Shown: positions 1 to 55,372 of the stretch, one piece after another
Position numbering within the stretch: position 1 is the stretch's first letter
Layout of the letters: each line of letters opens with the position of its first letter
NCBI GenBank assembly: GCA_000310025.1
Contig: FN649754.1
Location: forward strand, 329,788 to 385,159
Origin: Ectocarpus siliculosus
Lineage: Eukaryota > Sar > Phaeophyceae > Ectocarpales > Ectocarpaceae
Direction of reading: 5' to 3'
DNA length: 55,372 nucleotides
Program-made: the position numbers and the translations under genes
Notes under the pieces: generated by a model
What the model was told of the DNA's origin: nothing
Databases searched by the model: none
What the model saw: the letters and a program-made list of their open reading frames with translations, nothing else

Positions 1-343
1 AAAACAGTCAGCAAAATTGGCGGGGGGGGGGGGGGGGGGGGCGTTTGGTCTTAGTACGGGATGATTTACGGGGCGGTCTCAGTAGGTCCAAGTACGGGCT
101 TGCCGTGATAGCGCTTTTACGAACAAAACATCAAGCATTTCCCGTGGCGAGGGGAGGGGGAGGAGGGGGGGCGTTTGGTCCTAGTGCGGAATGGGTAGCG
201 GGGCGGTTTTGTCATAGTACGGGATGGGTCATATTCTACACTTGTTGTTCGAACCGAATCACCCAGTAGCAAGGTCGCCACCACCAATACCACCAGCAGC
301 AGCAGCAGCAGCAGCAGCAGTAGCAAAATCAACAGGCACTCAC
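1..343. other. low-complexity left edge, no exon identified
   Basis: The stretch has a long G run near 21-41 and a second G-rich run near 150-170. Each is followed by a similar segment (gcgtttggtc, then tagtacgggatg or tagtgcggaatg), so it looks like a diverged duplication. A (CAG)n-type triplet run lies at about 294-320. I see no exon. The stretch falls in the intron downstream of the exon ending at 344. Confidence 0.5.
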
Positions 344-3300
344 CCATCCTGAGCGTTGAACGCTTGGGAGAGAGATTCCATCGCCGTGTAGATGCGGTCT
401 GAGAGCTCAGACTCGAACTTCTCCCGGCGTCCAAGCCCGAGGGGGGACAGGCGCAGGTCGTTCAAGATAAGCCTGCAGCAGCCCATGGAGGGTCGAGTCA
501 AAAACAAGCTAGAATGCCCTCATTGTGTTCCGAGAACTTGTAGAAATGCCTCCCTTCAAAACCGAGAGTTGAAAACGCGAAGATCGAGATCCTCAAGGGG
601 TTCCGCAAAGCGTTATCCTACACAACCTCGGTACCCTCGCAGGGGGGGGGGGGGGTACTCATCGTCGTGCTTACCGTAGTCGTTTGACCAATTGACCTCG
701 CATCCCTACAAAGCCGGGAGGGAGCACGACGGGTTATCACCGGACCAGGCTCTCACATCGCCAAGCGCGAAGCGCCGTGAGGTATTCGGCGAGTCGCATG
801 GAGGGGGGTATAAATGTTTTGCATGCCTTAATTGTTAGACCAAAGACCACGCGTCCTCGAGAGCACGGAGCATGAGAGGTAAAACGGATCCGAAGAGAGT
901 ACTATAAAAGTGAGAAAAACATATAGAAGTACGATGTATACTTTCGGATTTAGACAACAATCGGAGTTTAGAGGGCAAAAGGGAAAGAGTGGCTTGTCCC
1001 CGCCATGAGAGTCGGCTAGGACAAGAAGCGTTTGAGTCAAAATAGTGTTTTAGCTTGCCCAGACCCTCCATTAAAACCGTAGCCGCTACATACAGCTGTA
1101 ATATCCCCACAGAGAACTACGGTGGGATACATACGGAATATACCATACCCCTTTAAACCGATATGTTCAAAGCTCGATTTCTTCACGGCACGGAGGAGGA
1201 TGCCACAATCGAAGGCTACATTCTCGGAAAAGCTCTCGACGAGACGGTTCAGCGACGCCATGCCCGCAACTTGCGCTGGTTTCGCTGCAGCGTTAATCTA
1301 GCTTTGATTATCGGCCAAGCGGTTGAGGTATCTCACGCGACCTTGCATACGGCTGAATTATTGGAAAATAAACGTCACTTGTACCACTTGTGAGGGTGGG
1401 TGGGTGGGTGGGTGGTGCTTTAAACGTACGCTCTCTTTCCTCCTGTTTGCCGTGTCGGCACTTGGTTGCCCGAAGAAGTGGGGACGAGAGGCACCCCTGT
1501 GTACGTGTGCTTTTGTGTGCGAACGTTCCTGGAAAATGTTTAGAACACCGTGGCGGCACGGAAAGCAGTAGCAGACAAGTGTGCTATCCTTCCGTAACCT
1601 ACGGGCATGTGACTGTTCAATGCCCCGCCCCCACCTGACTGCTTCATCTTGCTGCTCTCGCGTACGCTCCGGCCACCGATCCACGCCCTTCAGCATGGAC
1701 GCCCCCATCTTGCCAAGGGTAAACCTCTCCTCCGGAACGGCGAACCTCCTGCTGGCCGGCGTGTCGCTCATGGCCGTAGGGGAAGAGCTCCGTTCAGGCC
1801 GCCGCTGCTGCTGCTGCTGCTGTTGCTGCTGCTGCAAATCGGCATCAACGACGTGGTTACACGAACGATACAACGACAAATACCTCGAGTGATTATTGCG
1901 GGCCTGAGCTGGTTTTTTATAAGGCCGTTGGTCTTTTGTTGAAAACTTGCAGCTTCTACCACTGCTGCTGCTGCTGCTGCTGCAAATCGGCGTCAACGAC
2001 GTGGTTAAACGAACGAACAAGTGTCTCGAAGTCATTTTTGCGGGCCTGAGCTGTTTCATTGTTCAGCCCGTTGGTCTGTTGTTGAAAAATTGAAGCACCA
2101 TGTGTATAATTTATTGCCTGCGCGCATCATTTACATGCAGATTGTTGGCAAGTGTTGTATACTTTGACTTTTATTTTTCTTGATCGAGTGGGAAACAATT
2201 ATTTTACCACGCCCCGCCCAAGTTGTTTCTGTACTCTTTCCTACCTCTTCGTCCACGTTCCATTCCCAACCAAACATTACGTATGCGTACCACCTAAATG
2301 ACGGATAGGGGCCTGACGTGTGTGTGACCAGGGCCCCGAAAACACCGGGCAAGCGACATTGCACGCAAGGAGAGTACCGCAAGAGGCGGAGAGATGGACC
2401 CCCCGTAGACCTACGTGCAAAGCTCGATCGTTCCACAACCAAGATTGTCTGTACCGTACCGTATACCGTACCGTGGTATTCCGTAAGAGGCGGAGAGATG
2501 GACCCCCCTTAGTCCTACCTGCAAAGCTCGATCGTTCCACAACCAAGATTGTGCAACCACGACAAAATGGTGGGTTTGGAAACAACTCGTTGAGAGCGTT
2601 CCGTAGACGTACCGGGTTCTTTCCGCACCGCCTTGATTGTGAAGCAATCGAGCTATGAAAGTCGGTCTGGGGGGGGGTGCCATCTCTCCGCCTCTTACGT
2701 AATACCACGGTACGGTATACGGTGCGGTACAGACAATCTTGGTTGTGGAGCAATAGAGCTTTGAAAGTCGGTCTGGGGCGGGGGGGGTGCCACCTCTCCC
2801 CATCTTACGGGTAGTCGTAGTGTTTGTGTTGTGTGCTGCAATGTCATAAATTCTGGGCGTCCATCTTCTGCAACCTTCACCGTGTTCCTCCTTAAAAGAA
2901 AACAGCATTTTCGAACAAATAATTCACCTCTTCCACAGAAAAACAAAATCCGGAAAAAATTGCACCCGCACGAGGTCACACAGGGGGAAGGTAGCCGAGG
3001 AATTGACCTTGTTATTTCTCCACCTTTGCCGCGGTGCTCGCCTTTGTTTTCATCGCGAGAAGCGTTCAGCCTTGTTTTCAATCCCAGCACTTTTGAAGAA
3101 CGATCTCTCTGGTCACTGCACGGCCTCTGACATCAAATGTATAAACAATGCATAGAAACTCCTGGTATTTTTATGCCTCAACAACTAAACACTTACAACC
3201 AAAACTGTTCCAACTGTGCGTTGCGAAAAAGTGGGTTAAAAACGTCCCGTACAAAAAAAAAAAGCGTCAAGTCGCGGTACGGATCGTCACTCACGATGCG

Positions 3301-6300
3301 TATGTATCTTTCGGGGGACCATGAACACGGCAAGGGCCGGCCGCTGTAAAAACGTCCAATACAAAAAACAAACCCGTCAAGTCGCGGTACGGATCATCAA
3401 CATGATGCGTACCTTTCGAAGGACCACGGACAGGGCAAGGGCCGGCCGCTGCTGCCTCTGGGGAGAGCCTTGCTTCAACGCCATCAGCGGCCGAGGCTTG
3501 TCCACGCGCCTGGCGGAGGGCCCCGGGCGCTCCTCGCTGCAGCAGCATTAAAAAAAAAAAAAACGTCGGAATGAAGAAAAAGGGGGGGGAGGGGGGGGGT
3601 GTACAGTACAGAACGCGCACGCACTTACGAACCTCTATTGATAGTTTCGGCCGAGGCTGGGATGCTTAGTTCCCAGGGTCATGCTACGAATGGTCGCTAT
3701 ATAGGTTTTGTGCACATGATGATGAGAATGATGGTAGCAGTGAAAAGCCAAGGAGGATGATGGTCAAAGCACTCCAAAAACTTTTCCGAGCTCATAAATG
3801 GTGCTCAAGTTCAAAAATTGCTACTAATTATTAGGCTCAATTTCTTGACTCCCGGCTTCTCAAGTGCGGGGAGGTTCTGTATTCATGCCTCAGGTTTTAG
3901 ACCATTGACCACGCGTCCTCGAGAGGATGGAGCGTTGTTCCCACAGGAAGGCGGAGGCGCGGCGGGGGGCGGGGGGCGGGGGGGTTAGTGGCGGCAGTAG
4001 GCCGGCGACGGGGATGCGTTCGAAGAGTAAAAATATTTCTGCGTAAAACCTCGGATCTGCTAGAGGTAAAATAATGAATGAACAAGGCTGTTAGCCGTTC
4101 ACGATCACTCCCTATGTACATTGTACGGCTGGTACATCCCCCTCCCCCAAGGAAAAACACACCATTCGTGTGTGTATTTCTCTACAGTATAATGCTTCTT
4201 GTCGTTCAACATCTTACCCTGGATCGATTGGAAGAGCATGCAAAAAAGTCAAACGATACGTCGTTTTCGGAAAGCTCTCGAAGGGGAGGTTCCGACGCCG
4301 ACATTCTCGGCACACCCACTCTTTCTGCTGTGGAGAAAACAAGCCTTCGAAAAGGAGTCCAGGGGGTGTGGTATCTTCCGTCACCTACGGTATGCTGCCC
4401 CTGCTGTTTCGCACGGTCTCAGCCGTGCAAACATCTACACGTTTGACACGTAGTCTACCAACTAAGCACACGAGCCACCAAGTGAACTATAATTGTCAAG
4501 ATACCAATCGAAATATAACTCCCGCTCGCCGAATACCTCACGGTGCTTCGCGCTTGGTGATGTAAGAGCCTAAGTGCACTGTTGGACCGATTTCAAACCT
4601 CGACTATGTTCTCTGCACCATAAACAGCAGTGACGATGACGAAAAGGTCAGCGTTGGCACCGGCTCGTAGATAACTTTCGGGAAATTCACCATTCGACTG
4701 CGATGGCCTTTTCTTCATCGTTAAGTGATGAACCTTGAAAAACCGGACATTTGACTGCCGGAGTCCAGTGTTCGGAACTTCTCCGGTCAACAGACGTTAC
4801 ATCAGCGGCCGGTCGTTTGACGCAACCAAGCCATGCCATGTCCAATTTGGCAAAGCAAACGCAAGGGGGATGATCAGCTTCTGGTTCATCACTTGCGAAA
4901 CGCAACCTGGGCCGGCGAAAACCCGGCATTTCGTTCCGTCCCGGCATTGGTGGGATGCGGGGTGCAACGTCAAATGACTACGGCATGCGTTTACATGAGT
5001 AAGCCCGCCCGCTCGCCGAATATCTCACGGCGCTTCGCGCTTGGTGATGTAAGAGCCTGATCCAGCGAAAACCCGGCATATCGCTCCGTCCCGGCATTAT
5101 AGGAACACGAGGCCAAACGACTACACGGCATGCGTCTTCAACAGCACACGCCCCTTCCCCCATTCGCACCTTTCGGTAGACTCAGCACCAGCATCGTCGC
5201 GCTCGAAGAACCGCGCAGCGGGCGCGGAGGCGGCTGGCTTCTGGCGGCGCATGACCTCAGCAAACAAGTTCCCCAAAGGCTTGGGTGAGGCCAAACCGCT
5301 ACCGCTTCCGCCGCCCAAGAGGGAAAACGCCGGCGCCGCCGTTGTAACGGTCGGTCGCTTCGCGGGACGCTCGTCCTCCAGAGCGGGCGGCCTCTTCTGA
5401 GTGATCATCTTACGCTTGTTGCTCGTGGTTGTACCGCCGGGGGAAGGGAGGAGGGGCGGACGGACATTTTCTTGAAGCCTGTTTTCCCCGCCGCCGCCGG
5501 CGGCGCTGCTGCTGCTGCTCCTGGCGGTGATCCGGCGGCGGGAGATGGGGCCAGGCGGATGCGCCTTGACGCTCTTCCTCGCCGCGTTCATCTCCGCGAT
5601 GTAGTCGAGGGCGCTGGGTCGGCAGCAGTGTTGTTGGTTGGACGGAGGCAAGGGAGGGACGGGTCAGTGATGTACTGCTGGATCGATAGCTAGTTGTTGT
5701 TGTTCGGACAGATACAGGGGGAGGGAGGGATCAGCGAGTGCCAAGTAGTGCCTTCAGGGAAGGAGCTAAAGGAGAGACAATCTACAGCAAAAAATGCTGG
5801 AGGACTCTATTTTACTGCTGTAGTACTAAATAGTAAAATGCTGGATGATACTTACAGCAGTAGTAGTAATAGTAGTGTGCTGAGTTGTTGGATGAATACG
5901 CAGGGGGAGGGAGGGATCAGCGAGTTCCAACTATTGGCTTCAGAGAAGAGGCTAAAGGAGGTACAATCTACAGCAAATGCTGGAATCGATAGCAGTGTGT
6001 TGAGGTTGTTGTTTAGACGTAGGGATCAGCTAGTACCAAGCGGTACGTACAGCCTCCAGGGACGAGCGGCTCAAGGCTGTTGGCGGCAGCATCTACGGCA
6101 AGGAGCAAGAGCGCAACGGAACCTACATCGAGCGGCACCATGGAGCAGCATGGTGATGTGCACCTCAGAAAGCAGGGGCGCGTTTGTCAAAGGGCTTGCT
6201 GAACGCCAAGAGAGCACGAAACCCACTCAAAGTGGTGCGCGCAACGTCGTCCAACAGCTGCCGCTGACTCTCTACAACAAGAACCGGATGGCTCGGGGAG

Positions 6301-6700
6301 CCGTTATGGAATAAAATTTCTGTTAAATTTGGCACCAGGGTGAGAACAAACCACATGATTGCTTTGCTCTGCTGTTAGACTCACTCAAAGATGTTGTCAT
6401 GGTTGGGGAGGATGCTGTTCAACTCGCTCTCGGAGATGCACTCCCCCTGCGCCTGGAGCGCGCTCAATAGCATCTTCTTGTCTAGCGTCCGGTTGCGATT
6501 GTCCGCGGCGTCGGAGGACTTGCCCTTTGGGGCAGGAGAGCAACCTTTGTTGGGACTGCTGCCGCTGCGGGAGCCGGCGTCCGATGCTTCCGTCTCCATC
6601 GTGTTCGGAGAAGCCTGGCCAGACTTGTTGCTAGCCCCGTTACCCATCTTCGACTCGGGCTCACGGTTCGATCCTTGGCTGACGACGTTTGTCTGCTGCT
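344..6700 (-). CDS. unrecognised Ser/Pro-rich protein, three exons, partial
   Basis: I do not recognise this gene. Three minus-strand exons join in consistent phase. Exon a runs from about 6700 to 6385 and ends at a GTGAGT donor, so the apparent stop after its last residues is the splice site. Exon b is 5613-5170 (444 bp) and exon c is 472-344 (129 bp, GTGAGT donor). Every junction splits a codon after base 2. The protein is basic and Ser/Pro/Gly-rich, with a short helical part near the a/b junction (LDKKMLLSALQAQGE, then ALDYIAEMNAARK) and another in exon c (FESELSDRIYTAMESLSQAF). The start is unresolved. An ATG at 6647 gives MGNGAS, an N-myristoylation-like start, but the frame stays open to 6818. 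The 4.7-kb intron between b and c is full of repeats. Further exons probably lie past the left edge. Confidence 0.55.
834..1290. repeat. interspersed repeat copy (family A)
   Basis: This intronic copy shares its left end (gaccacgcgtcctcgagag) with 3900-3925. An internal segment (tctcggaaaagctctcgacgag) is shared with the copies near 4270 and 12700. No coding capacity is visible. Confidence 0.5.
1308..1900 (-). other. possible minus-strand coding stretch with polyQ
   Basis: A minus-strand frame is open here. After a glutamine run (about 1803-1835) comes a non-repetitive stretch starting MSDTPASRRFAVPEERF. Its phase does not let it serve as an exon between the flanking exons at 5170 and 472. 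It could be a separate small gene or chance. There is no recognised domain. Confidence 0.25.
1798..2090. repeat. tandem duplication carrying CTG/GCT triplet runs
   Basis: Two copies of a ~160-bp unit, starting near 1800 and 1960, each open with a CTG/GCT triplet run followed by gcaaatcggc(a/g)tcaacgacg and end near ccgttggtctgttgttgaaaa. The copies have diverged by substitutions and small indels. Long polyQ, polyS and polyL frames here come from the triplet runs. Confidence 0.75.
2360..2815. repeat. clustered direct and inverted repeats
   Basis: A unit containing gaggcggagagatgga, aaagctcgatcgttccac and aaccaagattgt occurs twice directly (about 2389-2460 and 2488-2555). It then appears in inverted orientation twice (about 2640-2700 and 2730-2815). 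The arms can fold into a hairpin around about 2600. One direct spacer holds alternating gtaccgta steps, mirrored in the inverted copy. Confidence 0.7.
2816..3896. other. intronic stretch, one small duplication, no gene seen
   Basis: I see no exon. A short direct duplication at about 3250-3350 and 3345-3450 shares cgtcaagtcgcggtacggatc and caagggccggccgctg. Homopolymer A and G runs lie at 3549-3600. Confidence 0.4.
3897..4470. repeat. interspersed repeat copy (family A)
   Basis: The left end matches 834 onward (gaccacgcgtcctcgagag). The right half (tttcggaaagctctcgaag, then a segment with cattctcggcac) matches the copy near 12690-12760. Confidence 0.5.
4520..5145. repeat. interspersed repeat copies (families B and C)
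   Basis: Family B (tcacggcgcttcgcgcttgg with flanks) occurs at about 4528-4573, 5010-5057 and inverted at about 735-800. Family C (agcttctggttcatc ... tccgtcccggcatt ... acggcatgcgtttacat) spans about 4845-5000, has a partial copy at 5055-5130, and recurs at 21938-22078. The repeats lie in the long intron of the minus-strand gene. Confidence 0.65.
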
Positions 6701-6819
6701 GGATGTCACATATGTGATGTGTGCTGGCCGGGGGTGGCTCGACCTCTGCGAGATCTACGAAAAAGAATGGGTATGCCAAACTCCCAACCGCAGACCCCCA
6801 CACGCCGGAGATCTGCAAT

Positions 6820-8488
6820 CTTGAAATCTTGACTTTTCCAGCTCTGCTTGCCGACCTCGAAGAGCGTCGAAGAGAACGATCGTGGTTGTTTTCGATTCCA
6901 CGTTCAGCACGTCAACATAACTAGAAGGGCACCGGAGTGTGGGTTCTAGTGTTGTTGCGATGCGTACGCTGTGTTGTCGGCACCTACTGCTGTAGTAGTC
7001 TGCCCACAACCAACCTCTCTCTCTCTCTCTCTCCCTTTTCTCTAAACAGATGGAGACTCTTAAGCTTCCTTGTTGTGTGTTCGTCCCACACTTATACATC
7101 ATATGTTCTGGACGCCACCACCCCACTCCTTTCGGTATATGGCTGAGGCTTCAGCCGGGGTCGCACTGGAGGAAGGTAGGAGTACAACACAGCGAAACAG
7201 ACGCACGTAAGACTTGGTACATATCATCTACGGAAAACCGAGACTGTCTCGCGGAACCATCTGCCCGATGTTCGAGAAGCCATAACATGAGCATTATTTG
7301 TCAGCCTTGCCAACGTCTGCCGAGGTGAGAGTCTCCGCAGTAGCCAGCCAGCTAGCGCGGTCGACGCTAATGATAAGCATAAAGACACATTGCTTTTCTA
7401 TTGCTTTTGGAACACGTCCAGTCAGAGATAAAGCGTGTTGATGCCTTCCTTACTGCGTTCTCAGCGATGTTGTCTTACTGCTGTACTCAAAGGGTACCTT
7501 CTAATGTCCTTACATAGTGTAGCGGTCCACCTGACGCGGATACCCTCCGTAGTCACAATTCAACTACCCAAAAAGGGTACACACACTTCGAAAAACTAGA
7601 AAATTAAAAAAACAAGGGAAATAAAGGATACACCTGGCTCAAAACTTCCAAGATTTTGAAGAATTCCGCAGCAGTGCACACAAGTGCACAACACAGCAAA
7701 AATACGGAACAAGGTGCCGTGTAATGCCGACATCAGATCCATACGATATCTCCATAGTGACACCGCCCTGCAAACGGCCTGCTGGCAAGGCCAAGTACGC
7801 AAAAAACGGACGGTCAACAAGGCTGTACCGCCATATATGATGTAGCGCATGGTTACCCACAGGGTCGAACCGAGAATAGAGTCGTCCTTGAGCGCCAAAC
7901 AACACGGGTAAGAGCACCATTACTGTAGGAGTTCTCCCCCGGGGCTACATGTAGCTCATACCAGGGAGTCAAGGAAAGAGAGCCGTGTGCACGCGATACA
8001 CATGGAAACTCGTCGGTAAAATATTCACGGCCTCTTTCGACACCTCTAACGTACCAGACAAAATTATCAAGTCGTGTGCTCTATCTGGCACATGTGCCAA
8101 CGTAGTGTGACAACCCTCAGACCCTTCCGAGTATTCTCGCCATCCCATGTTCGTAACGTTGTTTTTCTCGCAGCTTTCTTTTTCGCTACATGTCAGTATC
8201 GGCCGCCTGCTCGCAGTTCCAACCTACGGTATGATACGGCGGTCTTCTTGCCTCTCGAGCCGAATAGCCTCCATCAGGGCACGAACAGAAGACGTCCTTT
8301 CCTGCAGCGCATCCAAGCCTTACCACTCAACTGTCAACCATTTTCCATCAACATCACTACTGTTGTCCCTGGTTCAGCAGAATAAATTCTTCCACTAAAT
8401 TACCTCACAACAACGCCTCTTCAAGCCCCGAGACCCCAAATGTCAGGTTACTTTCTCTCCTGGCCCAAGACCCCCCAAAACAGGCAGG
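6820..8488. other. intergenic stretch, no gene seen
   Basis: This separates the unrecognised gene from the 3' end of the thioesterase gene. A CT dinucleotide run (about 7016-7034) is the only clear simple repeat. The 5' exons of the left gene could lie here, but I could not support one. Confidence 0.4.
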
Positions 8489-11400
8489 CTATTGGCCGTC
8501 CGGCAGCACTCTCTTGAGGAAGTCCGCAACGCTCTCCATTTCAGCATTGCTCGCTGATCATGGACGGACCCGGCATTTGGTTAAGACGTCGAAAGCGCGC
8601 AGCGATTGTGCAAGGGGGAAACGGGAAAGTTGTTGTTGTTGATGGTGCTGTAGTGGTCGTTTTTGTTGTTGACTGCATCCCGAACGGGTACAATAGTCTT
8701 TCTTTCATTGTATGGAGGTTCACAGAGAGAGATACATAGTTCGACATTCATGAGCAGGTATCTCGTTTGTACCGTCCAAGGCATGTGGTATGACACACCG
8801 TCCTTGTGGTCACAAGAAACACAAAAAACCCAGCAGCATCTGCAGCAGCAGCAGCAACAAGGAACAATAACAACAACAGCAGCAGCAGCAACAATGAACA
8901 ACAATAACAACAACAACAGCAGCAGCAGGAACAGGAACAAAAACACCAGCAGCAGCAGCAGCAGCAGCACCAGTCAAAGGAACAAGAGCAACCAGCGACA
9001 AAAAACACAGCATCGACACGACGGTAGCACCAAGATCGCACATGAATGTCCCATGCCAGTTATCGCCTCGAATGTGGTAGTCATGCCAAGCTTCTCCTTC
9101 ATGAGGGTGTGACTGAAAGGAGGAGCGCAGGGAACACGCACAAGGGGGGGTGGAACACCATACGGGAATGTATCAGATAGCATACATCAGTTAGAACCTC
9201 CACGTACGAACCTTTACTCTTAGCCGGGGAGGGGGCTCATAGTTATCTAGGTTTCAGTACAGGGGTTCTTTACCGAGATCACGAAGTGGTGCTCAAGTTC
9301 TTTTGTTAAGGCATAGAAGTGTGCGACGCTCAGTTCTCTTAAGCGGGGGCGCTAACCGCTGTGCCGCAGGTTGCATGACGTAAGAAACCACACCCGCCCA
9401 GACCGAATCTCGCAAAAAGCTCGAATTCCTCCACGACCAAGGAGACGCCAACGTTAGACGATGCGTCTCGGGAAGAATCTAGACCAGCCGGTTCAAAGGC
9501 CGCCAGTATCGGCGCCGTCACTGCTGTGATTGCTGCAGGGTAGTTGACCCTAGAAAATCGGTCGAGGGGGTGTGGTATCAAAAGCAGACTACGGTAGATA
9601 TCGGATCGGGATTCGCCAAGATCGGTACTCGCCGCGATCGGTATTTGCCGCTGCCACTTCTGGGTAGAGACAACGGAACGGTATTTAATGTGAATACAAC
9701 AACAACAACTTCATAAGGATGTCGGGACACCCTGGGCATCGCGACTTCCTTTCATATACAGGACAAACGGTCCGCTAGAGATAAAGAGACAAAATAACGC
9801 CTCCTTCACCGTATCCTGCTGTGTACCACTCGCCTATGTTGGCCCCACGTGAACTGTACCACTTCGTCCCGCGTTCCGTGAAACTGGGCCACGGGAATGT
9901 CCTTGGATGCGCTGCCCAGGGCTGTCGGGTAGTCCTTGTTGAGAGGGATCCAGGTGCTGCATGCCACGCAACCTGCGTTGTTATTCAGCCAACCATGTGT
10001 AAGAGATATCCGGGAATCGTTCGCAAGACAATCAGAGGTGCACCACGGTTTTTTCGCGAGTTCGCGGATGACAGAACGTGAACTCCTGAAGCGCCAATTC
10101 GACACTGCACCCACCAAAGTTCGTCAAATCAGTCCAAGACGCTGGCCTAGATAAAAAGAAGGGTACACGTCTAATCCCCACACCACCTGGGACAAAAAAC
10201 AAACAAACAACACCCCGACCTACCGAATCCCAACTGAAAAAAAAGCACCCTACGACAACTCAGCCGCTGAGGGAACCTGCTAGAGGTTCCGTGGCTCGAA
10301 GGCAGAAGTGCAGTGCCACCGCACCCCCCTGCGAAAATCCCCCGACCACCATTCGCGTACTCTCCTTCCCCTTGGCCTTTTCCGCTTCCAAGATGGCCCG
10401 GACTCGATCGGCGCTGGCGTTGAACCCCTGCGCCCAAGAAATTGTTTGCGGCTCGAATTATTTTTTGTCCAGAGCGGAAGGTCTCGTCATCTGCTGTCTT
10501 CTCATGGAAAGACCGTCCAGACTTATACCCAGGGAACCTTTGCTTCCCGATTAGCCGAAAACGATTGCGCCACGATAAAAAGATAATAACCTCTTACTTT
10601 GCCCCGAGGCTCGTTTGTTGTTGGTCTATGGAATGGAAAACCCAACAGCGACTATACCGGTAGCGTGGGGCGCTTGACTGAGAACCTTCCCGTAATACCG
10701 CCCTGTTCCAAACACTCCTCGGGAATCCAGAATTTCTACCTTCCTGCAGCCACAACACCGTATCTTTCTCCGGTATCCGCTTAGCGTCCCTTCGCACGGT
10801 CATACCAACATATCTCTTACATTATGCGCTTAGTGTACCTTCCTTCAGCCATTACCGCTACAAGTACGTAGGGCTTGTGTGCACTACAGAAGTCGCCCGC
10901 AATTCAAAGCCTCTGATCGAGGCGGGGGTTCTTAGTTCCTGTGGTGTAATACAAATCGCCACTAAATAGGCTTCAGTGAAGAGCTTCTCCTAAGGCGCAC
11001 AAACGGTGCTCCAGTTCTTGCGTTGGGTACGAAGTATTGAGATTTTTTTTTCATCACTTTAAAACAGCGCTCACACACATTTTTATCTTTAATCTTGTTT
11101 TGTTTTATTTTGATCGGTTTCCTAGGGCTCCTTTTCTCGACCGGTCGGTGCGGTAGCTGTTCTTTTCTTTCTATCATTTCGTTTTCTTCCGAGTGGTTTG
11201 TACCCAATTTTTGTTTCGTTTCCCTGCGGCGTCGTATGTGCCGGGTTTTGCGACCACGGGCTCCCCATTGTTGTGGACTATAGAGCTAATGTGAGAAACA
11301 ACAACAACAACAACAACAACACACGCAGCAACTCAGGCCGCCCAAGGATGAAGTCAATATTGCCTGCCCAAAACCAAAAACATTCCCCAAACCTAAAACC

Positions 11401-14400
11401 AATTAATTAAATCAAACACCCCCCATAATATGTAGGAGTATTAGCGAAGAGAGTCGTGGTGAAGGCAAGGAGGGAATCATAATTGTGATGTGGGTGTGTT
11501 TATACTGTGTTCCCGACCTTGGCGATTGGTTATTGACTTGAAAATGTATGACTGCCAAACTCTTAGTAAATACGGATGTGCACTGCTCTACCAACTTTTG
11601 CCAGGGTGGTACCCAAGTAGTTTCGATGATAACATGCATGACACTTGCACCCTGGTAGGGGTATGGTGGTGCTTGCCGTGAAGTGAAGCACCTTGCTCAT
11701 GTTCTCTCCCTCTCTTCCCCCCCACCCACCCCCCTCTCTTTCTCCCTCTCCCTATTTTTGTTCTTCTTGTCACTTTGAATCAGCGCTGACGCACACACCA
11801 TTTCAGCCGCGTAGCATGAAGTTCACATTTAACTAGCTACCGAGTTGAAGCGCGGGTGATATTTTCAGAAATTTCATCTCTTGGTGTCGGTTCGCATGAT
11901 GTGCGTACCACTGCGTCTTCGGGAGAGTCCTCCTGGAGACCAAAGATGTCCGACCATCCCGGCATCTCGTACCCGCCGTTGAGGGTGATTGGCCTGCCGC
12001 AAGAAAACAGACAAAAAATAACAAGAAAAAAAACGTTGCGAACTCGTTGCGAAGAACTTCGCTTCTATTCTTGGACGACATGCATGGCCACGCGAATGGC
12101 TACTGGCAGGATCAACCAGATTGCCAACGTGATTCCGCTAACACTCGGGGGCGGAGGGAGAGCTCGCCGGCGAGCCTCTCTCCTTGCGGGGTGGAGGGAG
12201 GCGCGGCGGCGAGACGCCGCGGTCCAGAGAGCCTTGCATTGCAGACCAAAAAAAAAAAAAAGGTACGAACTCGTTGCTAATTATTTACCGGATGGCTTCG
12301 TCATGATATTTTTTCAAGAAACAAAAGAAAAGCAAGTGAGGCGGAAAAAAAAACAAACGAACTCATTGTTTCGTCATGCCGGACTTTTACTCTGTGGGTA
12401 GATATGACTTCGTTGCGATTTGTTTGGGAAAAAAGCCACGCCAACAGAACACAGCATTCTACAGTACCCACTCGAAAGAGAGCCAACAAGGAAACAGAAC
12501 CATACAAACTCCGAACCAGAACCAGGACTTGGAGATACGTACTGCACGGAAAAATCGGCCAAGCAAGGTTTGACTTCGCCTGCCGAAGGTTGCATAGGAG
12601 CATAGGATGCCACACCCTCTTAGCCGAGTGTCAAAGCTCTCAGCTCTCAATTAGTCCACTACAACGAGGATGCCAAAACCATATGATGCGTGTCCGGAAA
12701 GCTCTCGACGAGGTGGTTCCAACGCCTCCATTCTCGGCACCGTCATTGTTTGTGCTGCAGAGTGCTCGGGCTTCGAAAGTCGGTTCAAAGCGGTGTGATA
12801 TCTTCCGTATGCAATATACGGCAAAACAGCACTCGTCTCACCTGGTGTCTGCGGTCGGAAGAATGAACTTGGTGTGGGGGAGCTTCAACTGCGGCATCGT
12901 ACTAGCCCATCCAGCCGCCTGCGTGCGAGCATGTAGCGGCGGAATTAAACTGAATAAGGAGGCGTGGTTGTTGCTTGTGCGCAGAACGACGCCATCGAGA
13001 AAATGAGGATACCGGACAACGTGGTTGGTGCTTGCGTAGGGTAACGACGCCATTGCAAGGTAAGAACGCGTGGTTGATGCTAGCGTGGGGTAACGACACC
13101 ATCGTGCAACGTCACCGTCATTGTTCTGTTGTTGTTGTTGTTGTTGTTTTTGTTGTTGTTGCCACGACACGTCCTGCTGGCCTCTGCTTGCGTATCCCCC
13201 TCTCTCGCACTCGACTGAAACAGAAACCGTTTGAAGAGACATACATCTGTTGTGACCGATACTGTCCCCAGTTGTCTAACGGGTGCCCGGTGATCGGTAG
13301 GTATATGCCAGGTTGTTCATCAAGAATGGACCGCCGGCACGGGCAAGACCCCTTACCCGACGGGTATATGGATACGGGTACCCGGGAAAGCGAAAACGGC
13401 GGTCATATACCCGGGTACTGTGCCCCCCCTCCCCCCCGGGCGAACATACCCCTTGACAAGGCCTCCGGACGTATCGAAGTTCGCTACAATGGTGTTAGGA
13501 TCGATACGCTGACAATGCGACGACCGACGTGGCGAAAAGGGGAGTACACACGCCCGCACGCTCGTTTTTTTTTCTTCTTTTTTTTTGTCTTCACTTCAAA
13601 TCAGCGCTCACAGTACTATTTATTAATAGTGTCGTTTACTCCAACCCGTGGGCACACAGAAGAGCCCCTCCCCTCCTGCGGTACTTTGCCTTCGATTTTT
13701 AATGCGAGAAGAGTTCAGCACTCTCTTCCCTCTGTGAACACACGAACTAGCGCTATCCACTACGCCAGAAGCGGAAGCGAGAGAAAAACTCACTTCCCAA
13801 GAAAAGCTCGCTTACGCCGGGATTCGAACCCCTGACCTGACCTCTAGAAGGTTTCGAGGATATATTTACCAACTAGACCACCGGGGCGACCGGCATTGGG
13901 AGCTGGCGTCTCTCACACGATGGACAATGTCGAAAGGATCGGACGCTGGCACTGACGAAGCTCAATGGCAGCGTTTCGGAGACCCAATAATCAAGGAAAT
14001 CCGGCCACTCCGAGGATGAGCAGCAAATTCTTGCCGTGTGCCAACTTTCGCGGGAGGCGTACATAACAAGCGGTAGGGCGCAAGAAGGCGAAACACTGGG
14101 TCCTGGAGTGCTTTTCGCCCCATGTCAAGACGACAACAACAGCAAAAGCGACGACAACGATGAACAGCAGTACTGACTGGCGCGACTTACCGTATCTCCC
14201 AGGCCGTGAAGCCACACAACCACGTTCGTGTAGGCCCCATCCTGCAGGTAATTGATACGAACAGACAGCGGACGGACCATTAGACGTGCGACATGAACAG
14301 CATGCTACATGTTGATCCTCGCACAACACATGTTGTGGACATGGCGCGAGATATTGCCGGTGTTTGGTGTAGTGTCGGTAAACCTGGCGGGTACATACCG

Positions 14401-14938
14401 GCACTGTTGAGGGGTCACCGTTGCTGTAGGCGTAGGCTGTCGGCAAAGCTGCTGTTTAGGCATACAGCAAGCGCATGTCCTGTTTTGATGTTGTAGACCA
14501 CTAGCACATGTCTCCACCAACATTACAAGTAGAGGTACTGCTGTTTGTTGTTGTAGAGGTCCCCTTCAAATCGAAGGGTACATAATCTCCCCAACGTCTG
14601 TCGAGGACGACTCCCTCTTTTCACAATACCCCAGTCGAAAGGAAATGTTGAAGCCTCTGCAAGTGTCCTGGTATTTCTCATCAGGGATGCGAGCAAGTGC
14701 CTTGTACCTTCTTATCGTACGTGCGCCAGACAGAAGACAAGAACAACACAGCAGTCACTACAGCTGCTGTAGGGAAGATATGCCGCTTTTCCATTTCTGT
14801 TTCTTCCCACATGAGATATATGTAGCTCAAGCACCAATGCCAAAACACACACACCTTAGGAACGAGAGTAATACCGCTTCCCCCGAGGGTATCGCCGGAC
14901 ACGTGCTCGAGTTCAATCGGTGCAGCACTAGCAGCCAT
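8489..14938 (-). CDS. acyl-protein thioesterase / lysophospholipase (APT family), complete
   Basis: This is a serine hydrolase of the alpha/beta-hydrolase APT1/APT2 (phospholipase/carboxylesterase) family, whose members remove palmitate from proteins and hydrolyse lysophospholipids in the cytosol. Eight exons splice in perfect phase: 14938-14855, 14241-14191, 12918-12842, 11993-11909, 10427-10277, 9972-9834, 9112-9042 and 8553-8489. They total 723 nt, giving 240 aa, close to the usual 220-240. Family motifs run in order: WLHGLGDTAAGW (oxyanion-loop region), KFILPTADTRPITLNGG, MPGWSDIFGL, nucleophile GFSQGGAVAL, catalytic Asp in HGTRDEVV, and catalytic His in GMGHS. The protein ends VADFLKRVLPDGQ. 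The start codon opens MAASAAPIELEH. The sixth intron begins GC (GC-AG type), which the phase requires. Introns hold repeats and a CAG/CAA microsatellite. No targeting peptide is evident. It lies head-to-head with the homeobox gene. Confidence 0.93.
8600..9010. repeat. CAG/CAA microsatellite in the last thioesterase intron
   Basis: Interrupted CAG, CAA and AAC triplets run from about 8830 to 8985, with shorter GTT runs near 8630-8670. They sit wholly between the exons ending at 9042 and starting at 8553, so the long polyQ, polyC and polyL frames on both strands are not genes. Confidence 0.85.
9340..9600. repeat. diverged interspersed repeat in a thioesterase intron
   Basis: This intronic segment resembles the family A copies in its ordered blocks: an 'aaagctcgaattcctccacgac' block, then gccaacgttagacgatgcg, then ggggtgtggtatc. 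It is strongly diverged and non-coding. Confidence 0.35.
12640..12835. repeat. interspersed repeat copy (family A) in a thioesterase intron
   Basis: It contains ggaaagctctcgacgaggtg, ccattctcggcacc and tgtgatatcttccgtatgc, matching the order of blocks in the copies at 1200-1290 and 4270-4400. Confidence 0.55.
13745..13890 (-). repeat. tRNA-like / SINE-like unit with Pol III A and B boxes
   Basis: On the minus strand, from 13890, an A-box-like tggtctagttgg is followed about 45 nt later by a B-box-like gggttcgaatccc. A second A-box-like tggcgtagtgg starts near 13770. The acceptor and T stems are mismatched and the anticodon arm is abnormal, so this is not a convincing tRNA. It reads as a tRNA-derived SINE or pseudo-tRNA lying in a thioesterase intron. 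Confidence 0.5.
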
Positions 14939-15572
14939 GCTGAGCTTGCCGTGTTGAGCTTGCTGCTGCCTGTTGTTGTGGCGTGGAATATTCCTGCTGC
15001 AGAAGGCGCCGATTCGGTTGGGACGGGCCAACGAGCAGAACATCAACAGGGAACCGACCACTCTCATCCGTAGCTGCGCAAGCAGACCTCTTCCTGGAAC
15101 ACAACCCGCGCTCGATAGCCCCAAAGCTGATGTGCTGTGTGAGTCACAGTAGTCCTACCTTTGTTTTGCAATATGCGGACCCCCCTCTCACGCCCTACGT
15201 GCTACTTGCGGCCTATCCCATCTGCGGGATAATTTGTTACCGCTCGGACGCGAAACGCCGCACAACGGAAAAAAATGCGGCCCAATCATGAATCAGTTCA
15301 TGTTGTTTGCGAAAAAGCGGGCGCTTCCCGACAGACATGCACGAAGAGAAGACGTCTCTTGCTTTCACACATCATTTTTTCCCCTAACCTCTCTCATTCT
15401 GTCCCTCTCTGTCCTCTCACCCCCGTGCTCCAGCCGAGATCAGAGTTCACCGGCCCATCTACTGACAGACCTCTTTCTCATCAACTGTCTCCTCGCTCGG
15501 GACCATCATCGGTCGCTCGTCGTGATCGGCTTCGCGCGGCGGGTCGCAAGGTCGCCGCGTGAGCGCCCGAGG
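14939..15572. promoter_or_regulatory. shared upstream region of two divergent genes
   Basis: These 634 bp separate the start codons of the thioesterase (minus) and the TALE homeobox gene (plus), so the two 5' flanks and leaders must share it. A pyrimidine-rich tract ending in CAG at about 15434 could be the acceptor of a 5'-UTR intron of the homeobox gene. I cannot point to a specific TATA or other core element. Confidence 0.45.
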
Positions 15573-18500
15573 ATGGATAGCGGGAGCGCGGCGAGCAGCT
15601 CGTCCTCCGGGGCAATGGTTCTTCCGTCTAAAGCCTCCTCCGGGGAGGGCGGCGGCACCGACAGCCCCGCCGCCGTCGCCAGCAGCAGCACCGCGAGCAA
15701 CAGCAGCAGCAGCGGCGTCATCGAAGCATCCCTCTGCGTCACCACGCGTGGCGCGCAAGAACAGCAGCGACAGCAAGGTCCCAGGAGAGTCTCATCGCCG
15801 ATCTTGTTTATGGGACACCAGCAACAACCCCTACCCTATCCGCCGGACGCCCAAGTACTCTCCTTCCCAGAACCATACCCCCACGATGACTCTGACCCGT
15901 TGTCCTTCTTCCTGTCCAGTGGCCGCGGCGACAGCGACCCTCTCGGGTTCGGCTTGGGGTCCGTCGCCGACGGCACCTTCGGTGGCCGCAAGGCTACCCC
16001 CGAAGAACTGATGCTCTTCAGGAGCCACCGCCTGCTCCAGGCGGAGGCCGTTGGAGTGGCCATTGGTCCGTTGCATCCCTCTGGCGGCGCCAACGCGGCG
16101 TACGTGCGCAAGCGCCTAGGCCTCGTCAGCACAGCCGTGGAGCGGCAGCTGAGGCTGAAGGTGCTCGAGCAGACCAACACGGCCGTGGAAGGGGTCCGCG
16201 CGCTCGGCGAGGGCGCGCCGCCGGCCCAGCAGCAGAGCGTCATCAACGCGGAGAGGCGCAACTGCCACCGCGTGCTCTCCGGTGTGCTCGATGAGGGCAC
16301 GGCGACGTTGAGGGAGCTCTCGACTACCGGCGGTGGAGGCCTGGGCGGCGTGAGCGTAGACATGGGCATGGGCATGGCATTCCCTCCGTCGGCGCTAGGG
16401 TCTCCCGCGACAGAATCGCAACAGGTGAGAGAGACGTTTTTCCCAGATTTGTTGTCTTGGGTTGCCTGTTGCAAGCATTCGTGCGAGTATCGTGATATCG
16501 TCTGCAGCTCGAGCTTCTTCGGTTGGCATGTCATGCCTACACCCTGCCTCGTATGCCCGGCTTGAGCGGGACAGCAGACTGGTGTGTGCAACGTCTCAAG
16601 CGCGGGTTTGTATTGTTTTGGCACGACACACACCACAGCTTCTCCCCACGCGCGACGCACAGCGAACACCGAGCTGAATTTGGACTTCGCGAACGCAGCG
16701 GTGGATTGACTCCGACATGTCCATCTTTGTCACGAGTTCGAACATTCGAACGGCAAAGCAGCTGTTGTCTTGTTTCTTTTCGGGGCTTTCTCAGCGAACT
16801 CCGCGTCGACATGCAGCGGTGATTGCAGAGGAGAGTGGACTCCCACTAGTCTAATCCGATATGAAAGGCTCGTATGTCGCTCGTTCGTGAGGGAAGCTAC
16901 AATTGCTGTTGGAAGACGTTTGTGCGAAGAAGAAAAGTCGGATATAATTCCTTCCAGCTGCTGCATACCCCATTTATCGAGATTCGCCTATGCGGAGGGT
17001 CGGCACACCGCACCGCCCGTGTGCGTGCAAATCCGTTGACTAGGTTATTCATCGGCAACGACCCGCTCACTGATGACACCTTCAGCTGTTGGGTAGCGCT
17101 ACCCCGCCTTCGTTCCATGCATGCTGTTCTAGTTCCGCACTTTCGTCCCGGCGAACATAGTCCCTCCACGCCAACCACTCAAGCATTAGCCCATCTGACC
17201 CCCCAAATCTCTTTGCTTTTGCTACCCCGTCGTGGTCGATCGATTGTTTGCAGCTGGCTTCTACCTGGGAAGACGCAGCAACTTCCTCGAGCATGAACAG
17301 CAGCAGCAGCAACTCAATTAGCTCGTCATGCCTCACGTCGATGCAGCTACAGCAGCAGCCACAGCGGCAACAGCAGCAGCAGCAGCAGCAGCAGTCGATC
17401 CTGCACCATATGCCTCCCGGTACGGGACGCTCCAGCGTGTTCGCCCTCACGCAGATGCGTGACCGCCCTCAAAACCACCACTCTCAGCTCGGGATGGCCC
17501 TCGGAAGCACCCGGATGGAAGGCGCGGGGGGCATGAAGCAGCAGGGCATGGGAGCCAGCTTTGGTTCTGGGGGCGGCGCGGTGGCACCACCTGGACACAA
17601 CCACGGAGGGCTTTCTGACCCCAGCGCGGGGTTCGGCGGCGACTCGTGGGGGGCGACGGGAGGGGGAGCCAGTGTTGATGGGGGCGGGGGCGGGAAGCGA
17701 GCGACGAGCAACGTCGGCAAGGTATGTAGGGGGGTACGGGGTTGTCGGCCCGAGTGTCTCATATATCTGGGAGAGATCGCCATCCAACCGCATGTTGCCA
17801 TGCCCTCTTCCACCGTGTGCGAGAGAGGAATGGAAGACAAAGCGCAAAACGCATGTTTTAAGTCGTGTTTGTTGACAGCGTGTCTGGACGCTCGTCTGCC
17901 GGCCGTGCCGTATTGACCGCATGATAAATATATTTACTGTCGATAACGGCCATTCTCCGATGATGTTGATCTGCCAATAGGACGGTGCTCTGCGCTTGGC
18001 CGTAGTAGATACGAAAACGTTCCCCATCCTTTATCCCGCCAATGTTGAAGTAGGGAATCCTTTCTCTTTGCCCCACAGTTCAGGGAGCCCCTAGTTGTGT
18101 CCAAACTTTCGCTCTGTCGCCAAGTCTAGGGTGCGCAAGGGTTAAACCTTGGCTATGAGCGGGACGACGTCGGATACAAAACTACACGACCGTATTTCTC
18201 ATCGTACTCAAGAAAACCGTCATTGGAGACATGAAGCATCGCCTTTCGTTCCCAGTACCCTCAAACGCTTTCTCTGTTAAGTATGTAAGCCCTCTTATCA
18301 TTACCTCTGTCGTGCTTTACGATCGATCCCCCCCACCCCTCTCAGCGGTGTTTTCACCCTCGCCCCTACCCCTAACGCGCAGGCCAAGAAGAGATCAGGG
18401 CTGCTGAAGAAGACACCTCCCTCCGACGCTCTGACAGACTCCCGCCGGCCGGTGTATAACAACCGCAAGGGCAGCCGCCACCGCCTCACCCCCCAGGCGA

Positions 18501-19342
18501 AGGAGATCTTGGAGGGATGGCTGGCCAACCACTGGCTGAATCCGTACCCCACAGAGGAACAGAAGCTCTACCTCGCTCAGAATTGCCACATCACCGTCAC
18601 GCAGGTTTGTTCGTTTTGCTCGTCCCGCCAACAATCAGAAACAACATCCGGTAGACCCGTACCACCTTGCAGAGGGAGAGGGATAGGGTCAGGGTTAGGC
18701 GGTACGTATCTTTATTCCACAGCGTTTCACAAGAAATCATATTCTGTGTACAGTGGCGGCTAAGAGAGGGTCGGGTCAAGCCAAAAACACGCTCTAAAGT
18801 CCGGTTTTATCATAAGACTGGTACCGTATACGCGGCACAGGCAAACAACTGGATGATGCGAGTCCGCACTTTCTCTAAGCAGTGAGATGGTGTACGGTAT
18901 CTCTTCAACCTTAAGTTAGCCGCTACTGTTCAGGTATACATATACACGGAACAGGTAAACGACTGGATGATGCGAGTCCGTACTTTCTCTTCAGCGATTT
19001 CCCTCCGAACGTAGCCGCTACCTCACCGTGAACGCGACACAGGTGAACAACTGGATGATGAACGTTCGCGTTCGTCGCTGCCGCACGAAGAAGATCGGCC
19101 TCGCCACTGGGCCCGAGGAAATCACCTACGCGGCCGCGGGCAAGGCCACCCCTAAGGCCCTCGCCGCGAACCGGGTGGTTGGCAGATCTTCTTCTTCTTC
19201 TGCCGCCGCCGCCGCCGCCCCCCCCGCCTCCTCTACCAAGCAGGGGGGAGGCGGCGGCGCCAGCGGGGTCGCGGCAGATGCGATGCCACTGTCGAAGAGG
19301 CGAGTGGCGCAGCAGCAGCAACAACAAACAAAGATGTTGTAA
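15573..19342 (+). CDS. TALE-class homeodomain transcription factor, four exons
   Basis: The exons 15573-16424, 17254-17721, 18383-18604 and 19043-19342 are all in phase 0 with clean GT-AG sites. They encode 613 aa. The start (gaggATGG, protein MDSGSAAS) was preferred over an upstream in-frame ATG because that would translate a pyrimidine-rich leader. The N-terminal ~440 residues are low-complexity (Ser, Gly, a Gln run) with a helical block around RKRLGLVSTAVERQLRLKVL. The homeodomain spans exons 3-4: RLTPQAKEILEGWL, then HWLNPYPTEEQK with the diagnostic PYP of the three-residue extension, then helix 3 VNNWMMNVRVRR. The usual TALE WFIN is WMMN here. A Ser/Ala/Pro/Gly- and Gln-rich tail follows. 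Brown algae have few TALE genes; ORO and SAM control the gametophyte-to-sporophyte switch. I cannot tell which paralogue this is. It is nuclear and DNA-binding by family. Confidence 0.92.
18841..18885 (+). other. duplicated homeobox recognition-helix exon, copy 1
   Basis: Just after an acceptor-like cggcacag, in the same phase as the true exon 4, the sequence reads ANNWMMRVRTFSKQ and then a TGA. It copies the first part of exon 4 with altered residues. If spliced to exon 3 it would give a homeodomain that ends in helix 3. It lies in the last intron of the TALE gene. Confidence 0.7.
18955..19014 (+). other. duplicated homeobox recognition-helix exon, copy 2
   Basis: After an acceptor-like cggaacag, this reads VNDWMMRVRTFSSAISLRT and then TAG, in the phase of exon 4. 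With copy 1 and the true exon (19043) it forms a series of about 90-115-bp tandem units that also share the spacer ttagccgcta / gtagccgcta. Confidence 0.7.
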
Positions 19343-20111
19343 GGCATTGAGGTGAATTGTTGTAGTAGCTCATGCGTGGGTGTATGATGCTGTCGCAAAA
19401 GCGCGAAACGTAGACCGCACAGCGATGAGTTGGATGGAAGCTTTTTCCTTTTTTCCTGTCTTAGGTGAACGTTCTCCAAGGACCGAGGATCATAGCACGG
19501 CCGTGTTTAGATGTAACGATGTCGGCTTTTTGAGGTATAACACCCGCACCAACCCGATAAGGAGTACAAAGTTTCTCAATGTTGCTGTGGTTGGTGCTGT
19601 CGTCTTCGTCGTCATTATCATTGTAGTCGTCGTCCACTGCGGAAAACCACTCCGGACTCCGCCCAGTACGTCCGCTTTCAATCTATCCAAGGATCTCACA
19701 CGGAACCATATGTACATTACCTACCACACATAGTTTCGAGTCAACCGTTCCACAACTACATATATATTTTGATAGTTCTGTGAGCTCTCCATGCTGTGCT
19801 TAGTTGGTTCCCCGATTCGCGGTGGCAGCAAAGAACGGCTGCTGGGCTAGACGCCCACAGGAAACAAACTTGTTCATCTTGGCGGGCGAGCTTGAAGCGC
19901 TCCGAGCAAGCGCGACAGACTAGCGCTGACGTTGTGCGTGTGTCCTATGTACATAGTGTTCGTCCCATCTGGCGCCAGTTATACAGACCTCTCGATATAT
20001 TATACTTTTCTGAACGTATCAGCCGACGCATGCTCGCTGAAACAATTTCTCGCAGCGTTAGCGCCAGGGCCGGGGTGGGTGCAGATGCGCCGACGAGCAC
20101 ACCTGGGTGAG
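19343..20111. other. 3' flank of the TALE gene, no gene seen
   Basis: This probably holds the 3' UTR of the homeobox gene. A plus-strand frame at 19380-19733 includes a valine/isoleucine run encoded by a gtt/gtc/att-rich stretch and looks fortuitous. Confidence 0.35.
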
Positions 20112-20512
20112 CCGGCTCGAGTCCCGGCGTTCAGACTCGTCCGAAGCTCCGGAGTGTTGGTCAGCGGTCGGCTAGGAATCGGAGTCCCGCGAGCGAAGCG
20201 TCCGGTCCCGGCAGTGGACTGTCTAGCCCCATCGGCGGGGGGGTGCTTTCGGGCGGCCCGGCTGCTCCGCGGCCCACTCTACAGCCGCCCGCTCTTCCTG
20301 CCTGGCGAGAAAATTTCTTGGTCGATCTTTCCTTGAACAAGTCTAGAGGTTTTGGGGGGGCACGTGCAGTGCATTATGAGCAGAACGACGACCACAAGAA
20401 TAGGCTTGGGCGTGAACTATTAGAGGAAAAGCGTGCCCTGTACATTTTAATTTTTGTGTGTTGTGTTTTCTTCTTGGTTATTTTCGTTCACAAGCACTAT
20501 AGACTAATGTAG
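20112..20512 (+). CDS. possible 3' exon of a tail-anchored protein
   Basis: I do not recognise the product. The GC-rich open stretch encodes a Ser/Pro/Gly/Ala-rich segment, then a charged part (HKNRLGRELLEEKR), then one hydrophobic segment (ALYILIFVCCVFFLVIFV) and a five-residue basic tail before the stop at 20512. That layout fits a tail-anchored membrane protein. A GTGAGC donor just upstream (about 20107) could end a preceding exon. No conserved domain is seen, so the whole could be fortuitous. Confidence 0.33.
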
Positions 20513-20616
20513 ACTAACCTCCATTTTGCTGTCTTTCTTTCCAAAAAGTACCGGTTTTGAGGGAAGCGTAACTTTTTATTTCAGTATGGCCCGTCTCCGT
20601 CCATGTTGTGAGGCAT

Positions 20617-20824
20617 TTACCAGGTGCCGTAATATTGTGGATGGAACGAGGCCTTGGCACGCGCAGAGGGCATGAAATTGTTCTGTAGCTGGCGGTTTTC
20701 TACTGTTTTCCATCGAATAGAGGGAGGGTAATCTTCGTCTTGACTTATCCTGTAGGTGAGAGCGGCGAGTTGCTGGAAATCGTTGTGCCTGATACACATC
20801 CTCGGATAGGTCCTCCATACATCT
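20617..20824 (-). CDS. possible terminal exon of an unrecognised gene
   Basis: The minus-strand frame entered after a possible acceptor near 20830 reads through HNDFQQLAALTYRISQDED and PPSIRWKTVENRQ to a C-terminus ASFHPQYYGTW and a TAA (20617-20619). Its amino-acid composition is that of an ordinary globular protein, unlike the low-complexity shadows around it. No upstream exon could be joined, so the family is unknown. Confidence 0.42.
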
Positions 20825-22127
20825 TACGCCGAATGCTTAGGGCGATTTTGTTTCTCTTGTATGTCAGTCAACGGGGAAACTGCGAAGGAGACTAAGTCCA
20901 GCGCTGCCTTAGACTTCCAAACGTCCGTGAAGAAGGCTTTTGTACAATCATCTCCTGTACTTTGATTCTTTGCCAGACGGATGAGGATGAACCACCTCGT
21001 TAAAAGATGTAGATTGCAGAAGGGTGGTCTACGGTGGGCTGGCCGAGTATTTTCGTGTTTTTGTCACCATTTCGAGGTTCTCTAGTCTGACTACAGTAGT
21101 AGTAGTGCATACTCGACTGTGCAAAAATTGCGTATTTTTCGCTTCGTGTCTGGTAGGTGTACAGCAGCAGGCTTCCGCGCCACGCACATACTTCCTATGT
21201 GCTTTTTTACATAAGAATATACTGTACAGAACGATGTTTCTGGGCAGGCGGGACCTGGACGAGTTTTCCTTCTCTGTCGGTATTGTGTGTCATACATTTC
21301 ATTAGAACTTTGGTCTTCCACGTACTAGTGTGCAGATCACGCATTCTATAAAATATCTGTCTTGCGTGTTTGGTGTCGTGCGAACGACACTACGAGGGAG
21401 GGGCATGTTCCCTGTTCTTCTCTTGTTTCTGTTCCCAACAGACATGGGGTTCACAAGGCGCAGGGAAGCACCACCGGTGAATGCCATACACATGTCGTTG
21501 GTACTGCCAGATACCGGAATCGCTGTGCAACATGAGCTAGTTGATGTTGTTGTTTTCACTCAATACAAAGTTCCAGTCTGCTCAGTACCGTCCAACATCT
21601 CTAGTACCGGGCCAACTGACGCGGACGCTTTCCGTGGCCACAGGCAGGTCAAAACGGTACACACTATATTCAGTATACTACGAGGAGAAAGCCAAAGAGA
21701 CAAAAATCGCGACCGGCCCCAGAAAATTGGCACCAAAACGGTTGGCTAATTCCAGCCAGGTTCCGTCTGCTACGAGCACGGAAATGTTGGCCCCAAGTGA
21801 TGAAGAGAGGATGATTTTGTTAACCAGAGAGTGAACATCCCCAAGCACAGGGGGCCACCTCACGCTGCACCTACCCGAATGTGAAACGTTTGGTCAGCCG
21901 GGATGCCCAATCAACCCATCGTATATCTGGGTGCCACGGCAAAAGCAAGGAGGACGACCAGCTTCTGGTTCATCCTTGTGAAACGTAGCCTGGGCCAGCG
22001 AGACCCCGGCCTATCGCTCCGTCCTGGCATTGTTCGGATGCGCGGTCTATCGACTACGGCACGCGTTTACATCAAAACACCCCCCAGTACCCAGCGACTA
22101 ACCCCCCTTCCAAGGGAAACCCCGGCT
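20825..22127. other. intergenic stretch with repeat and weak coding hints
   Basis: At about 21700-21836 both strands have readable frames: plus EEKAKETKIATGPRKLAPKR ending in TGA, and a minus aliphatic frame. Neither could be joined to other exons. A family C repeat copy lies at 21938-22078. Confidence 0.3.
21938..22078. repeat. interspersed repeat copy (family C)
   Basis: It shares agcttctggttcatc, tcgctccgtcctggcatt and actacggcacgcgtttacatc, in order and spacing, with about 4875-5000. Confidence 0.7.
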
Positions 22128-25100
22128 TCACCAACGCGCCCTATCCCAGGCAACGACCCTTGCCACCATCGCGGGATTGAGGTTGAAGGAGTGGCGCAAC
22201 AGCATCAGCTTGTCTTCATCGAAGTCCTCGACCAAGAGGTCCGGCGCGAACCCCAAAACCCGCACGAAGGCCTCGTCGGACTCTTCGAAGCCCATTAGCC
22301 TCCTTGCTTCAGCCCTGAAGGAGGTGTTGGCGTCCGTCATGGACGCTTGGTCCCCGTCCGAGGACCGCTTGTCCGTCAGCATGTCGGAAAGGAATTTCGC
22401 TCCCTTTGTTTCGTACAAGTTGGCGAGGGTGCCCGTTTCCTTGCTCTTCTTCGCCACCGCAACGAGGCACGCCGTATGGAACGGCCTGCGAGGCATCACG
22501 GATCACCGGCGGGGAGGTTAGTAGGTGGCACATGGACAATTTAGTTGTGCCACGATAGAGAGCAATATAATAGTCGTAGAGGGCGGCTGGGAACCCGCAA
22601 GGAACTCTCAGACGAAACAGTGTCGTACTTCACCCGGTTGGTTACTGGGAGATGCCAATCAAGGTCAAAGGCCGTGGACAGGGTGCGCTGTCGCCGATGG
22701 ACCACCAAAACAGAGTTCCGTCGATGGTATACAGATCGCATGTCATAGGCAAGAGTTTCCGTGCCGACAAACAGGCCATCTGACAGAGGAACACCGCAGT
22801 TCTTGCCCCAAGCAACATGTTACTCACCAGAACTCCGAGAGAATGGTCCAACGAAGAAGCTTGCGGGCCCTATCGCGAGTGAACTTGAAGCCGTTGTTTT
22901 TGTCCGCTCTCCTCCGTGCTAGTGCGCGTTGGATGCTGTACCTGTGCTCAACGACAAACAGCAGCGGTAAACTTTCAAGCGCAGATCGAGGCGAATCGGA
23001 AGCTGGATCAGGGTCGAGGCTAGAACCACCATCGGAGGCAACCGGCCAACGGTTCGATGCCGCAAGACAAATACCCCCAACTCCTTCTCACTATTGACGT
23101 ACATGTTGTACACGCGCTTCGCCTTGCGAGGAGTTGGCGCGATGGCCTTGATCATATTCTCAAGCTCGCGTACTTCTTCGTCAGTTTGAACCCCGTAGTT
23201 GGACATCTGACGTTGCAGCGGGGGAGCCGCCGCTCCTGCAGAAGCGATGGGAGCGCGGCCTCCTCCATCTGAAGAGCAGGATGCTCCCACCCTAGTTGAA
23301 GTGCCAGCGTCATGGGTTTCTTTTTCTTCAGACTCCGCACCGGTTCCCCCGCTTCGCTGTTCAGAGCTTATGTGTGTCTGTCCTTTCTCAGAAGACTCGA
23401 TACCCTCCCTGCTGGGGGACGCATCGTGGTCTCCCTGTGAGAGCTTTCCTTCTCCAGGTTGGTCGGGGTTAACTGCGAGCAGCACGGAAACAATCACCAG
23501 ACCACGCGAGCGACGTTTGACCAGCCAGAAAAACAGCCTGGGCATTCAAAGAACGACGCAGAGCACGAGATACACTACTGTTGTGTGCCACGTACGGGCA
23601 ACATGTGGCCAAGTGCCTTCAGGCCGCGGTGGAGTTCGCAGTATCTCCTCTTCAAAAATCCAGGAAACGCTGCATATCTCAGTTTTCCAATGTCTAACTC
23701 CAGGTCTAAACTACCACCGCGAATTAACCGTCCGTTGACCCCCCATCGTGTACGATGTCAGTATCTGAGATTCTAGCCCTTGTGATACCCTACAGACTCG
23801 CTGTCCCCAATTTTCCAAAGGCTCCTTTCATCACCGAGATCGGTGAGCTACAAGCAGGAACTTTTGAAGCCCGATTTTGAAACGCTTCAAGCACCTTTGT
23901 GCATGGCTAGACCTATATATACATCACCCCAGGCAATTCAACCGACTATGGCGATGGTAGTTTCGTATTGGAGATGATAATTTTGGAAACTGAGATATGC
24001 GCGTTTCGTGGATTTTTGAAGAGCAGATACTGTTCGTGAGGTGGATTATGCCATCCTTACGAAGGCTACTGCGGTAGTACTCATGTGTGGTTTTGAGCTA
24101 TGCAGGTGCGCAAGTGCGTGACCGTCCATCGGTCATTTGGATCTTCGGGGTATCTCCGGTAGTAGGATCTTTGGCAAGTTGTCGCGCATTCCTTGCTGTC
24201 ATGTATTCCGAGTTCCGAATGCGTCTTGCGACTGTTGCTCGCGTGCCTCGGTGTTTGTGATGCACCTGAGTGCCCACTCTCTTCCGTTGCTTGTGTCTAC
24301 GAGGACGACCAATAAAACGACTTTACCATCTCTTCACATTGTCAAACGGGACAGCCGTGCTCATCCAGCAGCACTCGGCTTGGGGCCAATCAACACTCTA
24401 GAGTTCTTGTGGCGTTAACGTCATAGTCTAGTGCGGTATACACACATGTCTTCGAACGACTCTGTGAACTCTGGCGGGGGCGAGGCTGGCCCGACTCATG
24501 AGGAGCTTAGGACGGCCATCGACGACGCCGTGGGCGACGCCAGCACCAGAATGGAGAAGATGGTGACGGAGAAACTGGAAGGCATCATGAACACCTTGTC
24601 CCGGTTAGTGCCCGGGACACCGCCCGCCGGAAGTGCGACCGCAGCGGGCGGCGGGGGGGAGTCACAGGGGAGGACGCACGCCTTCCCTGGCGCGGGTCAG
24701 CTAGACCAAGCGCCGAATACTGGACGAGGGCTCGAGGGAGCGAGAGGACTGCGAGGCCCGGAACCACGAGAGCCTACACCACACGGTGCTATCTCGCGAG
24801 AGGGAATCAGCAGAGAGGAGCAAGCTTCACGGTATGCTTTCAGCTCGCATGCCCGTATCCCACGACTGAAACAGTTGGACTTCAACGGAGACGAGAAAAA
24901 CTGGCTGATGTTCCGAAACGATTTCATTACGCAGGTTCAGACTTGTGGGATGGGTCGCGCCTTGAGCGACAGCAGAGACATTGAGGTCCTAGGCGTAGAC
25001 GATGATGGCATGATAGAGCAAGGAGTGGAAGTAGGGGAGATAGCCATGTACCGGGATTTGTGGGGGATGCTGACCGGAGCGATATCCAACAACTCCACAA

Positions 25101-28100
25101 AAATGCTGGTGTACGATCGAAAGGGGCCCTCGGCAGCGTGGCGTGCGTTAGAAGAAACATTCACCCCCTTGACCGGCGGCGAGCAGATCTCGCTGATCGG
25201 AAAGTTTTATAATGCCCAACAAGGGAAGAACCAGGAACCCCGAGTGTTTTTTCCAGGAGTTCAAGTCCGTAGTGACTAACCTAGAGTTGGCATTCGACCA
25301 GCCCATCCCAAAAATGCTCGTGTATGCACGGTTCCTCGATGCGCTTTCCCCGGAATTTGAGATTCAAAAGCAACAGCTGCTCGCCCAGAAAACACTCGAT
25401 GAAGAAGAGATTTTGAGAGTGCTTCGAACACGGGCTGGGCAACTGAAAGCGGAGGAAAAGAAGGGGAAGAGTGATCGGCGAGCGAACCATCATGCGTTCG
25501 TAGCAGTAGAGGGGAAGGGGGGAGGAAAGAGACGTCCGAAACAAAACCGAGGTTACGAAGAGGCGAATTTAGCTAGCGACAAGAGAGTCAAGTGCTACAT
25601 CTGTGATGGTGGCCACTATGCGAGTGCATGCCCAGAGAAGCTTTGCCAGAGGTGCGGAAAAAAGGGGCACAACGCGAAAAACTGCCCATCGAGAACTGAA
25701 ACTGCAGTCGCCGCGATTGGAGGCGGTGGTGTCGAGTTGGACGTCGCATACGAAGCACTCTGATGTTGTCTAGTTCTGTTTTCCCAGCGGTGCATCAACG
25801 CCCGTTCGCTTTCGTGCCTTGCGTGCAATTCGGCTCGTCGGCATTCCCCCATAAAGAGCCGATTTTGATGATACGACTGACGAAAGTACAAAGGGGAATT
25901 TTTTCTGGCCTGTTACTTTTCCGCCGTTCGCTCGTTGTTTTTTTCTTGTGTGTTCGATCGGGATACGAACGCAGTCCACGAAACTCGATGTTGCCTGTCC
26001 GGTATACCATGCGCATCTCAGTAACTAACCGCGTAGGTTGAGCCATGATGAGGCTTATTGCACGATGAAATACTGAGGATGGTGTGGCATTCCGTTGTCG
26101 TCTCACTTTGAGGAATGGTGATCCGCAGGGCACTGCGGTCACACCAATTTGATTGATGATGTTCGGAATTATTTCCTGGTGTCTACAGTTTCACCGGGAT
26201 ATTTTGCCTGAAATCAGGGAGGGCTGATGAATGACGCCTTTTTTCGTGATAGATGGCTACCAGCGTCTCTCATATTAGCAGGTACCAGCAGGCTGGTTGA
26301 TGAACTGTTTATGATTGATATGCTGCTTCGATCGTCCTCTGATGTGTAGGCTGAGAGGGGGCACCCTCCCCTAACATGTGGTTGATTGCCCTTTTTTTAT
26401 GATCTTTCATTGATGTACAGACCGAGGGGGGCACCTCTCACTGTCATGTGATAGACAATGGTGATCGGGGTTGGTTGTAGACGCGCCCCGTTGCTAACAG
26501 CAGCTGGATACAGCAGTAGGGATCCTGTTGCTGGGAGGGAGTTACTTGTGAAGGAGTAGCGAAAAATGTCTAGGTCCAGTGTCTCTCGAAGCGGGGTACC
26601 GTTGTGGTTGAGATACTGCTTGATCTTCCTCTTGGTTGATCGCCCTCTATAAAAATGTCATTTAGCGATGTAGCGTTAGGTTTTACGTTTTTCCGCTGCA
26701 ATTTGGCATTGGTGCTTGTGGCCTTAGGCGCGCCGCGGTGCCGACAGCAACTCGATACAGTAGGGATCATGTTGGCTGGGAGGGGACTACTTGAAAAGGG
26801 GTAGTACAAATGCCTGACAGTTGTAGACGTGTAGGTTTGCAACTTTGTGACTGCTGTGTTGATTGTGTTGACAGTTCAATCAGCAGGATGACCCGTGGGG
26901 GCGGAGGGTTTTGATCCGGTGGCCGGGTTTCCCTTCGTTTGTTTTATTTTTGTTTCCTTTTGGAGTTTTCTATGAGTACCCTGAGCGCTTTGGTTTTGAG
27001 AGCATTCGTTATGATGTACAGAATCAGGGAGGGTGTTCGTGAGGTGGATTATGCCATCCTTACGAAGGCTACTGCGGTAGTACTCATGTGTGGTTTTGAG
27101 CTATGCAGGTGCGCAAGTGCGTGACCGTCCATCGGTCATTTGGATCTTCGGGGTATCTCCGGTAGTAGGATCTTTGGCAAGTTGTCGCGCATTCCTTGCT
27201 GTCATGTATTCCGAGTTCCGAATGCGTCTTGCGACTGTTGCTCGCGTGCCTCGGTGTTTGTGATGCACCTGAGTGCCCACTCTCTTCCGTTGCTTGTGTC
27301 TACGAGGACGACCAATAAAACGACTTTACCATCTCTTCACATTGTCAAACGGGACAGCCGTGCTCATCCAGCAGCACTCGGCTTGGGGCCAATCAACAGA
27401 TACCACGAACTCCACCACGGCCTTAAGGCGAATGCCCCCCGAAGTACATATAACTGCTCCGGGCGTGGTACTGTGCCTGACGAGAGTAGTATGATACACG
27501 AAAAGGGTGCGCCGAGCGTTCTGTAAGCTACTTCGACACATAAGGTGGCAAGGAAACGTCGTTGAAAAGCGCCCAGACTCCATCCCCACCATCCGTTCTC
27601 ACTCCTACCTTCGACTACCCGCACATTGCTGTCAGCCCTCCGGGTTTCTGACCGTTTTTTTTCGTTGCTTTGGTCCTTAAGCCAGCTACGCAGCAGAGAC
27701 AGGCGCTCTGCCTCTGTTCCGGACGGGATACAGAATGGCCAGTGGATGATCTTGTCCAAGTACTCCGCACCAGACACCTTGGACGTCAGAGTGCGTCGCA
27801 GCGGGAACGGTGGAGAGTAAAACCTTGGCCAGCACCGGATCTACACGTGACGCTACCCGCTCTCTACAATAGACCACGCCATGAGCCACACCTTCGTAGT
27901 AGATTTGGAAGCAGTTTCCTGGAGGTTGAGCTATACAGTGAATCAATCGGATGTCGAAATTCATCGACGCCATACCTCGGCAGCCAAACAATGCACAGAT
28001 TGCCGAGACTTCCTTCTGAAGCGCTTTACGTTTGAGATGCGCTCTTCGTGGAACACATCAACTCGCCAACGGAGCGCCAGTGTTCAGTCCACCTGGAGGA

Positions 28101-31100
28101 AAAAATGCATTGCTGAATATGTAATCTCACCTCTTTGCGTATGCCCTCCCCCATGTCTTGTTCGATCGCCGCAATAATCACGCGGGGGTCCAACGCCAAC
28201 ATGACTGCAACGTTTACCTGGCATCAGTTACACAGCAACACCAAATGCGCTCGTTTGGGCTTGTTGCATCGCTTGGTTAAGTGTTAAGAATCATCTGCTG
28301 GGAACAAACCAATCGTGCCATGGATGTTGTAGCTGGCAGTGGTGCTATCCTCAACGATTGTCTGCACATGCGCACCTGCGCTCATCCACACCCGCAACAC
28401 AGAAGTCTCACATTATCTTTTTCGAGGAGCAGATGCACCGCTTCGAGCACTTTGACGATCTGGCGGTGCGGGCATCGATCCAAATTATCGATGCTAACAA
28501 CTAGCATGTATCTGTCCTCCTTGGTGCTCTTTTGTTCCAGCATGCCGAGAAGCACCTTGGGCAGACAAACGCGGACGAAAAGACGAGAAAGTGATCGAGG
28601 CGGGAGCAGACCTACCGTAAGCGGACCGCCTTCAGACGTGCAGCCAAGGATTTCGGCGCGATCGCACCGAATGGCTTGTACACCCGGTCGTGGCGACAGT
28701 TTGCTCCGATACATTGTGGGAATTTCGTAGATGGTGTCATGTCCCCCCCTGTCCCCTTGATCAAGGTATGAGTTACCCGCACCCCAAGTGATAGGCGGCG
28801 AGAGCACACACCTCTAGTTCGTCTCGGACATCGGCCATGAAACCTAGGTGGGCGATCCCCACGCTCTCGTCTCCCATTGACTGCGCCTCTTCAACGATGA
28901 GCTCCCCCTGACCTTTGAACACCACAGGAAGAACCTGCGGTCGCGCAGAGTTTCGATAATATGCAGTTGGCAATATAGCAGAGTGTGGGACAGAATGCGG
29001 GGCCGTGTGACAACACGAATATGCAAAAGTCGCCGATAAAGGTCACGCCCGAAACACGTGTTGCTCGATGCGGCAACTCCGTCCAAGAGCTCTCCAGCAA
29101 ATAGAACCTAACCACTCCAAGGAGCACCTTGAAAATCCACAGCAGGAGAGAGATCGGCACCGCTGCCAGCCCTGCAGTGGCCACCACCTGCTCCAGCACT
29201 TCCTGCATGTTTGCAATCTGTTCGGCGGCCAACTTCGCAGCCGCAACGACGCCAGCCACGATAACTGCGGTAAATATCACAAGGCACCAGTCTGAGCACG
29301 TGGACGATGTCACCGCATGGCGTACTCGGGTTGCTCGCACAGCACCCTTCCCGAAGCATGGGTGCTCTTCAACCTGTCAAAATTCGCACATCGACATAAT
29401 AGGTAGCATCATCGGGAGAGGGCGTGACCATCAGTACGTACGTGTCCCCCTTACCCTGCGAGCGGCAATGTTCTATGTCAAGGGAGCGTCACCACTAGAG
29501 GGGTCGCTTCTTCCTTGCACCCTTGTTATCCGCACAGCGAAAAGCGAATCAGAGATCCCAGCGCCGCTTACACACGAAGCACGTTAGGGTTTCATCATCA
29601 ACCCACCTGATGAAATATTTCGCTGATGAGGACCGCCCACAGAACCTTGGAGTCTGCGAACAGCCACGCGTCGAAGGACGCAACAACACTCGTCACACGA
29701 GCAGGCTGGTCCGCAGAAGTTGACCCAAGGCCGTCCTCCACGTCGTTGACTCGATCGTCGCGTGCAGGAGAACGGCAGCAGCGACAGGAGACCGCACTCG
29801 CCAGGCCCGCCCACAACGCGTAGACCACGGATCCTCCGGTGGTCGTCCACAGCCATCGTATGAACCACCACTCCGGTGACGGTGTCGGTGCGGACTTGAG
29901 TTTATCAATAATTTGTTGAAGCAGAGAGGACTGGTAGACGCAGGCAAGGGCGGGTCTTATCGATTAAACCATGGAGATGCCACCGGGAGGATACCATTCA
30001 ACGATCACATGGCAACAAAATGAAAAACAACAAGCAGATGCCGTTGCTATGACCCTCAGCGGGATATCTCCAACACGTTGCCAGGCAAGCCCACTTTGAC
30101 ACAATCTCCCTTTTCCTATGCTATGCCGACAGTTCACCGTCGGGTATGCCGTGAAATCCTACAAGGCTTCGTGTTTGTTAGTTGAGCTCCGCCATAGGAG
30201 GATCACAACTGAGGCCTACATGACGCCATCGCACCACGTGGCGATAACAAGGATATTTCGGCAAGTGAGTTCGAATGATTTCCGAAACATGCAGTTTGTT
30301 GTTGTACCGTCCTTTTCATTTGTCCTCGTCGTGTAGTTAGTTAGAACCGGATCTTGTACACGGAACCAAACATGTGCCTCTGATCCAAAGCTGTTGTCCA
30401 CTAACCGCTCGTTGGGGTCGCCAAAGCAGTTTTCCTATCTCTACCACGTGCCTGCCTTGATACTTGGCGTGTATGATCAGCGCACCTTACCCTTAACTAC
30501 GCTCTCGTGCTTCCGCGCCAGAAGAAAAAGGAGCAACTGCGGTACCCACGCCTTTCCCCTGACCACTGGGGCGCTGAGGCCGGCAGGAGGGACAAAGCAA
30601 AGGCCGACACGCGTTGTAAGAGTCTGTGTGATCGGGGCAGTTCGTGCACCCGCGCCTACCTTGCCAGCGCCCCACTGAGCGTACACGCCGACGCCGACCG
30701 GCCACGCCGCGGGGTCAGTCATGCGCTCCACCAGCACGTCCGCGTAGTCGCCGAACTCCAGACAGTCGGGTCCTTCCGACGAGACCGGAGCTTCTAGCAG
30801 AACGCCTTGGTGATCCTTTGTGGGGAACGGCCTTGAGGATCCTGCGCAACCGTGAAATACGTCATCTGTGTCTGCTGCGGTACGTCCGAGGTAGGCACTG
30901 CTGCAGCAGCCCTGGTTCCAAGAGCTGGTTGCCTCTGCAGTCAATCAGCAGCGTTCTCTAACAACGGGTAGGTTACGGTCGATGTCAGCGCTTTTGTCAG
31001 GCCTCTATCCCCATGGCACAAGTTGGGGCTGCGATAGGAGTGAACATTGATAACTCCACGCCGACTAGAAACACCAGGCACACCCCAGTGAAGCAACACG

Positions 31101-34100
31101 CGCAACAGGAAAGAAGCGTACTCTCGCCATGGGAGGTTCGGAGGCGTTGGCAATCAGTGCTGCGAAAACTCCAAAAATCCTGCCAAGAAGGAGAAATAGA
31201 CCACCCAGCTCAAGCATGGAGGTAGCTTTGGCGCACCCTGCTAACTCTATTGTCCAATCCCATGGCTATCCCTTGCAACATATCCCGACATTATCTTTGG
31301 CGTTGGTGCCTTCCCCCAACTCTACCTTCCAAGTCTGGCACGACGTTTCGGTAGGCAGGTGCGGACGCCAAGTCCCCGCCGAGGTCCTCGCGGTGCATCC
31401 ACTTGTAAAATTCAGTTCTGGGATACTGTGCGCCCTGGGGAACTGAAATGGGCATGTGGACGGAAGAACCAGCCATGCTCTACGTTAGTTGCGTAGGAAC
31501 ATGGTCGTACTGCCGAAACATGACACACAACTCTTGTTGACAAGGGGGCCTTCGACGCTGGTTACTTCTGTACATGGGGCATACAATATTGTTGTATCCT
31601 TGCCATGCAAACAACTCCAACGACGACCTCTGCTAGGGAAGGTGTTGTCCGCGTTTCTATATCGATGGAATCACAGAATCGGCTATATCCGGCAAGGTTT
31701 TCAAACATGTATCTACAACTGGCACACATTTCTGCCAGGCAACGGCAGCGACGCAACTGGCCTAGTAGAGACACCCTTCTCTCCCGGCAGTTGGGCAAAA
31801 CCACGCCATAACCCTCACGTGAAAGCCCGATGTTGCCGCCAACTTCGAACGCCGTGAGGTTTTTCATCTTGGTCACGTGCAAAGGGATGGACCCTGTTTC
31901 GGAAATGGGAACGGTCCATTGAGCGACGCGTACAATGTGAAAATAAATTCATTTCCGTACACGCCTATCTCGCCAACGGCGGTTGTTTGGCGGGATTATC
32001 GAAAAGCCAGAATGCAGGCCTCCTCCATTCCTCATGAGCTGGGAATATTGCTACCCTGGAAACCCTTCGGGACAATGGGGCTACTGGTGAGTGATCGGAA
32101 AGAGAATGGATTTCACGAAAAGAGTCTTGGACAGATGCCCAAACTGATCTCCACAGAACTTGTCCCCCCCATTCATGACCCCAACATGTTTCACGTCCAC
32201 GAACGTGTTGTCCAATTTGCTTTGGCTCGTAGGGCATAACATTCTCTAGGGTAGGCGGGCTTGATGGTCTAGAAGGCTCGTTTTGGTCAATGATTTGGTC
32301 CTAAGTTTTCGTTTAGCCTCTGGGATCATTCCAGGGGTGGTGGCAGCTCTCAGGAAAAGCAGGAGACCCTGTTTCTGTAACAACACAAAAAAGAACCCTC
32401 GGACCAATGTTGAGTTAGGCCATGCCGATACGTGCACCGGCAGGACACATTTTCTCGAGCCGAAATCTCGGCGAAACTTTTGCTGTAGACTGAATCCTCG
32501 ACATGCTCATGCTCATGAGCTTGCCGCAGGGTCCATACCGCCGGTGTTTGCACCTCGTTTCTCTTACAATTCTGCAGCTCGGCAGCACCAGGCTGGAAGA
32601 TGTGTAGCATCTCAATTTTTCGGTTTCCTTCTCAGAGTGGAGGATCCGCAGGACATGAGTTAGTTTTACTGTAAAGACAGCAGCCTTTTCCCTCGGGGAT
32701 GAGCATAGATAACATCCTAGCCTCTCACACATACCTGTAAGCATGTTGTCGCCCACCGAAAGTTCCTGCAGCTTGGAGAGAGCTCCCAGCTCCTCGGGGA
32801 TGGGCCCTGTACAATTATCCACAGCAGCAAAAACCGGGAGGAGGAAGATGCACGATCAGTCCCTACGGCTCCTGGAACATGCGTCCTGCTAACACGGAAC
32901 ATGTTCTCTAGAAGCAGCAGTCTCTTCACGGGGTAGGTAGTCCTCGCGTCGCTCACACACCTGTAAGGCTGTTCTTGCTCAGCGAAAGCACCTTCAGCTT
33001 GGAGAGGTCTCCCAGCTCCTTGGGTATTGGACCTGGATAAAGCCGCACAGTCCAACAAACAACCAAAACATCGTGTCATTTGGAGAGGTCTCCCAGCTCC
33101 TTGGGTGTTGGACCTGGATGAAGCAGCACAGTCCAACAAACAACCAAAACATCGTGTCATGACGCTTCGAGGAGGCTTCGAGAACAGTGGTCCTGCCGAC
33201 GCGTGGGCGAGTCTTCCTCTAGAACATGCTCTGAATAGGAACATACGTAGATAGGGCGCAATTTTGCTTCGAATTGCTCTCTGCAGGTCACACCCGGCCC
33301 CAGCTAGGCCATCTGATCGCCTTGGAGATTGTCGACCACTGCCATACCATGCTGAACGGTGAGTGCGTGATTTTTTGTCGGTAATGCTATTTAGCGTTAC
33401 CCTTGTTTTCGTTCTTGTGATTCGACTTTGTAGAGAAAACGGAAACACCATGCATGAATCCCGCCTACGCATACATGGGATTTGTTCACAACAACATACC
33501 TGTTAGTCGGTTTCGTGAGAGGGTGAGCCGCTCCAGGGCAGCAAGGCGTCCCAGCTGCGGCGGGATCGGTCCTGCACGGGGAAGAGCAAATGCAGAAAGT
33601 TTTCACCGGGGCATCTTGAAACTTTTTCTGTCAGGCTCTTCTTGCGCAGCTACTCACCCACTTATCGGAGGGATTCAACCTGAAACCTGAGCATAGTCGC
33701 TCACCGGTTAGGTCGCTTCCATCAAGTGCGAGGGATGTCAACGCCGACATGTCTCCCAGCTGCGGCGGGATCGGTCCTGCGAGCGGAAGAAAGAGCATAT
33801 ACATTTATTGCAGGGAACGACAAGTCATTCCCTGACTTCTGGAACACACTCACCCACGCGTTTGCAAGACCATTGTTAAAGGCCCAATGGTGATGTTCTT
33901 ATTTTTGTACATTTTTTGAGTTGTACTGAAATGTTCAGGCCCCATCCCGAGGCACTGGGAGCCCTCTCTGCGATGAAGGAACTTTCGCTCGGCTACAACA
34001 AGATCACAAGTATGTGAGAGGCGAGGATTACAATAACGCTTATCCCTCACGTCCCCGTCAGCTGGACACATCTTTCAGAATAATCAAGACTATTGTCCTG

Positions 34101-35854
34101 CGATTTGTCCGGCCGTGTTGCTTGATCGAGACCTATGCCGGAGGCGCTGGGAGATCTCAGCAAGCTACACGAGCTTTCCCTGGCCTGCAATGAGGCGTGG
34201 ATGGTCATCCTACCCTACTTGTAAACAGTGCTCCGCGGTGTTCGACCAGCCTACTTGTCAAAGCTTGCGCAGGGCCCATCCTGAAAGTAGACAAAACAAT
34301 TTCCGTGCAACTCACCACTCAGCTGGTTGCCCCATAGATTTATTGTCACCATCTGTGAAAGTTTCCCCAGCTCCGGCGGGATGGGGCCTGAGGCAACGGA
34401 AGTGCAGATACGACTGTAGTGGGGAACAAACCAAATCTCCGGCTTCTAGAAGTACTACCACCTACGTGTATGCGAGGAGACGTACGGAACCCGGCGGAAC
34501 CACGTTCGCCAAGCAGGGCACGCAGCATACGACACATTGGACAAAATAGATGCGTCTTGCCTGTGAGCTGGTTTGCGACGAGGTCAAGCGACTCCATCTT
34601 GCTGAGATTCCCGAGCGCCTTGGGAATAGGTCCTGCGCAAGAACAACGAATAAAAATAGCAAGGGTTTACAGATAGCTTTGGAAATGGTCCTGCCTACAG
34701 TATGCATTGGTGAGGCCCAACGCAAAATTGTTGCTCCAGAGTTCTTATTTTACCCCTGCTTGTTTTATGCCAGAGGCACTCACCGGTCAGGTTGTTTTCC
34801 GCAAGAGTAAGCCCTCTTAGGTTGCCAAGCCGTCCTAGCGAAGCAGGAATTTCGCCTGCATGACGTTCGAAATGACCATGAAAAATGTGGTATATATAGC
34901 TTTCTCACGCGGTATCAAGAATGTGTGTCCAAAAGCATCGGCAGGATTCATCCTGATTTTTTCACCGGGTGACTCACCGATTAGCGTGTTTCCTTTAAGG
35001 TAGAGGCCAGTCATTGCAACGAGGTCTCCTATCTCCGGCGGGATGGGACCTGCAAGCAGAAACAAAAATACAAATACTTCATGGGGAACAAGAAAAAGAC
35101 TCCGAAATCTAGAACGTACGTGAGCCATGTCTTGTTCCTAGAAGGTACGGGGACATACGTCTTGAATCCAACGCATCAAGTCTTCCAAAATCGAGAATTG
35201 ATATTAAGAATTTTTGTTCCTTCCATTAACCTGTCAATCACTCCACGTTTATCGACTCGGTTACACACTTGGGTGAGAAAAGCGACACATTGGATACATG
35301 TCAGCAAATCAACCTACACTAAGCCTACCGGGTCGGTACGGAACGGCTTCGCAATCGAGAACGCTCCAGCACATGCTTACGACGAAAAACGCGTCCCAGC
35401 CATGCAAAACACGCGATACCGGAGGTCCTCTGCTTACCACAAACACCACAAACGAAAAATGGTGTGGTTTACAGGTGGCGCGCCATGTTCAGGTGCCGTT
35501 TAGCTTTCACTAGTACAAAGCACCGTACGCACGGAGTGCTCGTACAGTCTCGACTCACGGCGTGCAGAGCGCAGGAAGGTACGCGAAACGAAAGATAGTT
35601 TCTCACCCTGTTGTAAACTCGCAATAATGGCAAGGCAAGACAGCAGCACGCCTTCATGGACTAAACCGGAATACTGTACCTCGGAGGTTGTTGTAGCCCA
35701 GACTAAGGTCCACAACACGGCCCTGGTCGTTGACTTTGACCCCGTGCCATAGCGACAGATTGGATTCCGTGCTCCAGTTATCGTTGTTCTTCCAGCTTGT
35801 TCCATTGGTCGCGACATATAGGACAACCAGAGCCGCACGGTCCGTCTGCGCCAT
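22128..35854 (-). CDS. LRR - transmembrane - KAP P-loop NTPase, putative receptor
   Basis: Start codon 35854, stop 22128. Exon 1 (35854-35680) encodes the LRR N-cap (TDRAALVVLYVATNGTSW ... DLSLGYNNLRG). Eight 72-nt LRR exons start at 35049, 34855, 34632, 34387, 33776, 33571, 33032 and 32806, and a 75-nt one at 31893; all split a codon after base 1. Exons 31442-31326 and 31237-31122 (hydrophobic segment) continue in phase. KAP part: exon ending 30660 (Walker A GVYAQWGAGK, Ser from the next exon), 29930-29607, 29373 to about 29061 (two hydrophobic segments), 28934-28812, 28555-28412 (Walker B MLVVSIDNLDRCP), 28217-28131 (LALDPRVIIAAIEQ), 27777-27609, 23472-23103 (PRKAKRVYNMY), 22941-22828, 22485-22128. 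From 29930 on every resolved junction fits. The junction into the Walker A exon is the weak point, so two genes remain possible. KAP proteins (Kidins220, PifA) are membrane-linked signalling NTPases; a sensor role is inferred. Confidence 0.82.
24031..24395 (+). repeat. 5' LTR
   Basis: The 365-bp direct terminal repeat starts TGTTCGTG and ends CAACA, preceded by GATAC. It contains an aataaaacgac segment near 24312 that could serve in 3'-end formation. Confidence 0.93.
24446..25763 (+). pseudogene. gag of the LTR element, interrupted by a +1 frameshift
   Basis: The frame opens MSSNDSVNSGGGEAGP. A Gly/Pro-rich part is followed by a UBN2-like copia Gag core (LKQLDFNGDEKNWLMFRNDF; AAWRALEETFTPLTGGEQ) up to about 25250. 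A run of six T there throws the frame off, and it stops at 25279. The overlapping +1 frame (to 25763) continues the same core (EFKSVVTNLELAFDQP; ARFLDALSPEFEIQKQQLL). It ends with two zinc knuckles: CYICDGGHYASAC, one residue short of the canonical spacing, and canonical CQRCGKKGHNAKNC. The break may be real decay, a ribosomal slip site or a homopolymer error. The product would package element RNA in virus-like particles. Confidence 0.85.
25764..27033 (+). other. non-coding 3' half of the LTR element
   Basis: No long frame is present. An imperfect internal duplication (about 26490-26570 and 26727-26810) shares acagtagggatc, ggctgggagggg/gctgggaggg and ttacttg. It may carry cis signals for trans-mobilisation. 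Confidence 0.5.
27034..27398 (+). repeat. 3' LTR
   Basis: This is the second 365-bp copy of the 24031-24395 repeat. It is preceded by the purine tract and followed by the GATAC target duplication at 27399-27403. Confidence 0.93.
32018..32086 (+). pseudogene. decayed LRR exon on the opposite strand
   Basis: On the plus strand an acceptor (aatgcag) is followed by a stretch reading like an LRR (SIPHELGILL, then LETLRDNGATG in another frame), ending at a GTGAGTG donor. It is 69 nt, not 72, and is frameshifted. It lies in an intron of the minus-strand LRR-KAP gene. Confidence 0.6.
33079..33160 (-). repeat. partial tandem duplication of an LRR exon end
   Basis: About 80 bp at 33079-33160 repeats 33002-33078 nearly exactly (tctcccagctccttggg and caaacaaccaaaacatcgtg). 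It copies the acceptor side and first third of the LRR exon 33032-32961 plus adjoining intron, giving an incomplete exon. Confidence 0.8.
33287..33358 (+). other. 72-nt LRR cassette exon on the opposite strand
   Basis: Exactly 72 nt lie between a ctgcag acceptor and a GTGAGTG donor on the plus strand, in the same codon phase as the functional exons. It is open throughout (RPQLGHLIALEIVDHC, HTMLN). The conserved G-x-I-P and L-x-L-x-x-N positions are partly lost, so it looks like an inverted copy under decay or an antisense exon. Confidence 0.7.
33939..34009 (+). pseudogene. decayed LRR exon on the opposite strand
   Basis: An acceptor (atgttcag) and a GTATGTG donor enclose 71 nt encoding PEALGALSAMKELSLGYNKI on the plus strand. 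One base is missing near the I-P codons, so the 72-nt phase is broken. Confidence 0.75.
34130..34203 (+). pseudogene. decayed LRR exon with lost acceptor, opposite strand
   Basis: It encodes PMPEALGDLSKLHELSLACN on the plus strand and is close in sequence to the minus-strand exon starting at 34632. The expected acceptor CAG reads CGA here and the donor is poor, so it is unlikely to be spliced. Confidence 0.75.
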
Positions 35855-38106
35855 TATAGAGGGTCCTACAGTCCTAGGGGGGCAGCGCAGAGGGGGGAAC
35901 GGAAGTTCTTGGCAAACAAACGCATTACCATGTATGCGGTGTCGACGTCGCTGCAGAAAAAATAATAATGGCTCTCCTCTTTCGAGCGGCGCCCAACCGA
36001 GTTTTCCCGAGTCCACATTAATTACAAGCCAGCAGAGGGCAGGAGAACGCCGTATTATTGGGCCAGCAAACATCGTGTGGTTGCGCTGTCAAGTTGGAAT
36101 GCCGAGCATGGCGACCGTTCACAGGATGGATGCAAGCAGCGTCCGCACTTCAGACACTCTCGTTTTGGTGTTCTTAGTTCCTCTTGTGGGCTACAAGTGG
36201 CCACGGTAGAGGTTTTATTCTAGCGTATAGCGGTTCTCAACCTGGCTCGCTCACAAAATGGTGCGCAGGTTCTCAAGTTTGATGTTGTTATTGTTGTCCG
36301 TTCCGTTCTCTCTGCCCAGTACCTGCTTCTGTCCGTACTAGTCTAACACTTGACGGGGTCGATTCCCGTGGTCACAGGCCAACTTACCCCAAAAAAAAAT
36401 GCACACTGTACAAGTCTAATTCGAGCTTGAATTCTTAGCTGCCAGGGCGCTATCTTTAGTCTAATAATCTGGGCACAATTTACACCTCCTCCGCCAAACG
36501 TTAAACGCACCAACCAGCCGGGATCACACAGGAAGATCTTTCGTCAATTTACTCCTCCTCCTGCGGTGCTTACCGTCACTTTTCTCGCAAATAGTTCGCC
36601 AGCTCCTCCCCTCTGAAGGTATGAAGTCTAGAACATTTATTCCGGCCGTCTAGACTAGTCTATAGGGTACACGGTGGTAATTTCTTCGGCGGTCGGCGGC
36701 ACGCTTTTTTCGGCGGTAGGCGGCACGCTTTTTTCGGCGGCAACGACTTTGTTTGTTGGCGGAGGAGGCGGTAGAACAAACAAACGGAGGCAGTAGCGCC
36801 ATACCGTGCAGCGGCAATTCAGTGGTGGCGTAGCCGGTGTATGCATTTTTCGGCGGTGACGGCTTTGGCGGAGGCGTTGTAATAGAAACAAACAGGGGTA
36901 AACCGCTTACCAAGAGGGCGGTATTATCACGGCGGAAATAATATTGCGGAGAAACCGCTTGGTTTGTCACTTCGGGGAGATTCGAACCCACAACCTACAA
37001 CAGAGCCAAGAGGTTTCACTACTGCTGTAGAGTCCCAACGGAACAAGTCCGCACAGGGCTGCAATGCGTCCGGAGGCTGCTGTGACTGCGCGCGCGGCGA
37101 CGCATTTGTTCGCGTACATGGTGGTGTACTCTTTTGTCCTGCTTTATTTTTTTCCGGAACGTTTTCTGTTCACGGAAAGATTTCGACTTTTTCTTGCTGT
37201 GCGCGCGTGCGCATGCCTCCTCCGTGCGCATGTGCACGTGGTGATTGTGCGCGTGTCGAGAAATCCCCGACAACCATGTGCAAAGGCATGTGCAAAGGCG
37301 AGGAAGAAGGATCATGCAAAATCCTCCTGCGCATTGTGAGCCCAAGATGTCGTACGTATCACGGGCAGGAGCGGAGCAACTCATGTGAGAGTCTCCGATC
37401 GGAAATCAGACAGACAGGTAGTAGATCGATAAACGAGCCAGACTCGTGGACGCCGCCATGCAGCTTCGAATGAACACGCAATCACGCAAGTTCAGAGTTC
37501 ATCACACGGCTCTTGGGAGAGTGCCATCGCAGAATTCCAAGGCGGCGCAACAGCGCTCCTCGTTATACTCTTTACACGCCTGCCACCGAAACTCTGCTGC
37601 TGTCAGTTGCTAACGGAACTCTCTGAATCTGCCCCGCACCTACCTTTACTGCTGCTGTGGTTGTGTTTACACGCTCGCCCACCAGTCAAAGTCAGTGGTG
37701 CCGGTGAACGCTTCAAGCCGAACAAATCCGTTCCTCAGAGCACGGAAGAGAGGTTGAGAGCATGGGAGACCGAAGTGCTGTGGGAGTGTGCGGGAGTGCT
37801 GTCGGCAGTTTGCGAGGGCTGAAGCAGAGGGAAAATATATATATATACCAGAAATAAATCGTCGAACGAAAAAAAACCCGGTCTGTGTAGTGCGGGCCCG
37901 TGCCCTGTATAGTGCTGGTAAAATCTCGGGAAACACCCCGGCACTGTAGAGGGCCCCCCACTGTACATAGACTAGATCTTGTAGGCCATGTGGGCAGTTT
38001 TTTTCGGCGGGGATAAGATACGAAAAATGGTACTTACAATCGCCAACTGTTTTTTTTCCCGCGGAATCTTGCGGGAGAATATTTGCGGGTCTTGAAAAAA
38101 AAAGAA
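35855..38106. other. upstream flank of the LRR-KAP gene, no gene seen
   Basis: This should hold the promoter and 5' UTR of the LRR-KAP gene near 35855-36100. Repeated ttttttcggcgg units lie at 36690-36860 and a TA dinucleotide run at about 37838-37848. A plus-strand frame at 36964-37473 has no recognisable domain. Confidence 0.4.
36964..37030 (-). repeat. tRNA-like fragment with B-box
   Basis: On the minus strand a B-box-like gggttcgaatctcc follows a tRNA-like arm (cttggctctgttgtaggttg). No matching acceptor stem is seen, so it is probably a tRNA-derived repeat. Confidence 0.35.
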
Positions 38107-39439
38107 GGGGAAATGGACACAAGTGGGTATACCCACCCCTTTCTCGGACAAAAGTGGGTACTCAGAAATCCAGCTCGCGCGAGCTCCATAGGCGAGCCCC
38201 AAACGCGCCTCAAAACCCAATTCTGACACCTGAACAACATAGCCAGGGGCCATACACAGCACGGGCATCATTTTTTTCCGACTTTCAGGCACACCTTTGG
38301 CCCAAATACCGCCGCGGGGCCCAACCAAGGCCTCAACAGAGTGCCCACTTTTGTCCGACATCCAGGTGGGTATACCCAGCGACTTGTACTCATTTTTTCA
38401 TGTGCCCACTTATGTCTATTTTTCGACCCACTTTTGTCCGAATTGTACCCACTTTTGTCCACTTCCGGACATCGGACAATCGACCTCCACGTCACCGCAC
38501 GGCAGGACATCGAATAGCCTCGGAACGTCTCAGAACTCCGCAACACCGTATCCATGGCATCTCTTGTACCAATGGATACCGACGGCGAAGGAAGCGTTGC
38601 ACCCACACTCATGGCGCCGCAAGCAACTGACAGAGGTGCCCCCGCACTTGGCCCTGCGCGGGCGCCCAGCAGGGCAAACTGCCTCGACATGCTGCCCTCA
38701 AGAGTCGGCGCACTCGGCGTGTGGTGGTGGTGTGTGTGGGGCTTTGCATCTGTCTGTGCTGTTCTCTGTTGTTCCGTCTCTTGTTCTTCTGTATGCACGA
38801 TCCGTTGGTTTCGGCGTGTCCGTTATGTGTCAAACATTTGTGGCGTGCCGAGAGCGCTGCTTGCCGGACATCTTCCCGTGCCGTGCGGTTGCCGTTGGAG
38901 ACCGAATGGGGTCTGGCATGTTCTGAAATGTTCTTTCGCGGAGGAGTCGGTCCGGTTATTTGCTTGGAAAAGATGCGATGGAACCAAAGATGCCATGGAT
39001 ACGGTGTTGCGGAGTTCTGAGACGTTCCGAGGCTATTCGATTATCTGCCGTGCGGTGACGTGGAGGTCGATTGTCCGATGTCCGGAAGTGGACAAAAGTG
39101 GGTACAATTCGGACAAAAGTGGGTCGAAAAATAGACATAAGTGGGCACATGAAAAAATGAGTGGAAGCCGCTGGGTATACCCACCAGGATGTCGGACAAA
39201 AGTGGGCACTCTGTTGAGGCCTTGGGCCCCGCGGCGGTATTTGGGCCAAAGGTGTGCCTGAAAGTCGGAAAAAATTTATGTCCGTGCTGTGTATGGCCCC
39301 TGGCTATGTTGTTCAGGTGTCAGAATTGGGTTTTGAGGCGTGTTTGGGGCTCGCCTATGGAGCTCGCGCGAGCTGGATTTCTGAGTACCCACTTTTGTCC
39401 GAGAAAGGGGTGGGTATACCCACTTGTGTCCATTTCCCC
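38107..39439. mobile_element. element with ~450-bp inverted terminal repeats
   Basis: The left arm 38107-38563 and right arm 38988-39439 are near-perfect inverted copies with a few indels. Each arm holds several copies of cccacttttgtcc in both directions, and a palindromic gggtataccc. The 424-bp centre has an open frame starting at 38554 (MASLVPMDTDGEGSV). It reads like the first exon of a gene followed by intron-like sequence, not like a transposase. No clear target duplication was found, as the flanks are A- and C-rich runs. It could be a deletion derivative of a DNA transposon, or a foldback element that captured a gene fragment. Confidence 0.75.
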
Positions 39440-40560
39440 CCCCCAAAAATGTCGAGCGTTTGCGTGGAGCTATGATAGCTGTCTCGTTTTCGGCAGACAG
39501 ACCCACAACACGTGGCTGAAGCCGTTCGCGAGGCAGAGTGCAAGAAAAGGGAAGAATCGAGTTCCTAGACATTTATTCCGAAAGCAGTAGTAGTAGTACC
39601 ACTTGAGCAAGGCCTCGACCTCTCTACAGATGGGGCTCTTACATAAGCTGCTGTAGATGCATTGCTACACAACAACTGATATTTTCATTTTGTGAATCGA
39701 CCGTTTTTTTCGTGGCGAACCGAATCTCCCACACTCACTCTCCGCAGTCTTTCTTGATAGCCAGTTCATACGGAACTTGTGAGTGAGTTGTGAGCGCCCA
39801 TGGGACTCGAGACGCCCATGGGCATTTACTTCGTATTCCATGAGCTGCTCATGGGAAACGGCCATGTCAGTTCCATCGGCAGCTCATCGAGGGCACACCT
39901 ACCTGGGGTACGCATACGTACGTTTCACAGCACATGTTATCGAATACATACGTTTCACAGCATATGTTTTGGATGTTTCCCCGCGGATGGATGGATGTGA
40001 GTGGCCCATGAACAAGCTCAAATACCGGCCGTACCCCCAGGATGTACATCGTACTTTCACTACGAACTGCCATGCATGGTATACCCACCATGGAATGCCC
40101 GTCATACTGGGCATCTATGGAACCATGCCCTTGGGATGTTCATCATGGGCACGCCCTAAATGCCCATCACGGGCAACGTACAATACTCACAACGTGCCGC
40201 TCGCTCCATTTATGAAAAACATGATTGTGTGGTGCTGCACCGCTCACAACTATGGCTCCATTCACGTTTTCTCTGGTACGTATCTTCACGGCTTGGGCCA
40301 ACAGAGAAAACGCTGCATGTTCAATGACAGCTGAAGGAAAACACTGGGCCAAAGCACTCCTGGAATCTGCTACTTTATGCGTTCATGTACAGAGGCAAAT
40401 ATTGATATTTCGGAGTATATTGTTCAGGGATTCTTCACCAAGGGAGGGAGGAGCCAAAATCGCGGCCGAAACCCCCGCAACGGCAAAACAGTCAAAATCA
40501 CGCCGCCAACCAGCGTGGCATGCATGCTGTCAGCAGTACGTATCCGCCGACGAATAAACC
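39440..40560. other. intergenic stretch with a short tandem motif
   Basis: Two copies of tacgtttcacagca(c/t)atgtt lie at about 39918 and 39950. Several inverted catggg/cccatg words at 39797-40180 keep a 183-residue plus frame open. I see no recognisable domain. Confidence 0.35.
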
Positions 40561-41708
40561 TCACACATCGGCGGCTCCGCGTGTTCTTCTTCTTCTGCGC
40601 TCCTGAGATGGCAGGGACGCGTTCCAGGCCCAGATGATGCGCCGCAGCTCCAGGTTGTGCCTGTTCCCCGTTTTGTGCTCGGCCTTGGCGGCCACCCCCG
40701 GAACGGTCGCAGCGGCACCGCCTGCCTGGACCCCTATGGCGTTGCCGTCATCCTTTCCCGCCCCCGACCCCACCGAACACGGCGATGCCCACCAAGTCGT
40801 CGACGTTCGTCGCCTTCGCCTTGGAAACAAGGACCTTGCAGCGGGCGTTTGTGAATACAATAGCAAGGGCGAGGAAGCATGGGGCGGCTACAGGGGCAAG
40901 CCCAGAATGCCTCATAACTTTGGGCTAAAGTGCATGAGTGAGTGAGGTGGCGTTCATCGGTTGTGCAGAAGGAAAACATTTACCGAGGGCTGGGCTGGGT
41001 TGGCCGTTTGGCGCCGAACCGGAGAACTTGGTTCTGCAAACTACTATTTAGCTTGGTAAACAAGTCGATTTCTTGCCACACCGGAGGGGGGTATCCCGAA
41101 GCACGCGCAGTCTGTACGACGTTCTGTCCCCGGTTGAACGCGTTTCTCAAATGCCTCGTTCGTTCGCCTGACAGCCCACACTTGGGTTTACCGCGTTATA
41201 AATCTACAGCAAGTTTCAAGCGCGAATGTCCTGCAGGAGTCGTGTTACAAATGCGCGAACGTTGCTTTTTGGGTCGGGTGGTCTTTCAGGTTAACTGTTT
41301 CTTGCGCGTCTCCCGCGGAACTGTGTCCAGGAGAGTTTTACATACAAATTGCCGCTATCGTAGGTTCGGCACCGTCTGGATTTCATAACTTTACAGCCTT
41401 GAAACGTGGTCCACATGGCGTGCGTGCTACAACACCCCTAACCCTACGCACGCAACAGCGCAGACAGGGAGCGAACGTGCGCTCGCCCCGCGGTCTGGCA
41501 GAATCCACCGCGCGATAGTGAGCAACCAAACACACGGTGATGCGCAGCGATGAACGCCTGCTGACCTGGCTGCGGCGCTGGCCTGTTCTTCCGGAACATC
41601 TCCCCCGTCCGGGTGCTGAAGCAGCCACGATAGCAGCGCATTCATGTCTAAGCCCACGGAGGACGTGCTACTGCTGTGGATGTGCTCCTGGAAACACACT
41701 GCTATCAT
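40561..41708 (-). CDS. weak gene candidate, two exons
   Basis: I do not recognise this. An exon 41708-41566 follows a strong acceptor (ttgtccctcag) and reads MIAVCFQEHIHSS, then LDMNALLSWLLQHPDGGDV, ending at a GTCAGC donor. In matching phase an exon could begin near 40835 and run to a stop at 40561, including AAKAEHKTGNRHNLELRRI. A frame at 42289-41990 opens MFRVCFRVAIVLCVSLVWSA, a signal-peptide-like start that might be its first exon, but I could not join it. The composition is globular and not repetitive. Confidence 0.35.
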
Positions 41709-41711
41709 CTG

Positions 41712-43620
41712 AGGGACAAAACGTTGGGTGGGGTGGGCAAATGCAGCGAGGTTGGTGCGGGGGGGGGGGGGGATTCCGCGGAGGTGGGAGGATGGTGGGT
41801 GTATTGCGTACCAACACAGCGATACGACACAACGAAGCTCGAGAAGACACAACGTGTGATGATCTCATACCACGTTTACCGAGGGTACTCGTACATGCTG
41901 CGGCGGTACATACTTGTGCCGCATTGCCTGACCACCCCCTGGTCGAAAACTGATACTTCGACGACCTGCGTGACCATGAAAACTTTATTTTACCGTCCAA
42001 ACAGGCACCGCTTGCACCAGGTACGGCAAGGACGTGCGCGACTCCAACGGTGCCTCCAATGTGCTAACACTACGGTCGTGTATGTACATTGGGTACCGAA
42101 GCGGGGTCTTGGACGAACATCACTCTTTGAGGGCCACGGAGCGCTTCTCTGGCACACTTGCCCCATAAGGTTGGCCGTATAATCGTGGGCAGAACGGTAC
42201 ACCAACTCTGTCACGCTTTCGGAAAACACCGCAGACCATACAAGCGAAACACACAGTACAATTGCGACACGAAAGCAAACCCTAAACACGTGTCACAAGG
42301 AATACCTGGGCGAGAGGTCATATCTCGATATCGAAGACTCGTGCGTGCTTTCCGAAACTTCGTGCGCGGCGGGGACGGCACGCGGATGCAGTGTCGCCGC
42401 CGCCGCAACGTTCCTCGCGTTGACACCTAACGTATATAATCCTCTGTCAGCGAAGCTCCTCATCGCCTGTTGTCGGTGTTGTTGGCGATGCTGACAGGAT
42501 TGGCGTGTGTTGTCTTGGGTGGTGATTAGTGTTCTTGTGTTTGGCGGTGGCTCACGGCGAAAGCTCGTTGTAGTTGCTACTGTTGTTGGTGGTGGCGGTG
42601 GTGGTGATGGCGGTATAGGTGAAAACTCGGGGCGAAGAATCACAAAACAAAGGAACAGCCAAACCGCGCATCAACCCCCCCCTCCACCAATCGGCGGACC
42701 CCATCTGGTTCGATGAATACATCACACGCCTTCCCTCGATTTCACCGGCCGTCCGTGCTCTCTTGTGCAACTAACTCGGCGCTAGCTTCGCGCTAGGTGA
42801 AACGAAAACGCCCGCCTTCCCAGCAAAACTTCGGTGCGCCTCGGGTCGGCCTTGTGACGCGAGTATGTACTGCAAACTCTCCATCCAAGCGATATGGCCG
42901 CATGGCAATTGCGCGCATATCTCTGCTGCTACCGCCGCCGCCCGGGCAAGAAGCTCACCAATCTACCCCGCCAACCTGTCTTGTTGCTGCTGTCCTTCTC
43001 CTTCCTGGTGTTCTTGCCCTACCCCGCCTTTTCCTTCTCTTCCTCGTGGCCCCTCCTCTTTCTTCCTGCCGCTCTTCGTAGCCTCTGGCGGGGTCACGGC
43101 ACACGAAGCCACCACCACCCTTGTGAAGAACATGACAGCAACAGCAGCAACAGCAAAAAACAAGGCACGTTCAAGCCACACATTCGGTTAAAACTACAAG
43201 AAACATGCAGGCAACTGGAAGCCAGTGAGAGTCGCTTCCTTGCGCAGGCCCCGAGTGACCCAACAAAGTTGCATCGACTTCTTTTCTCCGCCTTTTTATG
43301 ACAGGGAAAGTAGCTCCACCACAATTTCCCTGCGGCGGGACTCGATACGCCAAGTGCGAGCGAGTTACAACCGGAAAGTGCCCAAACCCTCGCTTCGCAC
43401 CAGATCCTGGGAGAATCTTCGGTGGACTGTGCATCGCCCAATTTTCATTGGCGGCATGGTCGTGGCGCCATCTATTTTCTCTCCTGACGTGATCGAATTC
43501 CGTCTGTCTAGTATTCGCCAGTCGGTCGGTAGAGCGCCTGCCTGTAGGGCCTTCCGCTTCCTCCTCTGCCGCTGCTACTGCGTTACTTCTCTCGCATGTT
43601 GAGGAGGGAGTCATAAGGTG
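41712..43620. other. intergenic stretch, no firm gene
   Basis: It contains a G run at 41760-41772, GGTGGT-type triplets at 42575-42612, and CTTCC-rich low complexity at 43000-43075. A signal-peptide-like minus frame begins at 42289 (see the candidate to its left). Confidence 0.35.
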
Positions 43621-43625
43621 GCCTC

Positions 43626-43978
43626 TATTAGATATATTGGGGGTACTCGTAGCATAGTATGACGGTTGAGATGTCCGGTACGTACGTACGAAAGTAACAG
43701 TGATGAGATGCGGAGGGATAGGAACTTTCTACATATATTCCTTGGTTGCGAGAGGTATTTGGTGGAGATTCAGAGAGATTCGTTGAGTGACAAAGAGTGA
43801 AGGCGTGCCCAGATACCGTGAAGGTTTGACGAGCACTGGCACGCCCCCGATGAATACAATACTTTCCAATACTTTTGCATTACGTTTTCAACACGTTTCC
43901 TACCCATCCACGCTCCGCCATGAGCCACCCGCTTTGAGCTCCAACCACAAAGAACCGAGCCACCCGAATTATCGATCA
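43626..43978 (+). repeat. left LTR
   Basis: 353-bp terminal repeat, preceded by GCCTC. It contains the palindrome ggtacgtacgtac near 43678. Confidence 0.9.
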
Positions 43979-44039
43979 CGCTAGCGTATGACACGTCGTC
44001 TACGAGATTCGCGGTCGAGCTTGGTTTAGGAGCATCGCT

Positions 44040-44465
44040 TTGCGGCGATCAAGAGCAGGGTCACGATGGCCACCAGGCGCGAAGATGAATCCCGCCCAGC
44101 AGCGGAAGCCCGCCAAGCAGCGGAGGACGCCAGGATCGAAGAACTGGTCAATCAACGAGAGAGTAGCAGCTCGGATGGAGCAGCAGCTGATGGAGGAGAA
44201 ACTGGCCAAGAAGATGGCCGAGATGGAGGTACGGCATCGAGCCGAGCGGCAGAGATCAGAAGATCTCCGGCGAGGAAATGAGGAACAAGAGGCACCACAC
44301 CAGCAAGAACCTGGGGGCCCAACACCCAACCCTTCCGCAGACGATCTGGCCGACGCGATTGCGACTGCCATGGCCGGTCGCCTCCAGACTTCATCAGGGG
44401 ATATCGGTGCAGTGCCTCACCCTGCAACTCTCCGTATGACTGAAAGTAGACGAATTGAGCTTTGA
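44040..44465 (+). CDS. Gag-like coiled-coil frame of the TRIM-like element
   Basis: This frame encodes a charged helix (RVAARMEQQLMEEKLAKKMA, then EMEVRHRAERQRSEDLRRG) and then a Pro-rich part and DDLADAIATAMAGR. The overlapping frame from 44066 reads AAEARQAAEDARIEELVNQ over the first third, also coiled-coil-like. The two may be one ancestral frame broken by a shift near 44160. There is no zinc knuckle. A Gag N-terminal remnant is possible but not shown. Confidence 0.5.
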   Translation: MRRSRAGSRWPPGAKMNPAQQRKPAKQRRTPGSKNWSINERVAARMEQQLMEEKLAKKMAEMEVRHRAERQRSEDLRRGNEEQEAPHQQEPGGPTPNPSADDLADAIATAMAGRLQTSSGDIGAVPHPATLRMTESRRIEL

Positions 44466-44890
44466 GAATTTTCTGCCCGCCAACCAGCGGAAGCCCGCCA
44501 AGTAGCGGAGGATATTGGTTTTTGTTGTTTAGAGAATTTTCTGCCTGCCAAGCAGCGGAAGCCCGCCAAGTAGCGGAGGATATTGGTTTTTGTTGTTTAG
44601 AGAATTTTCTGCCTGCCAAGCAGCGGAAGCCCGCCAAGTAGCGGAGGATATTGGTTTTTGTTTGTTTTGAGAATTTTCTGCCCGCCAAGCAGCGGAAGCC
44701 CGCCAAGTAGCGGAGGATATTGGTTTTTGTTTGTTTTGAGAATTTTCTGCCCGCCAAGCAGCGGAAGCCCGCCAAGTAGCGGAGGATATTGGTTTCTGTT
44801 TGTTTTGAGAATTTTCTGCCCGCCCAGCAGCGGAAGCCCGCCAAGCAGCGGAGGACACCAGGCGCGAAGATATTGGTTTTTGTTTGTTTT
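44465..44890. repeat. minisatellite, ~67-69-bp units, six copies
   Basis: Units start with gagaattttctgcc at about 44465, 44532, 44599, 44668, 44737 and 44806. A last partial start lies at 44890. Each contains cagcggaagcccgccaag and then gcggaggatattgg. The same core stands in the reading frame at 44092-44130, and the last unit also carries caccaggcgcgaaga from 44079-44093. Confidence 0.9.
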
Positions 44891-45059
44891 GAGAATTTTC
44901 TTGATTGTTTTGGAGAGATGGTAAAGAGGAATTTGGTTTGATGGTTTGTTTTGTTTTGAAGTAAGCAGGACTGCTGACAAGGCGTGCCTTCGTGGTACGG
45001 TCGACTACGGGTCATTTTGGTTTTTCTCGGAGCATGACGATGCATACGAGTAGGGGGGC

Positions 45060-45412
45060 TATTAGATATATTGGGGGTACTCGTAGCATAGTATGACGGT
45101 TGAGATGTCCGGTACGTACGTACGAAAGTAACAGTGATGAGATGCGGAGGGATAGGAACTTTCTACATATATTCCTTGGTTGCGAGAGGTATTTGGTGGA
45201 GATTCAGAGAGATTCGTTGAGTGACAAAGAGTGAAGGCGTGCCCAGATACCGTGAAGGTTTGACGAGCACTGGCACGCCCCCGATGAATACAATACTTTC
45301 CAATACTTTTGCATTACGTTTTCAACACGTTTCCTACCCATCCACGCTCCGCCATGAGCCACCCGCTTTGAGCTCCAACCACAAAGAACCGAGCCACCCG
45401 AATTATCGATCA
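45060..45412 (+). repeat. right LTR
   Basis: Second copy of the 353-bp repeat, followed by the GCCTC target duplication. Confidence 0.9.
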
Positions 45413-45417
45413 GCCTC

Positions 45418-46194
45418 CCTCGTGTACCAACGTGTTGGAGTGATGAGACACGAGTGAGTGAGATCATTGTTGCAGTCCTTATCGTGCCAGCTGGACCGAC
45501 CACACTGCCTGGTCTACCGTGATGACACGGGGTCGTACGCAGAACAAAGAACTAGCCCCCCCCTCGCTCACGCGCTGCTGGCAATGCACACCCACAGAAG
45601 TACTAAATAAATATATACCTACCGTTTATTGTTCCCATTTCTGCACAGCTGCGTGTATACAGCGGTTGCTGGAAACACGCAACTCACACAACGAAGTATC
45701 TATGATACCTCACATCAAACGTACACATCAAACATGCTCTCTTTGCTCTACTCGGCGAGGCGTGTAGAGTAACCCTACGGCAGCATATACATTTGCGGGC
45801 TGTATTTAGAGAAGTTGCTATCGGCGTGAATCTCTTGCTGCTGTGTACCATCACACAGGAACGCGACCTACGTTTTGTATTAGTGCAGGGAATGATTTCC
45901 CACCTGACGCATGCCTCATCGGCACCTTTTTCAACCTTTTTCTTCGTCATGCCTAACGTTCTTCGGATGTGACAACTTTTCTTTCAATCATTGCTCTTCT
46001 CTACCATCTCAGAAAAATCTGTTTGAAATAAACGTCTTTGTGTACAGCGTCTTGCGGCTGGCTGTGGATGCTGAGGAGATGGAGATTTGTTTGGTATTTT
46101 TGAGAGAGAACCTGCAATCGGCGCGAATTTCCTGATGTTTTGCACTCTCACAGCAGTGGCGAATACGAATGAGCGGCGGTTATTTTGTGCTGGG
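45418..46194. other. intergenic stretch, no gene seen
   Basis: No exon could be supported. Part of this stretch (about 45978-46030: attgctcttctctaccatc and agaaaaatctgtttg) resembles 46703-46740 in direct orientation, just outside the hairpin arms. Confidence 0.35.
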
Positions 46195-46640
46195 CCGGGT
46201 GGGGCCGCAAACACGCACCGCTGCCGGGCGTGCTATCTCTGCGACCCGCCGGCATATATCATCCGCAGTCGTCGACGGCGACGCGTCAGCCATTTTCGTC
46301 GGGCCCCAGTGGCGCTGTGGCGCTTATGGGTCTGCCCCGGCAGACAACAAGAAACCTGCAGGCCAGACTAGTCCCATTAATCCCGTCTTCTTGGACGACT
46401 CTGGCAAGAGCGGCAGCACGCACGATGGCGCTCGTGCCAGAGTCGTCAAAGCAGAACACGGGATCAATGGGTCCAGTCTGGCGTGCAGGTTCTTGTTGTC
46501 TGCCGGGGGGGACACCCATAAACGCCACTGGGGCCCGGCGAAAATGGCTGACGCGTCGCCGTCGACGACTGTGGATGGTAAATGCCGGCGGGTGCCGGAG
46601 ACAGCACGCCCGGCAGCGGTTCGTTTGCGGCCCCACCCGG
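46195..46640. repeat. long hairpin (inverted repeat, ~205-bp arms)
   Basis: The left arm 46195-46406 and right arm 46435-46640 are inverted copies, most of their length matching with scattered substitutions and indels. They are separated by a 28-nt loop between gactctggca and tgccagagtc. A transcript would fold into one long stem. Nothing transposase-like is encoded. It may be a foldback element or MITE. Confidence 0.8.
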
Positions 46641-47674
46641 TTTGCTTCTTCCCCGTCATCCCCCACGTTTTTTTGCAAAACGTCTCCAACTTTCTTCCGA
46701 CCATTGCTTGCTGCTCTACCGTGCCAGAAAATCGTTTCTTTGAGGCCAACATCTCCACGACAACGAAACAACGAAAGGCCTTGTAGTTTGCTGATAGCTT
46801 CGGCCGCTGCAGCGATGAATAACACCCAGATCGAGCCTCTTCATGCTTGAATTCAACGGCCAACACCCTAAGGACAACGGCACAGCAACATTATCGTAAA
46901 GCTCTGCTGTGGCATCCTTTGGTATGAAGCTGGCCACACGAAGACCCGACAATTGTGTCAACATAAACTACGCACTTACATCCTCCCATCACCACTCACT
47001 CATCAGGAGTGAGGATGGTGGGGGTCTATGCCCCCCCGCATCCGGAGACCCTGTACTTTCAACAACCCACGGTATTGGTTACTGCGCCTTGCCGCACCTG
47101 CTCATCTTTGAGGTGGTTCTTGTTCCGGTAGAGCAGCTCTCTCTCGCTCTCCCTCTCCCTGGCCTTCTCCTTCATTTGCGACGTGTTCTTCGCCAGCTGG
47201 TGCGTCGGATTCAATCGGAGGTTTCCGTCCGGTCGTGCCCCCGACCGCGGAACCCGATCGCCACAGAAAATAATCCACAGACGATCATCGAGTTCGTTGT
47301 CAGAAATTACGTACCAGTGAATGGTTTCTTGAAAGACATGTATGCGCGACAGTGACATTCTTCTTTAAAAGAGCTACATCGAAGAAATGCGCTTCTCAAT
47401 CACGGCGCCCCAGGTACAAGGAAACCAACAACGATAACACACACACACTCTGTACGAAGCAAGGCACGCACACGACAAACGGTCCCCTTTCGCAAACTAC
47501 ACGAAAACTCTCATCCCTTAATTTTTCGTTCGCCATCCAGCCACCTCGTACCAGAAAAATGGACCAAACATTTCCCAACTTGACGTCTCGTTCCTTCCAC
47601 TCGCATCGCTCCTTCGCCCGCTCCACGGCCTGCGCGGCAGCGCTCACTCAGTTGCCTCACGACTTCCTGCAGCA
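46641..47674. other. unassigned stretch with weak minus-strand coding hints
   Basis: Minus-strand frames at 47358-47059 (including LDDRLWIIFCGDRVPRSG and QLAKNTSQMKEKARERE) and 46964-46716 (FIPKDATAELYDNVAVPLSL) look more like protein than their surroundings. I could not join them to each other or to the EsV-1-7 gene. Confidence 0.3.
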
Positions 47675-49138
47675 TCATCTTGCGTGTGTTATTCTTTGAT
47701 CCTCCCTGGCTCGCCCAGATGACGGGTGTATGGTGCGCCCTGGGTGGCCGCGCCTCTTGCCGACGACGTTGACCATGTTCTCCTTCGCGTGCTGAGAGCA
47801 GAACTCCGCTTTTTTGCTGTCGGCTGTACCAAATGACGGCCGCTTCGTGCACCCCGGGTGACCGCACCTCTTGCCGACGACGTTGACCATGTTTTCCTCC
47901 GCGTGCTGAGAACAGAACTCCGGCTTTTTGCTGCAGGTCGTACCAAATGACGGCCGCTTCGTGCACCCCGGGTGGCCGCATCTCCAGCTGTGCACATTGG
48001 TCATGTCCTGCTTCGCGTGCTGAGAGCAAAACTCCGGCCTCTTGCTGCCGGTCGTACCAAATGACGGCCGCTTCGTGCACCCCGGGTGGCCGCACCTCTT
48101 ACTGTACACATTGATCATGTCCTACTTCGCGTGCTGAGAGCAAAACTCCGCCTTCTTGCTTCCGCTCGTACCAAATGACGGCCGCTTCGTGCACCCCGGG
48201 TGGCCGCACCTCTTACTGTACACATTGATCATGTCCTACTTCGCGTGCTGAGAGCAAAACTCCGGCTTCTTGGTGCCGTCTTTGCCAAACGACGGCAATA
48301 TGGTGCAGCCTGGGTGACCGCACCTCCTGCCAACGACGTTGACCATGTCTTTCTCCGCGTGCTGAGAGCAAAACTCGGGCTCCTTGCTACCAGCTGTACC
48401 AAACAATGGCGTCCTGATGCATCCTAGGTGGCCGCACCTCTTGCTGTGCACATTGATCATGTCTTGCTTCGCGTGCTGAGAGCAAAACTCCGGCCTCTTG
48501 CTGCCGGTCGTACCAAATGACGGCCGCTTCGTGCACCCCGGGTGGCCGCACCTCTTACTGTACACATTGATCATGTCCTACTTCGCGTGCTGAGAGCAAA
48601 ACTCCGCCTTCTTGCTTCCGCTCGTACCAAATGACGGCCGCTTCGTGCACCCCGGGTGGCCGCACCTCTTACTGTGCACATTGATCATGTCCTGCTTCGC
48701 GTGCTGAGAGCAAAGCTCCGGCTTCTTGGTGCCGTCTTTGCCAAACGACGGCAATATGGTGCAGCCTGGGTGACCGCACCTCCTGCCAACGACGTTGACC
48801 ATGTCTTTCTTGGAGTGCTGAGAGCAGAACTCCGCCTTTTTGCTGCCGGCTGTACCGAAGGATGGCTTTTTAGTGCACCCTGGGTGGCAACACCTCTTTT
48901 TGCGAACGTTGATCATCCCTGGCTTCGCATGCTGAGAGCAGAACTCCGGCCTCATGCTGCCGGTTTTACCAAATGACGGCTGAGTGTTGCAGCCGTCCTC
49001 CTGGCAGCACCATCGTCCCTGTCCATGGCCTCTGGCGGTCGTACGCGTTGACTGCAGAAAGCGGTTCAAAGCATGATCGAGCAGAACCCACGTTCCGTAT
49101 TGAACAGGCGTTATTCTGAACAAGTATACGAGTGACAC
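47675..49138 (-). CDS. EsV-1-7 repeat protein, tandem array with in-frame TAG codons
   Basis: The domain is C-x4-C-x16-C-x2-H, named after a gene of the Ectocarpus virus EsV-1. It is greatly expanded in brown algae; IMMEDIATE UPRIGHT, a developmental regulator, carries it. One minus-strand frame holds 11 intact units of 38 residues (114 bp) and a decayed twelfth. A typical unit is CGHPGCTKRPSFG, then PEFCSQHA. TAG codons at 48578-48580, 48236-48238 and 48122-48124 interrupt the frame, each where other units have CAG (AK-Q-DM). Termination at the first gives about four units. There is no in-frame ATG upstream of the first unit. An acceptor-like tttctgcag at about 49056 suggests an earlier 5' exon that I did not find. 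Function is unknown; the cysteine/histidine pattern suggests metal binding. Confidence 0.85.
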
Positions 49139-50944
49139 GTGGCAGCAGCGAAAGCCAATTCAACACTCCATGGTGTGACTCCACGAAGAGGTGCCTTTTC
49201 CTCGTTTCTATATGTGTTCAGAGTTGTCCTTCAAACCCTGGTCTTTAATCCGGAGGATAAGCTTGCGGTGTTCAACTGCCAACATGTACAGTGCGTGTTT
49301 CGTCAACTCCGCGTTCTGCACTGTCCAAGCTTACGGGAGACAGCAGTTTGATGCTGAAAACAACAAATTGCCCCGTACGGGAGAACGTCACCGACAACGC
49401 CCCTGATGGCCGCCCTCGGGTTGTTCTGCCTTTGGTCTGTATTGCGGTCGGCGCTTCAAGCGCGGTTTTCTCCACGAGACGCTGGCTTTGGGCTTCAGAC
49501 AGAAGGTTTCAACCTAACGCCAAAAGTAATATACACTCCTGGACAGACGGGGCTGACTGAACGTGAATTTTGGGGAGATCCTGCCTCCCTACATTAAGTC
49601 CACTCGAAACATACCCTGTTCCCTTCGCACAAATAAATCCGGGCGAAATCGAAAAATAACTGCTTCGCTGCCCGCACCGAGACGCGGAGTGGGTTCGCTG
49701 TTTCGAGTCGGCCATCAGGTAGAGCGATCAACGGGAGCTTGAATGGGCCAAGTTGGTATCAAACACGTTTTCGTGCGGTTCCAATCGGTCGCGTTCACCA
49801 TAGGAACCAGGTTCCTCGAATGAAAAAGGGACGGTTCAACGCCGCCGAAGCGTGTGAGCACCGCTTCAAAGGAGAGAGTACTCGCGGGGCCAGTTTCAGC
49901 CTTCGAAGGCGTTTTGTTCCAAAGGAAGATGTTGTTGCCAAAAAGAAGGAGTTGGAGTTAACGATATGTCGTCGGCAGCACTCGACATGAAGGGGTCTAA
50001 ATGAAGGCCAAACTTTCCAATAAACTGTAACCGAAACGTCTAGACTGGTGCCAGAATAGATGGGACGAACACACAAAAACACATTAGCAGTAACTCTCCA
50101 CCTAGTAGCACAACCAACCCCCCTCCCCCTCACAAACTCGTGCCCGCCAGCCCTACGACTTGCATCTCAGCCAACAAGCAATACCATGTCACAAAATCAA
50201 TCCCCAAAACAGAGCTTCGCCGGTTGCTGCGGCCGATGTCCGCACGCAGCCGGGCGCACCAAAATTACCCCCCCACACACACACAGACATCCACGGCACC
50301 CCTACGGCTCACGGCTCTGACACCACGCAACCATGCCACATAATCAATGCCAAACACAGGCTTAGGGCTGTGGCCGGTATCCGCGCGGCCGCGGACTTGT
50401 TGCGATACTACCAAAAACATATTTGGGACTCAATCGCCCTCGAAAGACGTTTGGGAGGCTTACAACCATGTAGAATAATAGAGGGATCTTAACGCAACAA
50501 CATAAATAGTCCTTCAGTCGCAGGCTTTCTCTCAGGCTGCTGTGCTGCGTGTCGGGCAGTAGTTGCTTCTCTATCTAAAGCTCCGACAGAGCAGTACTCG
50601 CGATTCACTTGAAACTGCAGCGTACTCCTTCCCTCTCATGCATTTCTTTTCCCGTCTTCAGTCCGCGTCACTCCCACCCCCTCAGCGGAAACCGGTTCAA
50701 CAATGTTGGCAAGAACGTTTGTTTTTCCCGTCGGTATTGCACGTGATTCAACGGTCTTTACACACCACGACCACCCACGCACACTCATACGCGCCTACCG
50801 GGCTTACATTGCGGTACATGCATCCGTATCGGCCTTGTACGCCGGCACAGAGGACGTATTGTTATTGCCACGCTAATAACGAATCCCTAACGCAATGCTT
50901 TCTCACCAGGGAGAACAACTAAATTACTGCCATCATATTTTGTA
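49139..50944. other. intergenic stretch, no gene seen
   Basis: No exon was supportable. Short copies related to the next minisatellite unit appear near 50185 (accatgtcacaaaatcaatc) and 50330 (accatgccacataatcaatg). Confidence 0.35.
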
Positions 50945-51400
50945 ATGCCACACATCAACCCCATGAAGCAATGCTTCCCCAAAGGCCAAGCGGACAATAT
51001 TGCTGTTGCTACTATGTCAGTATTGTTGCCATGCCGCGATGTAAGGAGGACAGCAACAACAACAACAACAACCAACAACAATATTCAATCCCTAAAGCAA
51101 AGGTTCCCCAGCGGCAACCGCACAAAAACTACAAGAGAACAATATTTTTCACCATGTTGTTGTTGTTGTCTTCACATTGAAAACCGTTCCGATCTCTCTC
51201 TACCCATCACCATGCCACAATTCAACCCCACGAAGCAAAGCTTCCCCAGCGGCAACCGCACAAAAACTACAAGAGAACGATATTTTTCACCATGCCACAA
51301 TTCAACCCCACGAAGCAAAGCTTCCCAAGCGGCAACCGGACAAAAACTGCAAGAGAACAATACTTTCACCATGCCACAATTCAATCCCTAAAGCAAAGCT
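50945..51400. repeat. minisatellite, ~80-bp units
   Basis: Units contain accatgccacaattcaaccc, cgaagcaaagcttcccc and gcggcaaccg, then acaaaaactacaagagaac. Copies start at about 50943 (diverged), 51085, 51208, 51290 and 51368. The 148-residue plus frame here is a translation of the repeat, not evidence of a gene. Confidence 0.8.
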
Positions 51401-52254
51401 TTCCCGGTGACCGCCGCCGGCACCGGCGCGGCCGCCCGCATGGGGAACCGTATCCTCTGGGACAGCATGTACGACAAGTCCGGCAAGCCTGCAAGTCTCG
51501 CCTGGGCTTCGGTAGAAAGCGGCCCCTGCAAAACGAAACAAATCACACAGACAGGGACAGGACAAAACGGCGTTAAGGCCAAGGCGGCAGAGAGCGGTTG
51601 CTGCATAACAAAACAAATCACGGACGGAGAAATGGGAACTCGACGTTTATGCCCAGTACAAACGGCAGCAGAGATGCGCTGCCCGCATAAATTTATCTAA
51701 AACAAATCACAGAAGCGACGCAAGAGTATAAATTCAAGCCCAATTTAGTGTTGCTTAACAAGGCTCGAAAAATCTGTATAAGAAAAATGTAAATCGACGT
51801 TTGATTGGCGGAAGACAAACTCGAAAACCCTTATCTGGGTCCAGCAGGGCACTAATTTGATGTCCACAACAATAAAAAAACTCCCGGGAACTTCTATTTT
51901 CAAAGTCAAGAATGTTCAAAATTAAACTATTTTTGTCCTCGGCCAACGGAGCCGATTAATCCTCTTTTCGATCATCGTTAAGCCACGGCCGACTTATGGG
52001 CAAGGTGGGATGGCGAGCGCGAGCGCGGAAGGGGGGGGTTCTGGCGGTGCACACTTTCCACAGCCATCTTCTCTCCCTCTCACCATTGGCCGTGACGCCT
52101 ACCTTCCGCAAAGCAAGCTCGACATGTCCCACCCAAGCCAAACATAACGCAAGAACAATGCAACTAAACGAACACCCGATCGGGGGTCGCTTGCTTGAGG
52201 AGGAAGAGCATTTGTATACCTACGTCTCTCCTTGGCCCTTCCCCGCACCATACA
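51401..52254. other. stretch with one possible plus-strand exon
   Basis: From about 51408 to 51490 a plus frame has very high GC at third positions (TAAGTGAAARMGNRILWDSM, then YDKSGK). That is typical of exons in this window, but no splice-matched partner was found. 51700-52000 is AT-rich with no gene seen. Confidence 0.3.
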
Positions 52255-55200
52255 TCAAGAACGCACCAAAAAGAAGCCATTCTCTCTCACCATGGGCCGC
52301 GACGATCGCCTCCCGCCCCCTCTTAACCTAGCGGCGCGAAGCAAGTCTGAGACCTCCACGCTCCCGACGCGTCCCCTTTCTCCCCCACCGTAACCGCCGC
52401 CACCGCCGCTGTTAGATTCCCCTACGGGGTGGTCACGGTCACCACGACTACCACTACTAGCAACAAGAGCCCCGGCCGAGAAGGCCCCGAATGATTCGGC
52501 GTCAACCCGGTCGCCTTCCTCAGGATGCTGTGAGGGGCCTGCCGGCGTGGTGCTGGCGATGCCGAAGCCGGCCAGGGCTTGGCTGTAGCGCGAGGAAACC
52601 GGCCGGCACCGGGGGGAAAGGGCGTGTGGGGGGGGGAGGGGGGGAACGAGAGAGAGGTCGATGCCGGGTCCAGGAGGTACAAGACGTGTTTCTCTACAGG
52701 CGTTCATCGCCATTTTGCGCTAAATCTCTTGAAAAAGTCCCCGCTCTCCTATGTACAGCAGTACATACACGGCAACGAATAACCCTGCAACAACGCCGAC
52801 AAACAAAAAAGCAACACATCGTTGACAGAACCACCAACGACATCCACACCAAAAACACAACAGCAGCAACACCAACCACAACCAGCTCTCACCTGACCAG
52901 GTCCAACGGCTTGCCAGACTGCACCCCCTCCCCTCCCACAGGAGACGCCCCTGCGGCGCCCCCAGGCAAAGGCGACAGACGACCCTCGCTCCCATCGCCA
53001 CCGCCACCGCCACCGCCCCCCTTCGCCGGTGCCCCCATTAAAAAGTCCAGGTTCCACGTCGATGTTTCCGTCGGGGGGGGCGGCGGCGAGGACGGCGACC
53101 TCTCAGCGGCAGCGGCGGCAGCGGGGCGGGTTGGCTCCAACAGCGTTGGCTGCGGCGCCGGGGGCGGGCTCGCGAGAGGTGCAGGGGCGGCCGGTGGCGC
53201 CGACTGGAAGGTGTCGAAAGGGTCATCGCTCCAGTCTCCGTCGTCGCCGTCATCTGCATCTCCGCTAACAGCAACAACACCACCGCCACCATCACTGTCG
53301 GGTGGAGGCGGTGGCGACTGGAAGGTTTCGAAGGCGTCATCGCTGCAATCGCCGCCGTCGCCGCCGCCACCGCCGTCTCCATCATCCGCACCTCCGCCAT
53401 TACCATCCCCACCATCGCTAGGAGGGGGTGGCGCGCCATCACCTACGCCGTCGTGAGCGCTGTCCGTGCCACTCGCTCCGCCTGCCGCGGGCGGGGTCAG
53501 GGGCACCCGCGGGGGTGAATGTCGAGGCATCTCGGGGGTCGGCGCCGCGGCCGCTTCCCCCCAGACGAAGTCATCGTCTTCTTCGCCGTCGAAGGCCGGC
53601 GGGTCGCCAGAAGGCGTCGTCGGCGCTGGGAACGACGCGAACCCTGCCTGAGCAGGTTCCACCGCTGCCGCCGCCGCCGCCACCGCCGGGCTGTCCACGC
53701 TCTCGGCTAACGCCTGATCCGCCACCGCCACGGCATCACCGCTGGGACCTTCCTTCCTTGTTGCCGTCGGGCTGCTCGCTCCCGCGGCCGTGCTCAATTT
53801 CGGGGGCCCCGGGGGGGGGGAGGATGACGGGGAAACCACCCGCGGGCCCCCCGCCGCCGACGCCGCCGCCGCCGTCGCGCCCGGCCTGGGAAAGACCGCT
53901 CGCGGGGCTCTCGACGGCGACACAACACGAGAACTCGCCGTTGTTGTTGCCGCTCTTGGTGGCGACAGAGGCACGGGTGGGGGGGGCAATGATGATGCCG
54001 GCCGCGTCGCCAGCGCTGCCGCCGCCGGCGGGTGGTCTGCAGACGGCGGAGGCGGCTGCGAGCGAGGCCGCGACGGGGTCACTGGTGCCGACGTTCCTCC
54101 TCGCGCCCCGGAGGTGAAACTGCCACGCCCGCTTGAACGCCTGCCGCGGTGGTCGAAACCGTCGGCGTCGTCGGCGTCCCCCAATGGCGACGCGTCTGGC
54201 ACCGGGCGGATGCCCCTCAGGATGCATTGAGCCGCCCAGTGGTGCAGCCGGGCAGGCGGCCGGCTTCGGTAGGGGTGTGCGTGGCGCTGTATGGGAGCAG
54301 GACGGGTGCGTTGAGGAGGTTGGCAGATAGGAGCGAGATAGGGAGAGGGGTCATTCGAAGCCATAAGCATCATCACTTCTGCGGCGATATTTAGTATGGC
54401 GTAGAATGCACAGCAGTCACCGCTGGGAACAACAAAGACAACAGTCACAACATTGACAACAGCAACAACATAACAACAACGACAGCATCATCAACAGTAA
54501 CAACGACAACAACAGCAACCGCAACAGTAACAATAACCCACAACTACGACGACAATATCAACCTCTAAACAGGCGCTCACCAACAAGGGCGCCAGATCGA
54601 CCCGAGAGTCAACTGAGCCCTCCTCCCCCTTCGCGCCGCCGCCCAACGACGGAGCCCCTCGCGAAACGACCCCCATTGAAGTACTCAGTTCCGCGGAGCC
54701 CCCTCTGTCGAAGGCCTCGTCAAACACGGTCACCATAATCGCCAGCAACGAGGGTCTCTGCAGAAAGTACAATACCAAGTAGCACGGATAAGCGTTTGAT
54801 GCGGGGGTAAGGACGCGGAGATTCTCCGGGAGGCAGGAACGACCAGGGCTATCCCCGCATGCCATGGGACTGGGTGGTTCAAGGAGAAGTAGAACCCCGT
54901 TCGAACGCATACGTGAGGTTTACAATACCACGTCGTCTTGGGAACAGCACGACCGAAAAAACTCCGATCGATCGATAACTCCAACCATACCCACTGGTGC
55001 ATCTAGTTCAAGACATGCCACAGGCCGACGTAGGACGAAAAACAAAATTATTTGCCACGACGACAGTCGCTGCCGTCTGCCGTGCCCCCTTGCAACCAGG
55101 ACGTCGATATATACAACCTTGCGATACAAACGGACCCTTTGCTAACAATTCCGCGGACCCCCCCCCCCCCGGTCCCACCACCACTACCGCTCACCTCGCC

Positions 55201-55372
55201 TCTTACCCCCGCCGCCCCGTTCACGTACGCCGACATCGCACTCGCCGCCGCCTTCGTACCACCGCCTCTACCCCCCGCGGTCGCCGACGCGCTCTCCTCC
55301 CCCCGCACGCCAACGGCCGGCGCAGCGCTCTCGGGCGGCGGCGTGGGGGGAGCGGCAACACACTGGGTCCCC
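52255..55372 (-). CDS. low-complexity protein with DPF/acidic-Phe motifs, adaptor-like, 5'-partial
   Basis: Four minus-strand exons join in phase: from the right edge to 55195, 54757-54581, 54286-52893 (1394 bp) and 52582-52255 with the stop. The apparent stop after DLVR at 52889 is a GTGAGA donor, and the next exon continues SQALAGFGIAS. The N-terminal visible part has helical stretches (RPSLLAIMVTVFDEAFDRGG; ARLHHWAAQCILRGIRP). The long exon is Pro/Ser/Ala/Gly/Asp-rich and holds two related acidic-aromatic motifs, DDAFETFQS and WSDDPFDTFQS, plus DDDFVWGE and NLDFLMGAP. Such DPF and acidic-Phe motifs bind clathrin-adaptor appendages in endocytic proteins. That function is inferred; no ENTH, ANTH or VHS domain was recognised. 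The 5' end lies beyond the window. Confidence 0.68.

Follow-up and report, generated by a model that had tools for sequence, protein, structure and literature searches.

The joining of a repeat solenoid to a KAP NTPase is not new as a principle; its closest precedent, which the preliminary description of this locus left out, is Kidins220/ARMS, where repeats are followed by a four-pass KAP domain according to the accessible part of that account (PMC4632323). In bacterial conflict systems, KAP NTPases take the place of STAND NTPases, as stated in the portions of two surveys drawn on here (PMC8195603; PMC10907252). Tmn, a KAP NTPase with two transmembrane domains, inhibits several phages by a mechanism which the consulted section of its report calls unexplored (PMC11846954), and QatA, the KAP protein of the anti-phage system qatABCD, was largely dispensable for defence in one study, going by an excerpt of its text (PMC12424860). 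On the side of the repeats, brown-algal LRR-ROCO genes carry LRR exons termed phase 2, with codons from nucleotide 3. In the sections used here, Teng et al. 2024 describe non-ROCO sequences with shuffling LRR exons as mostly LRRs alone, and exon shuffling is proposed there also for a repeat sensor with a P-loop NTPase, of an NTPase class and with repeats other than those reported below (PMC11378527).

In a 55,372-nt stretch of Ectocarpus siliculosus DNA (hereafter the window), we have identified a minus-strand gene that combines LRRs with a KAP NTPase, a domain architecture which is real, recurrent and apparently undescribed. The preliminary description had proposed one gene on one strand with matching splice phases between one start and one stop codon, and knew of no report of such a pairing; both points hold. 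The predicted gene model runs from the ATG at 35854 to the stop at 22128 through 21 exons whose junctions are in phase in 20 of 20 cases, with nine LRR exons followed by the KAP exons, and gives an in-frame product of 1019 residues (Table 1). Splice donors are GT in 19/20 introns and GC in the remaining one (exon 4), and all 20 acceptors end in AG. In the literature searched, which covered few subscription papers, no description of an LRR-KAP protein was found among the papers listed, and the whole word KAP is absent from the main text of Kaur et al. 2020 (PMC7159879). A protein of Ectocarpus sp. 12 AP-2014 (P0001) spans the full product with 955 of the 1019 residues identical (seven regions summed) and 39/40 identical in the linker. 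Judged from these predicted sequences, there is strong support for a single gene encoding the LRR-KAP fusion.

Table 1. Exons of the LRR-KAP gene and the LTR element of its intron 18 (coordinates of the window)
Feature	Coordinates	Strand	Basis or remarks
Exon 1, start codon and LRR N-terminal cap	35680..35854	-	N-terminus begins like P0001 and P0083
Exon 2, LRR, 72 nt, phase 1-1	34978..35049	-	spliced frame
Exon 3, LRR, 72 nt, phase 1-1	34784..34855	-	spliced frame
Exon 4, LRR, 72 nt, phase 1-1, GC donor	34561..34632	-	spliced frame
Exon 5, LRR, 72 nt, phase 1-1	34316..34387	-	spliced frame
Exon 6, LRR, 72 nt, phase 1-1	33705..33776	-	spliced frame
Exon 7, LRR, 72 nt, phase 1-1	33500..33571	-	spliced frame
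Exon 8, LRR, 72 nt, phase 1-1	32961..33032	-	spliced frame
Exon 9, LRR, 72 nt, phase 1-1	32735..32806	-	spliced frame
Exon 10, last LRR, 75 nt, phase 1-1	31819..31893	-	spliced frame
Exon 11, linker with F-x-x-W-M core, 117 nt, phase 1-1	31326..31442	-	frame and homologue alignment
Exon 12, KAP start through Walker A lysine (WGAGK)	30660..30841	-	frame and Pfam
Exon 13, KAP: Walker A serine, weaker hydrophobic segment (~residues 400-425), Cys-rich stretch, FDAW motif	29607..29930	-	frame, hydropathy, alignment
Exon 14, KAP, two predicted transmembrane helices	29128..29373	-	frame, hydropathy, model of P0001
Exon 15, KAP	28812..28934	-	spliced frame
Exon 16, KAP Walker B (IDNLDR)	28412..28555	-	frame and alignment
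Exon 17, KAP	28131..28217	-	spliced frame
Exon 18, KAP, EYLDKIIHWPF motif	27609..27777	-	spliced frame
LTR element, 3.4 kb, opposite orientation to the gene, in the 4136-nt intron 18	24031..27398	+	365-nt identical LTRs, 5-nt target duplication (by eye)
Exon 19, acidic/serine-rich linker (low confidence in P0001 model) and TPRKAKR motif	23103..23472	-	frame and model
Exon 20, C-terminal part common to KAP relatives	22828..22941	-	frame and homologue alignment
Exon 21, C-terminal domain and stop	22128..22485	-	spliced frame

An in-frame ATG also lies upstream, and P0001 and P0083 begin instead at the position of the ATG at 35854. At the GC donor of exon 4, both of these proteins have extra residues (KTHLF...), which are probably a gene-caller artefact. 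An 81-nt tandem duplication adjoins exon 8 and copies its acceptor and 5' part, and intron 5 holds two antisense LRR exon-like sequences (33916-34191, plus strand), which may point to an inversion in the course of exon shuffling. The base composition of the gene span is unremarkable, and no Rfam family reaches its gathering score in the window. Elsewhere in the window, a homeobox exon at 18281-18763 on the plus strand (Homeobox_KN PF05920, E 9.8e-11), possibly joined with an ORF at 15153-16565 (+) that has no Pfam match, is presumably TALE-type, judging from its family; the Ectocarpus life-cycle regulators ORO and SAM belong to the TALE-type homeobox class. A tandem array with a 114-nt period at 47601-49040 encodes EsV-1-7 cysteine-rich motifs on its minus strand (PF19114; E 1.3e-57 in one ORF and 2.2e-68 in another), and a long inverted repeat at 38107-39439 is made up of one arm pair of 218 nt and, adjoining it, a second of 247 nt, both 96-98% complementary.

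The identification of the NTPase as KAP was borne out by a profile match to KAP_NTPase (PF07693) at residues 346-868 (E 4.9e-35; 121.6 bits against a curated cut-off of 20), which covers profile positions 3-290 of 293. Pfam also reports five LRR families on the joined protein, one of them below its cut-off, and gives no match at E 0.001 to ankyrin, SAM, ROC, COR, NACHT or NB-ARC. Walker A is canonical for GxxxxGK[ST] (YAQWGAGKS, residues 368-376). Walker B reads VVSIDNLDR (~629-633), where hhhhDD with LDR is expected; the first aspartate is kept and the second is asparagine. The same DN was found in 7/7 brown-algal sequences covering the site, a count that includes the window and leaves out P0083 and P0087, which do not reach it, while 183 other relatives have DD in 170 cases, DN in 12 and DG in 1. 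Being common to all seven, the change from aspartate to asparagine must be old. Such a change would favour slow hydrolysis, hence a binding switch and not a fast motor. A sequence comparison with solved structures gave no match for the KAP part, and the matches listed from structure searches of the models are plant LRRs, so these searches make no statement on the KAP fold in the PDB. A viral origin was considered and set aside, no relative having been confirmed in viral contigs (287 stretches matched a pattern and none was confirmed). When the P0003 model was compared by Foldseek with predicted viral structures, the best match was an environmental Megaviridae KAP protein (E 4.6e-9, rmsd 18.9, TM-score 0.41 by target length).

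The membrane-spanning character proposed for the NTPase stands, hydropathy and the predicted model being in agreement, and the hairpin lies inside the KAP domain, in exon 14. The hydrophobic exon that had been placed between the LRRs and KAP has to be given up: the stretch in question (~31.2-31.07 kb) is open and hydrophobic-looking in one frame, yet it belongs to the intron between exons 11 and 12, with a stop within about ten codons in phase after exon 11 (by eye), and in those homologues where the linker is present (P0001-P0005 and P0087) it is followed directly by exon-12 sequence, with no hydrophobic stretch. The two strong segments predicted in exon 14, with a mean hydropathy of 2.47 (residues 513-531) and 2.23 (546-564), appear in the P0001 model as two long helices (517-543 and 548-579), in a model of modest confidence (pLDDT 69, pTM 0.49) that is low at 538-569, within part of the hairpin. 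A weaker segment ahead of the pair is above threshold in P0002, P0003, P0004 and P0006 and below it in the window protein, in which no segment before residue 504 passes. Hydropathy scoring found no hydrophobic leader in the window protein or in the homologues with a full N-terminus (P0001, P0002, P0004 and P0005). Walker A precedes and Walker B follows the pair, an even number of crossings, so both would lie on one side; since neither a leader nor a membrane segment precedes Walker A, a cytosolic position is expected for the LRRs. We infer that the LRR solenoid, for which a plant-type fold is predicted in P0001, and the P-loop core face the cytosol and that the hairpin anchors the protein in the membrane. 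Thus, of the proposed receptor region the LRRs remain, whereas a cell-surface receptor is not what the protein appears to be, with no hydrophobic segment separating the LRRs from Walker A.

The preliminary description had pointed to brown-algal proteomes for further cases, and predicted proteins with both domains are present in Ectocarpus, Scytosiphon promiscuus, Laminaria digitata and Ascophyllum nodosum, which we take to fall in the orders Ectocarpales, Laminariales and Fucales. LRR and KAP occur together in P0002 and P0004 (S. promiscuus), P0003 (EukProt) and P0005 (Ectocarpus sp. 8), and the KAP profile search adds P0082 (L. digitata, partial), P0083 (Ectocarpus sp. 8, partial) and P0087 (A. 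nodosum). With P0001, this makes at least eight LRR-KAP proteins among the best 120 of the 236 matches above the threshold of that search, all eight being predicted proteins and some incomplete: P0003 begins inside the LRRs, P0004 does not reach the C-terminus of KAP, and KAP is cut short in P0082, P0083 and P0087. The linker core F-x-x-W-M is found in 6/8 of them (P0001-P0005 and P0087). It is lacking in P0082 and P0083, whose models both skip the 117-nt exon 11 and are also without the residues at the start of exon 13, directly behind Walker A; either alternative splicing or the same gene-calling mistake in both might explain this. The pairing is not universal among close relatives, as P0086, a metagenome protein of 361 residues with 45% identity to P0001, has a KAP match and no LRR match, unless its model is incomplete. 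The more distant P0084 and P0085 have KAP alone. In a tree of the KAP domain (113/193 sequences kept, 295 columns), six LRR-KAP sequences fall together with support 1.0, and this clade is grouped with P0007, P0084 and P0085 at a support of 0.235, too low to place the origin of the brown-algal KAP. In P0006 (EukProt transcriptome), TPRs are paired with a related KAP domain, so KAP may have been joined to more than one kind of repeat sensor.

In its own genome the gene appears as a single copy at the sensitivity of the search, which proceeded exon by exon and scored the best candidates. A protein query with the linker-KAP part gave 11 matches and one with P0005, limited to its KAP part, gave 7, all of them at this locus. 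No gene of the P0005 type seen in Ectocarpus sp. 8 was found, and a query with P0006 matched through its TPR part only. A family search of the genome with PF07693 gave no match and missed the locus itself, probably because KAP is split over ten exons that each score low. Between the two Ectocarpus orthologues (window and P0001), divergence in the LRRs is about double that in the KAP core (19/217 differences at residues 59-275 against 17/412 at 316-727; p 0.03), in a comparison which, like that of the concave face, was chosen after the data were seen. An apparently faster change of the concave LRR face (10/45 versus 11/171, p 0.0035) was discarded, structural residues being an unfair control, and against the other free positions (10/45 versus 7/63, hand count over the window, P0001 and P0083) no significant enrichment was found (p 0.18).

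We tentatively read the 1019-residue product of this single gene as a member of a brown-algal family of membrane-anchored intracellular LRR sensors with a KAP nucleotide switch, for which an immune or non-self role is our preferred guess. The notion of ligand-sensing repeats driving an NTPase, as put forward in the preliminary description, is a fair hypothesis. The LRRs would bind a protein or peptide inside the cell, either derived from a pathogen or representing altered self, and this binding would release or promote nucleotide binding by KAP; the nucleotide-bound protein might then assemble at the membrane and signal or perturb the membrane locally. Weighing against an immune sensor are the single KAP locus in the genome (immune receptor families are often expanded), P0086 with its lack of LRRs, the p of 0.18 in the concave-face test, the weakly supported placement in the KAP tree, the largely dispensable role of QatA in one study and the modest P0001 model.

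It is possible, though we hold it with some doubt, that the protein is instead a housekeeping or developmental scaffold with no immune role, in which LRRs replace the ankyrin repeats of Kidins220 to recruit partners and KAP clusters membrane receptors or channels. Kidins220 indeed has repeats before its four-pass KAP (PMC4632323, accessible part), and P0007 (Kidins220), the sole named animal protein among the matches listed, shares 29% identity with LRR-KAP over 177 core columns and has a Walker B that likewise departs from DD (DGLDS). The low copy number and the occurrence in several brown algae would also fit a scaffold. However, the absence of a SAM or ankyrin match at E 0.001, the relation of the LRR cassette to that of the candidate immune receptors (LRR-ROCO) and the faster divergence of the LRRs, by a post hoc test, speak against it. 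An immune role is, at a guess, somewhat more likely than a scaffolding one.

Rather unlikely, in our estimate, is a membrane effector of the Tmn or PifA kind, triggered through the LRRs, whose activation damages the membrane so that the infected cell dies. The two strong hydrophobic segments of the window protein recall the two transmembrane domains of the phage-inhibiting Tmn (PMC11846954, consulted section), and of the PADLOC profiles run on the orthologue P0001, those for QatA (E 1.1e-17) and PifA (E 3.9e-11) match it on separate stretches. These matches are nevertheless partial and weaker than that of the Pfam KAP profile, Tmn is not among the hits, and the mechanism of Tmn is the one called unexplored in the section consulted. 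The profiles for QatA, PifA and PDC-S20 each match parts of P0001 and of the other scanned proteins, P0084 being without PDC-S20.

That the gene is decaying and already non-functional is improbable. Since the LTRs are identical, the insertion of the element in intron 18 is apparently recent, and together with the Walker B change it could be taken as a sign of decay, but the frame is intact through 1019 codons, the exons flanking the insertion remain conserved, with 174/179 C-terminal residues downstream of it matching P0001, and the D-to-N change is the one common to all seven brown-algal sequences. The plus-strand ORFs of the element give weak zinc-knuckle matches below Pfam cut-offs (25197-25763) or no match (24419-25279), and inverted repeat arms lie next to it (23615-23670, 24001-24032 and 27398-27429). 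A second pair of identical direct repeats, 354 nt long and ~1.4 kb apart with a 68-69-nt tandem array between them, occurs at 43625-45412 and is perhaps a short LTR element. Weakest of all, and hardly credible, is the proposal that gene callers mistakenly fused an LRR gene with a neighbouring KAP gene: extra open sequence does occur in the intron between exons 11 and 12, and homologues that are all predicted proteins could in principle share one such error, but several species have the same join and a shared linker core, no in-frame ATG precedes exon 12 over the 35 codons back to a stop, its first methionine (residue 355) already falls within the KAP match, and exon 11 has no stop before its donor, read-through of which ends at a stop after 11 codons. 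With P0001 matching throughout and LRR+KAP recurring in other brown algae, two genes are very unlikely.

As for the immune reading, multicellularity arose in brown algae independently of plants and animals, and the immune receptors proposed for them are, to our knowledge, candidates so far. Perhaps, though we would not press the point, LRR-KAP is a further class of brown-algal innate immune receptors beside LRR-ROCO and NB-ARC-TPR: an intracellular, membrane-anchored, exon-shuffled LRR sensor set on an anti-phage-type KAP, which would work as a one-shot nucleotide-binding switch because its Walker B has lost the second acidic residue. KAP NTPases serve bacteria against phages and animals in Kidins220. 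The brown-algal proteins offer a direct test of whether a third multicellular lineage uses the KAP class as a sensor switch.

Compared with the KAP family (PF07693) at large, LRR-KAP has the near-full profile match, WGAGKS, the hydrophobic pair between Walker A and B and the YLDKI- and TPRK-type motifs, and differs by its N-terminal plant-type LRRs, DN for the usual DD and a long low-complexity insert before the C-terminal part. The TPR-KAP protein P0006 is likewise a repeat solenoid with KAP (37% identity over 284 core columns, with an alignable C-terminal extension), although with TPRs and not LRRs and with DD in Walker B. Tmn, PifA and QatA share the KAP domain, and Tmn also two transmembrane domains (PMC11846954), but they are bacterial and the consulted parts of their accounts mention no LRR, whereas LRR-KAP is eukaryotic. 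With Kidins220/ARMS it shares, going by the accessible text, a repeat solenoid ahead of a membrane KAP (PMC4632323), yet ankyrin repeats, four membrane segments and a SAM domain there stand against LRRs, two strong segments (preceded in some homologues by a weaker one) and no SAM match here. The brown-algal LRR-ROCO genes are alike in having one LRR per 72-nt exon in uniform phase (here exons 2-9, with 75 nt in exon 10) and a related N-terminal cap exon, their phase 2, as the available sections define it (PMC11378527), being taken to be the same frame as that of the LRR-KAP exons; they differ in carrying a ROC-COR GTPase where a KAP NTPase is found here. An LRR cassette akin to the one in the candidate immune receptors is set on another type of NTPase, and LRR-KAP could sense from within the cell by a design that differs from those of the plant and animal immune receptors known so far.
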